Assembly (NCBI GenBank): GCA_949317995.1
Contig: OX439052.1
Location: forward strand, 43,334,599-43,398,598
DNA length: 64,000 bases
Source of the DNA: Acholoe squamosa
Lineage: Eukaryota > Annelida > Polychaeta > Phyllodocida > Polynoidae
Direction of reading: 5' to 3'
Shown here: in pieces, positions 1 to 64,000 of the stretch
Layout: every line of letters starts with the position of its first letter
Numbering within the stretch: position 1 is the stretch's first letter
Translations under genes and position numbers: made by a program
Notes under the pieces: model-generated
Databases searched by the model: none
Seen by the model: only the letters and a program-made list of their open reading frames with translations
Told to the model about the DNA's origin: nothing

Positions 1-353
1 TCAGTGGGTTAAACCGTGAAACCCAATTCCCACCCAACTTAACTCAACATGGACCTGGACATAGGTCAACCACCCCCGGCAACCACCCCACCCCCTCGCC
101 CATATATTGTCTTGTCAAAATACTACTGTGTTAAATTTCTGTAAGTAGCATTTAAGAGTTTAAAGAGTTTTTATTGGTATGGCCTTATGTTATGGAGAGT
201 TGTTCAAACAGTGAATGTTACCAGATTGAAATCCCAATTTCCATGTACTACTTAAGCCTGCTCCACTACAGTGTGTCGGTATGGGCGATGGTGGGGTAGT
301 AGTGTAGGGAAAGTCGGCGTGGTGACAGGCACTAAATGATTAACACAAAACCG
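1..353. other. No gene or repeat recognised
   Basis: Mixed-composition sequence with a C-rich patch near 70-105. I see no open frame, no inverted repeat and no similarity to the repeat families found elsewhere in the window. Confidence 0.5.
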
Positions 354-504
354 CAGTGGCGGATTTAGACGTGGAGGTGGGCGGGTCCTTTTCCCTTGTA
401 TTTAAGAGTTTATTAGGCTCATTTTGTCTGAAATTTAGACACATATAAGTGATAATCAAGGGGCGCCCCCTTCCTTTTAAAAAAAAATCGTGGATGCTCC
501 ACTG
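354..504 (+). mobile_element. MITE of the CAGTGGCGGAT family, copy 1
   Basis: The element opens with CAGTGGCGGATTTAG and closes with GATGCTCCACTG, an imperfect inverted repeat. Poly-C/G-rich stretches lie next to both ends, as in the sister copies at 15.9 kb and 54.1 kb. About 151 bp, non-coding. It is probably a non-autonomous DNA transposon, because the best copy (54.1 kb) shows matching termini CAGTGGCGGAT and ATCCGCCACTG. Confidence 0.65.
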
Positions 505-519
505 AACCGCGCTTAAGGC

Positions 520-700
520 CCTGGCTTATAAACCATTTCCAGCCCTTAATGCAGCTTATGCCGGGGCTTATAGCATTGCCATGAATTCAGGGTGCGGCTT
601 ATATGAAGGCTTTGGCAGGGAATGGGAACTATTTCAGGGCATGGTGTGATTTATAGAATTCTCCCAAAGTCAGGGTGCGGCTTATATGCAGGTATAACAA
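520..700 (-). repeat. AAGCCGCACCCTGA repeat family, fragment
   Basis: The motif TCAGGGTGCGGCTTATATG occurs at 587-605 and again at 670-688, 83 bp apart, with weaker CTTATA motifs around. The same motif in either strand recurs at 12.3, 34.9, 43.5 and 45.5 kb, so this is a dispersed repeat rather than unique DNA. Confidence 0.55.
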
Positions 701-1041
701 TTAAATCATGTCAAAGACTAAAGCCTAAATGGTGGGGTGGTCCTTTTCCTGTTCCAAAGACCTATAGATACTTTCCTGTATACAAAGCCTATATTTAGGG
801 GGTTCTAAATTGAGCACTTAGGGATGTTTGTGTTCAGCCCTTCCATGCCCCCCTAAAAAAAGAGAAAAATACTATAACCTATCTTATGAAGTGGGCGGAG
901 AGGACATCCCCGCCCCTCAGTGATAAATGGATAGATAACGAAAAAAGAAACCAGAAAACATTTCTAGAAAAAGGTGATGACCGATCCCCTTACAGGAGAG
1001 TGTAGCTCCTGGGGTGTTGTGGTGAAGATGGTGTGAGATGA
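701..1041. other. No gene or repeat recognised
   Basis: AT-rich with short C runs. Nothing in it supports a coding exon or a recognisable element. Confidence 0.45.
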
Positions 1042-1077
1042 CCACCCCCCCCCCCCCCACACACACACACACACACT
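1042..1077. repeat. Poly-C followed by (CA)n
   Basis: A run of C followed by about nine CA dinucleotides, a simple low-complexity tract. Confidence 0.9.
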
Positions 1078-1240
1078 TTACCCATTTTAATCAAGGCCAG
1101 GGGCGTCTAACGACATCCGACATGGCATTACCCAATGTCCATTAAACCCTGCTCTCCAAGCACCCTCCCCGCCAACCCTGTACAATGAATTACTATGGGG
1201 AGTATATGCAAGTTCTGCTTGGAGGATAATCCTTGCGCAA

Positions 1241-1416
1241 TGATACATAGGCATGATACATGAATGAGTTAGTGACCCTACAGGGTTGATACACTCCCCA
1301 AGGGTCGGCATGATGCACTCATAAAGTGCTAGCGAGTTCCCTCACAGGCACTGCATTGGTGTATCATGACGACCCAAGAACGATTATGGGGCATCGTGCG
1401 GCCCTGAGAAGGTTAA
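1241..1416 (+). repeat. palTTAA element, degenerate copy
   Basis: Modules C and A are recognisable: ACCCTACAGGG-type inverted repeat, GTCGGCATGATGCACTC, and GTATCATGACGACC. It ends in GCGGCCCTGAGAAGG followed by TTAA at 1413-1416. That TTAA is shared with the start of the next copy, so two elements abut head to tail. Confidence 0.7.
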
Positions 1417-2147
1417 CCCTTTAATGGACGATAATGCATTAATGCATCATGCCCATTGGTCGTACTGATGCTGCATTAATGCATCATGCCCATTGGTCGT
1501 ACTGATGCTGCATTAATGCATCATGCCCATTGGTCGTACTGATGCTGCATTAATGCATCATGCCCGTTGGTCGTACTGATGCTGCATTAATGCATCATGC
1601 CCATTGGTCGTACTGATGATGCATTAATGCATCACGCCCATTGGTCGTACTGATAATGCATTAATGCATCACGCCCATTGGTCGTACTGATAATGCATTA
1701 ATGCATCACGCCCATTGGTCGTACTGATAATGCATTAATGCATCACGCCCATTGGTCGCACTGATAATGCATTAATGCATCACGCCCATTGGTCGTACTG
1801 ATAATGCATTAATGCATCACGCCCGTTGGTCGTACTGATAATGCATTAATGCATCACGCCCGTTGGTCGTACTGATGATGCATTAATGCATCATGCCCGT
1901 TGGTCGTACTGATAATGCATTAATGCATCACGCCCATTGGTCGCACTGATAGTGCATTAATGCATCACGCCCATTGGTCGTACTGATAATGCATTAATGC
2001 ATCACGCCCATTGGTCGTACTGATGCCCATTGGTCGTACTGATAATGCATTAATGCATCATGTCAATTGGTCGTCATGATGCTCCAATGAAGTGCTGTCG
2101 AGACTGCTCGCCAGCACTTCATTGGAGCATCATGCCGAGGGGGGATT
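1413..2147 (+). repeat. palTTAA element expanded by a 37-bp array
   Basis: The copy starts TTAACCCTTTAATGGACGAT, runs into the tandem array at 1434-2048, and resumes with a module B hairpin (CCAATGAAGTGCTGTCGAG at 2073 onward and its complement to about 2130). The right terminus is lost, so this is a palTTAA copy whose module A was amplified in place. Confidence 0.75.
1434..2048 (+). repeat. 37-bp tandem array (about 16-17 units) from palTTAA module A
   Basis: The unit contains GCATTAATGCATCATGCCC and ATTGGTCGTACTGAT. Successive GGTCG starts at 1458 and 1495 give the period. Variants (CATGCCC to CACGCCC, CCATTGG to CCGTTGG, GTAC to GCAC) occur in blocks, which suggests recent spread by unequal exchange. 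One truncated unit lies near 2025-2040. Confidence 0.9.
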
Positions 2148-2149
2148 AC

Positions 2150-2437
2150 GTTGAAAACATTATCTTTACACATTAAGTGATATATGTTTGAATAGATTCA
2201 TATCTCACCTTTGGGGATTACATCAAATCAGAACTAAATAAGAATTTATACAAGTGTAATTCTCACATTTCAGACGATAGCCTGCAGTAAGAAACACAGC
2301 GGCTGCCATTTTGATGTGCATATGACGTAACTATTAGTTGCCATGGTTATATTTTCCTTTCCCTCAAAAAGCCAATACATTGCAATCAGTCTGTGAATGG
2401 CAAACCCATGACACAGACGATACTCAGTCTAGGTTGA
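2150..2437. other. Unique AT-rich segment
   Basis: No palTTAA sequence or TIR seen. An open frame begins at 2338 (+), runs for 110 codons, and crosses a palTTAA fragment, so it is unlikely to be coding. Confidence 0.45.
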
Positions 2438-2512
2438 TACATAAATTCCAGGAGGGTCGGCATGATGCTCCTCCAATGGACATGATGCACTCCTGTATCA
2501 GCAGCCTTGAAA
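2438..2512 (+). repeat. palTTAA fragment
   Basis: Contains CCAGGAGGGTCGGCATGATG, then GGACATGATGCACTCCTG and TATCAGCAGCCTT. These are module C plus the right terminus, with module B missing. Confidence 0.7.
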
Positions 2513-2907
2513 ATAAATGGTTCAACGTAATCCAATCCAGTGGTCTGACATGGAGAGAGATCGGCCAGAATTCTCCCAACATTGGCACAAGAAGTGTAGT
2601 ACATTTTATCCTTCTGACGTCAAAGCCTCAGCTGGGAGCATTTAGGCGGAATGGACAAGGGCGGTTTTGAAATACAAGCTAAAGGTCATCAAAATAACAT
2701 TTTTTTTAAAATTTTTGATCGTATCAAATTTATTTGTTTAAGTTATGCATGGATGGAAATGAAAGTTGGCTTCTTCCGTGAAGATTCCTTCCAATGACGT
2801 TCTCTTGTTGAATAAACATCAGCTGCGTGGTTGTGATGCTTGAGAATCGTCCAGAATGTTCTAATATAATTGTTGTTTGCTGTCAAATGAAATTCATTTG
2901 TGTATCC
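2513..2907. other. No gene recognised
   Basis: AT-rich. Contains one CRE-like TGACGTCA near 2617. The open frames on both strands here have no recognisable domain. Confidence 0.4.
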
Positions 2908-2908
2908 T

Positions 2909-2958
2909 GCTGACCGATGGGCATGATGCACTGATGCATTAGCGGCCCTTAAAAGGGC
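2909..2958 (+). repeat. palTTAA right-end fragment
   Basis: GACCGATGGGCATGATGCAC then GCATTAGCGGCCCTTAAAAG, the standard right terminus without its TTAA. Confidence 0.7.
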
Positions 2959-3017
2959 ATGTGAAGTTTTAATGCATCATGTACACTTTTCTGCCCCGAT
3001 GCATGAAATTTAGGTCT

Positions 3018-3188
3018 AAAATGTAAGTTGTATGTTTCGGGTAAGATGCTTAAAAGTAATAGGTAAGGGAGGTCAGATTTTCTTTTTTTTCTCAAAAACC
3101 TATAATTTCTTCAAAAAATGGAGAAAAAATATCAGGGTCGGCTGTGTTTTGCTAGGTAGGGTCGGGTTACCTGAAACAACTAATTTAT
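3018..3188. mobile_element. MITE of the TTGTTTCAGGTAACCC family, copy 1
   Basis: Left end AGTTGTATGTTTCGGGTAAG pairs with right end GGTTACCTGAAACAACTAA, apart from a 3-nt insertion. The interior is T-rich then A-rich and carries the subterminal AGGGTCGG motif. Sisters lie at 6.49-6.87 kb and 36.00-36.27 kb. Confidence 0.6.
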
Positions 3189-3200
3189 TATTTTCCCTAA

Positions 3201-3517
3201 TAGTGCTGCATTCATGTATCATGCTGACCAAAAGGGCCAGAATGATGCACCAATGAAGTGCTAGCGCATCAATTCATGATGCACCAATGAAGTCCTAGCG
3301 TATCAATTCATGATGCACCAATGAAGTCCTAGCGCGTCAATTCATGATGCACCAATGAAGTGCTAGGACGTCAATTCATGATGCACCAATGAAGTGCAAG
3401 CGCATCAATTCATGATGCACCAATGAAGTGCTAGAGCATCAATTCATGATGCACCAATGAAGGGCTAAAGCATCATGACAATACAGAAACAAGGAACCTT
3501 TAGGCACGTAAGGGTTA
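3201..3517 (+). repeat. palTTAA element expanded by a 34-bp array
   Basis: Begins with module D-like GCATTCATGTATCATGCTGACC. It contains an array at 3243-3470 and ends AAGGGTTAA with TTAA at 3514-3517. The array unit contains GATGCACCAATGAAGTGCTA and GCGCATCAATTCAT, i.e. the left half of module B repeated seven times. Confidence 0.75.
3243..3470 (+). repeat. 34-bp tandem array (7 units) from palTTAA module B
   Basis: Seven nearly identical units of CATGATGCACCAATGAAG followed by TSCTAGCGYRTCAATT. In contrast to the usual hairpin, only one arm was amplified, so the array itself is not palindromic. Confidence 0.9.
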
Positions 3518-3574
3518 AATCAATAAAGGTAATTAACCCCAATTAGTCCCTAATTAACCCTTGCCCTGTCCAAC

Positions 3575-3688
3575 TGTACACGTCTATACCGGAACTTCCT
3601 CTTTGCATCACCTCACATCTTCCGGTTCCTCCAAACAGTGAAACTGCCTTTTACTACTATTATTCAGTGTTATTTATCATTTTAAGAG
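3575..3688 (+). promoter_or_regulatory. Possible promoter with ETS-type sites
   Basis: Contains ACCGGAACTTCC and CATCTTCCGGTTCC, resembling ETS-factor sites found close to start sites of widely expressed genes. No TATA box. It directly precedes a possible first exon at 3689. Regulatory function is inference from motifs only. Confidence 0.25.
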
Positions 3689-3780
3689 ATGGCTGCGTCC
3701 TTTGAGTCTCACTCAATACGTACAGAGAGGATTTTAAATGTACATTCTACTGTACTAAAATGGCCAAGTTTTGACCCCAA
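3689..3780 (+). CDS. Possible first coding exon (partial, unknown product)
   Basis: An ATG in good context (GAGATGG) opens 30 codons starting MAASFESHSIRT. The frame runs to a plausible splice donor, CCCCAA|GTGAGC, at 3780/3781; read through, it stops one codon later. Upstream ETS-like motifs suit a first exon. I do not recognise the peptide and cannot place a second exon in the window. Length, start and donor are visible; coding status is inference and could easily be chance. Confidence 0.22.
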
Positions 3781-3967
3781 GTGAGCATTTCAGGATAAGG
3801 GCCTGGGTTGTGTGTGCACCTTATACGTGAGGTGTTCCTTATATATGGGGTTGTCCGGTCAGTTCAGATATTGTACTGGAACAGATCATGCAGAGATGAA
3901 ACCCAAACATGGTTTCCAACAGGAGTAAAAAACGTCCCCAATTCTGAAAACAACGATCTATAAATAC

Positions 3968-4132
3968 CCCTTTAAAGGGCGCTTATGCAGGAGTGCATCA
4001 TGCCCATTGGTCGTCATGATGCACCAATGAAGTGCTGGCGAGAGTACTCGCCAGGACTTCATTGGAGCATCATGACGACCCTCCGGGGTTGATACACAAA
4101 CTCCTGGAGGGTCGTCATGATGCTCCAATGAA
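3968..4132 (+). repeat. palTTAA element, left two thirds
   Basis: Intact left end (CCCTTTAAAGGGCGCTTATG), module A, a full module B hairpin (AAGTGCTGGCGAG...CTCGCCAGGACTT) and a module C hairpin (ACCCTCCGGGG...CCTGGAGGGTCGT). The right terminus is missing; CpG-rich sequence follows. Confidence 0.8.
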
Positions 4133-4224
4133 AATCTCGGAAATATAGGTTGGCCAGTTTAAGCTGAGGTCAGAACAAAGAAACATGTCCCTGAAGGTAC
4201 CATGCAGTCCGTAAAGGGTTAAAA

Positions 4225-4420
4225 CCGGAGCAGACGACACTTTGATCGATCTACCGCCAAAAGTGCTGGTACCCGCACGGCGCGGTGCCAACGCTGCTCG
4301 CTGCCGGCAACCAGCGAGAAAAAAAAAACAGACACACAAAGAAAAAAAGACGCGCCCTATACCACCGCCGGAAGTCATGTGATCGGCCGCGAAGTGCATT
4401 GTGGGGTGTAGCTTTGTGAT
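4225..4420. promoter_or_regulatory. CpG-rich promoter-like island
   Basis: CpG dinucleotides cluster here (GCACGGCGCGGTGCC, GACGCGCCC, GATCGGCCGCG) in an otherwise CpG-poor region. It holds an ETS motif CCGGAAGT next to an E-box-like CATGTGATC and GCATTGTGGGG. A minus-strand frame starting at 4399 encodes a hydrophobic run (VFFSLCVCFFFLAG) resembling a signal peptide, but it runs through a poly-A/T tract and into repeat sequence, so I do not call it a gene. Confidence 0.25.
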
Positions 4421-4584
4421 CTTGTTCTGCTTCCAGGTATTGTGGGTGTGGAGGGAGGGGGTGAGGGAGTTGGTAGGGCAGAGGGGAGAGCCGGAGGGGA
4501 GGGTTTAGGATTTGGGGAGGTCCATGTGGATTACGGTGGTGATCTGCCTGCCAGAGTGTAACCCTTTAAGGTCTGTGTTCTGCT

Positions 4585-5123
4585 TTAACCCTTTAAAAGG
4601 CTGCTGATGCATGAGGCCACCCTTAAAAATATGTTTGTTTCCTGTCCAGAGGCCTGGTGGATTTTTTTGTGAGAATGGGTAAATTCTTTCCTGAGTTCTG
4701 AAAAAAAGATTTTTTTTTTCATCCATCAGGACAATAATCCAGGCTTCCAATCACTAAATCTTAGAATGTGGTGGCAAATTCATGCCGCCCCACTTACGAT
4801 GTTCATGACAAATAAAAATATTGTCATAAAAAAAAAATTTCCCTCCCTCCCTCATGGGTCTGAAAAGTCCTACCCTCTGGACAGGAAATGAACATATTTT
4901 TAAGGGAGGCCCTGGTGAACCTGCTCGACATCACTTCATTGGAGCATCATGTTATGTTGGCATGATGCATGAATTCGGTCCTGGCACCAGGGTTGCATTC
5001 ATGCATCATGCTCGCTAGACCTTCATTGGAGCATCATGCCGACCCTCTGGAAATGTGTTCCCAGGGTTGGTATGGTGCATTAATGTAGCCCTGGCATTAA
5101 TGTATCAGCGGCACTGAAGGTAT
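4585..5123 (+). repeat. palTTAA element split by a 297-bp insertion
   Basis: Left end TTAACCCTTTAAAAGGCTGC at 4585 to about 4614. The element resumes at 4912 with CTCGACATCACTTCATTGGA and a module D/C series, and ends TATCAGCGGCACTGAAGG. The gap is filled by an inverted-repeat element (4615-4911). Confidence 0.7.
4615..4911. mobile_element. MITE with 37-bp inverted repeats, nested in palTTAA
   Basis: Ends 4615-4651 (GGCCACCCTTAAAAATATG...) and 4875-4911 (...CATATTTTTAAGGGAGGCC) are inverted repeats over 37 bp with three mismatches. It sits inside a palTTAA copy, giving a relative age: the palTTAA copy is older. No obvious target duplication. Confidence 0.7.
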
Positions 5124-5142
5124 AGGCCAGCTATGGGGACCC

Positions 5143-5402
5143 TTAGTGGGTAGTGGTTAGTGTGCATTGTTGGTTTGTGCCGTTAATGTCAGTGGGTGAC
5201 ACATAAACTACTTCCTGTCTCCAAGATAAGGAGGCCACACAGCTCCACTGGACAAGCCTATAAACTAGCTGCTCCCGCCCTAGGCTTCCTATAGCTTTAC
5301 TAGTATAGGGCTCAGAATGGATGCCCAGTAGGTCGGCCATTGCTTGATCTGTGACCTGGTGAGATATGCACTGATAAAACCCCACATGATGGGACCGAGG
5401 CC
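5143..5402 (+). repeat. F2 family copy, diverged
   Basis: The segment GCCATTGCTTGATCTG, ACCTGGTGAGA and GCACTGATAA matches, in reverse orientation, the F2 copies at 30.6 and 53.5 kb. F2 has arms with CCAATGGCC, GGTTACCAGC and CACTGATAACAG. Confidence 0.5.
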
Positions 5403-5775
5403 ATTGCTGTCAAAATTGCTGCCGGGCCTGCAGAAATGACCAGACTGTGGGACCAAATGTCTGGCTATAATTGTGACACCTTCGTTTTCATGGCTTGCAA
5501 ATCATACCATTATTAAGGTTTTCACAGCCTGAAACAAAAGGCATTATTGTTTATCAAGATTTAAAGGGGTAGATGAACTGTGAGTTAAATATTGATTGTC
5601 ATCATTTCTTTCTTGACATTATATGATCTTGACGAATCCGGTCCTGCCAAAATCAGTCCAAGCCTGCAGAGCAATAAGATCTGAAGGACCGAATGGCCTG
5701 TGGGGGGGGGGGGGAGACACTTTTCATATAGACTGCAGGTGTTATGTAATGTATCAATAATTAAGCCTTTTCTCA
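5403..5775 (+). repeat. F1 family copy 1
   Basis: Shares a roughly 350-bp series of blocks with 31.4 kb (+) and 43.0 kb (-): AAAATTGCTGCCGGGC, GACCAAATGTCTGGC, AACAAAAGGCATTA, GGTCCTGCCAAAATC, GCCTGCAGAGCAATAA and GGACCGAATGGCCTG. No coding capacity shared among copies. A poly-G run at 5701-5714 interrupts this one. Confidence 0.7.
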
Positions 5776-6063
5776 CCTTTGAGTCATTGAAGCTCAGAAA
5801 TACACCTGCATCTGCTTTGTTTTCTGTCAAATCTTTGCCGGGATCTCTTGAAAATCAACCATTTGTGCCTACACCCTTGCCCTTTCAATACCAGGTGATA
5901 GACTATAGGATCACTGACTGGGACACGAGGGTTGAATGTTACCTCTGTAAGATGCTTAGAAGGGAAGTCATGTTTGACAAATCCAAATTCCACTTAAGGA
6001 CATTGACCCTGTGTTTTACCGTCCAAAGTCACAACCACAAAAATGAGTTACTGGGGTCTTCTA

Positions 6064-6355
6064 AGGGAGTGGTCATTATTGGTTTGAGGGCGGGGGTGTA
6101 AAAATTTCAGACCCATCCCAAGGGGGGCTAAACAAATTTTGACCCCTCTTGAGGGGGGGGGGCTAAAAAAATTACCCTCTTTTTAGCAAAAAAAAAAAGG
6201 CGCACTATTATAGATCAAAGAGCAGCCCGAAGAATTCTCCAGCGTGGGGGCGCAAAAAATTTTGACCAGTGCTGAGGGGGGGCGTAAAAAGTTTTCGCGC
6301 ATCTGAGCAAAAACCCGCCACCCCCCCCCCTGTTAATAAATAATGACCACTCCCT
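6064..6355. mobile_element. 292-bp MITE with perfect 17-bp inverted repeats
   Basis: AGGGAGTGGTCATTATT at 6064-6080 is exactly complemented by AATAATGACCACTCCCT at 6339-6355. Interior contains three GGGGGSSTAAAAAATTTTGAC-like segments, giving a poly-G / AATTTTGACC rhythm. A decayed relative lies at 19.58-19.77 kb. Autonomous partner unknown. Confidence 0.8.
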
Positions 6356-6486
6356 CATTGAGCAGCATGGAATAGATGAGTTAAAACTGACGTGTTAGCC
6401 TTGCTGTTATACTCTTCATCCTGACAAGTGTGAATGGTAAAGGCAGATGAGAACCCTGAATAGCAGACCATGCATTTCTTAACATA

Positions 6487-6867
6487 GGGCAAAAAAATAT
6501 TGTGTGGTTCCAGTAACATGGCCCAAAGACCTAGGGTCGGTAGGTCGTATTTCTCTTCTTTTTTTTTTACAACTTTTTCTTTTTGATTTTGTATAGAAAT
6601 GTATGGGTAGATATGTCAGATTCTTTGATTTCACGGTAGAAATATGAAAAGCATATGGGAAATGTGAAAAACGTGTAAAAGTTATGTCTACAAGCTATTG
6701 ACTTAAGAAATATCTTAGAAAATACAAAAGGAAATCATGAAAAATAGATGAAAATTCATGAAAAATTTCATAAAAGTTCTCAAAACTAAAAAAAAAAAAT
6801 GTTGGGTCAGCCCTGTTTTCTAGGGTCGGTCGGGTTACTATCCAGAAACAAATCTTTTCTTTTAGGC
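6487..6867. mobile_element. MITE of the TTGTTTCAGGTAACCC family, copy 2 (long, AT-rich)
   Basis: Left end ATTGTGTGGTTCCAGTAAC with CTAGGGTCGGTAGGTCG; right end TAGGGTCGGTCGGGTTAC then CCAGAAACAAATC. The two ends are imperfect inverted repeats of each other and share the AGGGTCGG subterminal motif with the 3.0-kb copy. Interior is A/T-rich with many GAAAAAT words. Confidence 0.5.
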
Positions 6868-6889
6868 CTAGACGTCAAAATAGAAGAGA

Positions 6890-8190
6890 TGTGGTCGATA
6901 GGCACCACTTGTCGTCATTTGGTCGTTTTGCCTTCTGTGCTTTACATATCATTCAAAATAGCATATATATCTGTTATTATCATTTATTCTGATAGCCCTG
7001 GGTTAGGACTACATCGGGAACCCTGATTTTCCATACATCTGAAGCATATTTTGGGAGTGAGGGGCCTAAAACTATCCCAAAAGACTCATTTTTATCAATA
7101 AAATCAAAAAACCCACATAGAGAGATGAATAAAAAAAAATTAAAAAGGTAGGAGGGCAGATTTATATTTCTAGGTATGAATTTAATTAGTTGAAGAATAT
7201 TTTTAGACCTTTTGGACTTATATAGACTGATTTATTATTATGCTGTAAGTAAAAACGTGTTTGGTTAATTTTCAAGGCGAATCGTCTCACGCCCAAAGAT
7301 TGGGCCCTATCTCTAACATAAACAGACTAAATGGACTAATGAAATGTGGCATAATTATCCTTAATATCTACCTATTATGCATAAAAAAATTGGGATCCTG
7401 GGTCTTACATAGAGCTGTACAGATGGATGGAAGCATGCTGGGGTAATTTTAGGGGGCGAATCGTCTCACGCCCTGTCTTTCCATATATACACATATCACT
7501 ATTAGGATTTTTATATTCAACCATCCTCAATATTATCAATGAGTACCTACATATGAAACAGTTAAAACCTGTGAACGGCTTTTTCCTACTACAAACTTGA
7601 CCAGAGATATACACATTTCTATTGGGAGGGAGAATCGTCTCACGCCCAGAGATTCGTCTCACGCCCTGTATAGACAGGTATATATAAGTACCAAGACATC
7701 ATGATTAATAATGCTCATTATGATGCTTAAGTACCTATATAATAAAGGATTAATATACCTGAATGCCATTCTTCTGCTACCATCATAGCCAGAGATATAG
7801 CTATTGTAATGGAAGAGGGAATCGTCTCACACCCAGGAGAATGAAGAAAATATAAGCCAATGTAGGTGTTATATGGCTCATATTAACGGGTAAGGTGTCT
7901 ATTTTCATCAACGATAATAAAATTGAAGATAAATTCAATTTTGGATAATGCAGGGGGCTACCATAGAACACAAGGATAGGGCGTGAGACGAATCGCCCTC
8001 ACACATTTTTCAGTCAAAGTTTGCTGCTGTGCTTTCCCTTTAGTTTTCATATTTAACCTACCCCAATATGTGGATGTTATGGTCCAATCCCTGTAGTATA
8101 CACACAAAAAAACCTTTACATGTCCTACTATATTTATTTTAGGGCCCCTCCCACCCCAAATGACGACAAGTGGTGCCTATTGACCATATG
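6890..8190. mobile_element. 1.3-kb TIR element with reiterated GAATCGTCTCACGCCC motif
   Basis: Terminal repeats 6892-6922 and 8156-8186 match in inverted orientation over 31 bp with one mismatch (TGGTCRATAGGCACCACTTG...). Inside, the motif GGCGAATCGTCTCACGCCC occurs at 7276-7294, 7455-7473, about 7630-7647, 7651-7666 and 7818-7834, and once inverted at 7979-7997. Most spacings are 160-180 bp. No transposase-sized frame, so presumably non-autonomous. Motif copies could be transposase-binding subterminal repeats (inference). Confidence 0.75.
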
Positions 8191-8218
8191 CTGTTAATGT
8201 TGAAGCCCCCATTTTAGT

Positions 8219-8241
8219 GTGTGTGTGTGGGGGGGGGGTGG
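8219..8241. repeat. (TG)n and poly-G tract
   Basis: TGTGTGTGTG followed by a run of G. Simple sequence. Confidence 0.85.
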
Positions 8242-8655
8242 TACTATCTTTGCCTGTGCTGGGCATTAATTTTGGAGACCCTGTTAGGGTATCACCAATA
8301 GGTGGTTGACATATGTTTGTGTTTGCCTCTTCAGAATGTATAATAAAACCATAGTGTTGTAGATTTTAATACAATAGTAGAGAATAGTCCTTAGAGACAT
8401 GGCGCAGTGACTTGTAATCTTGTGTCTAGTTTCAGTTGGGGAGACAGATAGGGCATACTATCATCTGGGCTTTTGGTAGTATATATCACAAATTCAACCT
8501 GAACTACCCACTGCAGCTAAGTACTAATAGTCTGTAGACTGTCCATTCTGCATGCACCTCACTCAGCTGCCACAGGGACCTGTCTTATTCAATGTTCAAT
8601 GCCATAGTGAACAGGTGTGTCGTTATGAGTGTACACTGTCTCAGATTGCCAGGAG
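8242..8655. other. No gene or repeat recognised
   Basis: Ordinary composition. Two overlapping 75-codon frames from 8552 cross a poly-C/CA tract and look like chance. Confidence 0.4.
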
Positions 8656-8671
8656 CCTGCTCTGCCTGCCC

Positions 8672-8702
8672 ACCCCCCCCCCCCCCCACACACACATACA
8701 CC
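8672..8702. repeat. Poly-C and (CA)n tract
   Basis: A long C run followed by CACACACACA. Simple sequence. Confidence 0.9.
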
Positions 8703-8771
8703 CAACTTCTTATACAGGGAGGCAGATCTTATACAGACGAGACCCTCGTCCTGGTATCATCTGCCTGTATT

Positions 8772-9172
8772 TTAACCCTTCATAAAGCATCACGCCCATT
8801 GGTCATCATCATGCTTTAATGGGGCCCTGGCGAGCAAATCGGCATGGCCACATTAATCCATCATGATGACCCCATGTGATAATCTTCCGAGGATCGGCTG
8901 GGCTTCCCTAGCCCACTTAAAAGGGTCTATATCTCCTCTTTTCTATCCCCTCGGATGTGTGTGGTGCACACATGCGCGGGCACCGACACATTCCTCTGTG
9001 AAATTGTGTAATGTCGTTCTCGCCATGAATATGACCTTAGCTGTCGAAATGGCGTCAAACACCTATTACTCACTCACTCACTCCGAGGATCTGCATGATA
9101 AACCAAGGAGGTGCTGGCAAGCAGACTCACCAGCACATCAATGGATGCCCATTTATGGTTGTAAGGACAGTC
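8772..9172 (+). repeat. palTTAA element interrupted by a retroposon
   Basis: Starts TTAACCCTTCATAAAGCATC. It carries module A and module D pieces to about 8885 and continues after 9091 with GGTGCTGGCAAGCAGACTC and ACCAGCACATCAATGG (module B). The gap is a SINE-like insertion with a target duplication. Confidence 0.65.
8896..9081 (+). mobile_element. SINE-like retroposon, type A tail, with 10-bp target duplication
   Basis: Head GGGCTTCCCTAGCCCACTTA, middle GTGGTGCACACATGCGCGGG, 3' part GCCATGAATATGACCTTAGC and GGCGTCAAACACC, ending in (ACTC)n. It is flanked by TCCGAGGATC at 8886-8895 and 9082-9091, an exact direct repeat. Length 186 bp. No tRNA-type A/B boxes recognised, so the class of the head is open. 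Confidence 0.85.
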
Positions 9173-9535
9173 AGAGCACCACCTGAAACCGGAAGTCTCC
9201 TCCCCCAGTACTCAACCTTGATCTTTAAGTTTATTCTGGTTTTGTACAGATATGAAAAGTCACCAAAAGTGTCCAAGGTGGCATAATTAGTATCAAATGA
9301 GAGACCCCGACGTCAGAAATGCAGATGATACTGTCGATGATTTTGATTTCTTATCTTGTATTGATAATAGATATATTGGGCCTACATTAAGTGGGGTCAG
9401 GAATACAATCTTGATTATATTTTATAAATTCCTTCACAGAGGATAACCATGGTGCACCGATCTTGCTGCATCGACATGATGCAAACCCCATGTTGCTTCC
9501 CACTCATTGTGCACTTTGGATCAGTTTCTTTTTCT
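9173..9535. other. No gene recognised
   Basis: Unique-looking AT-rich sequence. No support for coding. Confidence 0.4.
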
Positions 9536-9635
9536 TTCTTGTTAGACCCCAAAATTTGCTCAGAAATAAGGGGTGGGACCCCTCCTTTTAGATCCCCCCC
9601 TTCTTTTAAAAATCCTAGATCCGCTACAATAAAAG
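9536..9635 (-). mobile_element. MITE of the CAGTGGCGGAT family, truncated copy
   Basis: Reverse complement reads GTAGCGGATCTAGGATTTTT with the family's GGAGGGG and GAGCAAATTTTGGGG blocks. One end only. Confidence 0.55.
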
Positions 9636-9655
9636 TACCAAAGACTTGATTCATA

Positions 9656-9875
9656 CGCTGTAAAAGAATGTCGTTGAAATAATGGGGCAATGCTCTCAAA
9701 GTTTCCAGAGATCCATTGTTGTTTTAATGGAGATTGCTTGTATAATTATATTTGTGTACCACCGTACCGGGGGCTTCTTGTAAAAACTCCACTGGTTCAG
9801 TGCTATACAATTGCAGTGGTCCTTTGTTTTAAAAGGATCCCTGATAGATTCAACAGTTATATTCAACACGTATAG
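9656..9875 (-). mobile_element. MITE-220 family (CACTGTAAA ends), copy 1
   Basis: In reverse complement it carries the family landmarks GTTGAATCTATCAGGGATCC, ACCACTGCAATTGT and CAATGGATCTCTGG. Family members are about 220 bp, end in CACTGTAAAAAATAAC-like sequence on both sides, and recur at 19.2, 26.6, 39.3, 46.8 (nested pair), 47.4 and 50.2 kb. Confidence 0.7.
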
Positions 9876-10025
9876 AACATGTTTTGAGCATCACATGGCA
9901 ATTAAAGGGTTAATCTTCCTACAGATTTAGGCGGGTGTCATACCTCAAGGGTTAATTCTAACCAACCCCATTGAACTCTAGTGGTGCACTCACGGTTCGT
10001 ACTTAAGATTAGTTTGAAAACGCCC

Positions 10026-10056
10026 ACAAAAATCGATAACCATTATCGATTTTTGT
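10026..10056. repeat. Perfect 14-bp inverted repeat with 3-nt centre
   Basis: ACAAAAATCGATAA, CCA, then TTATCGATTTTTGT. The arms contain ATCGATAA, close to the DRE-like TATCGATA word. It could be a cruciform or a factor site; nothing else supports a function. Confidence 0.8.
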
Positions 10057-10413
10057 TTCCTCTTGGCGTTCCCAAATGGAGGCGTCTCCCTTCACAATTA
10101 GGCCATAGGAACGCTGGACACTATTCACAGACATTTAGATTTCATTGACATTGTTCTTTCTAACGCCACCAGGGGGAAGGAGGGAAGTCAGACGCGTCTC
10201 AGTCCCAGCCTCGTTCTGGGCTGTTAATTTGAAAAGAGGAAATTGGTTGGTCAAAAATAAAAGAGAATATTGAAAGGAAGTTTTTTTTTTGTTTGGTTCT
10301 TTTTAAGGGGCTATTGTTCATAAGACACGAATGGGTTTTGTGAGAAGAAGATGATCACGGAGCGTATTGAGAGGGCGAAGGGGTGGCTGGGTGTAGGGTG
10401 TGTTTAAAACCAT
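10057..10413. other. No gene or repeat recognised
   Basis: Unique-looking sequence. A short poly-T precedes TTTTTTTTTGTTTGG near 10280. Confidence 0.4.
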
Positions 10414-10800
10414 TTAACCATTTAAGGGTCACTGATGCAGGAGTGCATAATTGGTCGTCATGATGCTCCAATGAAGTGCTGGCGAGCAGTCTTGCCAACA
10501 CTTCATTGATGCATCATGATGACCAATGGGCATGATGCAATAATGCATCAGTGGCCCCTTAAGGGGTCAACGGTTTATAGCCAATTAATCAAGCCTTCAC
10601 TGCCTTATTCACTGAGGCACTCTGACACCATTGATAGCTGAAGTGAGGAATGGAAAAAGTTGTGTAAAAGAATAGTATATATTCACTAATCATTCATTCA
10701 TTCCTTCTGGCTGCCTGGTGCATAGTTATAGCACTATCAAGTAAATCGCCAAGAGATCATACCATTTAAATATATCATGCTGGTCATACGAGATTGATTC
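10414..10800 (+). repeat. Third, partial copy of the 28.4/43.9-kb duplicated segment
   Basis: Begins as a palTTAA element (10414-10570). It continues into the non-palTTAA flank GGTTTATAGCCAATTAATC, CACTGCCTTATTCACTGAGG and CTGAAGTGAGGAATGGAAAA. These words match 28985-29265 on the plus strand and 44580-44850 on the minus strand. A retroposon insertion at 10809 cuts it off. Confidence 0.8.
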
Positions 10801-10808
10801 ATTGGTGC

Positions 10809-10987
10809 GGGCTTCCCTAGCCCACTTAAAAGGGTCTATGTCTCCTCTTTCCTATCCCCTCAGGATGTGTGTGGTGCACATATGCGCGGGCACTGACACA
10901 TTCCTCTGTTAAATTATCAACCAGTGAAGCACGGGATAGCCACTTAGTGCCGCTAAAGTGCTGTAAAACACAAATCAATCAATCAAT
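10809..10987 (+). mobile_element. SINE-like retroposon, type B tail, with 13-14-bp target duplication
   Basis: The first ~105 bp match the type A element (GGGCTTCCCTAGCCCACTTA, GTGGTGCACATATGCGCGGG, GACACATTCCTCTGT). The remainder is different: ATCAACCAGTGAAGCACGGG, GCCGCTAAAGTGCTGTAAAA, ending (AATC)n. Flanks GATTCATTGGTGC at 10796-10808 and 10988-11000 are identical. The clean duplication shows that head and type B tail moved as one unit. Confidence 0.85.
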
Positions 10988-11248
10988 GATTCATTGGTGC
11001 ATCATGATGACCAATGGGCATGGTACATTAATCGTGCATCATGAACACTGCACAGCATGATGCACCAATGTAGTCCTTGTGAGTCTGCTCACTTCATTGG
11101 TGCATCTCCTGCTGACTTTCTGGAAGTGTCTCTAATTTGCAGCATCAGAATGGTGCATCCGTGAATGCAGCCTTGGCGAGTTACTCACCAGGACTGCATT
11201 CATGCAGTATAAGAACCAAAGAGCTTGATGCATTAAAGCACTCCCAGC
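10988..11248 (+). repeat. palTTAA-derived fragments
   Basis: TGCATCATGATGACCAATGG, a module B remnant (11060-11106), then a module D hairpin GAATGCAGCCTTGGCGAG...CCAGGACTGCATTC at about 11165-11210. Confidence 0.65.
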
Positions 11249-11317
11249 CTTTTAAAGGCTAAAAGATTATTTTTACCCTGTGCCCAGCAACACAGGCTGA
11301 AACAACATAGAATACTA

Positions 11318-11458
11318 GGCTGTGTAGCCCTGGCGAGTTATTCATCAGGGCTACATTCATGCATCCTTTTTGAACCTAAGGGGTTGATACACTACTTGAA
11401 GGTCGGCATGATGCACTAATGAAGTACAGACTCTGGAGCATTTGATCAGTACATCGTG
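11318..11458 (+). repeat. palTTAA fragment with module D hairpin
   Basis: GTAGCCCTGGCGAGTTATTC pairs with CATCAGGGCTACATTCATGC; module C remnants and GGTCGGCATGATGCACTAAT follow. Confidence 0.65.
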
Positions 11459-11513
11459 ACCACCTTTAGTAGCATACTATAGACCCATGTAGTGAAAAGT
11501 ACTACCGTAAACC

Positions 11514-12268
11514 CCATGTACAAGCTGCACCCATGTACAAGCTGCACCCATGTACAAGCTGCACCCATGTACAAGCTGCACCCATGTACAAGCTGCACCC
11601 ATGTACAAGCTGCACCCATGTACAAGCTGCACCCATGTACAACCTGCACCCATGTACAACCTGCACCCATGTACAACCTGCACCCATGTACAAGCTGCAC
11701 CCATGTACAAGCTGCACCCATGTACAAGCTGCATCCATGTACAAGCTGCATCCATGTACAAGCTGCATCCATGTATAAGCTGCACCTGTGTACAAGCTGC
11801 ACCTGTGTACAAGCTGCACCCGTGTATAAGCTGCACCTGTGTACAAGCTGCACCCGTGTACAAGCTGCACCTGTGTATAAGCTGCACCCGTGTATAAGCT
11901 GCACCTGTGTACAAGCTGCACCCGTGTACAAGCTGCACCTGTGTATAAGCTGCACCCGTGTATAAGCTGTACCCGTGTACAACCTGCACCCATGTACAAC
12001 CTGCACCTGTGTATAAGCTGCACCCGTGTATAAGCTGCACCCATGTATAAGCTGCAGCCGTGTTCAAGCTGCACCCGTGTACAAGCTGCACCTGTGTACA
12101 AGCTGCACCCGTGTACAAGCTGCACCCGTGTACAAGCTGCACCCGTGTACAAGCTGCACCCATGTACAAGCTGCACCCGTGTACAAGCCACACCCGTGTA
12201 CAAGCCACACCCGTGTACAAGCCGCACCCACGTATAAGCTGCACCCATGTACAAGCTGCACCCATGAA
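11514..12268 (+). repeat. 17-bp minisatellite, about 44 units
   Basis: The unit is CTGCACCCATGTACAAG with blocks of variants (CTGTGTACAAG, CCGTGTATAAG, ATCCATG). Because 17 is not a multiple of three and the unit lacks stops in most frames, both strands show long overlapping open frames (up to 262 codons) that are artefacts. The unit resembles the TATAAGCTGCACC motif of the flanking AAGCCGCACC family, suggesting the array grew from that repeat. Confidence 0.9.
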
Positions 12269-12462
12269 TCAGCCGCACCCTGACTTTGGGAGAATGCTAC
12301 AACCTGCATTAGGGGTCTGAAATGATGCCCACTCCTTAGTAAAGTCTATATAAGTTAAAACCCTGCATGTAAGCCGCACCCTGAACTGCTCGAGGTGATA
12401 TAAGCCGCACAAGGGGTCAGAAAAGGTCTGTAAGCCGCGACTCATATGCGAGGTCTACGTTA
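12269..12462 (+). repeat. AAGCCGCACCCTGA repeat family copy
   Basis: Repeats of TAAGCCGCAC (near 12372, 12402 and 12432) with GGGGTCTGAAATG and GGGGTCAGAAAAGG. Directly continues the 17-bp array and probably seeded it. Confidence 0.6.
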
Positions 12463-13439
12463 GTGTAGTATTTTGAGTTTTCCTCAGAGGCTGTTGTCCA
12501 GGGGTGTGGGCGTGAGGTCTGGCCTGGGGAGGTTCCCAAACAAATACCTTCACACTCTCCACTGAATTAGTAAAAAGTGATCAACATTGTTTGTCAGCAC
12601 TGCTCAGATTGGAATTCTGCCCTAGTCAAAAATAGTTTTCTTGTTTTCATAACAAACTAATTGCTATATTTTGAGAAAGAATTAGCTATTGGTGCTGACT
12701 TAAAACATTCTGTGTTGTACATTGAAAATCTACTTGTTTCTAGAAAAATCTAAACACAAGCTCCAGTACAGAATGTTTATAAATGTTCCTAAAACTAAAT
12801 CAATTGAACGTTTTATCTGCCGGTAGAGAAGGGTTTACTTGAAATGAGAAAAAGGAAATTATGACAATAATAAATTATTTTACACTGTGCAGTGATTCCA
12901 GCTGTTTTGGCTTTTTGGTATATAATGTGGGGACTAGCTTTGCATTGATTTCCTGTCTTTTTTATGACCTTTTGGTTGGGGGCATGTCAATCTCTGAACT
13001 AACAACTCATTTGTACTTGACCCTTACCTTGTTACACTGGAGCCCTGAGCTATACTTTGGGCTCCTGTGGTACATTACCACTGGCAAACGCTATATTTCT
13101 GGTCTGCACTATGCTAAAGTGACATAATGTGTGACAGGATTGTCTCTCTAATTCTCAGAGATTCCTTCTCTATAAAATGCAGGCTTTTTATAGGTTAATT
13201 TCAACATAATTTATGTAGGCCAATGTTTGAGGGACATATTTTGTCTTACAAAAGGTAAATGATGACTGTACCTATTGGGGTTCACTTTATATCACCCTAT
13301 TCAAGTCTGTTTGGGTCATATCCGGCATCAGGTCACTGAACTTGAAATGGAAAGACAAAATATGGAAGCTGAATATATTGATAAAGGAGACATTACCATG
13401 TAAAGTCACATGTATACATTACAAATGCTAATAACAAAG
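12463..13439. other. Unique-looking 1-kb segment, no gene recognised
   Basis: No family resemblance to the rest of the window. It holds a 10-bp inverted pair AAACATTCTG (12703-12712) / CAGAATGTTT (12769-12778). An 88-codon frame at 12861-13127 (+) encodes a hydrophobic peptide with no recognisable motif; I treat it as chance. Confidence 0.4.
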
Positions 13440-13459
13440 TCACCTTGTGGATACACACG

Positions 13460-13720
13460 TTCCTCTTTACCGCATTTCCGGTCGGGATTTTCAAAGATGG
13501 CCACCGGCATGTTTATAGATGGTGGCAGCCATATTTGTCTAAGGTCGGACCAACCATCCCACAATTCCCTCCTCAGTCAATAAACATGTTGTACGCATGC
13601 GCTCAACCCCAAACCGATTTCCTTTGTCCAGCCTGATTAATATTCATGACATCTCCTGTCGTGGAGGGAAGAAAGAGAATGCTTAAAAAATGGCGTCGAT
13701 AGGAGAAATGAAAAGCAGGG
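13460..13720. promoter_or_regulatory. Possible promoter (YY1-, ETS- and NRF1-like motifs)
   Basis: ATTTCCGGTCGG, AAAGATGGCCACC, GGTGGCAGCCATATTTG, TACGCATGCGCTC and AAAATGGCGTCG cluster in 250 bp. Such motifs typically sit at start sites of housekeeping genes. The only ATG-led frame (13690) is 11 codons. Direction unknown. Confidence 0.25.
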
Positions 13721-13813
13721 AGTAACAGAGATGGTTGTCGTGAAGAGAGGTGGAGTGGGAAAGTATGCAGGCAATAAATAAAGGGGAATCTGTCAGTGTT
13801 ACTATATCTATAA

Positions 13814-14043
13814 TCCTGTAAGGGCTGCTGATGCAGGAGTGCATCATGCCCATTGGTTGTCATGATGCACCAATGAAGTGCTGGAGAGACTGCTCGCCAG
13901 CACTTCATTGGAGCATCATGCCGACCCTCCAGGATTGTTTTTATTTTGCCCCCGCAGGGGCGAGTTACTTGCCAGGGCTGCATCATGACAACCAATGGAT
14001 TGGGCATGATGCAATAATGCATTGTCAGCCTTTAAAGAATTAA
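13814..14043 (+). repeat. palTTAA element, nearly complete
   Basis: CCTGTAAGGGCTGCTGATGC start; perfect module B hairpin with CCAATGAAGTGCTGGAGAG and CTCGCCAGCACTTCATTGG; altered module C; module D half; right end TCAGCCTTTAAAGAA-TTAA (14040-14043). Confidence 0.8.
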
Positions 14044-14296
14044 ATGGGCATCTGTCAGTGAAAGAGGAGACAGAGCAGTAAAGTAGGCATTGATTCCCTC
14101 TCAACCCGCCTGGCCGCCCGGCCGGGAATGCACTCGAAAAATAGCGGCTTCAAAGTGAGCTGTATAAAATAAACAAGACAAAACTTGTCAAATTTAATTT
14201 GGCAGACCTGGCAGCTCTTCATTTTGACAACTTGTATGCCTATGTTAACAACTGTATGGTCTGTTACTCAGGGTTGTCGGGCAGGGCCATCTAAAG

Positions 14297-14554
14297 TTCA
14301 CTGAAAAAAAATTCTTACTCACGTGAGGCTGGAACCAGACTCAGGCAACATCGCTAAAATGAGTATGATTTTGACCCAGCCTGATCCTGGCTGGGGTGAT
14401 ACTCTAGCAGATCCTGAGGCTGATCTTGGGTTGATAATATGGGTTTGCCAGAGTATCATACCAGGATCAGGCTGAGTCTCAAATCATACTCATTTTGGTA
14501 ACATTGCCTGAGTCTGGATCCAGCCTCAAGTAAGTAATACTTTTTTTCAGTGAA
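14297..14554. mobile_element. 258-bp fold-back MITE
   Basis: Perfect terminal 14-mers TTCACTGAAAAAAA (14297) and TTTTTTTCAGTGAA (14541-14554). The inversion continues through most of the element: GAGGCTGGAACCAGACTCAG against CTGAGTCTGGATCCAGCCTC, then AAAATGAGTATGATTTTGA against TCAAATCATACTCATTTT. The transcript or single strand would fold into one long hairpin. Confidence 0.85.
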
Positions 14555-14570
14555 TTGTCAATATGAAGAT

Positions 14571-14588
14571 GTATATATATATATATAG
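14571..14588. repeat. (TA)n microsatellite
   Basis: Short TATATATATA run next to a palTTAA copy. Confidence 0.9.
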
Positions 14589-14607
14589 CAGGGATGACAA
14601 GTTTGAT

Positions 14608-14746
14608 TTAAACCTTTAACAGCAGCTGATGCATGAATGCATCATGCCCATTGGTCGTCATGATGCACAAGTTATGGTGCGATGAGACTGCTCGCCAGCA
14701 TTTCATTGGAGCATCATGAGCATGATGCATTAATGCATCAGGGTTA
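14608..14746 (+). repeat. palTTAA element, shortened
   Basis: Left end TTTAAACCTTTAACAGCAGC, modules A and B, right end ATGCATTAATGCATCAGGG-TTAA. Module C is absent. Confidence 0.75.
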
Positions 14747-15055
14747 ACATGTTTTAACTTGTTTAATTCTATGCTGCTCAATTAGAAGACCCTAGCAACT
14801 CTTATTTTCCAGTGCAGACGCACAAACAGACACCACTGTATGACAGCACCACCATGGGAATAACCACATGTAATGTCACTCGTTTTGGGCCACATTTTTG
14901 CCATCCCCGCTCACACCCTACCACCACAGACATAAGGAGCTGTCATGGTTCTGGCATCTATTCTTGAAGAACTTTATCTATATTCCCAATCACAGGATGG
15001 TTATAATGCCTCTTTACACTTTGGTGTGCCTGTAATATAAGGATTTTCTAAATAA
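14747..15055. other. No gene or repeat recognised
   Basis: Ordinary composition, no inverted repeats seen. Confidence 0.4.
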
Positions 15056-15183
15056 AAATATGATGATGATGATGATGGTGATGGTGGTGGCGGCGGCGGC
15101 GGCGACGACGACGACAACAACGTCAATAGTAATAATAATAACAATAACAACAACAACAATAATAATAATGATAATAATAGATT
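15056..15183. repeat. Compound trinucleotide microsatellite
   Basis: Successive blocks of GAT, GGT, GGC, GAC, AAC and AAT triplets. A minus-strand poly-leucine frame here is a by-product. Confidence 0.9.
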
Positions 15184-15215
15184 TATCATTATATTGAATA
15201 TACCTTGCTAATTAG

Positions 15216-15260
15216 CTCTTTAATGGCTCTGTCAAAGGGCATGATGCACTCCTGTATGAT
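15216..15260 (+). repeat. palTTAA terminal fragment
   Basis: CTTTAATGGCTCTGTCAAAG followed by GGCATGATGCACTCCTGTA. Both ends joined with the middle deleted. Confidence 0.5.
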
Positions 15261-15929
15261 TAAATTCTGAAATCTGCTTGAATTGCTTCAAGGTAGACAT
15301 TTCCCCCTTTGTTTTGAAGGGCATGAATTGAAGACCACCACATAGAAAACAGTTTAATATTTGAAGCAACTCCAGTATACAATTCTATAGATTTCCTTAA
15401 GAAAAACGTTATCAACAACTTCTCTGAAAAGTCACTCTTTCTTGCAGTCTTGATCTATAGTTGTCCAGCGTCCTCTATAAACCTTGCCTCATACACTGGG
15501 TTTTGCCCTAATTTAGTCTTCTCTAGCTATTGTGTGAAAGGGCATTGTCTAATCTAGTTCCCCCTTGCCATTGTCTAAAACAGCAGGGTCTAATTTGGTT
15601 TCCCATTGCTAATGTTCCTGGGATCAATCAGTGGGGTCAGATTTTCAATGTGACAAGCGGCCTGAATCTGAGGGCCCCTTGTAACATTCACAAAGAGCCC
15701 CAGAGGATCAGCCTCTGCCACCAGGACTACTTTCTCCCCTGAGACTATTTTGTGTGGGTGGTGGAGTGATATCTAAATCGGCCATCGGCTGAGCTGGTTC
15801 CCGCGGGTGGGAGGCTTCAGAGTGAGCGGGAGCCGGGTACCAGTGAAGTGTGCGATGAAGGGTGGTATGAGCTATAGTGTGTTTGTACCAAGTAGGCAGG
15901 CAGCGTAGGCAATTCGCTGGTACCGTGCA
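15261..15929. other. No gene recognised
   Basis: Unique-looking. A 70-codon frame at 15530 (+) has no recognisable features. Confidence 0.4.
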
Positions 15930-16070
15930 CAATGGCAGATCCAGGATTTAAAAAGGAGGGGACACGGCCCAAAAGGAGGGGGCGCACTCCCTATTTTTGA
16001 GCAAATTTTGGGGAACAAAATATGTCATTAAGTACTTAAGCCCCCCCCCCCGCCTCTAAATCCGCCACTG
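15930..16070 (-). mobile_element. MITE of the CAGTGGCGGAT family, complete
   Basis: CAATGGCAGATCCAGGATTT at the left and CTAAATCCGCCACTG at the right, with the family's GGCCCAAAAGGAGGGGG and GAGCAAATTTTGGGG blocks. Oriented opposite to the 54.1-kb copy. Confidence 0.75.
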
Positions 16071-16147
16071 CTTTAGGCATATGCCCACAGGCCATTTCTG
16101 ATGACATTTTCCAAGATCCTGGAGAAAAGTTGACTACATTTAAATTT

Positions 16148-16255
16148 CAGTGGCGTATCCAGGATTTTGAAAAGGAGGGGCGCGGCCCAAAACGAGGGGC
16201 CACATCCACTTCAATTTTTTGGGTTGAAAATATGCAATTAAACTTTTAAGTACTA
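16148..16255 (-). mobile_element. MITE of the CAGTGGCGGAT family, truncated
   Basis: CAGTGGCGTATCCAGGATTT start, GGCGCGGCCCAAAACGAGG, then decays after AAACTTTTAAGTACT. The second terminus is missing. Confidence 0.65.
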
Positions 16256-17110
16256 GAAAAAGGAGAACCTGGCGCTTAAACAGGTCACTACGGTAATACA
16301 GAAAGGTCGGCAGCCAAGGTAGGAAAAGGGAGTTATAAAATACACGTATAGGCCTCTCTCATGTTGTTCTGTGGGTGAATCCATTGCTGGTGCTGGTACT
16401 GGTGAGATAAGGACTGATAACCGGCAACCTGCTATTGTAAGGACAGAAAGGAGACCTCTTTGATGCAGAGTATGGCATCACAGGGGAGCAGATGGAGCCC
16501 AGTATTAACTGTACTGCACTGACCGTCTGCAAATAGATGGCGCTTACAAGTGTCCTTGGACCCTGTTGTCACATTTCCTTTCATTACTAGCACTATATAG
16601 TCCCATAGAGTTGCCCTACATTATATAAGGCTTTTTTACACTTTACATTTACAATTACAAACATGTCGTGTAGCACCCTCTATACTCAAACAATGCAGCA
16701 GCTGATGTACCTGGTCTCTTGTGACGTCATACCCGGCATCAGAGAGCTCTCCCTCCTGCCTTACAATAGCAGATTTGACTGAATATTTCTTTTTATCTAA
16801 TGAAAATACTGCCAAATGAAGTCATCATAAGAATAGGCTTGTCTTTTCCCTTAATCTAACAGTGAAGAGAGGGAATGATTTCATTGGTCCAAAAATCTGC
16901 CATGGTGGCCGGTATAAACACCGGGTTCTTGAATAAGTGCCATTAGTGAATAAACACTGGGGTGCAGGAACATTGGAATCGAAACATGCATTAATTCAGT
17001 ATGAATAATTGCAATTTGAACAATCGAAGCATTAAACGATTATCCATCCATCCTTTTCTTTCCATTCAGATTTTCTGAAGAACAAAGAAAAATATTTGAT
17101 CTTCTTAATC
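16256..17110. other. Mostly unique sequence
   Basis: A short F2-like patch (GCTGGTACTGGTGAGATAAG, ACTGATAACCGGCAACCTGC) lies at 16389-16435, and a CRE TGACGTCA near 16722. No coding signal recognised. Confidence 0.4.
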
Positions 17111-17119
17111 CTAACAACA

Positions 17120-17290
17120 CTCCTACCTCTATACGTTGCCGCCATGATTGGTTAGTGCAGGTCACGTGATGATATGCCCCACACCTCTAACTTCCGGTCG
17201 GAGTTTGATTGGGGTCAGAGGTCCAAGGCCTACCACCTGACACATGTCACATGACCAGAGGAACGCTGACTGGACGCCAGCTGCAATCTG
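17120..17290. promoter_or_regulatory. Possible promoter with CCAAT + CACGTG composite
   Basis: Inverted CCAAT (ATTGG 17147-17151) lies nine bases from GTCACGTGAT (17161-17170). An ACTTCCGGTCGG ETS-like site and GGGTCAGAGGTCC, a direct-repeat nuclear-receptor-like site, follow. The same CCAAT/CACGTG pair recurs at 26.44 and 46.62 kb with nearly identical spacing. Confidence 0.3.
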
Positions 17291-17306
17291 TCTGTGCGTC
17301 CCTCTG

Positions 17307-17595
17307 GCCCTTTAAAGGCCGCTAATGCAGGAGTGCATCATGCTAATTGGTCGTCATGATGCACTCATTACCAACATTGAGGCATCAATGATGATGCTCT
17401 GGGGGCTGGGGGTGTATTAAAGCCGCATGACGCTCAAATCATGCCGACCCTCCAGGAGTTTATGTATCAACCCTGGAGGGTCGGCATGACGCTCCGATGA
17501 AGTGCTGGCGAGTACTCTAGCCAGCACTTCATTGGTGCATCATGCTAACCAATGGACATGATGCATTAATGCATCAGTGGGCATTAAAGGGTTAA
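17307..17595 (+). repeat. palTTAA element, near full length
   Basis: CCCTTTAAAGGCCGCTAATG start. Module C hairpin at about 17441-17489 is almost perfect (CATGCCGACCCTCCAGG / CCTGGAGGGTCGGCATG). Module B hairpin at 17498-17540. Right end CATCAGTGGGCATTAAAGGG-TTAA (17592-17595). Confidence 0.85.
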
Positions 17596-18170
17596 AGATT
17601 GGTGCTTTAATGCATCATGTCCATTTGTCCTGGTGAGTTACTCAGCGGTTCTGGTGAGTTACTCAGCGGTTCTGGTGAGTAACTCAGCGGTTCTGGTGAG
17701 TAACTCAGCGGTTCTGGTGAGTAACTCAGCGGTTCTGGTGAGTAACTCAGCGGTTCTGGTGAGTAACTCAGCGGTTCTGGTGAGTAACTCAGCGGTTCTG
17801 GTGAGTAACTCAGCGGTTCTGGTGAGTAACTCAGCGGTTCTGGTGAGTAACTCAGCGGTTCTGGTGAGTAACTCAGCGGTTCTGGTGAGTAACTCAGCGG
17901 TTCTGGTGAGTAACTCAGCGGTTCTGGTGAGTAACTCAGCTGTTCTGGTGAGTTACTCAGCGGTTCTGGTGAGTAACTCAGCGGTTCTGGTGAGTTACTC
18001 AGCGGTTCTGGTGAGTTACTCAGCGGTTCTGCATCATGCTGAGCCTACAGAGTCAATTGCACCTACTCAGCATGATGCTCCAATGAAGTATTGATGAGCA
18101 GACTCACCAGCACTTCATTGGTGCATCATGACAACCACTGTACATGATCCATTAATGCACCTGTACCACT
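17592..18170 (+). repeat. palTTAA element expanded by a 21-bp array
   Basis: Starts at the TTAA shared with the preceding copy. The array at 17631-18030 replaces module D. A module B hairpin (18090-18125) and module A remnant follow. Confidence 0.75.
17631..18030 (+). repeat. 21-bp tandem array (19 units) from module D
   Basis: The unit is GGTTCTGGTGAGTAACTCAGC. The period is a multiple of three, so the plus strand shows a 153-codon frame of seven-residue repeats (SNSAVLV). That is expected from the array and is not evidence of a protein. Confidence 0.95.
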
Positions 18171-18269
18171 CTTATGCTTCTCACCCTATATATATATAGA
18201 AGTCCTGAACAATTACTACATGTACTGATACAGTTCTAGTGGTGTACACTTGCCGGCGCTGTACTATGC

Positions 18270-18531
18270 TTAACCCTTTAAGGACCTAGATGCATTAATG
18301 CATCTTGCCCATTAGTCGGCATGATACACCAATGAAATGCTGGCAAGACTGCTCGCCAGCCCATAATTGGATCATCATGCCGACCATGCGGGAGTTTATG
18401 TATCGACCCCGTAGGGTCGGCGTGATGCTACAATGAAGTGATAACAAGACTGCTAGCCAGCACTTCATTAGTGCATCATGACGACAAATGGGCATAATGC
18501 ACTCCTGCATCAGTGGCCTTCAAAGGGTTAA
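18270..18531 (+). repeat. palTTAA element, complete reference copy
   Basis: TTAA at 18270-18273 and 18528-18531 enclose CCCTTTAAGGACC and GATGCA at the left, and TGCATCAGTGGCCTTCAAAG plus GG at the right (inverted). Interior in order: module A, module B hairpin, module C hairpin (ACCATGCGGGAGT / ACCCCGTAGGGT), second module B hairpin, inverted module A. TTAA targets and CCCTTT ends fit the piggyBac group (inference). Confidence 0.85.
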
Positions 18532-18562
18532 GAAAAGAGAACCTTAACGCATCATGCATCCT

Positions 18563-18697
18563 TTAACACTTCAAGAGCTGCTGATGCTGGAGTGCATCAT
18601 GCCGTTAGTCGAAATGATGCACCAATCATTTTCGATGAAGTGCTGACCAGTCTGCATTGGAGCATCGTGTCTGCACTAGCCGCCCTTAAAGCGTTAA
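18563..18697 (+). repeat. palTTAA element, short copy
   Basis: TTAA 18563-18566 and TTAA 18694-18697 enclose modules A and B only; ends are ACACTTCAAGAGCTGC and GCCGCCCTTAAAGCG. Confidence 0.8.
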
Positions 18698-18790
18698 GGG
18701 CCCACCAGTGATTAGTTGAACCATGTTGCTATGGTTACTTACCTACAGGTCACGTGTCCCTGTCCCGACATGCCGCGCTGAACAACATGA

Positions 18791-18827
18791 AGGTCAAGGT
18801 CAGGGTCACCGATCAAGGTCAAGGTCA
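18791..18827 (+). promoter_or_regulatory. Cluster of five AGGTCA-type half-sites
   Basis: AGGTCA at 18791, 18797, 18816 and 18822 plus GGGTCA at 18803, arranged as direct repeats without spacing. TCAAGGTCA is the extended half-site bound by monomeric nuclear receptors of the ERR/SF-1 type. It could also be a tiny tandem repeat. Confidence 0.35.
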
Positions 18828-19176
18828 TGCAGAGAGGCTGGTTCCGTGCAGGGGTGGTTGTATCATTATAGGCGGACCGGAAATGATGGTGTCTACTTCC
18901 TGTGTGTATGTGGTATTGTTTTCTGACGGCATAGATTCACAGAGTAAGAGTTAGCTTCAAGGGAGCTGTCTAAGGAGTTGAATGCACTGTGAGAGAATGT
19001 TGAAATAATATAGACATAATGTTCTATCATAACAATGTACAGCTGAGGTGATGCCATAGGTCCACAGAAAAAGAAAAAAAGAAACATGGGGGAGGGAAGC
19101 TGTCCCCTCCGCACTGTCTTTAATCTATGAGAACGCACATGGCACTCAGATGAGTTATTGTGGCGTCAAAAGTCAT

Positions 19177-19402
19177 CACTGTAAAAATAAAAAAGAAAAT
19201 GCCATCAAAATAATGACAGATCTCTTTGGGCAACTTTGAGACAAAGATTTCACCATTATTTCCCTGGAGGTTGTCTGTACCACACTGCCATCTGGGGCTT
19301 CATTGTAGAAACTACATTTCCTCACTGCAGTATAACTATGGAGGTTCATTTTCCAGATTTTTACGAGGATGCCTTGTAGATTTAATGTTAATTTAGAGTG
19401 TG
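19177..19402 (-). mobile_element. MITE-220 family, copy 2
   Basis: CACTGTAAAAATAAAAAAG at the left; CCATTATTTCCCTGGAGG, GGGGCTTCATTGTAGAAAC and GGATGCCTTGTAGATTTAA inside; loses exact inverted termini at the right. Confidence 0.7.
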
Positions 19403-19579
19403 GTGGTTCTACAAGTAAAGGCATGCCCTGTCCCTAGGGCACAGGGTGGGGTATCAGGTGGTATAAAGGCAACATAATGCTAAAACCTTGGTCGACATGG
19501 TAACCACAGGCAGATTTCATGAGTTGCCGCAAGGTGCAACTGCTTTATACGTGGGGTTTTATGGTAATCATCAATGATG

Positions 19580-19770
19580 GGGTGGTGGTAGCTTTGAGGG
19601 TGCAATAAAATTTTGACCATTCTAAAATTGTGAGGGGGGTGCTAGAAAATAAAATACCAATTTTTACTAAAAGGAACCTGCATATTATCTAAGTTACAAA
19701 AAGGATGTAAAATTGTACTGCACATTGAGACCGGGCCTAAAGCTCACTACGTACCCAATCCCACCCACTT
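19580..19770. mobile_element. Decayed relative of the 6.06-kb MITE
   Basis: GAGGGTGCAATAAAATTTTG followed by ACC, and GTGAGGGGGGTGCTAG, match the poly-G / AATTTTGACC rhythm at 6.07-6.35 kb. Termini not clear. Confidence 0.4.
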
Positions 19771-20021
19771 GAGGGCGTCCAGAAATCATGTCATGCTGAG
19801 GAGGGCGAGGGCCTAGCATGGCAGAATTAATTTTCCATATACCTTCAGCATTGCACAATTAGAAAAAATGACGTCATTCACGGATGGCTCCCTGGAGAAT
19901 ATTGAGCTGTCCCTAAAAGGACTGGGTGCTGCAAACAACTTTTTATAAGCCAAGCCCTCTTTGGGATGATAAAAAGTGCTATGATTGAGAAACCATCTGT
20001 TATCTTTTTTTTCCAGAAGTG
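19771..20021. other. No gene or repeat recognised
   Basis: Contains one CRE-like TGACGTCA near 19869. No coding support. Confidence 0.4.
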
Positions 20022-20396
20022 TAGCTCGCCAGGGCTGCATTTATGTATCATGCCAATCTTATGGGATTGATATACTAGTACCCCCGGAGGGTCGTCATGA
20101 TGCTCCTATGAACAGACTCGCAAACACTTCATTGATGCATCATGACGACCGATGGGCATGATGCAGTAATGCTGAGCCACCCTTAACTTTAGTTTTCCAT
20201 GTGATTTGGTTGCCGTGATGCATGAATGCAGCCCTGGTGAGTAACTCGCCAGGGGCTGTCTTCATGCATCATGACAACATTTGAGGGTTGGCCTGATACA
20301 GCAATGTAGTAGTGTTAGCGAGTCGACTCGCACTGCATCGGTGCATCATGACGACCTCACAAGGTACATAGGTATCATGCGGTCCTAAGAGGGTTA
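20022..20396 (+). repeat. palTTAA complex (two or three merged copies)
   Basis: Module D halves (CTCGCCAGGGCTGCAT), module C, a module B arm, then a second module D hairpin GCAGCCCTGGTGAGTAACTC / GCCAGGGGCTGTC. It ends GGTCCTAAGAGGG-TTAA (20393-20396). Confidence 0.7.
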
Positions 20397-20915
20397 AAGG
20401 TGGTTGTATAAATGTCATACACATAAATATCTATCACATAAAAGGACATGTATTTTCTACACTGTTTGTCGCCTACCAGATTTTAACCCTTTTAGGACCA
20501 GATAAAAACCAAAGACTTTGTGCTCATTCTTGCTGCGGTGTTCAAACTCAGTGCCAGCGAATGATTCACATATTTTTGTATGTGTATTATAAGGGCGTGT
20601 ATCAACACCATGCGCCCTGCATCATACTTCGCCGCCTCAGTGCAACAAGGTTGTATCTGCATTTTTCAGGTTTTGCAGGAGAGGCAAAAGAAGTGTTACA
20701 ACTGCTATAGCTGACCTTTGACACACCCTTATTACCTTGGGGCCTGTAGGCACAAATATTATAGACAGAGCTTCAATACTTTCATAGTACATAGATACAA
20801 GCCTATAGTTATTAAAGCAGAAGAAAACTCAATTTTGCCAAAATGTCAGTTACAACCTTTTTGCACTGAGGCGACGACTTGCTGATCCAGATTTTAGTTA
20901 CTTACCAGAAGAGAA
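20397..20915. other. No gene or repeat recognised
   Basis: Unique-looking, moderately AT-rich. Confidence 0.4.
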
Positions 20916-21101
20916 CCTTCCCTAGCCCACTTAAAAGGGTCTACTTCTCCTCTTTCCTATCCCCTCGGGATGTGTGTGGTGCACATATGCGCGGGCACTG
21001 ACACATTCCTCTGTGAAATTGTGTAATGTAGTTCTCGCCATGAATATAACCTTAGCTGTCGAAATGGCGTTAAACATCTATTACTCACTCACTCACTCAC
21101 T
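20916..21101 (+). mobile_element. SINE-like retroposon, type A tail
   Basis: CTTCCCTAGCCCACTTAAAA through GCCATGAATATAACCTTAGC to GGCGTTAAACATC and a (ACTC)n tail. It lacks the GGG of the other heads, and I could not find a target duplication. Confidence 0.8.
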
Positions 21102-21484
21102 ATAAATTGAATTGAACCACATTTTGGCATCTAAAGGGTTAAAAACAATGGTAAAACCTGGCAGTGTTAGAAGTGTACACAGCGGCAGGTGCGGGTAGTG
21201 CTATCTCTTTGTTTTATCTTATCTCTTTGGTCACCTGTATATACTGGGTACATGATAGAGTGTAACATTGCACTATTGACTATAAGGACAATAACATGTA
21301 CCGGGGTAGGTCTATAATGGCTGAATCTTGGTACCTTACACTGTTAGTGTATGGATACTAACGTGCTTCAGTTAAATATCTTAATGTATATATCTATGTC
21401 CCCATTTTCTTATTTCTATGCTCTTTTCACTATTCCCTGTAGCGAGTTCTAACACTCGAGTGCAGTTGGGTCGCCTTTCCTGCA

Positions 21485-21560
21485 ATCTGATTGGTCGAGA
21501 GCGCATGTTGGGTCAGGGGACCCAGTAAAAGCACTTCCGGTCTCACTTCCTGTTTGTGGC
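21485..21560 (+). promoter_or_regulatory. Possible promoter (inverted CCAAT and paired ETS sites)
   Basis: CTGATTGGTCGAG, then CACTTCCGGTCTCACTTCCTG-like paired ETS motifs, about 70-100 bp before a long GC-rich hairpin. The arrangement would suit transcription through the hairpin. Motif-based only. Confidence 0.25.
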
Positions 21561-21623
21561 TTTTCTGTCTTATTTGTGAATTATTTTGAGGAAAATCAAA
21601 GCTTTTTCCCGTGTCAGAACGTA

Positions 21624-21748
21624 AACAAAGAGCCCCGGTTTGTCTCTGTTCCGGAAACCCAAGCCCCTCGGTCCTCGGGCTGGGCTGGCCCAGCCCGAGG
21701 ACCGAGGGCCTTGGGTTTCCGGACAGAGACACACCGTCGCCCTTTGTT
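21624..21748 (+). ncRNA. GC-rich near-perfect 62-bp hairpin (candidate hairpin RNA)
   Basis: Left arm 21624-21685 pairs with right arm 21688-21748 across a 2-nt centre, with five mismatches and one bulged T. The inner core carries CCGGAAACCCAAG and CCCTCGGTCCTCGGGCTGGGC-type sequence. Nothing in the neighbouring repeats resembles it. It might be an siRNA-producing hairpin RNA, an unusual microRNA precursor, or a recent snap-back duplication. Transcription is unproven. Confidence 0.5.
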
Positions 21749-21749
21749 A

Positions 21750-22113
21750 TTAAGCCCTTTAACAGTCGATAATGCATTAATGCATCATGCCCATTGGTCG
21801 TCATGATGCATGAATGCAGACCTGGGGAGTAACTCACTGGGGAGTAACTCACTGGGGAGTAACTCACTGGGGAGTAACTCACTGGGGAGTAACTCACTGG
21901 GGAGTAACTCACTGGGAGTAACTCACTGGGAATAACTCACTGGGGAGTAACTCACTGGGGAGTAACTCACTGGGAGTAACTCACTGGGAGTAACTCACTG
22001 GGCTACATCTGTACGACCCTACAGGTTTGATTCACTCCTCAAAGGTCGTCAATGAAGTGCTGTCAAGCAGACCCGCCAGCACTTCATTGGTACATCATGG
22101 GCTTAATGCACTA
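21750..22113 (+). repeat. palTTAA element expanded by a 15-bp array
   Basis: TTAAGCCCTTTAACAGTCGA start with module A. The array at 21824-22002 replaces module D. Module C and a module B hairpin (AAGTGCTGTCAAGCAGAC / CGCCAGCACTTCATTGG) follow. Confidence 0.75.
21824..22002 (+). repeat. 15-bp tandem array (about 12 units) from module D
   Basis: The unit is GGGGAGTAACTCACT with some 14-bp units lacking one G. Independent of the 21-bp array at 17.6 kb although both derive from the same hairpin arm. Confidence 0.95.
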
Positions 22114-22295
22114 GTTTTCAGTTTTCAAATAAGCGCCTGTCTGGAATAAGGGCAGGGGGTCCTAGTGTGTTTTACATGTATTTACGCCCTGGTGCATAAA
22201 TAGACCATAATGGCACTCCTGTTTTTCATTGATTCCAAGTCCAAAGTTTACCAATCTCGGTCAGGAAAAAAGAGGCGGTAAATGGTTGGATTCAG

Positions 22296-22439
22296 CAGAG
22301 ATGCCACTTTTCCTGGAAAACCAGGAATTCCTGGTTTTGTATGGTCCAGGTTTCTGTACTAACTCATGTTGATTTCCAGGGAAAGGGTGTCAAAAATCCG
22401 GTTTTCCTGGTTTTTGTCGGCCAGGGTGTGCCATCTCTG
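22296..22439. mobile_element. MITE with CAGAGATGSCAC ends
   Basis: CAGAGATGCCAC at 22296 and GTGCCATCTCTG at 22428-22439 are inverted with one mismatch. The interior is built of TTTTCCTGG / CCAGGAATTCCTGG / CCAGGGAAA words, themselves partly palindromic. 144 bp. Confidence 0.7.
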
Positions 22440-22916
22440 GGATTGGGAGGGACGGATACGTACATAACAGTGAGTGGCTTCCTGGTGTGGCTTCTATCGC
22501 TATAGGCTATGTTTACCTACGATCACCTCCCTACCATCTAATCCTACCATCTAATCTGCCCTTCATCCGTCTATGCAGCTGGTATACTGGTTGGTTTTCA
22601 GGGCTGTAAATTATACCAGAACTTTGCTTATAGCAATAACCATACAGTCACTAATGCTGTTGGCTATACCAGAATCGCCTGATAATTTAACCATATAAAT
22701 TTAGCAATATGGTTTGGGCTTCCCTACCATATTTAATGTTCCCGATTTCATTCTTGTTGTCCATTGGACAGACGTATACATCCCTTAATTGAATGTAATT
22801 GTTCTCGTTATGAGCAACACTTACTCAGCTACTTACTCTCTCAAAACTGCCGTCAGCTGTAGGCCTACCACCCAAAACTCTTTCCCTCTATCACCAGTTG
22901 AGGGGGGGTGTTTACT
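22440..22916. other. No gene or repeat recognised
   Basis: Ordinary composition; contains inexact ATACCAGAA repeats near 22610-22670. Confidence 0.4.
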
Positions 22917-23056
22917 CACTTGCTCCCTCCCTCCCTCCCTCCCTCCCTCCCTCCCTCCCTCCCTCCCTCCCTCCCTCCCTCACTCACTCACTCACTCACT
23001 CACTCACTCACTCACTCACTCACTCACTCACTCCCTCACTCACTCACTCACTCACC
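22917..23056. repeat. (CTCC)n then (CTCA)n microsatellite
   Basis: About 15 CCCT units followed by about 18 ACTC units. Three plus-strand frames of Pro/Ser and Thr/His/Ser repeats are by-products. The (CTCA)n part equals the tail of the type A retroposon, but no retroposon body adjoins it. Confidence 0.95.
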
Positions 23057-23458
23057 AATGCCGGCAGCCATACCAACCAACCCTCTCTAAAACCCAAAGT
23101 CCACTTGGCCTCTCGTGCAAACGATTCATACAAAGCCTATATAAACTCTGGCGATAGAGGCCTAGATGACTGTGGGTATTAGCAGTTGAGGTAGGGGACT
23201 AGGATACAGCAGAGGGAGTGGGATAATAAGGTACAGAGGTGAAATTGCAGGAGGAGAGGGGGAGGATGTAGAGGGGGGTATGGGGGCTTACACCGGCCTC
23301 TGGCAGGGGCTGATTCATGCAGATTACAGCCAGATTATAGCAATGAGTAGGTGCAGGCCAGAATCACCATCCACCCTGCTCAAGGAGACCTGATTGAGGA
23401 AAATATAAGGCCAAAGATGAGAGAATAAGGCAGGGGAAGCCTGCAGGCAGAAAGTAAC
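23057..23458. other. Purine-rich unique segment
   Basis: GAGG/GGAG-rich between 23170 and 23300. No gene or repeat family recognised. Confidence 0.4.
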
Positions 23459-23602
23459 TTAACACTTTAAGGGTGGTTGATCTAGTCATGCCCCATACTG
23501 ATCATATGGGGTTTATACACATCGAGCGAGTGAGCCTGATGAGCCCATCAATTCATTGATGCATCATGACGACCAGTGGGCATGATGCACTCCTGCATCT
23601 TC
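23459..23602 (+). repeat. palTTAA element, degenerate
   Basis: TTAACACTTTAAGGGTGGTTGA start, module B remnants, ATGACGACCAGTGGGCATGA and ACTCCTGCAT right half. Confidence 0.65.
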
Positions 23603-23734
23603 AGTATTTTCTCTGATTTCAGGGATTATATGTTTCCATTTCCCAGAGTCCTATACATTCCTCTAAAAAAAGCCTTATTTCAGGGGTTATAAAAGAGGAA
23701 TTTCAGGGAGTTCTATTCTCACTTACTTTCAAGT

Positions 23735-24199
23735 CTACTTGCCAGCACTGCACTGGGCCATCATGCCAACCTGTTGCGTTCGCAGGGTTCCCACTGGTCT
23801 GTTAAAAGTCAGTTAAACCTATTTTTCTTTTAAGTTCAGTTAAAAATGGTATTTTGACTAATTTAGGGAGGTGATTGTCAGAATTTCACGCAAATTTGCA
23901 AAATTTCTTGAATATCCTCGCTCGAGAGTGGATGGAATTTTTCGTGAGCCTTATAAATCATCCAATATTTGGTCAGTTTTATGTCAATAAATGTCAGGTA
24001 AAAGTCAGTTAAAACCATGACCCATTAACAGTGGGAACCCTGATTTGTATCAGGCCTGTCAACAGGGTCAGAATTCTGGTTTAATGCAGCACTGGTAAGC
24101 TACTCACCAGGGCTGCATTTATGTATCATAGCACCACTGGTGCATCATGACAACAAATGGGTTGATGCACTCCTGCATGAGCGGTCCTTAAAGGGTTAA
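23735..24199 (+). repeat. palTTAA element interrupted by a 260-bp MITE
   Basis: Module B half and GGGCCATCATGCCAACCTGT before 23783. After 24042 come module D (GCAGCACTGGTAAGCTACTC / ACCAGGGCTGC) and the right end GCGGTCCTTAAAGGG-TTAA (24196-24199). Confidence 0.7.
23783..24042. mobile_element. 260-bp MITE with perfect CAGGGTTCCCACTG ends
   Basis: CAGGGTTCCCACTG (23783-23796) and CAGTGGGAACCCTG (24029-24042) are exact complements. AAAGTCAGTTAAA occurs near both ends as a subterminal repeat. CAGGG termini are common in hAT-type elements, but I see no 8-bp duplication. Confidence 0.8.
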
Positions 24200-24371
24200 A
24201 CACAGAGAGAAGATTAAGCAGTGCCAATATGGGATTGGAAGATACTTATACCTCCCACTCACCTACACACTCTGATAGGGAGCTCAGTCTACGCATACAA
24301 GTCTTTAATAGAGTCAAGCTCCCAGTAGAGGCAACACTCTCATAGCACATTCTTTACCCTCGATATGGGCA

Positions 24372-24460
24372 GCATGGCGCATTAAAGTAATGCATTGGTG
24401 CATCATGTCATGATGCATAAATGAAGTGCTGGCGAGTCTGCTCACCAGCACCTCGTAGGA
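24372..24460 (+). repeat. palTTAA fragment (module B hairpin)
   Basis: GCATCATGTCATGATGCAT then AAATGAAGTGCTGGCGAG and CTCACCAGCACCTCGTAGG. Confidence 0.65.
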
Positions 24461-24603
24461 GAATTCGAAACAAGATGTTGCCTTTGATTTACAGGGTTGC
24501 AAATAATGGCTGGAAGCAAGACTATAATAGTGCCTTGTTGCCACCTTGCCGTCTCGTCACAGAGTATTATTGCCAGGTTCTGCAGTACATCAGTAGTATA
24601 TAG

Positions 24604-26136
24604 GGGCAAACTCAGCGCATAGGAACAGCTACTGAAATCAATTTGACCTACTTACGAACTAGAAGTGACCTAGTTTTGAGACTGGAAGTGACCATATATG
24701 GGGATGTGACCTACTTTCTCAAGCTCTGATTGGCTGAGAGCTATGACGTCATCACGTGATGATCACGGGATCACAACAAAAACATAAACAAAAACAGACT
24801 GACCACGTGGTCGGCATGGTCGGCCACTTGTTGTTAGTAAGTTACATGTAATATCCATGTAACTTTTAGGGTTTAGGGGAAAGTATAACCAATTTTTTAG
24901 CGCTGATTGCTTGTTGGATACTTTATACATGATCTAATTTCTTAAGCTTCGCTTGCTTGTTGACATTTGTGTAATACCTATGGAATTTTAGGCCAGGTAT
25001 TAAAATAACACATGGTACCGATTCAAGTTATGTTTGCTATAGCAGGTTCAAACGATGCCTGAGCCAGAAAGTAGACAGAGTTGTTTTTCACTGAAGCTAA
25101 AAGCCCTGAAAGGTAGCCTTCCTTGAAATTTAGCTCGAATGAATAATGATTTTTTTTCGCCTTCACCGGGAGTTATGGGTTTGACCCCAAGCGTGTCTAT
25201 GACAAAGTTAACAATTATTTGCTATGTACAACACTGAATCCGGTTTTAATCTATGTATTTGTTCACAAAATGAAAGAAATGTACCATTTTACTAAATGTT
25301 GCAAAAATTTTACAAAATTTACCAAAATGTCATGAAAATCATTACAAAATTTTTACGTTTACACACAAGATTTTGCTATGTACAACTTTTGCTTAAACTG
25401 ATTGACAAAAGGAGTGTTTGCCTTTCTTTATCAAAGGTGCAGTGTTGTTTTGAAGGAAACAATCTCTAAAATTTAAATTGCGAGGAATAAATGCATTTGA
25501 AGGATGATGTTCAGGACAATACAGCCACAGTTGAAAAAGCTTACCTTGTTCTACACCACCCCTTATGTCTGAAATAAAAAAAAAAACTTTTCTCTTTTGT
25601 GAGAAGTGGATAAGCTCAGAGGTAGTGAAGCAGGAGTCATGATCAGCTGATCAGTGAGTGAACCTTGCACCATCAATGCTCACAGTGGCAACTCGGTGGT
25701 CAGTTTAAGTGGGGGTAATACATACTGGGGAAAAGGGCCTAAGATTTACAGGTAAACTAGTAGGTAGGTAGGTAAAATAGTGTAGGGTGAGTAAAGGAGG
25801 AAGCAAGTAGTAAGGAACATCCCTACCTACCTACCCACCACCCTGTTGTTAATACATTTTCTGGTGTGACGACCATGTGGTCAGTTTTGTTTTTGTTTAC
25901 GTTTTCTGCTGTGATTGCATGATCATCACATGATGACGTCATAGCTCTCAGCAAAAAAAAAACTAGGTCAAATGCCCATATATGGTCATGGGCATGGTCA
26001 CACGTGATGACGTCATAGCTCTCAGCCAATCAGAGCTTGATAAAGTAGGTCACATGCCCATATATGGTCACTTCCGGTCTCAAAACTAGGCCACTTCAAA
26101 TCGATTTCAGTAGCTCTTCCTATGCGCTGAGGTTGC

Positions 26137-26138
<2 letters not shown>
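24604..26138. mobile_element. 1.5-kb element with long (about 220-bp) inverted repeats
   Basis: Left end GGGCAAACTCAGCGCATAGG is matched by right-end CCTATGCGCTGAGGTTGCCC, and the inversion continues through CTCTGATTGGCTGAGAGC, TGACGTCATCACGTG and the GACCATATATGGG / ACCACGTGGTC block to about 24850 and 25850. The right arm holds an internal duplication (TGATGACGTCATAGCTCTCA at about 25931 and 26006). The inner kilobase is non-coding. Probably a non-autonomous DNA transposon carrying CRE and E-box motifs in each arm. Confidence 0.75.
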
Positions 26139-26216
<78 letters not shown>

Positions 26217-26217
26217 T
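26136..26217. repeat. (TA)n microsatellite
   Basis: About 40 TA units immediately against the right end of the 24.6-kb element, possibly expanded from its TA-rich target. Confidence 0.95.
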
Positions 26218-26282
26218 ACTTGCATCGTATTAGAAGTGTTACACAGTCTGAGTGAGAGAGAAGCTGGTGGGTGTATATTGAC

Positions 26283-26563
26283 TCAGATATAATCATCTCC
26301 TCTCAGTTCTAACACTCAAGGGCTTCCCTTACCAATCTTAAAGGGGCACTGGCACTGCACATTAACAGCATGGGTACCGATTCAAACAGCGATCATAAAA
26401 TCGCGGGAACCAGCGGAAAAATCGCGGCGCCCTGATTGGTCAAGGAGTGGTCACGTGACATTTTAATGCGGGCATGCATTACGGTGCCAGGGCCCCTTTA
26501 AAAGGATCCTATTCTTATCTTTTATGTTCTCTTGGTTTGTATGTCTGGTGACCATACATGGGC
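26283..26563 (+). mobile_element. Old SINE-like copy interrupted by two MITEs
   Basis: CATCTCCTCTCAGTTCTAAC, GGGCTTCCCTTACCAATCTT, then after the TTAA-MITE AAAGGATCCTATTCTTATC and GTCTGGTGACCATACATGGG. It is colinear with 26787-26990 and with the head of the younger type A copies. A MITE-220 copy begins at 26564. Confidence 0.55.
26342..26497. mobile_element. 156-bp MITE with TTAA target duplication
   Basis: TTAA at 26338-26341 and 26498-26501 flank AGGGGCACTGGCACTGCA and its imperfect complement TGCATTACGGTGCCAGGG followed by CCCCT. The interior carries AAAATCGCGGGAACC, a second near-copy AAAATCGCGGCGCCC, and a CCAAT/CACGTG pair (GATTGGTC, GTCACGTGAC). TTAA duplication fits piggyBac-type insertion. 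Confidence 0.8.
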
Positions 26564-26786
26564 ACACTGTAAGGATTAACTGTTGCATTTACCAGGGATC
26601 CTTGTAAAACTGAACAGCGTACCACTGTAATTGTTTTGCAGTGAAACAGTGCAGTTTTTACAATGAAGCCCCAGATGCCAGTGCAGTTGTACAAGGAATC
26701 TGTGAAAATAATGACGGCACTCTAGCAACTTTGGGACAAGGATTCCACCATTATTTCGACGACTTATTTTTTTTTTACAGTGCAGG
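26564..26786 (+). mobile_element. MITE-220 family, copy 3 (best preserved)
   Basis: CACTGTAAGGATTAACTGTTG at the left, TTTTTTTTTACAGTGCAGG at the right; interior has CCAGGGATCCTTGTAAAACT, ACAATGAAGCCCCAGATG and TTGGGACAAGGATTCCACC. The open frames on both strands are shared with no other copy. Confidence 0.8.
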
Positions 26787-26990
26787 TACATCATCTCCTC
26801 CCAGTTGTAACACCCTAGGTTTCCCATTACAATCTTCAAAGGATCCTTATCTCATCTTTTATGTCCACCTTGTGTGTCTGATGCACACACCTGGGCATCA
26901 ATAATTCGATCCATCAAATGATTTCTAATGTAGTTTTCTCCCCATGAATGTGATATTAGCTGTTGAAATTCTCAAAATGATATTGAACAG
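26787..26990 (+). mobile_element. Old SINE-like copy, type A
   Basis: TTTCCCATTACAATCTTCAA, CTCATCTTTTATGTCCACC, GATGCACACACCTGGGCATC, CCATGAATGTGATATTAGC. Diverged from the younger copies and without the (ACTC)n tail. Confidence 0.6.
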
Positions 26991-28386
26991 CCGTAAGTCG
27001 GTTTAACACCCAAAAGAAGGTTTGTCTCAGTCAAATTAGTTCTCAAATTTACTCTTTTTGGCCCAGGTCCTCCTGGGTCATTGGTGGCGCCTTTTTAGCC
27101 AAATCCAGAAATTTGTAATCACCAACTTTAGGGTGTAATCATGTAGTGATATACTGTATTTTTACATATTTTTCAAAAGCCAAAGGAAAGTTTCAGATCT
27201 CATCTAGGAGACAACATTTTGTCCTTCATGGTGAGTGATGTCTATGGGTGTGATAGATTTTGGCAATTGAATGAAGACATGGGCTCCTATTGGAATCAGC
27301 AGATTAAGACTTTATTTTTCAGCATAACAAATGCTATAGCACCTACGGCTGAAGGGTTATATGTATTGTCGGAAAGTGAACAGTCTCCATATATGGAAAC
27401 CATTCATTAGCAGACTGTTCATGTAGTTATATGTTTCATCACAAGTTGTCAGGAAGGTCTATAAGAGCACCTGTCATATACCTTATTTTTCAGTCAGCAG
27501 GTGGCATGTGATGTCTGTTTAGCCAATGGCGGTCTGCATTTTTGTGACCAGTGTCATAACACTTCTCTTGATTTTTGGCAAGGAAGTGTCGTACCACCTG
27601 GGCATTGGTACAATGGTTTACTGGGATGGAAGTTTGATCAGAATGGAAGACTTTAAGTGGGGATTTCTTCTACAAAATATGGGAAAATAATTAGTGAGTC
27701 CCCTACAGTATGTTCATAACTGCTCTACAGCAGACAACCTATTTTAATTTCATCTTTTTTTCATATTTGGTGGAAGACCCTGGGCCATTAGTGCTCTATA
27801 GCAATCATAAAATCTTTTCCCTCTAAAATTGAATGGCCCTTGCTAGCGTCAGTCCAATTTATTAATGTGGCCTGATAGCCTGAGGGTATGTGTATAATTA
27901 GACAGTAGGAATATTATAATTACATTTCAAATATGAAAAGAAGAGGTGGAAGTCAGTCGGAAATCTCAGACCTAGTTCCTACTAATGCATTTTCTCACAA
28001 AGCCCCGGTTATTAACTTTCAACTTTTCTTTGAATGATGTGCACCCTGCCTGCATTCATGCATTATGACAGTCAAAACGCATAATACACTAAAATAGTAT
28101 TTTTTGCTTAAAGGTTGACGTTAATCATTTTGGAATAACAGATGAACAGTTTTATTGACTTAACTTGATTCAAATATAATACATTCTCAGGAATTGTCAC
28201 AAAGTATCCATAGTGTCAAAGATTTACTAGCTACTTTCACTCAATACTTGTATAAAACACAGTCCTTGAAAGGCCAGCTTTCATTAAGCACTAGCCTCCT
28301 GGTTGGTAAAAGTTATTTGCTGGGCCCCTCGACCCAATTAGAGGAAATTAATGACAATCCCTCTACTCTCCTCACTTGGGGCACTC
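26991..28386. other. 1.4 kb without recognised gene
   Basis: Unique-looking. Contains an inverted pair TGAACAGTCT / AGACTGTTCA around 27378-27421 and a small palTTAA remnant (28035-28085, GCCTGCATTCATGCATTATG). Frames at 27219 (63 codons) and 28194 (82 codons) show no domain. Confidence 0.4.
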
Positions 28387-28636
28387 TTAACCCTCTAAGG
28401 CCCGCTGATGCATTAGTGCATCATGACCATTGGTCGTCATGATGCAGCAGTGAAGTGCTGGCAAAATTGCTCACCAGCACCTCATTAGAGCATCATGCCA
28501 ATCCTCTGGAGGAATATCAGTCCTGTAGGGCCGGCATGATGCATGAATGTAGCCCTGGCAAGTTACTCGACAGGGCTGCATTCATGCTTCATGCTAACAA
28601 ATGGGCATGATGCATCAGCGGCCCTTAAAGAATTAA
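28387..28636 (+). repeat. palTTAA element, complete with TTAA both sides
   Basis: TTAA 28387-28390 and 28633-28636. Order of modules: A, B, C, D (GCATGATGCATGAATGTAGC / GGGCTGCATTCATGCTTC), inverted A. Ends CCCTCTAAGGCCCGCTGATG and CATCAGCGGCCCTTAAAGAA. Confidence 0.85.
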
Positions 28637-28746
28637 GGGTCAATTGTGCCCCAATGTATTTGAATTGCTGGGTAATTTGCCAGGGCTGCAGTCATGCTTC
28701 TTGAAGACTAAAGGGCATGATAGAATATAGTATCATCCTACCTTAA

Positions 28747-28987
28747 TTAACCCTTTAAAGGCCGCTGGTGCAGGAGTGCATCAAGCCTATTGGTGGTCAT
28801 GATGCTCCAATGAAGTCCTGGGAGATTGCTTGCCAGCACTTCATTGGAGCATCATGCTAACCCTATGGGTTTGAAACACAAAATCCTGGAGGGTCGTCAT
28901 GAGCAGTCTCGCAAGCACTTCATCGATGCATCATGATGACCAATGGGCATGATGCAATAATGCATTAGTGGCCCCTTAAGGGGTCAA
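28747..28987 (+). repeat. palTTAA element, complete
   Basis: TTAA 28747-28750 and degenerate TCAA 28984-28987. Modules A, B, C, partial B, inverted A; right end GTGGCCCCTTAAGGGG. Confidence 0.8.
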
Positions 28988-29365
28988 CGGTTTATAGCCA
29001 ATTAATCTAACCTTCACTGCCTTATTCACTGAGGCACTCTGAAGCCATTGACGGCTGAAGTGAGGAATGGAAAATGTTGTGTAAAAGAATAGTATTCAAC
29101 TGATGAAATCTTGTTTTTATTTTTCATTCATTCCTTCTGGTGCTCTAATGCATCATGCCCTTTGGTTGTCATAATGCTTAAGTAGTTGTAGCGCTAGCGA
29201 GTAAATCACCAAGAAATCATACCATTTATATCATGCTGGTCCTGCAGGATTGATTCGACCTCACTCGGTAGGTTTGATACACTAGTACGGCTTTAGCGCG
29301 TTAATCGCCAATATTAAATTAATGAGAAGTCAACCTAAGACATAAAAAATAGATCTTTCAAAGTG

Positions 29366-29611
29366 TCAACCCTTAAAGGGCCGCTAATTCAGGAATGCCT
29401 CATGCCTATTGGTCAGTATGATGCACCAATGAAACAGACTCGTGCTTCATTGGTGAATCATGCTAACCCGGGAGTGTATCAACCACATGGTGGCATGGTG
29501 CATAAATGTAGCCTCTGCGAGTTACTCTCCAGGGCAGCATTCATGCATCTTACCGACCAATGGGCATGAAGCACTGCTATATTAGTGGCCCACAAAGGTT
29601 TAAAGGGTTAA
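29366..29611 (+). repeat. palTTAA element, complete
   Basis: TCAA 29366-29369 and TTAA 29608-29611. Module B is shortened; module D (GTAGCCTCTGCGAGTTACTC / CCAGGGCAGCATTC) present; right end GGCCCACAAAGGTTTAAAGG. Confidence 0.8.
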
Positions 29612-29970
29612 ATAATATCCTTGTGAGAGAGATTAATTTCCTTCCAATTGAAGGATTTGAAAGGTGGTGAGACTTTAGAGGAAGGTTGAGAGCAGGTTCC
29701 CCTCAGAATCCAACTTTTTTGGATCCTGCAGGCTTGTCTAGAGTTAATTAGATATTTGGTAGACCGATAAATTAGTTAACTTGGTGGTTGTGTACAGAGA
29801 AGTGACTGGGGCAGAGTAGGGAAATGATATTCTCCTCTGTTTTGATGTCATATGTTTGTCATTTAAATCAATTGGGCATTTCTCTGCATCAAAGTCTTGT
29901 GTGTTTTCTATTAGAACCACAAAGGAAATTACTCATACAGATCTGAGTGTATAGTATTTAGGTGTATTTT

Positions 29971-30465
29971 GGAAGTCAATTCAGCTGTTTGCAGAGGTTT
30001 CGAAACACGGGGGGATGCCCCCCCCCAATGCCAAACCAGGGGAGCAGCCCCCCCCCTTAAAAAATGGAAACCAATATACACTCACATGGTGAACCTGGCC
30101 ATTTACTGACTAATGACCTAAAATAGCAGGAGAAATGTCTGAATTTTCAAAATTGTTCTTGAGGGCATGCCTCGAAGCCCTCTGTAAAATTGAAAGTGCT
30201 TCAATTGCTATTCTGTGAATTGTCAATCTCTGCCTGACACATCGTAGCCTCTCCAGCATTACATTGCTTCTAACACCCCTGTTTTGTAAAGGGGCCAAAC
30301 AAGGTTTGGTGGATTTGAGGGGATGGACTCTGGCAATATTTTCAAACCCTTGGCTATATATGTCGGTAAAATCCTTTTGACCCCTCTGAGGAAACAGAAA
30401 GATTTTATGTGTTTTCAATTAAAAAGCAAAAGCCCACATGTCATATAGGGTTGACCTGGGATGCA
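29971..30465. other. No gene recognised
   Basis: Has short G/C runs (GGGGGGATGCCCCCCCC around 30010-30055). A 102-codon minus-strand frame (30110-30418) lacks recognisable motifs. Confidence 0.4.
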
Positions 30466-30690
30466 TTATTAACCAATCAGATAATTCCCTGTATTCACTG
30501 CAGAATCCTTTGGGTACATCATGTAACACCTGGTACCCATCATGTAACACCTGGTATCCATCATGTTTTTTCTTATCAGTGCTTACCCTGCCAGGTGCCA
30601 GATCAAACAATGGCCGTTTCACCAGGGCACAATACAGAGCCCTATAGATTAGAGGAACGCATGCAATTGCTGGAATAATAACCACTGATA
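30466..30690 (-). repeat. F2 family copy
   Basis: CCAATCAGATAATTCCCTG, TTCACTGCAGAATCC, two tandem ACATCATGTAACACCTGGTA-like units, TCTTATCAGTGCTTACCCTG, CAAACAATGGCCG. Same blocks, same order, as 53463-53620. Confidence 0.65.
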
Positions 30691-31404
30691 ACAGTTAGCA
30701 TGTTGGGGAACAATTGTTGTGTTTATTATACACCGAAAAGATTCTTCAGTGAATAGAGGGAATTCTTTGATTGGTTGATAATGCATCCTACTTCTGCCCT
30801 ATATAATTATTATACACTCCTCCCTCGAATGAAATAAGGCGCATGATGCATCAACACATTAGCGACACCAAAATGCATAACAGCTAAACGAATAATTTAT
30901 AGCGCATAAAGCATACTCAATTCTCAAGCAAGAAAAGAAGGGTACATAATACAGAGAGGAAAATTGACTAAATGTAGAGCTAAATGATATTTATGAGGTT
31001 CATCTGACTAGGATGTGATAATAATGGCCCCTGTTTTGATTTATGGAGTCTCCACACTTCATTCATCTTCCCATTAATGTATAGGCTGCCTTTGAGACAG
31101 GGTTGTTTATAATACAAGAGATAAAGGGGATAGAGCGGATTATGGTGATATATGAGCTTATCTATGTCCTGGATGGATGGTCGACTGCACTTGTAGTTAT
31201 CCCTCTATGGGCCACTGAGGACTAAAATTTGAAAGAAAAAATGTACTCAGGTAAGACTGGGAGGTAACGCTACCCAGTCTTTCTTTGCGCCCTACCTCAG
31301 CTCTTTATGGTCATTTGCGGGGAAAACCAGGTTACTTAAGTTATTGGCACCTATTAAGAAATATTGCAAAAAAATAAAAACAGTCAATATGAAAACTTGC
31401 AGGA
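30691..31404. other. Mostly unique sequence
   Basis: A palTTAA scrap (GCGCATGATGCATCAACAC) lies at 30838-30870. Nothing coding recognised. Confidence 0.4.
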
Positions 31405-31960
31405 CTGCGGCTTTGGCCATTAAAATCGCTGCTGGGCATGCGGACATTGCCACACTGCAGGACCAAATGTCTTGCTGTAATCTCAGGATCTTGTTTGGAC
31501 CAATATAAAGGATTATACACCCTAAAATAAAAGGCATTACTGATTGTTAAGATTTAAAGAGTTGATGATTAGGATAAAGAGTTAATTCTTGTTTTCTGTC
31601 CTGACGATAATAACCTTGAGGTTTTCGGTCCTGCCAAGATCGATCCAGGCCTGCAGAGGCCGTAAATCCCCGGTCATAAGCCGGCCCCGGTCATAAGCCG
31701 GGGGGTGAGTTCAGGGAAATCCTATAAGCCGGTTTTGGTGTCAAATTTTTCCCATTTTCTCTTTATTCTATAGTAAAAAAAAACGGTCATAAGCCGGGGG
31801 GGGGGACTTTGGGAAAAATTTAGAAGTCGGTTTGGGCCCGAAATAGAAAAAAAAATCCGGCTTATGACCGGGGATTTACGGTAATAAACTCTGCATCACC
31901 GAATGGCCTGCAAGAGGAAAAAGTTTTCATGTAGACTGAAAATGCTGAAATTGACACAGA
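31405..31960 (+). repeat. F1 family copy 2, interrupted by a MITE
   Basis: ATTAAAATCGCTGCTGGGCA, GGACCAAATGTCTTGC, AAATAAAAGGCATTACTG, GGTCCTGCCAAGATCGATCC, GCCTGCAGAG, then after the insertion TAATAAACTCTGCATCACC and GAATGGCCTGCAAGAGG. Confidence 0.75.
31660..31881. mobile_element. 222-bp MITE with perfect 25-bp inverted repeats
   Basis: CCGTAAATCCCCGGTCATAA (31660 on, 25 bp including GCCGG) is exactly complemented by 31857-31881. CGGTCATAAGCCGG recurs internally. Comparison with F1 copy 1, which reads GCCTGCAGAGCAATAAGATC without interruption, shows the pre-insertion site. Confidence 0.85.
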
Positions 31961-32041
31961 CCATCTTAGATTAAAACACTTTGAAACAAAAGACTTTTCC
32001 ACCAACTATAATATAATGTTATTTTGTCTTGTATCTTTCAG

Positions 32042-32091
32042 GTACGTACTTCCACTGTTGCGTTCAATACGGCAATCGGACAGGGAGAAGG
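32042..32091 (+). CDS. Weak candidate internal exon
   Basis: A pyrimidine-rich stretch ending TGTATCTTTCAG precedes 50 bases that end at AGAAGG|GTAGGA. One frame reads TYFHCCVQYGNRTGRR, but all three frames are open over so short a span, and the donor is non-ideal. No partner exon identified. Confidence 0.12.
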
Positions 32092-34412
32092 GTAGGACCA
32101 CTTATCTAGAATATTTGGCTCTTGGTAACTCCTGAGTCTATATTACCAGGTTGGCAGTGCTGTTTTCCAAGAGGCAGTTATCCATTTGCCAATCTCCGTT
32201 TTCATTTAAACTTTAAACCAGATAAGCTTTCTTACTTTAAAACACATCCTGATGCATAAACAAGATGTTATTGTGTCCATCTAACTGAAAATTTCTAAGC
32301 AAAACTACCATTATAGGCCTACCTTTTGAAAATAAAATTGGTTTCAGGTGTAATGTTGCTCACACTGACTTCTCCATTACATAGAGCTTACTAGAGGCAA
32401 GCCTTCTGAGTCAAAGTCTTATCTCAGACTTATATTCTGATGTAATCTGGTCCAGACCACCAGAAGCATATTATTCTACGAAGCATAGGGGCTCTGGAAA
32501 TGAAATTTGAGTTGGGCCATGTGAATAGGGGACCTTCTGGACCCACCATGTTGTGCCAGTATAAATAAACAGACTAAGAAAAAGCATTATTTCTTGTTGA
32601 AACCATATCATAAGATCAGGGAGAATTCACATACCTTCCAGATTCGCATGAAAACTCACCACCTGTTGATAAATAATTTCCACCCCCTTTAAGGGTTAAT
32701 AATCATGTTAGACTGGCAGCAATGGGATGATGATAAGGAGTGAGTGCTGGACTGCTCTCTCATTACATGAACTGCCTAGTTCAGGCCTAATGCCTCCATA
32801 TCATGACACAACACCTCAGGCTTGGGCCGATCTACTCTGGTGCCCTGAGGTATAAACCCTCAGGGCACCACCATACAAGAAGCAGCAAAGCATAGTGGTC
32901 TTACGCTATATATAACGCCCCTCTTTAAGTCACAGGAACAGGGAATGGAACAGGAAATACTGCTCACTCCTCACGCGTAGGTTGCATTTTTGTAGGCTTA
33001 AGCATGTGCTTGCAAGGTTACAAGTTCAAGGTCATTTGAGTGGTTACTAGTGTCATAATGTGGCGCTTGGTATGACTGCAGTGCTGATCAGGCCAAGGGG
33101 AATAGAAGAGCCATGAGGGGTAGTGAGTTTATAGATATTCTGTCTTATAGTGGCCGCAATGTGCATCAATTCATAACTATGTCTACCCCCTGTGTCTAAG
33201 AGAGTGGCACTTTCTGACAAAGGAATGGGGGTTGGTGGGTTTAGGGGAGGCAGAAAAATATTTCAGTGAGATATCTCTGAATTTCGTCACTCTTTCAGCT
33301 TGAAGGCTGTAATAGTACATCACTTACTGACTTGCTGACTGACCAGCTGGTGGCTCCACCACTTGGACTATAGTATAACTAGATTTGAATGCCAGGGTTC
33401 CCTCTCTTCCTCCCACCATCTTGGAAGCTCTATGTACAGAGTATATGCCTCAGGAATAAATCCCTGTACATTCATTGCCTTAAACTACTTGTCTACCTTA
33501 TATCTACCAATTCAAAGGCCATGATGGCCACCAGGGCACAGGCACAGGCAGCTGACGACGGGTAGCCTCGTTTTGAGTCCAATTAGGTCATGAGGTCATG
33601 ACTTCACACGCAGTGATGGTGGTCGGCCCCTGCTGACATTGATAGTGGAATCTAAAAGACAAAGGCTGAATTAGGATCCAAGATAACAAACTTCAAGATC
33701 TAATAGAACTAGAAAGCTGGGGACCCTCAGGGTACTGTCCCTACGCCATCCATCAGTGATTGACGGCCAACAGTTTATTTTGTTTACAGTCCCATCATGG
33801 CCTTTAAGCTGAAAAAGTGATGAAAATGCGTTAAGGTCAAGAATTCGTCAGTCGCGCATGCTTCAGGCAGGTTAGAATGTGTTCATAGGAGACAATATCT
33901 AATGACATTGCACATTGTGAATCCCATAATTTATTGTGGAATTCTAGGCAGTGTCCCTTGTCCCCCAGCAATGTCTACGCCCATTGGACATCTCACAGCT
34001 TTGATATATAGTAAAAACACAGGGGTTTAAAATGAAATTTAATGTTCAAACACAGTCATATTGCCTCTGTATTCTGCGATGTTGACCCCAAACTGCTCAC
34101 AATGTCAAGCCCAAGATACACCTTATGATGTTCTATAACGTGACCTCCAATGAATAACAAACATATATAATCTCCAATTAGTGAGTTTCAAGAGAGGGGA
34201 AATTTCAATTTTCATGGGTAAAATTGGTGATTTAGAAGGGAGAATTGGGTAAATGGGAATCTCTCAGCATTACAAATGTGAGGTGGGTTGGCAGAACTCA
34301 AGGCCTGTGTTCAGCCTCCAAGATACAATCAGGTTTGGCTCTTTTTATCAAACTAATAGAGGAGCGTATTACCTTCGCTGTCCCCAGGCTATCTACTGTA
34401 TCCCTTTAGTCC
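32092..34412. other. 2.3 kb of unique-looking sequence, no gene recognised
   Basis: The least repetitive part of the window: no palTTAA and no MITE seen except a small hairpin at 32838-32870. If a gene with widely spaced exons crosses this window, this is intron-like or intergenic DNA. Confidence 0.45.
32838..32870. repeat. Perfect 13-bp hairpin with 7-nt loop
   Basis: TGGTGCCCTGAGG, loop TATAAAC, CCTCAGGGCACCA. Isolated in unique sequence, not palTTAA-related. Confidence 0.8.
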
Positions 34413-34776
34413 TTCAAAGGCCGTTAATGCAGGAGCGCATCATGCCTATTGGTCGTTATGATGCGCCAATGAAGTGCTGGTGGCGAATAAGCACCGGGGA
34501 TACAGGGGTGTCGAAAATTCAAATAATATAATTCAAGTTTTGAATGACTGCTGGGGGTAGAGCCGACTTGAAATAATTGAGCGCCCGGGCACTTATTCAG
34601 ACCAATAGTGCATTATGAGGCATTACGCCAACGCTACTGGGTTGATACACTCCCGGTGGGTCAGCATGAAGCATGATTGCAGCCCTGGCTAGTAACTCAC
34701 CAGGGCTGCATTTTTTATGCATCATGACTACCAATGGGCATGATGCATACATGGATTATCTGCATTTAAACGGTTA
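34413..34776 (+). repeat. palTTAA element interrupted by a small MITE
   Basis: TCCTTCAAAGGCCGTTAATG start, modules A and B up to 34484. It resumes with CAGACCAATAGTGCATTATG, module C and module D (GCAGCCCTGGCTAGTAACTC / ACCAGGGCTGC). The right end is GCATTTAAACGG-TTAA (34773-34776). Confidence 0.75.
34485..34598. mobile_element. 114-bp MITE with GAATAAGYRCCSGG ends
   Basis: GAATAAGCACCGGGG at the left and GCCCGGGCACTTATTC at the right are imperfect inverted repeats. Inner TTCAAATAATATAATTCAAG is near-palindromic. Nested in palTTAA. Confidence 0.65.
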
Positions 34777-34884
34777 AAACTGTGGGTAATGCCTGAAGTT
34801 TGACATTCGTTGGTAGTCATGATGCATAAATGTCGTGCCGGTGGTTCTACGCGCCCTTATGTACTTTACACCCGTTTAGCCGCA

Positions 34885-35032
34885 GGAAATCTAATGTATA
34901 AGCTGCACCTTATACACAGGGGTTTAGGATGATTTCAAGCAATTAAACTGGGTAGTGCAGAGAACTTAAAACCCCATGTATAAGCAGCCTCCACATATAT
35001 ATCAGCCACATTCTGAGTTTGGGAATTGCTGT
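34885..35032 (+). repeat. AAGCCGCACCCTGA repeat family, diverged copy
   Basis: GTATAAGCTGCACCTTATAC, AACCCCATGTATAAGCAGCC, ATCAGCCACATTCTGAGTTT. The first word is nearly the unit of the 17-bp array. Confidence 0.5.
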
Positions 35033-35384
35033 GAAAATTTAAAAAAAAATCTTTCTAACTTTCTTTCTAACCAATGCATTTTCAAAATTCAAAATCCTAT
35101 GGTCCCTTAAGGGCTACCTCTCCACTTTTGTCAATAAACATTGCGTTATAAGCGGGTTTGTTAGTCATAGACCATGATACCACAACTAGTAGCTCTGGAA
35201 ATATGGTTATCAAATAATGAATTTGTCTTTGAAATCCAATTATAATGACATCGTGGATGGTTGCCTCAATTCGTGTACAGGATTCAACTAGAACATTGGT
35301 TATTCCTCAATTACAACAGGAATTACCATAAATCACTGTGTATGACTTTTTCCTTGTTTATACCGCAGGATTTATTATCAGCTA
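35033..35384. other. No gene or repeat recognised
   Basis: AT-rich. A 72-codon frame (35261) has no recognisable features. Confidence 0.4.
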
Positions 35385-35700
35385 ATGAAATAATCCCAAC
35401 TATTCACTGTGGGCCTTTTTTTGGGAGGGGGGCAGGTGGTACCTATCTGATAGCCGTTATCAGTGATAACTGCTGGTAACCAGCTTTAGCAATGGCCGTG
35501 ACAATCTGCTACCTCGGTATAGGACACACCCTGACTTGAATTAAAGGCTATTGGCCACTAGCTGGTCTGGAGCTGGTTCCGGTGACACACACTGATAAGA
35601 TGGGACCAGCATGTCCCTGGAAGTGGGTGTTAACCAGGGATAAGGTACCCATCATGGTATGTCTTATCAATGGCTTTTAGCTCAACCAGCGAAATTCAAG
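35385..35700 (-). repeat. F2 family copy
   Basis: CAGCTAATGAAATAATCCC, ACTATTCACTGTGGGCC, GGTGGTACCTATCTGATAGC, CAGTGATAACTGCTGGTAAC, CAGCTTTAGCAATGGCCG. A second weaker copy (GAGCTGGTTCCGGTGACAC, CACTGATAAGATGGGACCAG) follows to about 35700. Confidence 0.6.
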
Positions 35701-35856
35701 ATGGTGGCTCCACTAGGCCTCCATACTGAGTCCTATCAGGGGGACTTGGATCTTGATTTGTAGCAGTTGAGCACTAATCCCATTTAAAAAAAAAACTACA
35801 ACAAAAAAGTGAAGAATAGGGGATGCCCCCCAGACTTTAGCGAGAGTCCACATGAT

Positions 35857-35960
35857 GCATGAATGCAGCCCTGATGAGTAGACTCACCAAGGCTGCATTC
35901 ATGCATCATGGCAATTCAATGGGCATGATACATGAATGCAGCTTTTACAGTGTAAAAGGG
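35857..35960 (+). repeat. palTTAA fragment with near-perfect module D hairpin
   Basis: CATGATGCATGAATGCAGCC and GGCTGCATTCATGCATCATG flank GATGAGTAGACTCACC. Only module D and the inverted module A remain, ending TGTAAAAGGG-TTAG. Confidence 0.75.
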
Positions 35961-35995
35961 TTAGAAGCACATCACAAATAAAGTCTCCTTGAGGC

Positions 35996-36266
35996 TTAAA
36001 ATTTTTTTATTGTGTTCAGGTAACGGGGTCAAAATAAAAATTAGGGTAGGTAGAATTTTTTTTTTTTTTGAGATTTTTTTGATGCTGCCCATAAATATTC
36101 GGGCCTATGCGATGCGAATTTGACGTGCGAAATTGTAAAAAAGAACTTCCATGTCTCGATAAATGCCAAAATATCGGATTTTCCCTCAAAATGCCCATAA
36201 AGATTTCAGGGTAGGGCCAAAGAATTAGGGTGGGTAGCGTTACCTGAACACAACAATTTTTTTAGG
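35996..36266. mobile_element. MITE of the TTGTTTCAGGTAACCC family, copy 3
   Basis: TTAAAATTTTTTTATTGTGT, TCAGGTAACG at the left against CGTTACCTGAACACAACAAT, TTTTTTAGG at the right; TAGGGTAGGTAG / AGGGTGGGTAG subterminal. 271 bp, A/T-rich, non-coding. Confidence 0.75.
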
Positions 36267-36479
36267 CCTGATTGAGAACACAAAGCATTGTCTGTGTTGT
36301 TAATATGAATTCTCCTCCCAGCCAGGCACTTTCAATACAGACTCCTGCGCAATATGGAATATCCCCGAACAGCGAGCACTGCAAATGAAAATGATATCTA
36401 GGTACCTTAGTGATCTGTATAGGTACACCGGCGCTTATGGAATTACCCAGGCACTATGCCTCGTGCTTATACCTAGGTA

Positions 36480-36640
36480 GCAGAGTGTCCAATGGGTGCG
36501 GCCATTACTGAAGCTGGTTACCAGCAGTTGTCAACAATTATAAGATGGGAACCAGCTGCTGCCAAAAGAGGCCTGCAGTGAATATTTGGGATTATTTTAC
36601 TGGCTGATAATTGCTAAGTTGATAAATAAGGCTAAAGCTT
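36480..36640 (+). repeat. F2 family copy, single arm
   Basis: GTCCAATGGGTGCGGCCATT, GAAGCTGGTTACCAGCAG, CTGCAGTGAATATTTGGG, TTTTACTGGCTGATAATTGC. Matches 53284-53412 in the same orientation. Confidence 0.65.
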
Positions 36641-36899
36641 TGTCAAAACTACAGTGTATTTTTCAGTTTCAGTAGTCCGATACCCACAATGCTTTATCAA
36701 CACTGCTGTTTACTCAAAGACAAGACGCTTATATACATGGGATTATGGTAGTAGCATGTGGGGATTGAATATCCCATTTCATTAAACATTCACTACACTT
36801 CCATAGTAGACCAGACCATCACTCTCTCACCTCCTAAATGTACCTTCGCACCGCTTTTTATCTTCCTCTCCCGATCATGCCTCGCCAGCATTAATCTCA

Positions 36900-37086
36900 C
36901 AGCGAGGATATTCTGTGAGAAGAGCAGGACCGGAGCGAGCGGCTCCGCACTGAATGGCTTTTTCTATTGGACGATTATTAATTCAGGCCTCCCTCTGGAG
37001 CACCCGTAACCCAATTGTGGCACATATATGAGGTGTGCCTGGACCAGTGTAGGCGTCGCCCGTCCCAATGCACCGACCGTCCAAAC
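36900..37086 (+). promoter_or_regulatory. Possible CpG-rich promoter
   Basis: CpG-rich compared with its surroundings (GACCGGAGCGAGCGG, GGCGTCGCCCGTCCC, CACCGACCGTCC), with an inverted CCAAT box (CTATTGG, 36966-36970). It leads directly into an ATG in strong context. No TATA box. Regulatory role is inference. Confidence 0.35.
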
Positions 37087-37163
37087 ATGGCCGCCGCCAC
37101 CCGTACCCTTACATCTTCATTATCCAGGTTCCGGGGCCAGGGGGCTGACAGAGGGAGGCTATG
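37087..37163 (+). CDS. Possible first coding exon with mitochondrial-presequence-like peptide
   Basis: AAACATGGCC gives an ideal start context. The frame reads MAAATRTLTSSLSRFRGQG and continues a few residues to a possible donor CTATG|GTAGGG at 37163/37164; unspliced it stops at TAG 37165. The peptide is rich in Ala, Ser, Thr and Arg with no acidic residue in its first 19 positions, as in many mitochondrial targeting signals. Next exon not identified; candidate only. Confidence 0.3.
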
Positions 37164-37954
37164 GTAGGGTTCCTGTGTAAGGGAATGTGGATAACAGGAG
37201 GATATTGTCTACCAGACATATTGCCGCTGTGTCATCATCATTCAGCGACTTAGCGCGCTTATATAGGTCAGAGCCATTTTGTATAGCGTATTCCCTTGTT
37301 TACCCCTTCAACCCTTTAAGGGCAACTAATTCATTAAGGACGAGAGCGGCAGGCGCCCAGCTGCTCTTTTGTGAACAACAGCATTTAGCTCATTGAGGGG
37401 TATCTGGCATTTTTTGAAGCAAGTTTCTATCATTATTAGTTCAAAAAGTTAAGTCTAGTGATATAAGTGAACATTTTTACTAGGTTTGAAGAAAGTTTTG
37501 TAAGTTATTATGAAACCCCCCTCTGGATGTAGTCCATAGGCTTATGCAGTCCGAGCCCACCCTCCCTTACATTTGCACTTACCCTGTGCAAAAAGTAGCG
37601 TTGGTACCGTATGTTTTTACAATTTTTTATTGGTTTGAATACATCAATTGACATAATTGTAGTTTTTTAGAGAAATTGTTTGTACAGTTTTTGAGATATC
37701 CACAAAAAACCCTCCAAAATCCCAATTGGCTAGATATTGGCCCATTGAACTCAATGCTAAAGGGCCCTACAAATGATGGCCAGTACCACAGGAAGTAGTG
37801 TTGCTACCCCAACTTTTTATTTCATATTTCAATAACACATTATGTAAAGAACAAATATTTCATATTTCAATAACATATGTAAAGAACAAATATTTCAAGT
37901 TACAAGGAAATCCTTTGTCAATTTATTTTTGGGCCACCTGGAGCCCTTGTCCTT
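37164..37954. other. No gene recognised
   Basis: AT-rich. A local tandem duplication of about 37 bp (ATTTCATATTTCAATAACA, TATGTAAAGAACAAAT) lies at 37818-37893. Confidence 0.45.
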
Positions 37955-38094
37955 AATTGCATCATGCCCATTGGTTATCATGATGCATGAATGAAGCCAA
38001 TCAAGCATCATGCCATTATGATGCACCCATGAAGTGCCAGCAAGACTGCTCGCCAGGGCTGCATTCATGCATCATTAAAGGGTTAAAGCATTAG
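37955..38094 (+). repeat. palTTAA element, degenerate
   Basis: AATTGCATCATGCCCATTGG, ATGAAGTGCCAGCAAGACTG, CAGGGCTGCATTCATGCATC, then TTAAAGGG-TTAA. Confidence 0.65.
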
Positions 38095-38272
38095 GGGCTA
38101 AAAGCGGAGAGGTGGGGAGAGGCTCATGAAGATGTTTGATAGATCAGAGGGGGGCATGATGGCGGATGACTACACAACATGCTACCAGATCATTCACTCT
38201 GCACCTGCCCCTAATATGGCGCTCTTACTCATTTTAACCCCTGTAATCCACCATTTTGTGGTATTTAAATAT

Positions 38273-38650
38273 TTAACCCTTTAAGATCCATGGATGCAGG
38301 AGTTGGTCATCACGATGCACCTATGAAGTGCTGGGAAATTGGGGCATCATACCGACCCTCCGGGTCCGCACACTAAAGAGGCAGTCCCATGAAGTGTAAG
38401 AACCTTAGGACGTCAATCAAATCCAGTCAGTCAGCATGATGCATGAATGTAGACTTGCCGAGTCACTTGCCAGGGTTGCATTCATGCATCATGACGATCA
38501 ATGGGCACGATGCATCAATGCCCATTAATGCATCATGCCCATTGGTCGTCATGATGCATCAATGAAGTGCCGGCGCGTAGTCTCATTCCTGCTGGCAGGC
38601 AGCCTTGCCGCATCATGAAGACAAACGCATCCATGCATCTTTAAAGGTTT
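38273..38650 (+). repeat. palTTAA complex (two merged copies)
   Basis: TTAACCCTTTAAGATCCATG at 38273; module C halves; module D hairpin (GAATGTAGACTTGCCGAG / GCCAGGGTTGCATTC); then a second module A and B run ending ATGCATCTTTAAAGG. Confidence 0.7.
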
Positions 38651-38859
38651 GATATGGCTTCCAGCTAAGTGTAGTTTGCCATTATTTGGCCACTGATGAG
38701 GCCCTGTTGGTGCCCCTCTGTATCTTCTTCCACCCACCACCTCTCACTCTGCCTCCGGCAAGCCGTATAATCACTGATTATAGTCTTCATGCTTCCTTTA
38801 CCCATAATTCCCTCCAAGGTATCATCCGGTCCGGCTCAAGCTAAAAGAACCTTGCCACT

Positions 38860-39060
38860 GGCATCTTGCCCAGTTTCGTCCAATCAGGGAGTTGCTTACG
38901 GCCATCGTCGGGCATAAATGAACCAATCAGCAGGCACCATGCTCTGATCTGCGGCAACTGCCCCGCAGCCAATCATTTCCTGTGCATTTAAGACGTTTAA
39001 GCCGGGGTGGCCCGGCTTCTCTAGTCCCCATTATGGGGTCTTATTACGCGTGTGGCACAT
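38860..39060 (+). promoter_or_regulatory. Three evenly spaced CCAATCA boxes
   Basis: CCAATCA at 38880-38886, 38923-38929 and 38969-38975, 43 and 46 bp apart, followed by GCATTTAAGACGTTTAAGCC. Multiple spaced CCAAT boxes are typical of NF-Y-driven, often cell-cycle, promoters. No first exon identified downstream. Confidence 0.35.
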
Positions 39061-39321
39061 AATAGCAGCCTTTTGAAGTTTGAACACCCAAACCCAGTCT
39101 AAGAAAGGCCCACTCAGCTTTTTTTCCCCGCCCACTGGAATGTAATATTGATGTTGCTGCCAACCGCTAAACGAACACTGCGGAGTGAACAATTAGACGA
39201 CACGAAGGCCATCACTTGCTCATAATTTTGCTAGTGAGTCGTTGATTTGACTAATTCCTCGAGAGTTATCCTGCATTTTTAGACTCTGCATGATGGGCTG
39301 GAAAACCTGCTAAGGTACATG

Positions 39322-39545
39322 CACTCTAAAAAAATAACTGTTGAATCTATCAGGGATCCTTGTAAATTTAACAGTGAACCACCCTAATCATATTGCAGTG
39401 AAGCAGAGTGGTTTCTACAATGGAGCCCTAGATAGATTTACGATGGTACAAGGAATCTCCTTGAAAATAACTATGGATAACAATGGCAACTTTGGGACAA
39501 GGACTTTTCTATTATTTTGATGACATTATTTTGCAGCGTAGGTGA
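39322..39545 (+). mobile_element. MITE-220 family, copy 4
   Basis: ACTCTAAAAAAATAACTGTT, GAATCTATCAGGGATCCTTG, GGTTTCTACAATGGAGCCC, TTGGGACAAGGACTTTTC, ending TTATTTTGCAGCGTAGG. Confidence 0.75.
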
Positions 39546-39899
39546 ATCCTTCAAGGTTTCAAATCATTCTATTTTTGTTGCTATGTTTATTCCCAGGCCT
39601 TGTAGGAGTAGTGGAATGAAGCTCGGGTCTTTTCCCTCACCTCTCCTCATAGATTCAATCATTCATCTCATAGATTCGGTCATCCATAGATGTGATAACT
39701 GCTGTGTTGGGCAAACAGCATGTAAAATCCTGTCTAGCTGAAGCAGCTTGTGAATACTTGCCTATACTGGGAACAGAAAGGACTTATAAATCAGTCTCTC
39801 TGCTAGATTTTATTTACAATTAGTGGAGGTACAATCAACCAAACCAAACTGAACCGAATTCCCCATACCCCACCCTTCTTACAGTCAACATTGCACCTC
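39546..39899. other. No gene recognised
   Basis: Two ATTCATCTCATAGATTC-like words (ATTCAATCATTCATCTCATA and GATTCGGTCATCCATAGATG). Nothing else. Confidence 0.4.
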
Positions 39900-40112
39900 A
39901 ACCCCTTGCATCATGCATATTGGTTGTCATGATGCACCAATGAAGTGCTGACTAGACTGCTCGCCGGCATTTCCTCGGCTCCAGCATCATGACAACCCTC
40001 CGGGAGTGTTTCAGCCCCATGGGTTGGCATAATGTTAGCCTGCAAGTTACTTGCCAAGGTTGCATCCATGCATCATGATGACCAATGGCCGTGATGCCTT
40101 AAATGAATAGGT
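39900..40112 (+). repeat. palTTAA element, degenerate
   Basis: CCCCTTGCATCATGCATATT, module B arm AATGAAGTGCTGACTAGAC, module C halves, GCAAGTTACTTGCCAAGG, ATGATGACCAATGGCCG. Confidence 0.65.
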
Positions 40113-40560
40113 TCTTCCACCATACCTTGCATATAAGGAGCATCCCACATATAAGGGCCACCCTGAGTAGTAATATCCTTCATGAATGGACAAATGAGCT
40201 TAATTGTAAATAATACTGCAATAAAGGAAATTTGTACTAAATAAAGAGTTGAACTGCCATCATGATGCATGAAAGCAGACATGAAGTGTTGATATCCTCT
40301 GACTCTAATTCCAGGTTTTTCCTGTGGATGTTCCTCCATGGCCTTAAAGCTAACCTTAGACTTAAACTGTTCTTTATTTATGCTGTTATCTGATGCCTGG
40401 ATTCATTATTCCAGGGCTGCAAACTTTTATAGCCATCATCTATTTGATATTTGGTCTGGAGTTTGTGTTAAAGTAAACAAAAAATGGCATTTAAGTATCG
40501 AAGGACAGTTTGCCATTTTACCTCTATGGTGTAACAAGGAGACGCTGACCAGATTGAGGC
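40113..40560. other. No gene recognised
   Basis: CATATAAGGAGCATCCCACA resembles the AAGCCGCACC family. A palTTAA scrap lies at 40255-40285. A long plus-strand frame (40338-40832) runs into the 72-bp array and is not convincing. Confidence 0.4.
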
Positions 40561-40568
40561 TGCATAAT

Positions 40569-41256
40569 GGTGACCCTGATCTACAGCATGATACACAGCT
40601 GCTGCTCTGGCGAGTTACTCACCAGACCCATGATGCACTTGCTGACCCCAATACAGAACATGATGCATGGCTTCAGGTTCGGCAAGTTACTCACCAGACC
40701 CATGATGTATTCGCTGACCCCAATACAGAGCATGATACACAGCTGCAGCTTCGGCAAGTTACTCACCAGACCCATGATGTATTCGCCAGGGATGTAAGTC
40801 TTCAGGATTTATCAGGATTTTCTGATTTCTGAAATTTTTGAATGACATTTATTTTCCTTACATGAGTGGTAAGGAGGGCTGTTTGTGAAAAATAGAAGGC
40901 TTTTATATAAAGTGAACTTATGGTTCCTGATTTTTGCCTATTCCTGACTTACATCCCTGATTCGCTGACCCCAATACAGAGCATGATGCACGGCTTCAGG
41001 TTCGGCAAGTTACTCACCAGACTCATGATGTATTCGCTGACCCCAATACAGAGCATGATGCACGGCTTCAGGTTCGGCAAGTTACTCACCAGACCCATGA
41101 TGTATTCGCTGACCCCAATACAGAGCATAATGCACGGCTTCAGCTTCGGCAAGTTACTCACCAGACCCATGATGTATTCGCTGACCCCAATACAGAGCAT
41201 GCTGCTTGGCGCTAGCTGCAGCGAGTTACTCACCAGACCCATGATGCGTCATGCTG
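40569..41256 (+). repeat. 72-bp tandem array from palTTAA module D, interrupted by a MITE
   Basis: The unit contains GCTGACCCCAATACAGAGCA, TGATGCACGGCTTC and GGCAAGTTACTCACCAGACC. GCTGACC starts at 40641, 40713, 40964, 41036, 41108 and 41180 (period 72 either side of the insertion). Seven to eight units, with open frames on both strands that are artefacts. Confidence 0.9.
40787..40959. mobile_element. 173-bp MITE with 14-bp TIRs and ATTCGC target duplication
   Basis: CAGGGATGTAAGTC (40787-40800) and GACTTACATCCCTG (40946-40959) are exact complements. ATTCGC at 40781-40786 and 40960-40965 is the duplicated target; uninterrupted array units read TATTCGCTGACCCC, proving the insertion point. Confidence 0.92.
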
Positions 41257-41363
41257 ATCCGGATACAAAACATGATGCACATTATCTTCTATGTGAATCT
41301 GAGGCTCCTGTGCCTTACAGAACCAGCCCGAAGTCTGGGTGTGTCTTACAGGTGGAGTATCAT

Positions 41364-41567
41364 CCCTTTAAAGGCCGCTGATGCAGGAGTGCATCATGCC
41401 CATTGGTCGTCATGGTGCAGCAATGAAGTGCTGGCAAGACTACTTGCCAGCACTTTATTGCAGCATCATGCCGACCCTACAGGGTTGATGCAGACAATCC
41501 TGGAGGGTCGGCATGATGCTCCAATGTACATCATGCATTAATGCATCAGCGATCCTTAAAGGGTTAA
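41364..41567 (+). repeat. palTTAA element, complete
   Basis: CCCTTTAAAGGCCGCTGATG start; module B hairpin GCAATGAAGTGCTGGCAAG / CTTGCCAGCACTTTATTGC; module C hairpin; right end CATCAGCGATCCTTAAAGGG-TTAA (41564-41567). Confidence 0.85.
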
Positions 41568-41980
41568 ACCTATAAAAAGAATCAAGCCCCACCTGTGCCT
41601 TATATAGCATTTCTTAGTTATGCATAAAATTATAGAAAATGAGTCTAGACCCTTAAAATCAACAGGGTGACATCGCATGCTCTTAAAATCGACATGTCAC
41701 ATGGAGGTTAGTTACAAAGACAAAAAAAGATGGAAATTTAGTGTCATGTCACATGGCCTTTTCTTAAGATCAACATGTGACATGGGGAACCCCTCTTCTA
41801 GACCCCCAGAAGGTCTTGCACAAACTCAAATGTGCCTTACACGCGAGGTAGTACAGTAGTTAACTTGCCAAGGAAAGATAACAAAATTACTTCATTTTGG
41901 AACTGTCTTTTTTTTTTTTATTTTGGGGCCCCTGACTGTGTGTTTTATTTACAAGACAGCTCCATTTTTTATCCTTGCAG
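41568..41980. other. Unique sequence with a short direct repeat
   Basis: CTTAAAATCGACATGTCACA (41681) and CTTAAGATCAACATGTGACA (41763) form a diverged direct repeat of about 25 bp. No gene recognised. Confidence 0.45.
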
Positions 41981-42053
41981 AAATAATGGCCAAATGTCAA
42001 CGTCCCAGAAATCCAGGACAGCTTTGTTTTGCGGTTCAAAGATTTGACATTCA
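41981..42053 (+). CDS. Candidate short exon
   Basis: The acceptor-like tract CCATTTTTTATCCTTGCAG ends at 41980. The exon ends at CATTCA|GTGAGTT, a good donor. Only one frame is open throughout; it has an ATG at 41986 and reads MAKCQRPRNPGQLCFAVQRF plus DI. Both splice signals are strong for so short a stretch, but the peptide is unknown to me and no partner exon is assigned. It lies 4.9 kb downstream of the 37.09-kb candidate on the same strand; linkage is speculation. Confidence 0.28.
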
Positions 42054-42154
42054 GTGAGTTAAAATAAATTCACTATGGATGAACTTGATTATTTACAGTT
42101 GTGTTCTGTGGTAATTTTGTTTGGCTGGATCTTTGGTATGACATTATTAACAAC

Positions 42155-42480
42155 GGGCGTAGGGAAAGGGGGGGGGGCTCTGGGCCCTATAATCATAAAG
42201 AGGGGGGGGGGCTGAGTATGCTTGGGCTCCACAAAATTTGCCAAGAACTCATGGTAAAATGGAAAAGAAGCTAATACTTAAATTAGATAAAACTTGAATT
42301 AGATCAATATTGTATTGAGATAGGGAAAATGGGGGCCTGAGGCTAAAATCAGATCCAAAATTAAGCAAAAAATACTTTTCTATACAAATTCTATACACAA
42401 ATGTATATATGTGTCCTCGCTCTTGAGCCGACAAATCAAGGTGGTCACGATGGGGCCCTTGCTGGGCTCCCTCAATGAAG
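42155..42480 (+). repeat. G-rich dispersed repeat (GGGCGTAGG family), copy 1
   Basis: GGGCGTAGGGAAAGGGGGGG, CTGGGCCCTATAATCATAAA, AAAATTTGCCAAGAACTCAT, GATAGGGAAAATGGG, CAAAAAATACTTTTCTATAC. The same order of words is found at 47.97-48.24 kb. Confidence 0.7.
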
Positions 42481-42954
42481 ATTTGCTTCCTGCAGCTCTG
42501 TTAACTGTTAAGAGTTTTAGGAGCTAGGATGAATTAAGGCATTTGAGGGATGTCGAAATTGAGACAAAATTTGAAATTCTTCCTCAAATAAAAGTGTATT
42601 TATAGTATGTGTAAATAAAGATTTGTGCTAGCCATGTAGCCTGGAATCTATAGATCATAGAGTTATGTCATGGCTGATACGAACGTCACAAGGGCTATAG
42701 ATTAGTACTAGAACCGCCATATTCAATGGGGGGGGGGCATTGAATACAATGTGTCCATATTCAATGGGTGTCCGCCATCTTGGATTTAGAACAGATCTGA
42801 GCTGTTTTTCTTTATTTAAATGCAAAATAACCCCCTAGGCCATGACATAAATGCAAATGTCCACTTCCATGGGATTTTTTACATCGTATTCCCCGAGGTG
42901 GGACTGGCGTATCCCACAAAGCCATTATTTGCTTATGTTTTTTATACATTGTCA
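42481..42954. other. No gene recognised
   Basis: CCATATTCAATGGG occurs twice (42718 and 42762) with an inverted CATTGAATAC between, next to CCGCCATCTTGG, a YY1-like site. A 96-codon frame at 42820 runs into the F1 copy and is unlikely to code. Confidence 0.4.
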
Positions 42955-43290
42955 GTCTATATGAACCGTATTTCCCCTCAGACATTCAGTCCTACAGATT
43001 TTATTGTTCTGCAGGCCAAGATTGATTTTGGCAGGACTGAATGCCTCAAGATTATCATTATCAGGAAAGAACAAGAAGTAACTCATTATTTTAATCATCT
43101 TACTCTTTAAACCTTAACACTCAGTAATGCCTTTTGTTTTAGGCTGTACAAACCTTAACAATCGTCCAACTTGCAAGCCATGAAAACTTAAATATAGCCC
43201 AACGTTCCAATATTACATCCAGACATTCCGTCTGGTAGTCTGGCAATTTCCGCTCGCCCGGCAGTGATTTTGGCAGCAAAACCCAATGTC
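42955..43290 (-). repeat. F1 family copy 3, inverted
   Basis: Reverse complement shows CCAAAATCACTGCCGGGC, ACGGAATGTCTGGATG, AACAAAAGGCATTACTGAG, AGTCCTGCCAAAATCAATC, GCCTGCAGAACAATAAAATC in the F1 order. Confidence 0.75.
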
Positions 43291-43529
43291 TGGCGATTTT
43301 TCGTATTGACTGCAAGATATACCCTTTCCAGTGCCAGGTTGACGCTTTTTGGCATCAGTGTTAAAATATAGGCATACCATTTGGAAAAAGATTTTCCTGT
43401 TTTTTTGTGATGGTTAACCCATGTGTTAACCACTCAGCATGGGCAATAACTTGCTCTCCAAGCAGATGTGTTAAGGTGTTAACCAGAAAGTATGGGACTA
43501 CACTACAACCTGATTTTACTACTTAACAT
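43291..43529. other. No gene recognised
   Basis: Contains GTTAACCCATGTGTTAACCA, a short near-palindrome around 43413-43433. Confidence 0.4.
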
Positions 43530-43680
43530 AATAAAACCTGCGTCTAAGCCACACCCATGCATAACCCATACACTAAGTTCTTAGTTTTGCCATAACCCAT
43601 AACCCATGCCCTCAGGAGTTTTCTATAGCTCACACCTGTGCTCTGAAATGTCCCAATTCCTTAGTCTGTATAGCCTATAT
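43530..43680 (-). repeat. AAGCCGCACCCTGA repeat family copy
   Basis: CTAAGCCACACCCATGCATA, then three variants of CATAACCCATA and CTCACACCTGTGCTCTGAAA. Diverged. Confidence 0.5.
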
Positions 43681-43681
43681 A

Positions 43682-43917
43682 ACCCTTCAAAGGCTGCTAA
43701 TGCCCATTGTTCGTCATGATGCACCAATGAAGTGCTGGCATGACTGCTCATGGAGCATCATGCTGACCCTCCAGGAGTATGTGTGTTAGGCTCGTAGGGT
43801 CGGCATGATGGCCCAATTAAGTGCTGGCGAGCAGTCTCCCCAGCACTTCATTGGTGCGACCAATGGGCATGATGCATTAATGCATTAGCGGCCCTTCAAA
43901 AGTAACACTCTGGATAC
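43682..43917 (+). repeat. palTTAA element, near complete
   Basis: CCCTTCAAAGGCTGCTAATG start, partial module B, module C hairpin, full module B (AAGTGCTGGCGAGCAG / CTCCCCAGCACTTCATTGG), right end GCATTAGCGGCCCTTCAAAAG. Confidence 0.75.
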
Positions 43918-45455
43918 ACCAAAATACTCTACACTGAGATCTGTATGAGCAAGTTCCATTGTGATAATATTAGAAACACACAACACTTTGATGGACAGAA
44001 ATGCCCAATTGATTTAAATGACAAACCTATGACATCAAAACAGAAGAGGATATCATTTCCCTACTCTGCCCCAGTCACTTCTCTGTACACAACCACCAAG
44101 TTAACTAATTTATTGGTCTACTAGATATCTAATTAACTCTAGACAAGCCTGCAGGATCCAAAAAAGTTGGATTCTGAGGGTAAGCTGCTCTCAACCTTCC
44201 TCTAAAGTCTCACCACCTTTCAAATCCTTCAATTGGAAGGAAATTAATCTCTCCCACAAGGATATTATTTAACCCTTTAAACCTTTGTGGGCCACTAATA
44301 TAGCAGTGCTTCATGCCCATTGGTCGGTAAGATGTATGTGGTTGATACACTCGTGGGTTAGCATGATGCACCAATGAAGCACTAGTGAGTCTGTTTCATT
44401 GGTGCATTATCCTGACCAATAGGCATGAGGCATTCCTGAATTAGCGGCCCTTTAAGGGTTGACACTTTGAAAGATCTATTTATGTCTTAGGTTGATTTTT
44501 CATTAATTTAATATTGGCGATAAACGCGCTAAAGCCATACTAGTGTATCAAACCTACCGAGTGAGTTTGAATCAATCCTGCAGGACCAGCATGATATAAA
44601 TGGTATGATTTCTTGGCGATTTACTCGCTAGCGCTACAACTACTTAAGCATCATGACAACCAAAGGGCATGATGCATTAGAGCACCAGGCAGTCAGAAGG
44701 AATGAATGAAAAATAAAAACAAGATTTCATCAGTTGAATACTATTCTTTTACACAACATTTTCCATTCCTCCCTTCAGCCGTCAATGGCTTCAGAGTGCC
44801 TCAGTGAATAAGGCAGTGAAGGTTAGATTAATTGGCTATAAACCGTTGACCCCTTAAGGGGCCACTAATGCATTATTGCATCATGCCCATTGGTCATCAT
44901 GATGCATCAATGAAGTGCTTGCGAGACTACTCATGACGACCCTCCAGGACTTTGTGTTTCAAACCCATAGGGTTAGCATGATGCTCCAATGAAGTGCTGG
45001 CAAGCAATCTCCCAGGACTTCATTGGAGCATCATGACCACCAATAGGCTTGATGCACTCCTGCACCAGCGGCCTTTAAATGGTTAATTAAGGTAGGATGA
45101 TCCTATATTCTACCATGCCCTTTAGTCTTCAAGAAGCATGACTGCAGCCCTGGCAAATTACCCACCAGTTCAAATACATTGGGGCACAATTGACCCTTAA
45201 TTCTTTAAGGGCCACTGATGCATTAATGCATCATGCCCATTTGTCAGCATGAAGCATGAAAGCAGCCCTGTCGAGTAACTTGCCAGGGCTACATTCATGC
45301 ATCATGCCGACCCTACAGGACTGATATTCCTCCAGAGGACTGGCATGATTTCCAATGAGGTGCTGGTGAGCAATCTTGCCAGAACTTCATTGATGCATCA
45401 TGACTACCAATGGCCATGATGCATTAATGCATTAGCAGCCCTCCAAAAGATTAGT
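43918..45455 (-). repeat. Right arm of the 1.55-kb inverted duplication
   Basis: Reverse complement is colinear with 28387-29970. TGCCCAATTGATTTAAATGA (44006), CAAATCCTTCAATTGGAAGG (44221), GATTAATTGGCTATAAACCG (44827) and CATTGGGGCACAATTGACCC (45178) match the left-arm landmarks. It contains inverted palTTAA copies 44269-44462, 44846-45086 and 45197-45455. Differences are mostly point changes and small gaps. Confidence 0.85.
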
Positions 45456-45459
45456 AACA

Positions 45460-45560
45460 CTCTGGGTATAAGCTGCACCCTGAGTTCCTGGAGGTGCTAT
45501 AAGCCCCAACCAAGTGTCTGAAATGGTCTATAAGGTGGCATATATGCAGGATTTGGCTGT
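45460..45560 (+). repeat. AAGCCGCACCCTGA repeat family copy
   Basis: GTATAAGCTGCACCCTGAGT, TGGAGGTGCTATAAGCC and GTGTCTGAAATGGTCTATAA match the 12.3-kb copy in order and orientation. Confidence 0.6.
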
Positions 45561-45755
45561 ACTCAGGCATTGCATTGCCTTTGGCTTCATGATCCAAGCC
45601 CATCTATTAAGTAGCTCCCTAATTGGTTATAGTTTACGACAGGGTTGCTAACAATAACAAAAATTGGTCATTTGCGCCAAGGTGAAGATTCATGATCAGT
45701 TTCAATATGGCCGACTCAATCGTAAAGGGACTATTCAAAGGGCCATCTAGTGCTT

Positions 45756-45907
45756 TTAACCCTCTAAGGGCCGGAAATACAGGAGTGCACCATATTTCTT
45801 TATCAGCATGATACACCAATGAATCAGCATTCATTGGTGTATCATGCTGACCCTCCTGGAGTGTATCAATCTTGTAAGGTTGGCATGATGCACGAACGTA
45901 GCCCGGC
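45756..45907 (+). repeat. palTTAA element, left part
   Basis: TTAACCCTCTAAGGGCCGGA, a shortened module B (CACCAATGAATCAGCATTCATTGG), module C hairpin to GTTGGCATGATGCACGA. The right end is lost. Confidence 0.7.
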
Positions 45908-46750
45908 TTATATGCGGTGTTTCACTGTGGGTTGTGTGACACGAAATAGTGACAGAATCATAACTGACCGAATGGCTGAGGGCAATAGAGTTGGTCGTTT
46001 ATCTTTACATATCACCAGAACAAGCTCCAGTCCCACTTGCAGCCTATTGAATAAGGCAAGGGGGGGGGGGCACTTCATATGTGTTGGTACCACATGTGTG
46101 CGGCTTGCAAGGGCACTTTTTGACCAACATTCCCATAACAAAGGTCTACTTTGAGAAAATCCCCCTAATAAGGATCTACTTTTGAGTAAAAAGCCCACAT
46201 TTTGGGCAAACATTGCTGTGTTTTTTTGTTTTTTTTTGCAAGAACATTTTTTCAACAAATGGACATTTTGGAATCTATTTTCAAAATATGATTTTATCAA
46301 TCAGATTTGTCATCTAAAACGTGGAGTTTTGGGCTAAAAATGCCATCACAAGGGTGGACTTATGAGGGTAAACCCCATAACAAGTGCCCCCAGGGGAATA
46401 AGGTCTTGCCATATTTAAAACCTCTTTTAAATAAGTTGGGTGAACGGAAACCTTTTTTTTTTTGCCCCATTTGTCTCACAATCCCAGCGCCGAAGGCGCT
46501 GGTCATCCACTAATCATATACAGGGTCTGTCTCCCCTCCACCTGATGACTTACACCCAGGTCAAGTCCCCAAGGACTACTATGGGATGTCGGCCACCAAG
46601 CAGCCATTAACCTGCGCTGATTGGCTAATCAGTGTCACGTGATACATCCTGTGGGTGGCGCTGTAGTTGTTAACGTGGTGGACAAACCCATCATTTACCC
46701 TACAAGGCATCATTATGGATTGTATTCTTGTATGTCGCCTTATTATCGCC
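45908..46750. other. Unclassified segment
   Basis: Includes a poly-G run (46058-46070), AT-rich DNA with repeated ATAACAAAGGTCTACTTTGA / ATAAGGATCTACTTTTGA words, a perfect 7-bp hairpin CAGCGCC-GAA-GGCGCTG (46484-46500) and, at 46618-46643, a CCAAT/CACGTG pair. No gene recognised. Confidence 0.4.
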
Positions 46751-46751
46751 C

Positions 46752-47215
46752 CACTCTAAGAAATAACTGTTGAATCTACCAGGCATCCTTGTAAATTTGG
46801 GTAGTGAACCACCATGGTTGTAATGCATAAAGCTCACTGTAAAAAAATGTTGTCAATATAACGACGGAATCCTCGTCCCAAAGTTGCCAGAGATGCATCG
46901 TTATTTTCACAGAATGTCGTTATTTTCACAGAGATTCCTTGTACCACCATACTGCCACCTGTTTTTTTTTTAAAAAAAAAAACTACACTGGTTGCCAGTT
47001 TTATAATTACAGTGGTCAACGGTTCAGTTTTACAAGGATCCCTGGTAGATTCAACAGTTATTTTTTACAGTGCAGTGTAGCTTATACAAAGAAGCCCCAG
47101 CAGACAGTACAGTAATGTACTGGTTATAAGGAATCTCTGAAACTTTCGATGAAATCTCTTCCAAAAGTTGCCAGAGAACGGCCCTTGATTTGATGTTATT
47201 TTTTTTACGGTGCAG
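46752..47215 (+). mobile_element. MITE-220 copy 5 (+) interrupted by MITE-220 copy 6 (-)
   Basis: The outer copy runs 46752-46833 (AAATAACTGTTGAATCTACC) and resumes about 47075-47215 (GAAGCCCCAGCAGACAGTAC, ...TTTACGGTGCAG). The inner copy, 46834-47074, is inverted: CACTGTAAAAAAATGTTG at the left and GTTATTTTTTACAGTG at the right. A family member thus inserted into another member in opposite orientation. Confidence 0.8.
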
Positions 47216-47277
47216 ACTTGTACTGTTGAAGGCTCTGAGAGGGGTTTTAATGGACTATGGTCTGGTTTTTAGAATGC

Positions 47278-47330
47278 AGGAATGCAGCCCTGGTGCGTAA
47301 ATTCAACATGGCTGCATTCATGCATGGTAC
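47278..47330 (+). repeat. palTTAA module D fragment
   Basis: GGAATGCAGCCCTGGTGCGT pairs with CATGGCTGCATTCATGC. Confidence 0.6.
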
Positions 47331-47374
47331 GGATTCTATGGGATTTAGTGCTCTCGGAAAAGGGTCATCTTGGG

Positions 47375-47480
47375 GCTTCATTGTAGAAATTCCACTGTTT
47401 CAATGAATTGTAAATAAGGTGAATTAATGTATAGTTTACAGGGGTGCCTGGTAGATTCAATAGTCATTTTTTAGAGTGTT
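47375..47480 (-). mobile_element. MITE-220 family, partial copy 7
   Basis: GGGGCTTCATTGTAGAAATT, GGGGTGCCTGGTAGATTCAA, TAGTCATTTTTTAGAGTG. One half only. Confidence 0.65.
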
Positions 47481-47972
47481 CTTTGTTATTCTCATCATTT
47501 CATTGTGGATTTTAGGTCTAATATTAAATATTCAAAGTATGGTGTATATTTTTCTGAAAGCCCAAATTATTGAATAAGACCAAAAAGGACAAGATTGGAT
47601 GAGAATTGCCTACTTTGAGCCGCGAGAGTGCCGCGACACCCGACAACCAACTGAAAGTGATGGTTCCTGGCTACTTGACCCTTATACATGTTGTCACCCA
47701 GCCTTCCACATTCAAACGCAATTTAGATAAACATGTTAATAGATCTGTTGTGATTTCAGAAAGTTTTTTGTTTTTTTTTATCATGTATTCTAACACTTCA
47801 TCCTGTGCATATTTCTCATTTTGAGAAATCCCTTTTCTGAGGATATCACATACAAAATAGCAGGCAGAACGTGGCAGCCTGACATCAGTGTATTAAAAAC
47901 ATAAATGCAGCACTGGCAAGTTGCTCACCAAGGCCATGTTCAAGCAGCGAGACGCTTTAAGGCACAATTCCA
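47481..47972. other. No gene recognised
   Basis: A 72-codon frame at 47606 (+) has no recognisable features. A palTTAA module D scrap lies at 47903-47955. Confidence 0.4.
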
Positions 47973-47973
47973 G

Positions 47974-48240
47974 GGCGTAGGAAAAGGGGGGGGGGCAGGG
48001 GGGCCTGGGCCCCCTCAATCATAAAGGAGGGGGGGCTGTGTATGTCTGGGCACCCCCAAAATTTGCCAAGAATTCATGATTAATTGGACAAGAAGCAAAA
48101 ACTTTGCATTTCAATTGATTAATATAGTAATGGAATAGGGAAAATGGCCCTGAGCCTCAAATTAGATCTAAAATTCGACAAAAAAATACTTTTTTTACAC
48201 AAATTCTATATAGGTGTATATTATAGGCGTGGGTGTTTAG
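47974..48240 (+). repeat. G-rich dispersed repeat (GGGCGTAGG family), copy 2
   Basis: GGGCGTAGGAAAAGGGGGGG, CTCAATCATAAAGGAGG, AAAATTTGCCAAGAATTCAT, AATAGGGAAAATGGCCC, AAAATTCTATA-like end. Colinear with 42.16 kb. Confidence 0.7.
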
Positions 48241-48307
48241 GGGGGGAGGTAGTCCTTTTGTAACTGTACAGTGTCATTATGAAAATAATTATGCGACTCG
48301 TTTTGAC

Positions 48308-48472
48308 ACAACTGCATCTATGCATCAAACCTACCCTATTGCTCTGATACACTCGCGGTCGGCATGAGGCACTAATGCAGTGCTGGCGAGTAGACTCGCC
48401 AGCACTGCATTGGTGCATCATGATGACCAAGGAACTTGAACCTGAAAGCATCATGCGGCCCTTAAAGGGTTA
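48308..48472 (+). repeat. palTTAA element with strong module B hairpin
   Basis: ACTAATGCAGTGCTGGCGAG, TAGA, then CTCGCCAGCACTGCATTGGT. Right end GCGGCCCTTAAAGGG-TTAT. Confidence 0.75.
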
Positions 48473-49195
48473 TAGAAAAGCAGGGTGGGAGGGGGACGTG
48501 TCTGTCACTATTGTTGTTGGCGATAATAGAGCATTGTCAGCAACATCTCGCGTTATTGTACGAGATAACAGGACACCCCCTGGTGTGAGCAATCGGAACT
48601 TAATGATAAGACGGGGGCAGGGCAGTGGAGTGGGGATGGTGAGGGGTAAGTGGTTGGAGTGGTGGCAGAAAACCTGATAGAGACTATAGGAGATAGACAG
48701 AGCCACACATACTTATGAATAGATGCATAAGCCAACACCATTATCCAGCCCCCCATGGCCTCATACATAGGGTGTAGCACTTTGGATCAGAAGATTGCTG
48801 GTTCTATTTCCATCCATTCTGAGCTTTCTGGGTACCTCCCACTGTCAAAGCTTTATAGATATACCTGAACTGCTGTCACATATAAGAATAGTATATAAAA
48901 AGAACACTTTCAATGTTCAAGTGTCAATTCAGTGCCTTTATCGTCTGACAAAAGCACTCAGATTATCCAGTTTGGTACAGAAAATCGTTCCGAAATGTGT
49001 ATCGGTGGTATAACCATACATAGATGAATAAACCAGAGAGAGACAAATATGAGCAGAGGAGCTACGCCTGAAGTTGTAAGCCAAAATTAGAGAGTTGATA
49101 TACCATATTACAACTTCTATCAGGATCAGATTAGTTGATCAACGTGTGCAGGCTGACATAAACGACTCTGGGTTCTGATCTCGCACGGGTCTCGC
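48473..49195. other. No gene recognised
   Basis: Contains ACATCTCGCGTTATTGTACG, AGATAACA, a partial inverted pair. The overlapping frames of 70-100 codons on both strands show no domain. Confidence 0.4.
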
Positions 49196-49620
49196 ACCAG
49201 ACAGGCCGGCATGCAGGTAGGCAGACGGGTAGGAATGCATATATATGACTGGCATGCACAGGCAGGCAGGCGGATATACAGACAGGCAGGCAGACAGGCG
49301 GGCAGGCAGGCGTATAGGTAGGCAGGTGGGCAGGTTGGTAGACAGATGGGCTGGCAGGCAGGTAGGCAAACAGGCTGGCGGGCAGGCAGGTAGGCTGACT
49401 GATGAACAGGCAGGCAGACAGACATGCTGGCAAAGACAGGCTAGCGGGCGCGCAGGCAGACAGATGAACAGGCTGGCAGGGAGGCGGGCAGATTGGCAGA
49501 CAGACAGTCTCTCAGGAAGACAGACAGGTAGGCAGACAAATGGGCAGGCATACAAGATGGTTGCAAACAGGTGGGTGCAGCCGGTGGGCCGGTAGGCAGA
49601 CAGGCAGGAAGGAATGGAGA
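49196..49620. repeat. Degenerate (GGCA)n array
   Basis: About 100 imperfect GGCA/GACA/GGTA tetranucleotide units. Cysteine/proline-rich (CLPA) frames of 100-207 codons on the minus strand are by-products of the tetramer. Confidence 0.9.
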
Positions 49621-50243
49621 TAATGGAGATGGATTCTTGAGTGAGGTAGGATGGACAGGCAAGCATAAAGCGTAGGGTAGGAGGGTGGAAGGAAACTGTG
49701 AGTGTGAATGGAGAGTGACAAGATGGAGATAACAAAGGATGAGCAGGATAAAAATGGTACAAGACATTATGGTGTTATGTAGTGGGGGGGGGGGGCAGTG
49801 TATGCCCATCATGTCCTAAGTACCCACAGGGGAGGGGGGGGGTTACTCAGCACTGAGCAGGGATAGGAGTATTCAAGATTTTCCTTGAATTCAGGGATTT
49901 TCAAGTTCCAAATATCTATACATCCTAATGCATCGCTTCCCGCCCCCCCCCCTAGAATTGTCAGATGCCTTGATATTACCACAAAATTGGCCCCATTTGA
50001 CTCCCGTGTTGCCCCAATCTCTTTGTATAAAACAAGGTTGGCTGTAAAGACAACCTTTGCTACGGCAAAATAAAATAGGGTGGCTGTAGTTTTGCAGTGG
50101 GTACCTACCACCAAAGATTCAATACCCCCCCCCCCATTCCCAGTAGATGTGTAGTGAGGTAGAAGGGGACACTGTGCTCATGGTGGGTGGGTTGGTGGTG
50201 GGGAGGGGGGGTGGATCCATAGGAGGACGATAAAAGTGTATAC
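49621..50243. other. No gene recognised
   Basis: Several poly-G/poly-C runs (49785, 49831, 49945, 50127, 50203) and a TTCAAGATTTTCCTTGAA near-palindrome at 49873-49890. Confidence 0.4.
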
Positions 50244-50460
50244 ACTGCAAGAAATAACTGTTGAGTCTGTCAGAGGTCCTGGTAAAAAGGAAAAAAGAAT
50301 CACTGTTATTGCATTGCAATGAAGCAGTAGTATAGTTTCTCCAATTATGTAGTACATTATACACTATGGTACAAGGAATCCCCATGAAAATAACGATGGA
50401 TCTCTGGCAACTTTGAAACAAGGATTTTACCGTTATTTCGACCTCTTTTTAACAGTGTAC
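50244..50460 (+). mobile_element. MITE-220 family, copy 8
   Basis: CACTGCAAGAAATAACTGTT, GAGTCTGTCAGAGGTCC, AATCACTGTTATTGCATTGC, CTGGCAACTTTGAAACAAGG, TTTTTAACAGTGTAC. Confidence 0.75.
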
Positions 50461-50583
50461 TAATCTTGTATGACAAGATGGTTATTGTCACAATGATAAA
50501 GAACACAGAGAATGAGTGGACGTGTTATACACACACATCAGAATAGTGTATGTTTAACCCCTTATGGCCCAAAGCACGGCACT

Positions 50584-50688
50584 TTAACCCTTTAAGGACC
50601 ACTAGTCCTGAGTGGATCATGTCCAAAAGACCACTTATCTAGGAGTGCATCATACCCAATTTTTGGTGCGATGGACTAATAAAGTACT
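50584..50688 (+). repeat. palTTAA element, left part degenerate
   Basis: TTAACCCTTTAAGGACCACT then GTGCATCATACCCAATTTTT. It is cut by a 250-bp repeat starting at 50689. Confidence 0.65.
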
Positions 50689-50937
50689 CAGGCCTAGGTC
50701 AGTCGTTTCTGAAGCCTCCCCTGGCGGGAGGGTGATGTGGACAGAGGCAGTGGGGCTCTAAACCTCTGGGTAATAGAAAGTGACAGAGGAATTTCTCAAA
50801 GCCACAAAATCATTGATAAATTGGAAGAAAAATTTACAAAAAATCTAAAACAAATCAGGAATTGAAACTTGAGGAAATGTAGAAGAAAATAATCAGCCTA
50901 CTTAGTAATAGAAATTACCTTTTTAAGAAAAATAGAG
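50689..50937 (+). repeat. Direct repeat R, copy 1
   Basis: CAGGCCTAGGTCAGTCGTTT, CTCCCCTGGCGGGAGGGTGA, GGACAGAGGCAGTGGGGCTC, TTACTTAGTAATAGAAATTA-type end. Highly similar to 53655-53880. GGGAGGGTGATGTGGACAGA could be a retroposon head, but I cannot classify it. Confidence 0.8.
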
Positions 50938-51054
50938 AGATTTGTAAACCAGGGGTTAGTAGTAGAAGGCCCCTTATCTTATCTCTTATCTCCGATCTTC
51001 TAACAACTCCTCCCGACTGACCACCAATCCTCAGGTACTGTGTCAATCTCATTT

Positions 51055-51112
51055 GGTCGGAATGATGCATGAATGTAGCTTGGTGAGTTACTCACCTGTA
51101 TGAATTCATATT
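51055..51112 (+). repeat. palTTAA module D fragment
   Basis: GGTCGGAATGATGCATGAAT, GTAGCTTGGTGAGTTACTCA, CCTGTATGAATTC. Confidence 0.6.
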
Positions 51113-51201
51113 GGGGAAAAGGAAGCTACATATGTCATAAATTCACACAAGGATTATCAAATGCCTTATTGAACAAGTAATCAATGGATAATTCATGACG
51201 A

Positions 51202-51270
51202 GTGTGTGTTAGTGAAGGCTAATTACACGAGGCCATAGGCCGAGTGTAATTAGCCTTTGCTAACACACAC
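51202..51270. repeat. 27-bp-arm hairpin
   Basis: GTGTGTGTTAGTGAAGGC plus TAATTACAC at 51202-51228 is complemented by 51244-51270 with two adjacent mismatches; loop 15 nt. Confidence 0.85.
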
Positions 51271-51325
51271 AAGTCGCCTTCCCGGGGTTTTGTATCATAT
51301 CCAGACGTGGTTCGAACCAGGCATT

Positions 51326-51396
51326 TCCCTGTGGCGCACTGCATAGGGAGTTGGACTAGGGATCTTAGGCTGCAGGTTCGAGCCCTGCCCTGGTCA
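51326..51396 (+). mobile_element. tRNA-related sequence (SINE head or tRNA pseudogene)
   Basis: TGGCGCACTGCATAGG (51332-51347) resembles a pol III A box and GGTTCGAGCCC (51375-51385) a B box, 28 bases apart. GTTGGACTAGGGATCTTAGG would occupy the anticodon arm, and the flanks do not form a clean acceptor stem. So this is tRNA-derived, not a functional tRNA. A second B-box-like GGTTCGAACC lies at 51309-51318. Confidence 0.5.
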
Positions 51397-51454
51397 AGAC
51401 TATCATGGGTTTTAACATGTAACATATGACATGGAAGGACATGAGAGGCGTGTG

Positions 51455-51509
51455 GGTTATCCATGGATAACCGCATGGCGTGCAGGTTATCCATTGATAA
51501 CCGCACGCC
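51455..51509. repeat. Two adjacent palindromes sharing GGTTATCC..GGATAACC
   Basis: GGTTATCCATGGATAACC (51455-51472) is a perfect 18-bp palindrome. 51477-51509 (GGCGTGCAGGTTATC / GATAACCGCACGCC) is a longer hairpin with one bulge. GCGTG words link them. Confidence 0.8.
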
Positions 51510-51796
51510 TTACAAAATTGATGTTACAGCCTACAGGGTGTGCAATATCGACAGGTATGTGCATGGGAATATCCAGCAAAAAGCACTGAGCAACCCAGAA
51601 ATCGTGGTATAATGCTTTTTAATGCACTTGTTATCGCCATTTAAAGGGTTATGGTATAGGAGTGATGGTGCGGGTAGAAGTGCCATTGGGCATGTTCCAT
51701 TGTGTAGGCACGTACAGCCTTGGGTGCAGGGGGGGGGCAGGAATGGATGTCCTTATTGTATATTGTGAGTATATATGTATACTTCAAGACTTGTTC
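51510..51796. other. No gene or repeat recognised
   Basis: One poly-G run near 51730. Otherwise ordinary. Confidence 0.4.
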
Positions 51797-52038
51797 TTAA
51801 CCATTTAAGGGCTGCTGGTGCATTAATGCATCATGCTCAAGGTGTCATGAGGTATGATTATAGCCCTGGTGAGTAACACGCCAGGCTACATTCATGTATC
51901 AGACCCACCCTATGGGGTCGATACACTCCTGGAGGGTCGGCATGATGCTCCAATGAAGTGCTGGCGAGCACTTGCCAGCACTTCATTGGAGCATCATGAC
52001 GACTACTGGGCATGACGCACTCCTGCGTTTAGCGGCCC
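51797..52038 (+). repeat. palTTAA element, complete left end
   Basis: TTAACCATTTAAGGGCTGCT start; order A, D, C, B with hairpins GCCCTGGTGAGTAACACGC and CAATGAAGTGCTGGCGAGCA / CTTGCCAGCACTTCATTGG; right end TAGCGGCCCTTAAAGG. Confidence 0.8.
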
Positions 52039-53078
52039 TTAAAGGCTTTTATTGACAGATAACACCTACCCGGGGTATCTTACAGATATTTGGCCTTATC
52101 CCCTGGACTACCAGATTCAAATAGATTACAACTTAATTGTAAAATTTTATATTCTATATCTCTCATGTGTCTATTCTTCTATGCACACCGCAAACATTAT
52201 CCTGTTATCCAATTCAAGCGCTGATTTTTTTCTTTTCTTTTCTTTTCATGGTTCAATAGGCCGTCTCTCAGATATCATTTGCTTGTGATCCGTGTGCGCA
52301 TTTAACTTTGAAATTTCAGAAGAGAAAATCGTGAAAATACTAAATCATTTGGGAATATCTAAGTCATAAGCAGACCAAATGTGGTGGAAAACTCTAGTAC
52401 CAGTAATTACGGGGATATTTGGTTGTCAGTATGATACATAGACATGATTATAATATTATCAAGCTTATACCAGGGTAAAGAAACAATAACAGCCAACCAT
52501 ACAACAATACCCTCCCTTGTCTACAATAATTCTTCAAAAGTTTGGCCAAAAATTGTTAGAAACGCGTTTTTGACTCTATCTGAATGCAAAGTAACCACCC
52601 TTTACAAAGATGTGAAAAACAATTACTTAGGCCAATCAAAAGAAATAAAAATCGAAATTCTCATCACTGCACTCTTTTGGAAATCAGTACTCGAGAATTC
52701 TTCTACTATTTGGATTTTTTTATGGCAATGTACTAATAAACGGAGAAAGATATTCCATTCCTGTATCAGGAAGTTAATGAAACCATTTTGACTATTTTAA
52801 GAAGTTACTGATAGCTACTATTTTAGTGCTCTTTTGTTTTTTTACCCACTAATAGCTGCGGTGCATAGATAGAAATAGGGTCTTTCAATACCCATTGGGC
52901 CCTGCCTTACACATGACGTGCACCTTATTCGTGAGAATTAACCACACTGCCGTGTAATATCCTGTGTTCCACTGTCCTATATAGAGTATCCTACAGTATT
53001 ATGTTTTTTGTGGTAGATGTTTTTGGCATAAAATGGCAATATTAACCAAAATAGGACAACCATAGGACCACATATATA
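52039..53078. other. AT-rich segment, no gene recognised
   Basis: A 115-codon frame (52444-52791, +) is the longest non-repetitive one in the window. It encodes a Lys/Asn/Ile-rich peptide with no motif I recognise, and its length is unremarkable in AT-rich DNA. CTTATTCGTGAG near 52925 echoes the AAGCCGCACC family. Confidence 0.4.
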
Positions 53079-53090
53079 CCATGGTAGCGG

Positions 53091-53270
53091 CGGGCTTCCC
53101 TAGCCCACTTAAAAGGGTCTATATTTCCTCTTAACTATCCCCTCAGGATGTGTGTGGTGCACATATGCGCGGGCACTGACACATTCCTCTGTGAAATTGT
53201 GTAATGTAGTTCTCGCCATGAATATGAACTTAGCTGTTGAAATGGCGTTAAACATCTATTACTCACTCAC
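53091..53270 (+). mobile_element. SINE-like retroposon, type A tail, with 11-13-bp target duplication
   Basis: CGGGCTTCCCTAGCCCACTT through GCCATGAATATGAACTTAGC and GGCGTTAAACATC to ACTCACTCAC. CATGGTAGCGG at 53080-53090 and 53271-53281 is the exact duplication. The insertion is upstream of the F2 block. Confidence 0.88.
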
Positions 53271-53276
53271 CATGGT

Positions 53277-53620
53277 AGCGGATTGTCCAATGGGCCTGGC
53301 CATTGCTGAAGCTGGTTACCAGCGGTTGTCACTGATAACAGTTATCAGTTGGATACCAACTTCCCCCGCGAGGTCTGCAGTGAATAGTTGGGATTACTTC
53401 ATTGGCTGAAAATTGATCCCACTAAGTCGGTATACTAACCCAGTGGGATATATTTATATAATTTATTAGCCAATGAGATAATTCCGTTCATCCAGCGCAG
53501 ACATTTTAGGGTGCATTACATAGCACCTGGTACCCATAATGCTGGCTGTTATCAGTGCTAATCTCTCATCAAGCAATGATGCCCCTCACTATGAAACCTG
53601 CAACCTCAGTATAAGCTACA
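53277..53620. repeat. F2 element with both arms (large inverted repeat)
   Basis: Left arm (CCAATGGGCCTGGCCATTGC, GCTGGTTACCAGC, CACTGATAACAGTTATCAGT, CTGCAGTGAATAGTTGGG, ATTGGCTGA) and right arm (TTAGCCAATGAGATAATTCC, GCACCTGGTACCC, GCTGTTATCAGTGC, CAAGCAATGATGCCC) are diverged inverted copies. The solitary F2 pieces elsewhere correspond to single arms. Confidence 0.7.
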
Positions 53621-53654
53621 TCCTTTAACACCCGGAGCATGCAAATTACCGCAA

Positions 53655-53999
53655 CAGGCCTAGGTCAGTCATTTCTGAAACCTCCCCTGGCGGGAGGGTG
53701 ATGTGGACAGAGGCAGTGGGGCTCTAAACCTCTGGGTAATAGAGAGTGACAGAGGAATTTCTCAAAGCCACAAGAAAATTTTACAAAAAAAATCTAAAAC
53801 AAATCAGGAATTTAAACTTGAGGAAATGTAGAAAAAAATAATAATCAGCCTACTTAGTAATAGAAATTACCTCTTTAAGATACATCTATGGTCATAGATA
53901 ATGATTATAGATTTCCCTATGCTGTATAAATAGAAAGACAGGACCTGGTCCTATCTTTATGCAGGATAAATGAAAGAATTTCAACTCAACTCAACTCAA
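53655..53999 (+). repeat. Direct repeat R, copy 2, with (AACTC)n tail
   Basis: 53655-53880 matches copy 1 (50.69 kb). Beyond it are TGCTGTATAAATAG, AGACAGGACCTGGTCCT (short palindrome) and a tail TTTCAACTCAACTCAACTC. A short oligonucleotide tail suggests the 3' end of a retroposon; copy 1 would then be 3'-truncated. Confidence 0.65.
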
Positions 54000-54050
54000 T
54001 AATTGCAGACCCCGCTACCCTTTATTTATGACGACACTAATCACCATATG

Positions 54051-54217
54051 CAGTGGCGGATTTAGAGGGGGGCGGGGGCGTCCGCACCCCCCCCTTTTCC
54101 TAGTACTGAAGAGTTTAACTACATATTTCGAATCCCAAAATTTTCCCCCAAAAAAGGGGTTCGCCCCCTCCTTTTGGGCCGCGCCCCCTCCTTTTCCAAA
54201 TCCTTGATCCGCCACTG
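54051..54217 (+). mobile_element. MITE of the CAGTGGCGGAT family, best copy
   Basis: CAGTGGCGGATTTAGAGGGG at the left and AAATCCTTGATCCGCCACTG at the right; 167 bp, with GGGCCGCGCCCCCTCC inside. ATG adjoins both ends and may be a short target duplication. Confidence 0.8.
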
Positions 54218-54302
54218 ATGATATGACGTTTAGAAAGGGGGAGTTCAGCTTTAATTATAGGGAATAATTCTATCAGGGTCTGTGAGGGTGCTCTAATTAC
54301 TA

Positions 54303-55204
54303 CACTGCAAAAATGGTGTTTAGATTTTAAACATGTTTAGGTCTAAACATGTTTAAAATCTAAACATATACGTCAGTCAGGTGTATCATCAACTGCACAT
54401 TTAGGAAAATAACACCTTTATTCTAAATACATAAACATTTTTGCTAAACATGTTCAGACGTTTAGAGTTTAAACAGTTGAATATTAGGTGTTTAGATTTA
54501 AACATCAATATGTTTAGATACTTGGATGTCAAATCCACACCAGGTAGCAGCACTAACTCTGAATGGACCATCTGCGCACAGTTATAATCAATTGTTGTGA
54601 CAAATATCCCCAAACTCCTTGTTTATCATAATGTCATTTTATTTGATGTTATGAAAATAGACACAACAATAGAAAATTAACTAAATTCAACTTACACCAC
54701 CATCATTACCATAAAATAATCAATGAGCTCCATAACTTACACCTATGTCATGTTATTTTGTAAAGTATAAAGCAATGTCCTTCCTGCCAAACTGTTGTAA
54801 TTTCTCAAGTCTCCTATTCTAATGCAGTGTGTACATATATATGTATATAGCTGTGGCTGACATCTTTGGAGACTTTGCAGTGTAAATACCTGCTGATGTC
54901 CTCCAGTAAATGAGAAAACAAACAAAAGATATTCCTTTATTTTTTTTTTAACAGATACATGTCTGCAAACCCTTACTTCCCACCAAATCACTTAGACATC
55001 TAAACACAAAAATTCATAAACATCTAATCGAAAAATTTCATCGATATCTAAACACAAATTTTCAACCTAAACACCTAGATTTCTAAACACTTGAGCTAAG
55101 CACATTGTTTGGCTAAACATGTTTAGGAAATTAATGTGATTACAAAAACGTTGCAAGAATATGTTTAGAATTGTGTTTAGGTTCTAAACACCATTTTTGC
55201 AGTG
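54303..55204. mobile_element. 0.9-kb MITE with TA target duplication (Tc1/mariner-like)
   Basis: TA-CACTGCAAAAATGGTGTTTAG at the left and the exact complement ending CAGTG-TA at 55206 (23-bp match including TA). Within about 200 bp of each end TTTAGATTTTAAACATG / CTAAACAY words are repeated many times in both orientations. TA duplication is diagnostic of Tc1/mariner-type insertion. No transposase. Confidence 0.85.
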
Positions 55205-55317
55205 TACACTAAATTAATGCATATTGAGGCAGGCGATGAAATGCTAAGCAGTAATTTCTCAGATGAGTCTAATGTAAAGGGGTTAGTCTGGACCCATTTC
55301 ATCCGTAATATCATGAT

Positions 55318-55790
55318 GCGCTGCTTGTCAGTTAGCAACACTCTGGTGTTGCATCATGCCGATCTTGCAGGAGTGTATTGATCAGATTAGCATGATGCAG
55401 CAGTGTTGCCAAAATGACGTAGGGCCTTAGGACGCAGGCAAGAATAGCCTGGCATGATCTGAGCTTTCTAATGGTGAAAAATTTTTTCAAATCGCCCAAT
55501 TAGAAGCGAAGACCGGGCAATATTTGTAAAATTGTTCTATCCACAGTTTTTCCACAGTATAAAACAAGTTATAATGCATTTTGTACAAGTAACTTGAAAT
55601 TCCAATATCACATGGCCTGCGTGAGAGGAAAATGGCCTGCATAAGATGGCTAGACGCAGGCCACCTTGGCCTGCGTGAAGAAAAAGATTTCGGCAACACT
55701 GATGCAGGAATGCATTACTGGTGAGTTACTCCCCAGAACTGCAATGATACATCATCGCAATTGTGCATTGATACACTAGTTTGCAACCTT
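55318..55790 (+). repeat. palTTAA element interrupted by a MITE
   Basis: GCATCATGCCGATCTTGC and TTAGCATGATGCAG before 55401. ATGCAGGAATGCATTACTGG, GAGTTACTCCCCAG and GATACATCATCGC after 55702. Confidence 0.6.
55401..55701. mobile_element. 301-bp MITE with CAGTGTTGCC ends and ATGCAG target duplication
   Basis: CAGTGTTGCCAAAAT and ATTTCGGCAACACTG are inverted with one mismatch. ATGCAG is present at 55395-55400 and 55702-55707. Inside, ATGGCCTGCGTGA and GCCTGCGTGAAG-like words recur (55611, 55631, 55660, 55669). Confidence 0.8.
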
Positions 55791-55847
55791 TAAGACTTGA
55801 AGGGTATGTATAGACCAATATATAGTGTAGCTAGGTCTATACATACC

Positions 55848-55848
<1 letters not shown>

Positions 55849-55930
<82 letters not shown>

Positions 55931-55948
55931 GATATATATTGGTCTATA

Positions 55949-56017
<69 letters not shown>
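55849..56017. repeat. Two long (TA)n tracts around a central island
   Basis: (TA)n at 55849-55928 and 55954-56017. The island reads CCGATATATATTGGTCTATA and CATGCC. The preceding sequence also has AGGGTATGTATAGACC / GGTCTATACATACCCT, an exact 16-bp inverted pair (55801-55816 and 55832-55847). Confidence 0.9.
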
Positions 56018-56019
<2 letters not shown>

Positions 56020-56057
56020 GATAGCAGAACCGTTAGATTATCACCTCCCTAGGGTGC

Positions 56058-56112
56058 GCATGATGCATGGATGTAGCCCTGGCGAGTAACTCACCTAAGG
56101 TACATTCCAAGC
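56058..56112 (+). repeat. palTTAA module D fragment
   Basis: GCATGATGCATGGATGTAGC, CCTGGCGAGTAACTCACC. Confidence 0.6.
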
Positions 56113-56488
56113 TGGCCCCATCTAAACCACTACCGTGAGTCGTCGCTGGCTATCATGGATATTGGGTAAAAGTAGTTCTGGCTGCTGGTTGCTGTAGTGG
56201 TGAGATGTAAGCAGGAATGTGTGTAGTAATCTTCCCCACAAAATGGGGACCCATAATGCCTAAACGTGAAAGAGGTATTTCCTAGAATGCATCTTGGGCG
56301 AGATTGGGTACATTCATGGTTTGTTGGATTAATAGATTAAATCATAGACCGGTACTTAAAGGGTTAATGTGTGAGTAAGCTGAACTAAGGCAGTGACATT
56401 TAATTCTGCTGATTCCCGTCATTCTACAATATATCACACATGACGGGGACAAGCATAATTATGGATGTAAGAAAGCAGTCTGTGAGGG

Positions 56489-56751
56489 TTAGCCCTTTAA
56501 GGGGTCGCTATTTCAGGAGTGCATCATGCCCATTGGTCGTCATGATGCACCAATGGACTGTGGTGTATATACTCACCAGCACTTCTATGAGTGCATCATG
56601 TCAACCCTCTGGGCATATAATTATCTATCCTCAAGGGTTAGCATGATGCATGAGTGTAGCCCTGGTGAGTTACTCACCAGGGCTACACTCATGCATCATG
56701 ACGACCAATGGGCATGGTTTATCAATACACTCTTGGTCTTTAAAGGGTTAA
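56489..56751 (+). repeat. palTTAA element with a 59-bp perfect palindrome
   Basis: TTAGCCCTTTAAGGGGTCGC start, modules A, B, C, and an intact module D at 56642-56700, where 29-bp arms pair without a mismatch around one base. Right end GGTCTTTAAAGGG-TTAA (56748-56751). Confidence 0.85.
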
Positions 56752-56936
56752 AGACTATGTAATACATCATGCCCGTTGATGATAATGATGCTTTCATGCT
56801 GGCTCTACAGGGTCGATACACTCTCAAAAGGTCTTCACGATGCACTAATGCAGACTGACCAGCACTTCATTAGTGCATCCTGACGACCAAGGGACATGAA
56901 CCTGGAGGCATCATGCGGCCCGGGGGGGGGGGGTTA
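56748..56936 (+). repeat. palTTAA element, adjoining the previous copy
   Basis: Starts at the shared TTAA; CATCATGCCCGTTGATGA, module C, GACCAGCACTTCATTAGTGC, ATCATGCGGCCC, then a poly-G run at the right end. Confidence 0.7.
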
Positions 56937-57049
56937 GAAGAAGGCTGCCAAATGCATACCTTAGCACTGTTAAACAAAGTGAACACTGAGCAGCAGATTG
57001 TAGACTGGACTTGTGTGGAATTTTCATCTATCACTCTCAAATAATACCC

Positions 57050-57054
<5 letters not shown>

Positions 57055-57120
<66 letters not shown>

Positions 57121-57196
57121 CTCTGAGTCTGCCTGTCTAGCTGTCTCTCTCTCTATCTTCTTCTCTCTCTCTCTGGGCCTCTCCTTTTTTAGTCTA

Positions 57197-57256
<60 letters not shown>

Positions 57257-57322
57257 TCTCTCTCTCTTAGTCCCTCTCCCTCCCCGGCCCCCTCTCTCTC
57301 TCTCCCTCTGAGTCTGTCTGGT

Positions 57323-57373
<51 letters not shown>

Positions 57374-57375
57374 GA
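57055..57375. repeat. Compound (CT)n / (GT)n / (CT)n microsatellite
   Basis: CT tracts at about 57055-57125 and 57275-57370 around a GT tract of about 28 units (57199-57254). A serine/leucine/valine frame of 150 codons is a by-product. Such tracts can adopt triplex and Z-DNA forms. Confidence 0.95.
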
Positions 57376-57844
57376 GTATCTATCTGTAGTAGTCTATCTG
57401 TCTCTCTTTTTTTTTGTCTTTCTCTCTACGGGAGGGGTGAGCCCTGGCGAAAATTTAGTGTGATTCCCATTACTCACATGAATTGATGAGATGTGCATTT
57501 CACGTGAAAATCAGGCCCGTATATAACGCACAGTTTCATGTTATTTTCTTGTGCGTATTTTACGCTAAACATGTGAAAGAATTCAAGAATTCATGAGAAA
57601 TCTGAACCAGATTCTCACCAGATTTTCTTTTGTTAAAGTGGTAAAAAGCTCGTTCCTTGTTTCCAATGGGGTGAAGACTTAAAACTCGTCTACATTGGCG
57701 TAGTCAGCACATTTACATTCTAATGCCATTAAAACAGTGAGTTGTACCTATAGAGATAATTATCAAGATGAGACCCCCTTATCAACCCGCTATAATCCCA
57801 TTATGTGTACCTCATTATAGACTTATTGCTGTTCATTCTTAAGA
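57376..57844. other. No gene recognised
   Basis: Ordinary sequence with a perfect CATTCTTAAGAATG palindrome near 57835. Confidence 0.4.
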
Positions 57845-58030
57845 ATGAACGGCTATAGGAGGGGACCCATTCTTAAATACAAGCTCTCATAGTGGTGCTT
57901 CCTCGCTCTCCATGTATAATCCTCTCATAGGTACAGTATTGAGTATGCCTATACCTGGATTAAAATCTGCAAATCAGTCAAGCATAGAAGTGGTGGCAGT
58001 GGTGGTGTTAGTGGACCTGTTATTGTAGAC
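57845..58030. repeat. Left inverted arm enclosing two tandem arrays
   Basis: GTGGTGCTTCCTCGCTCTCC, ATGTATAATCCT and ATGCCTATACCTGGATTAAA are complemented at 61440-61640 by TTTAATCCAGGCATAGG, AGGATTTTACATGGAGAGCG and AGGAAGCACCAC. The order is preserved over roughly 130 bp, then a GTGGTG-rich continuation matches CACCAC at 61450. Confidence 0.75.
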
Positions 58031-58234
58031 CCTGGGGACAGTGGTGGTAGCCCTGGACACCAGGCAGAGCCATGGTATATAGTATATAGAGCCCCCCCCC
58101 CACCCACCTCTGAATGGTGGTGGTGGCTGTGCTCCTGGGGTGGCCCCATACCTGCCTGGCACCACCTCCCCCAGCACCATGTGGTTCTCTTCTGCTGGTG
58201 GTGCGTTTCTCAGCACCACTGACTATTAACCCAC
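57985..58234. repeat. GTG/GGT-rich segment
   Basis: Irregular GGTGGT and CCTGG words; overlapping minus-strand frames here are composition artefacts. Confidence 0.6.
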
Positions 58235-59515
58235 TAAAGGCCACCTACATGTGTATTTATGTATACATGTACACATAAGTATGATGCACTTTTTTAGGAG
58301 TTTTAAGTGGCATGATGAATTGATGCACATTTAAACCTTTATGGATGGCATGATGCATTGATGCACACTTAGACCTTTATGGATAGCATGATGTATTGAT
58401 GCACACTTAACCCCTTAGGGATGTATTGATGCACACTTAACCCTTTATAGATGGCATGATGCATTGATGCACACTTAACCTTTAGGGATAGCATGATGCA
58501 TTGATGCACAATTAAACCTTTATGGATGGCATGATGCATTGGTGCACACTTAGACCTTTATGGATAGCATGATGCATTGATTCACACTTAACCCTTTATA
58601 GATGGCATGATGCATTGATGCACACTTAACCCTTTATAGATGTATTGATGCACACTTAACCCTTTGTAGATTGCATGATGCATCGATGCACTCTTAACCC
58701 TTTATGGATGTATTGATGCACACTTAACCCTTTGTAGATTGCATGATGCATTGATGCACACTTAACCTTTAGGGATAGCATGATGCATTGATGCACAATT
58801 AAACCTTTATGGGTGGCATGATGCATTGGTGCACACTTAGACCTTTATGGAGAGCATGATGCATTGATTCACACTTAACCCTTTATAGATGTATTGATGC
58901 ACACTTAACCCTTTGTAGATTGCATGATGCATCGATGCACTCTTAACCCTTTATGGATGTATTGATGCACACTTAACCCTTTGTAGATTGCATGATGCAT
59001 TGATGCACACTTAACCCTTTATGGATATCATGATGCATTGGTGCACACTTAGACCTTTATGGATAGCATGATGTATTGATGCACACTTAACCCCGTTAGG
59101 GATAGCATGATGCATTGATGCACACTTAACCCTTTATAGATGACATGATGCATTGATGCACACTTAACCCTTCATGAATAGCATGATGCATTGATGCACA
59201 CTTAACCCTTTAGGGATGTATTGATGCACACTTAACCCTTTATAGATGGCATGATGCATTGATGCACACTTAACCCTTGAGGGATGGCATGATGCATTGA
59301 TGCACACTTAACCCTTTATAGATTGCATGATGCATTGATGCACATTTAACCCTTCATGGGTGGCATGATACATTGATTTACACTTAACCCTTTAGGGATG
59401 GCATGATGCATTGGTGCACACTTAACCCTTTGTGGATGGCATGATGCATTGATGCACAATTAACCCTTTATGGGTGACCTGCTACATTGATGCACACTTT
59501 AAGCATTATAATTAA
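58235..59515 (+). repeat. 38-bp tandem array (about 30 units) from palTTAA ends
   Basis: The unit contains GGCATGATGCATTGATGCAC and ACTTAACCCTTTATAGAT. It thus joins a palTTAA module A arm to the CCCTTTA terminus. Some units lack the GCATGATGC half (for example near 58420, 58638, 58703). Higher-order blocks recur, e.g. the pair at 58640-58760 and 58880-59000. Confidence 0.9.
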
Positions 59516-59593
59516 CCATGACAAAATAAATCACCACGGCTATGCCATGCTTAACTGATTTCCTTAATCCATCAAATACACGCCTCCTAGTTG

Positions 59594-61452
59594 TTTTCCA
59601 TGTGTGTCGGCCATCTTTGTTTTAGGAAACACAGGGATCCAGCTCATATATTGTCAATTTTAATCTTCAAAAGTTATCAGATGGATGTTAGTGACCATTG
59701 GGACACCTCAACTAGCTAATTTTATTGTTCTCCATATATGTCGGCCATCTTTGTTTTAGGAAACACAGGGATCCAGGCCATATATGGTCAACTTCGATCT
59801 TCAAAAGTTATCAGATGGATGTTAGTGACCATTGGGACACCTCAAGTACCTAATTTTATTGTTTTCCATGTGTATCGGCCATCTTGGTTTTCGGAAACAC
59901 AGGGCTCCAGGTCATATGTGGTCAATTTTGATCTTCAAAAGTTATAGATGGATGTTAGTGACCATTGGGACACCTCAACTACCCAATTTTGTTGTTTTCC
60001 ATGTGTGTCGGCCATCTTGGTTTTAGGAAACACAGGGATCCAGGTCATACATGGTCAATTTTGATCTTAAAAAAAAAGTTATAGATGGATGTTAGTGACC
60101 ATTGGGACACCTCAACTACCCAATTTTATTGTTTTCCATGTGTGTCGGCCATCTTTGTTTTAGGAAACACAGGGATCCAGGTCATATGTGGTCAATTTTG
60201 ATCTTCAAAATTTATCAGATGGATGTTAGTGACCATTGGGACACCTCAACTACCCAATTTTGTTGTTTTCCATGTGTGTCGGCCATCTTTGTTTTAGGAA
60301 ACACAGGGATCCAGGTCATACATGGTCAATTTTGATCTTAAAAAAAAAGTTATAGATGGATGTTAGTGACCATTGGGACACCTCAACTACCTAATTCTAT
60401 TGTTTTCCTTATGTGTCGGCCATCTTGGTTTTAGGAAACACAGGGATCCAGGTCATATGTGGTCAATTTCGATCTTGAAATGTTATCAGATGGATGTTAG
60501 TGACCATTGAAAGACCTCAACTACCTAATTCTATTGTTCTCCATATGTGTCGGCCATCTTTGTTTTAGGAAACACAGGGGTCCAGGTCATATATGGTCAA
60601 CTTCGATCTTCAAAAGTTATCAGATGGATGTTAGTGACCATTGGAAGACCTCAACTACCTAATTCTTTTGTTTTCCTTGTGTGTCGGCCATCTTGGTTTC
60701 AGGATCACAGGGATCCAAGTCATATGTGGTCAATTTTGATCTTCAAAAGTTATGAGATGGATGTTAGTGACCATTGAAAGACCTCAACTACCTAATTCTA
60801 TTGTTTTTCATATGTGTCGGCCATCTTGGTTTTAGAAAACACAGGGATCCAGCTCAAATATGGTCAATTTTGATCTTTCAAAGTTATGAGGTGGATGTTA
60901 GTAGTCATTGGGATACCTCAACTACCTAATTCTATTGTTTTCCATATGTGTCGTCCATCTTGGTTTTCGGAAACACAGGGGTCCAGGTCATATATGGTCA
61001 ATTTTGATCTTCAAAAGATATCAGATGGATGTTAGTGACCATTTGGACACCTCAACTACCCAATTTTATTGTTTTCCATGTGTGTCGGCCATCTTGGTTT
61101 TAGGAAACACAGGGATCCAGGTCATATGTGGTCAATTTTGATCTTCAAAAGTTATCAGATGGATGTTAGTGACCATTGGGACACCTCAACTACCTAATTC
61201 TTTTGTTTTCCTTGTGTGTCGGCCATCTTGGTTTCAGGAATCACAGGGATCCAGGTCATATGTGGTCAATTTTGATCTTCAAAAGTTATCAGATGGATGT
61301 TAGTGACCATTGGGACACCTCAACTACCTAATTCTTTTGTTTTCCTTGTGTGTCGGCCATCTTGGTTTCAGGAATCACAGGGATCCAGGTCATATGTGGT
61401 CAATTTTGATCTTCAAAAATTATCAGATGGATGTTAGTGACCATTGTGACAC
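59594..61452 (+). repeat. 134-bp satellite array (14 units)
   Basis: TCGGCCATCT recurs at 59607, 59741, 59875, 60008, 60145, 60279, 60416, 60550, 60684, 60817, 60951 (TCGTCC), 61085, 61219 and 61353. The period is 133-137 bp. Unit landmarks: GGAAACACAGGGATCCAGGT, CATATGTGGTCAATTTTGAT, CAGATGGATGTTAGTGACCA. Unrelated to palTTAA. Its frames (CRPSWF...) are shared only through the repeat. Confidence 0.95.
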
Positions 61453-61640
61453 CACCACCACCAATACCACCACCACACTACTCCCAACCCTCACACACAT
61501 TCCTTATTTGCATATTTTAATCCAGGCATAGGTTTACTCCATACTATAGCAATGGGACAGGATTTTACATGGAGAGCGAGGAAGCACCACAATCAGAGCA
61601 TATATTTAAGTATAGGTCCATTCCAAAGGCCATAGAGTTC
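61440..61640. repeat. Right inverted arm enclosing the tandem arrays
   Basis: Complement of 57845-58030 as described there; CACCACCACCACCAATACC directly follows the last satellite unit. Confidence 0.75.
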
Positions 61641-61675
61641 ATATATAATGATCTTTTTTCCTTGGATCATAATAG

Positions 61676-61950
61676 GAATATGCACGGCATTACAGCATTG
61701 CTGTGTTTACTTTCCTGAAAGTATGTTATAGATTAATAAATTGCAAAACACACAACATATGAAGGGCTTTTATATTCCGTATTAAAATAATATTTGTTCT
61801 GAAAATTTTGATCTAAGATCATATTAAAAATGTTGTAAATCAATTCTATACTTCTTAGAACATGATATGAATATGCACGGCATTACAGCTTTGCTGTGTT
61901 TACTTTGCCGAAAATATGGGATAAATTTCTAATCCGGGAAACGCACTGCA
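61676..61950 (+). repeat. Direct duplication of about 80 bp
   Basis: GAATATGCACGGCATTACAG, TTGCTGTGTTTACTTT at 61677 and again at 61869, about 192 bp apart, with decaying similarity afterwards. Confidence 0.8.
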
Positions 61951-62399
61951 ATTTAACTGCTTTTAGAATTGATATTAAACTCAGAATTGATCGTCAAATT
62001 TAAATATGAAATCCTAATATCTTGATCATAGATGACAGATCCTAAATTCAATCCTCTCAATTGCATCCTTAACACGGGCCTCTTGATCATAGATCTTAGA
62101 TCCTAAATTTTCAATTGAATCCTTAACATAATCTCCTAACCATTGACCCCTTGTACGGTTATAGCGAGGTTTCTTGTTTATGTGAGTGCGCAGCCAGGAC
62201 AGTTCAATTCTCGGAACCTCTCACGTTATTCACCTATAGGTACCATGCTTCCAGACTGACATCCTGGTTCATCCTATTTGGTTAAGATTATGCTGACCAA
62301 AGAAGTATCACAACCGCCCACTTTGATGCCAACATACAATAACTCTCATAACACATGTGTAATTATCCAACCAAAAGTGGCTCCGTCAAATAATGTGGC
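61951..62399. other. Mostly unique sequence
   Basis: Short direct repeat TCTTGATCATAGAT, CCTAAATT, CAATTG, ATCCTTAACA at 62021-62074 and 62090-62128. No gene recognised. Confidence 0.45.
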
Positions 62400-62665
62400 A
62401 TATATTGGGGCGTCATGCTGCCCTCTCCAGGGGTGTCTGAAGCCCTGAAGGGTTGACATGAATGTAGGCATGGTGTGAGTCACTCATTAGTGTTATATCC
62501 ATGTATCATTATGCTAAAACAGCTGTCAGACCCTTAACCCTTTAATTCATTGTGTCCGTTTGCAGTCATGATGCATGAATCAGCCCCAACGAGCATCGTC
62601 ATGGCTGCATTTCTGCATCATGCCAATGTGATAGGGTTGATGCAGGAATGCAGTGCTGGTATATC
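62400..62665 (+). repeat. palTTAA, two degenerate copies
   Basis: GGCGTCATGCTGCCC, CAGGGGTGTCTGAAGCCCTG and a right end ACCC-TTAA; then TTAACCCTTTAATTCATTGT (62534) with module D remnants to 62665. Confidence 0.55.
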
Positions 62666-63110
62666 TGCGGGGATGGGAGCTGTCAGGATTTTTCCTGATA
62701 TTTAACCCGAAAGGGGTTATAAGAGCCAGGGTAAAAATGCCACTTTTAAGACACTACTAACAGTGGGAAAAAACTAAGAAGCACTTAGCCCTATGTTAAA
62801 TCCCATAGGAGGTGCGAAAAGCTGAAATTTTCCGGTGCTTTTGGACAGAAATGGTGCAAATAATTGATGAATGTTGATGAATTTGCTGTCATTCAATCCG
62901 AGTGCTCCAGTGTTGCAAACACGGTGGTTATTAAATCTTTTTTTAAATAATTCAGTGTTATTATACAGAAATATGATAAAGTATGGCAAGAGGATACGAT
63001 TTGAATCGATATGTATTATTAAAAACATAAAACATTGCGTCTTTGCCCTGTCGTTAATTCGCATCCCAAACCCCGGGATGGTGCATATTGACCCAAATAC
63101 CCATGTAAAA
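62666..63110. other. No gene recognised
   Basis: AT-rich. Overlapping frames on both strands (62774-63116) have no domain. Confidence 0.4.
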
Positions 63111-63113
63111 TTG

Positions 63114-63314
63114 TGACGTCATACATAAGCCGTGACGTCACACGTCGCCGCAGAGTGGCAACTCCTATCCGTGGTCCTTGCCACATTCTTCTTGTTTCAT
63201 GACGACTTCATTTAGTAGGTTTCATATTGAATAGAATAACTATGGCACACTTAGTGACATATCTGCTGTTATAAGGGCAAGAAGCAGGCCTTTCTGATAC
63301 ATTGTATGACGTCA
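63114..63314. promoter_or_regulatory. Cluster of three palindromic CRE sites
   Basis: TGACGTCA at 63114-63121, 63133-63140 and 63307-63314; the first two are 19 bp apart, about two helical turns. ACACGTCGCCGCAG follows. Full CREs are CREB/ATF sites. No transcription unit identified. Confidence 0.35.
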
Positions 63315-63404
63315 CAATTGGTCCAATGCATCACATTATTGACTGTACAGCACTGAACATCTATGAATAAATGCTTCTCATAGGGTTGTACTTACACTTA
63401 CACT

Positions 63405-63674
63405 TACAGCCCATCTTTAAAAGCGGTCTATGTCTTGCTTTTCTATCCTCTCTGAGTGTGGGTGGTGTCCATATGCGCGGGCACTGGCACATATTCGTTC
63501 CTTGAATCTCCTCTTTCCTGTCCCCTCTTTCTTACATGTGTCTGGTGTCCATATGCACGGGCACAGGCACATGTATTCCTTTGTGACGTGATGTCTAATG
63601 TACTTTTTCCGCCATGAATATGACCTTAGCTGTCGGCTTGGCGTTAAACAACCATTACTCACTCACTCACTCAC
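63405..63674 (+). mobile_element. SINE-like retroposon, type A tail, with duplicated head
   Basis: GCCCATCTTTAAAAGCGG, GTGTCCATATGCGCGGGCAC, then a second TCTCCTCTTTCCTGTCCCCT, GTGTCCATATGCACGGGCAC, and the 3' part GCCATGAATATGACCTTAGC, GGCGTTAAACAACC, (ACTC)n. It is about 80 bp longer than other copies because the head is repeated. Confidence 0.8.
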
Positions 63675-63971
63675 ACTGCTTGCATATACACTTTGATAAA
63701 TAACATTTTATAACTCATGTGACCTATAGTATATGATATAATGATGATGGACATGTTACTATTAGAATTAAGGACATGGTTACAACAGCTCCCAAGCATA
63801 AACAATGCATCACTTGGTGCATTTAGACCAATTGTGACATCACACAATGCAACAGAAAACCCTGTTGTCTGCCCTTATGTTAACATTTGTGATAATATGC
63901 AAGATAGAATCTTTTTAATCAGTTTAAAGTCTAGCAAAAGAGGTAATCGTGAAAAAGGGTGGTCGTTTCTT
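63675..63971. other. No gene recognised
   Basis: An 80-codon plus-strand frame (63741-63983) enters the next palTTAA copy; no recognisable domain. Confidence 0.4.
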
Positions 63972-64000
63972 TTAACCCTTTAAATGCTGCTGATGCAGGA
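63972..64000 (+). repeat. palTTAA element, left end cut by the window edge
   Basis: TTAACCCTTTAAATGCTGCT, GATGCAGGA, a standard left terminus. Confidence 0.8.

Follow-up and report, generated by a model that had tools for sequence, protein, structure and literature searches.

A real and very abundant family of piggyBac-type MITEs with a strikingly palindromic body is present in the window, the whole stretch of 64,000 nucleotides that was analysed, and its nearest counterparts in kind are the CMITEs and the Tetris-like foldback elements. It is highly probable that this is a high-copy, non-autonomous family of the piggyBac superfamily, mobilised in trans at TTAA, with a hairpin interior that then changes in place. 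Direct support comes from discrete TTAA-bounded units found at many unrelated places and at TTAA inside other copies; mobilisation in trans by a particular transposase is inferred. The TTAA-inserting, piggyBac-like element proposed in the initial annotation is borne out by the TTAA boundaries of the window copies and of 20 copies from the whole genome, by nested insertions, and by resident piggyBac elements.

Element ends and module order in the window

The reference element (18270-18531) has TTAA at each end, termini CCCTTTAAGG and CCTTCAAAGGG, and inverted repeats throughout its interior; as the search seed, it begins with TTAACCCTTTAAGG and ends with CCTTCAAAGGGTTAA. TTAA is also present at both ends of 28387-28636 and 18563-18697, confirming what had been reported for all three elements. 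The end motif TTAACCCTTTAAGGGCC was found 70 times in the window with up to four mismatches and 47 times with up to three, compared with 2 and 0 times in the reversed window, and CCTTTAAAGG with up to one mismatch was found 26 times, compared with a shuffle mean of 2.56. Among 43 aligned window ends (a count that keeps at least five ends repeated through an inverted duplication), TTAA is exact at 24, and the information content is 0.70-1.56 bits per base across TTAA and does not exceed 0.43 over the 20 bases beyond it, where the highest signal is a preference for T at -1 (28 of 43 ends). The tip consensus is CCCTTTAAGGGCC, with C, C, C, and T at 34, 39, 36, and 43 of the 43 ends, respectively. 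The ends thus carry the CC[C/T]T tip that characterises piggyBac-type MITEs (PMC2872659), and in animal piggyBac elements CCCTT is described as the tip motif with the highest conservation (PMC10813416). TTAA target sites, another characteristic of such MITEs, are seen at the boundaries of window and genome copies and at nested insertions.

TTAA duplications are also generated by Kolobok, another TTAA-specific superfamily, which is present in molluscs and other animal phyla, and the family might in principle be a Kolobok MITE. However, Kolobok termini are given as 5'-RR and YY-3' (PMC9587614), and because the element instead starts with CC (34 and 39 of 43 ends at the first two bases), this origin appears very unlikely.

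Four module profiles (A, B, C, and D) that had been refined on the window matched it 229 times, in 60 clusters; in five first-order Markov controls of 64 kb, the only match was a single one to C. The matches span 8,919 of the 64,000 bases (13.9%), and the seed searches merged into 55 intervals, so that the initial estimate of about fifty copies or fragments is a fair one, since some of the clusters are minisatellites of module pieces. Module A consists of the element end and a short palindrome. The linker GCATGATGCA is common to B and D, which are hairpins of ~60 bp, and C is the central hairpin. Two end types were distinguished, A1 (GATGCAGGAGTGCATC, with core CAGGAGTG) and A2 (GATGCATTAATGCATC, with core CATTAATG). 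Wherever cores are typeable, A1 adjoins B, and A2 is located at the opposite end, adjoining D or a second B; with the orientation of C scored, D lies on one constant side of C in most copies that retain both.

Overall, A-B-C-D-A and A-D-C-B-A are one architecture on opposite strands, and the module order is therefore not shuffled. We refer to this B-C-D form as beta and to the B-C-B form as alpha. The differing module orders in the initial annotation are an effect of orientation, and 20 of 20 aligned genome copies, selected as the best matches to a query of the alpha form, read A-B-C-B-A. Shuffling by recombination or repair, which had also been proposed, is rejected as far as order is concerned, as end types and C polarity give one fixed order, while loss, amplification, and probable exchange of modules remain. 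Copies differ in which module (B or D) occupies one slot and in the loss or expansion of modules. A few exceptions to the polarity were found: C is reversed beside D at 34629-34777 and in the B-C-B copies at 17304 and 43679, D adjoins A1 at 24078-24198 (a single case), and 28387-28636 has an A2-like core on the B side too. The remaining B or D hairpins are solitary or located within truncated copies. Representative copies and module-derived arrays are listed in Table 1.

Table 1. Copies of the element and related tandem arrays in the window.
Position	Strand	Feature	Used for
18270..18531	+	Reference element, alpha (A2-B-C-B-A1), TTAA at both ends	Ends, fold, profiles, core typing, genome copies
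18563..18697	+	Short copy, A1-B-A type, TTAA at both ends	Profiles, core typing
10414..10570	+	Short A1-B-A2 copy, probable chimera; matches 28747-28987 in its right half and right flank but not in its left flank	
13810..14043	+	Beta copy, A1-B-C-D-A2	Profiles, core typing
17304..17595	+	Alpha-like copy, C reversed; other sequence in place of left B	
28387..28636	+	B-C-D copy, TTAA at both ends; right A core lacks 8 bp	
28747..28987	+	Alpha copy, A1-B-C-B-A2	Profiles, core typing
29366..29603	+	Beta copy retaining the D hairpin	
44277..44462	-	Duplicate of 29366-29603 lacking 56 bp that contain the D hairpin	
44846..45086	-	Duplicate of 28747-28987	
45197..45451	-	Duplicate of 28387-28636, outer end different	
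41360..41567	+	Alpha copy, one B mostly lost	
43679..43903	+	Alpha-like copy, C reversed, outer ends decayed	
51797..52050	-	Beta copy, + strand reading A2-D-C-B-A1	
56489..56751	+	Beta copy (A1-B-C-D-A)	Query for genome-wide beta search
1413..2138	+	Element start; A core expanded to 37-bp array (16 copies, 1430-2024), then B	
17600..18159	+	Copy with D apex expanded to 21-bp array (19 copies, 17630-18031)	
21750..22110	+	A2-D-C-B copy; D apex expanded to 15-bp array (12 copies, 21822-22002)	
3242..3467	+	34-bp array (6.6 copies) from left half of B	
58308..59499	.	38-bp array (33 copies) resembling element end and A core; weaker match	

Folded as single-stranded DNA, 18270-18531 reaches -73.3 kcal/mol (z = -11.67), a value that none of 200 shuffles equalled. 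Such strong folding fits a reading in which the hairpins are selected as RNA structures, for example as small-RNA precursors, and their spread is secondary. The D hairpin likewise shows 9 double compensatory changes where 4.3 are expected, and only 12 of 1000 shuffles reach 9. However, the corresponding 8 changes in B (4.9 expected) are reached by 90 of 1000 shuffles, one-sided stem changes prevail (113 in B and 89 in D), no Rfam match was found at the gathering threshold, and related copies can beat such shuffles without any selection. Selection on RNA hairpins is thus not supported, although the D result leaves some room for it, and we give this reading only a very small probability.

Genome-wide copies and nested insertions

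The source assembly comprises 1,481,437,319 bases (1.48 Gb) in 63 contigs. The end pattern TTAACCCTTTAAGGGCCGCTGATGCA, with up to two mismatches, occurs 13,070 times in it (6,555 + 6,515), a count of near-exact element ends and not of whole elements, and the backward pattern does not occur. In DNA searches, 40 of 7,127 first-look candidates were scored for the alpha seed and 40 of 1,703 for the beta seed. The initial annotation had suggested building a consensus from genome-wide copies and locating their boundaries, and this gave a 263-bp consensus bounded by TTAA: in an alignment of 20 of the best alpha places, the element is common to all and the flanks are not, and conservation stops at TTAA. 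Copies lacking such a boundary, which would have spoken against the initial reading, were not what this genome-wide comparison showed. By visual reading, the left core is A2-like in 20 of 20 copies and the right core A1-like in 19, with A2 at both ends of the remaining one (L032). Under a strict check, 5 of the 20 fetched copies have exact TTAA at the two edges of the match; in the other 15, TTAA is mutated or shifted on at least one side, or the match ends early.

L037 and L042 are the sole pair among the 20 that share flanks, L042 being a duplicate of L037, and the consensus was built from the 19 loci without L042 together with the window copy. This alpha consensus and its reverse complement share 94% identity; the copies have a mean K2P distance to the consensus of 0.089 and a mean pairwise identity of 86%. 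Its best fold is one long hairpin (-162.4 kcal/mol), and when pairing is limited to 70 bases it folds as a chain of hairpins (-100.2 kcal/mol); foldback and hairpin chain are two descriptions of one sequence. The consensus is non-coding and below the 500 bp that delimit piggyBac-type MITEs. A six-frame Pfam scan of 1-11500, 24000-39000, and 45500-58300 found nothing above the cut-off (one match below it, Lactamase_B, E 0.07), and no match to the transposase domain PF13843 falls within the window among the matches listed genome-wide.

Relatives outside this genome were also sought. Pattern scans of viral contigs returned 9, 2, and 0 stretches and a scan of genome contigs returned 11, none of them convincing, and phage records gave no match. 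We rejected these stretches as relatives and take them as chance because their profile matches, which are short, are limited to the module from which the scan pattern was taken (A for L004, B for loci of the scans that returned 2 and 11 stretches), with none to C or D.

The A2 core contains an internal TTAA, and element ends located at this site, recognised as GGGCATGATGCA directly followed by TTAACCCTTTAAGG (up to two mismatches), were found 49 times genome-wide and not at all with the control. We read 11 loci of this nested type, namely 7 of the 12 in one set (the other 5 being without host flank) and 4 more. In three of them (L113, L126, and L122, with scores of 13, 11, and 10) the insert is followed by TTAA and the outer half of the host, L122 being borderline because its score equals the null 99th percentile of 10. 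The clearest case is L113, in which a beta host carries a 412 bp insert and then continues with TACATTAACAGCCTAAAGGGTTAA. Four loci have a right end without host remainder (L117, L119, L120, and L125), and four have no acceptable right end (L114, L115, L124, and L127); in these eight, the host part and the insert may have moved together later. The nested insert in L126 has the order A-B-C-B-C-B-A. Separately, the one in L113 carries a further insertion of ~150 bp in its C module, with ends AGGGATGAAAGT and ACTTTCATCCCT.

Searches with the joined flanks of 20 window elements yielded no empty site; spanning matches were obtained only for 28747-28987 and its duplicate, and these were to themselves and to the copy at 10414-10570. 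The joined flanks of 12 of the 20 genome copies (those with TTAA near both ends) had no usable match in the retrieved sequence, and those of L032, searched against the genome, found their own two flanks and seven other places on the left side only, with no empty site.

Copies might alternatively have spread by segmental duplication and satellite-like amplification and not by transposition, as an inverted duplication with three copies and the module-derived arrays (both described below) would allow. However, the genome copies have no common flanks beyond TTAA, with the exception of L037/L042, and insertions are nested at TTAA. Because the flanks are unrelated, segmental duplication is refuted as the main route, for which its probability is slighter still than that of the two alternatives above, and stays a minor contributor.

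Among known systems, the CMITEs of Acropora corals are also piggyBac-type MITEs that are non-coding, with TTAA duplications and CCCTTT tips (CCCTTTAAGCCCTA in one family), and they are further described as forming tandem arrays, inserting at TTAA within another element, and sharing their genome with piggyBac transposons (PMC2872659). By contrast, CMITEs are ~100 bp long with a common interior of 75 bases (PMC2872659), whereas the present element is ~263 bp and nearly one palindrome. When 60 bases of the CMITE interior were compared with the window, the consensus, and the fetched loci, the best match was a 13-base word (E 0.04) that is not meaningful; this shared interior is not found here. The PALTTAA-type repeats of Caenorhabditis in Repbase are, by name, likewise palindromic repeats at TTAA. 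A piggyBac MITE forming one large palindrome was not found among the titles and abstract openings listed from the open-access library searched, and searches of that library with four terminal strings gave unrelated titles among the matches listed.

Tetris, a foldback element of Drosophila virilis, resembles the element in being non-autonomous, with modular inverted repeats, rearranged forms, and internal repeats that found satellites, and differs in its inverted repeats of up to 1.7 kb, its 8-10 bp duplications, and its Mutator placement (PMC4079207), the present element being short and TTAA-bound. That the element is a classical Mutator-group foldback sitting at TTAA by chance is the least probable of the alternatives, since its long inverted arms, modular body, and satellite seeding recall Tetris but the 8-10 bp duplications (PMC4079207) are replaced here by a TTAA boundary with nothing common outside.

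Resident piggyBac transposase elements

In the same genome, PF13843 gave 90 matches from 105 candidates, and six families (L051, L052, L055, I, H, and F) yielded readable element ends. The ends of L051, L052, and L055 consist of TTAA followed by CCCATTTAACCCT, CCCATTAGCTCCG, and CCCTCTGAGCCCT, whose inverted partners agree at 13, 11, and 13 of 13 bases, respectively. Family I has TTAACCCATTGAGGGCGG at both ends. The end of family H, TTAACCCCTTAAGGGCGA, is supported by two copies in which homology stops exactly at TTAA and the outer flanks differ, and its candidate other end, TTAACCCTTTATGGGCGA, was seen in a single copy without confirmation by a second. The end of family F, TTAACCTCTTCAGGCCGA, is likewise supported by two copies with a homology boundary at TTAA. 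No end was found for families G and J in the stretches read.

Over the 12 bases behind TTAA, identity to the MITE is 11 for H, 10 for I, 8 for F and for L055, and 7 for L051 and for L052. PiggyBac transposons with ends similar to those of the MITE are present in its genome, with H and I the closest. In addition, H and F have a perfect 20-bp palindrome from base 19, at the position of the MITE's A core. Families H, F, and I thus resemble the MITE in TTAA and CCC tips, and H and F also in the palindrome; they differ in having PF13843 matches and internal tandem repeats, and the sequence of the palindrome is another (GCGTCGACTATAGTCGACGC). The H-end pattern occurs at 21 places (control 0), of which 8 have a PF13843 match at a distance of 2.3-4.6 kb and 13 have none nearby among the matches listed. 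One of these 13, C5:36944760, starts exactly with TTAACCCTTTAAGGGC, the best match to the tip. The search for a transposase with the same ends, which the initial annotation had put forward, was successful in part: elements with PF13843 are present, and one with the exact MITE end (TTAACCCTTTAAGGGCCGC) and its A core was not found among the families read.

A piggyBac-type transposase, supplied in trans, would recognise the CCCTTTAAGGG ends and insert the element into TTAA. By analogy with piggyBac ends, the palindromic core behind each end (GATGCATTAATGCATC or the A1 form) may be the transposase-binding site; a palindromic subterminal motif of piggyBac is described as being bound by two cysteine-rich domains (PMC11707139). 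After insertion, hairpins lying between short direct repeats would be lost, minisatellites would grow from apices and A cores, and copies would act as sites of ectopic exchange.

Two further observations concern repeats in and around these transposons. The 38-bp array type of 58308-59499 also occurs beside two piggyBac transposase loci (L053:27-230, L054:3190-3483, and L067:2777-3115). Families H, F, and G contain internal tandem repeats of ~146 bp, seen as repeated alignment offsets (C14:12907000-12910200 = L093, L090, L105, L092, and L107).

Changes within the hairpin interior and chromosomal placement

An inverted segmental duplication (28398-29967 / 45442-43914), whose two parts are ~14 kb apart, carries three elements and has accumulated 62 substitutions over 1,509 aligned bases (4.1%). 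Its indels number seven, five of them at least 3 bp long. Three of these five are inside elements: one removes 8 bp flanked by ATGCAT repeats from an A core, one affects 4 bp close to the apex of a B hairpin, and one takes out 56 bp with the D hairpin between short CAT repeats (29366-29603 compared with 44277-44462). Slippage across hairpins would be expected to leave such a pattern, although three events are not proof. Among 32 aligned B copies, longer gaps were seen by eye around the apex, in a local alignment that hides losses near the ends.

The window contains eight tandem arrays in which a unit of 15 bp or longer is present in 3 or more copies, counted with sub-arrays merged and excluding two-copy cases and a 2.8-copy array at 40587. 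Four of them grow from modules (1430-2082, 3242-3467, 17630-18031, and 21822-22002), two match modules more weakly (40960-41246 and 58308-59499), and two have no module match (11517-12263 and 59591-61453). The D apex was expanded twice, with a 21-bp unit at 17630 and a 15-bp unit at 21822, and the latter array sits between the left arm of D and a partial right arm. Outside the window, the terminus itself forms arrays with a ~26-bp unit at three places in the genome (C7:76608315-76609656, C12:65669580-65670352, and C16:10417380-10418842). The birth of arrays from such elements is not new in kind, since PMC2872659 cites arrays built from part of a piggyBac MITE. As for the two arrays without a module match, 11517-12263 is a 17 bp minisatellite (44 copies), and 59591-61453 has a 134 bp repeat with a 401-bp higher-order unit.

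Exchange between copies is suggested at two places. The short copy at 10414-10570 is 94% identical to 28747-28987 in its right half and right flank and 81-83% in its left half, with an unrelated left flank; from this comparison it is likely a chimera, the alternative being a boundary at TTAA. Both sides of the segment 43914-45442 carry the same element end with ~13 bp more, suggesting a junction at which homology between elements was used. Modules have probably been exchanged between copies by ectopic events.

On contig C1, the only one for which the list of exact ends is complete, the outer 12.5% at either side of the contig holds 72 of 77 exact ends, compared with 19 expected. Across contigs of known length, 22 of the 35 best alpha copies are in the outer 12.5%, compared with 3 of 21 transposase loci, both lists being selections among the matches listed. 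This concentration of exact ends towards the extremities of C1 contrasts with the mostly internal position of the transposase loci and can be tested genome-wide.

The interest of the family lies in its architecture, its copy number, and the route from hairpin to minisatellite, which join the spread of piggyBac-type MITEs, palindrome instability, and minisatellite birth, subjects usually studied apart. Thousands of ends in one genome offer a natural test of hairpin loss, retention, and conversion to tandem repeats, and the same copies could show whether additional palindromes favour or hinder a piggyBac transposase. A bolder and rather doubtful reading is that the chain of palindromes offers piggyBac transposases a series of binding sites, to which the element would owe its unusual success as their parasite; each copy would also act as a local mutator whose hairpin apices repeatedly give rise to new minisatellites, and the best-kept copies would gather near chromosome ends.

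The window also contains a dispersed repeat of ~180 bp, four copies of which (8895-9083, 10807-10915, 20917-21098, and 53088-53270) are 93-96% alike, with a fifth (63506-63672) at about 77-79%.
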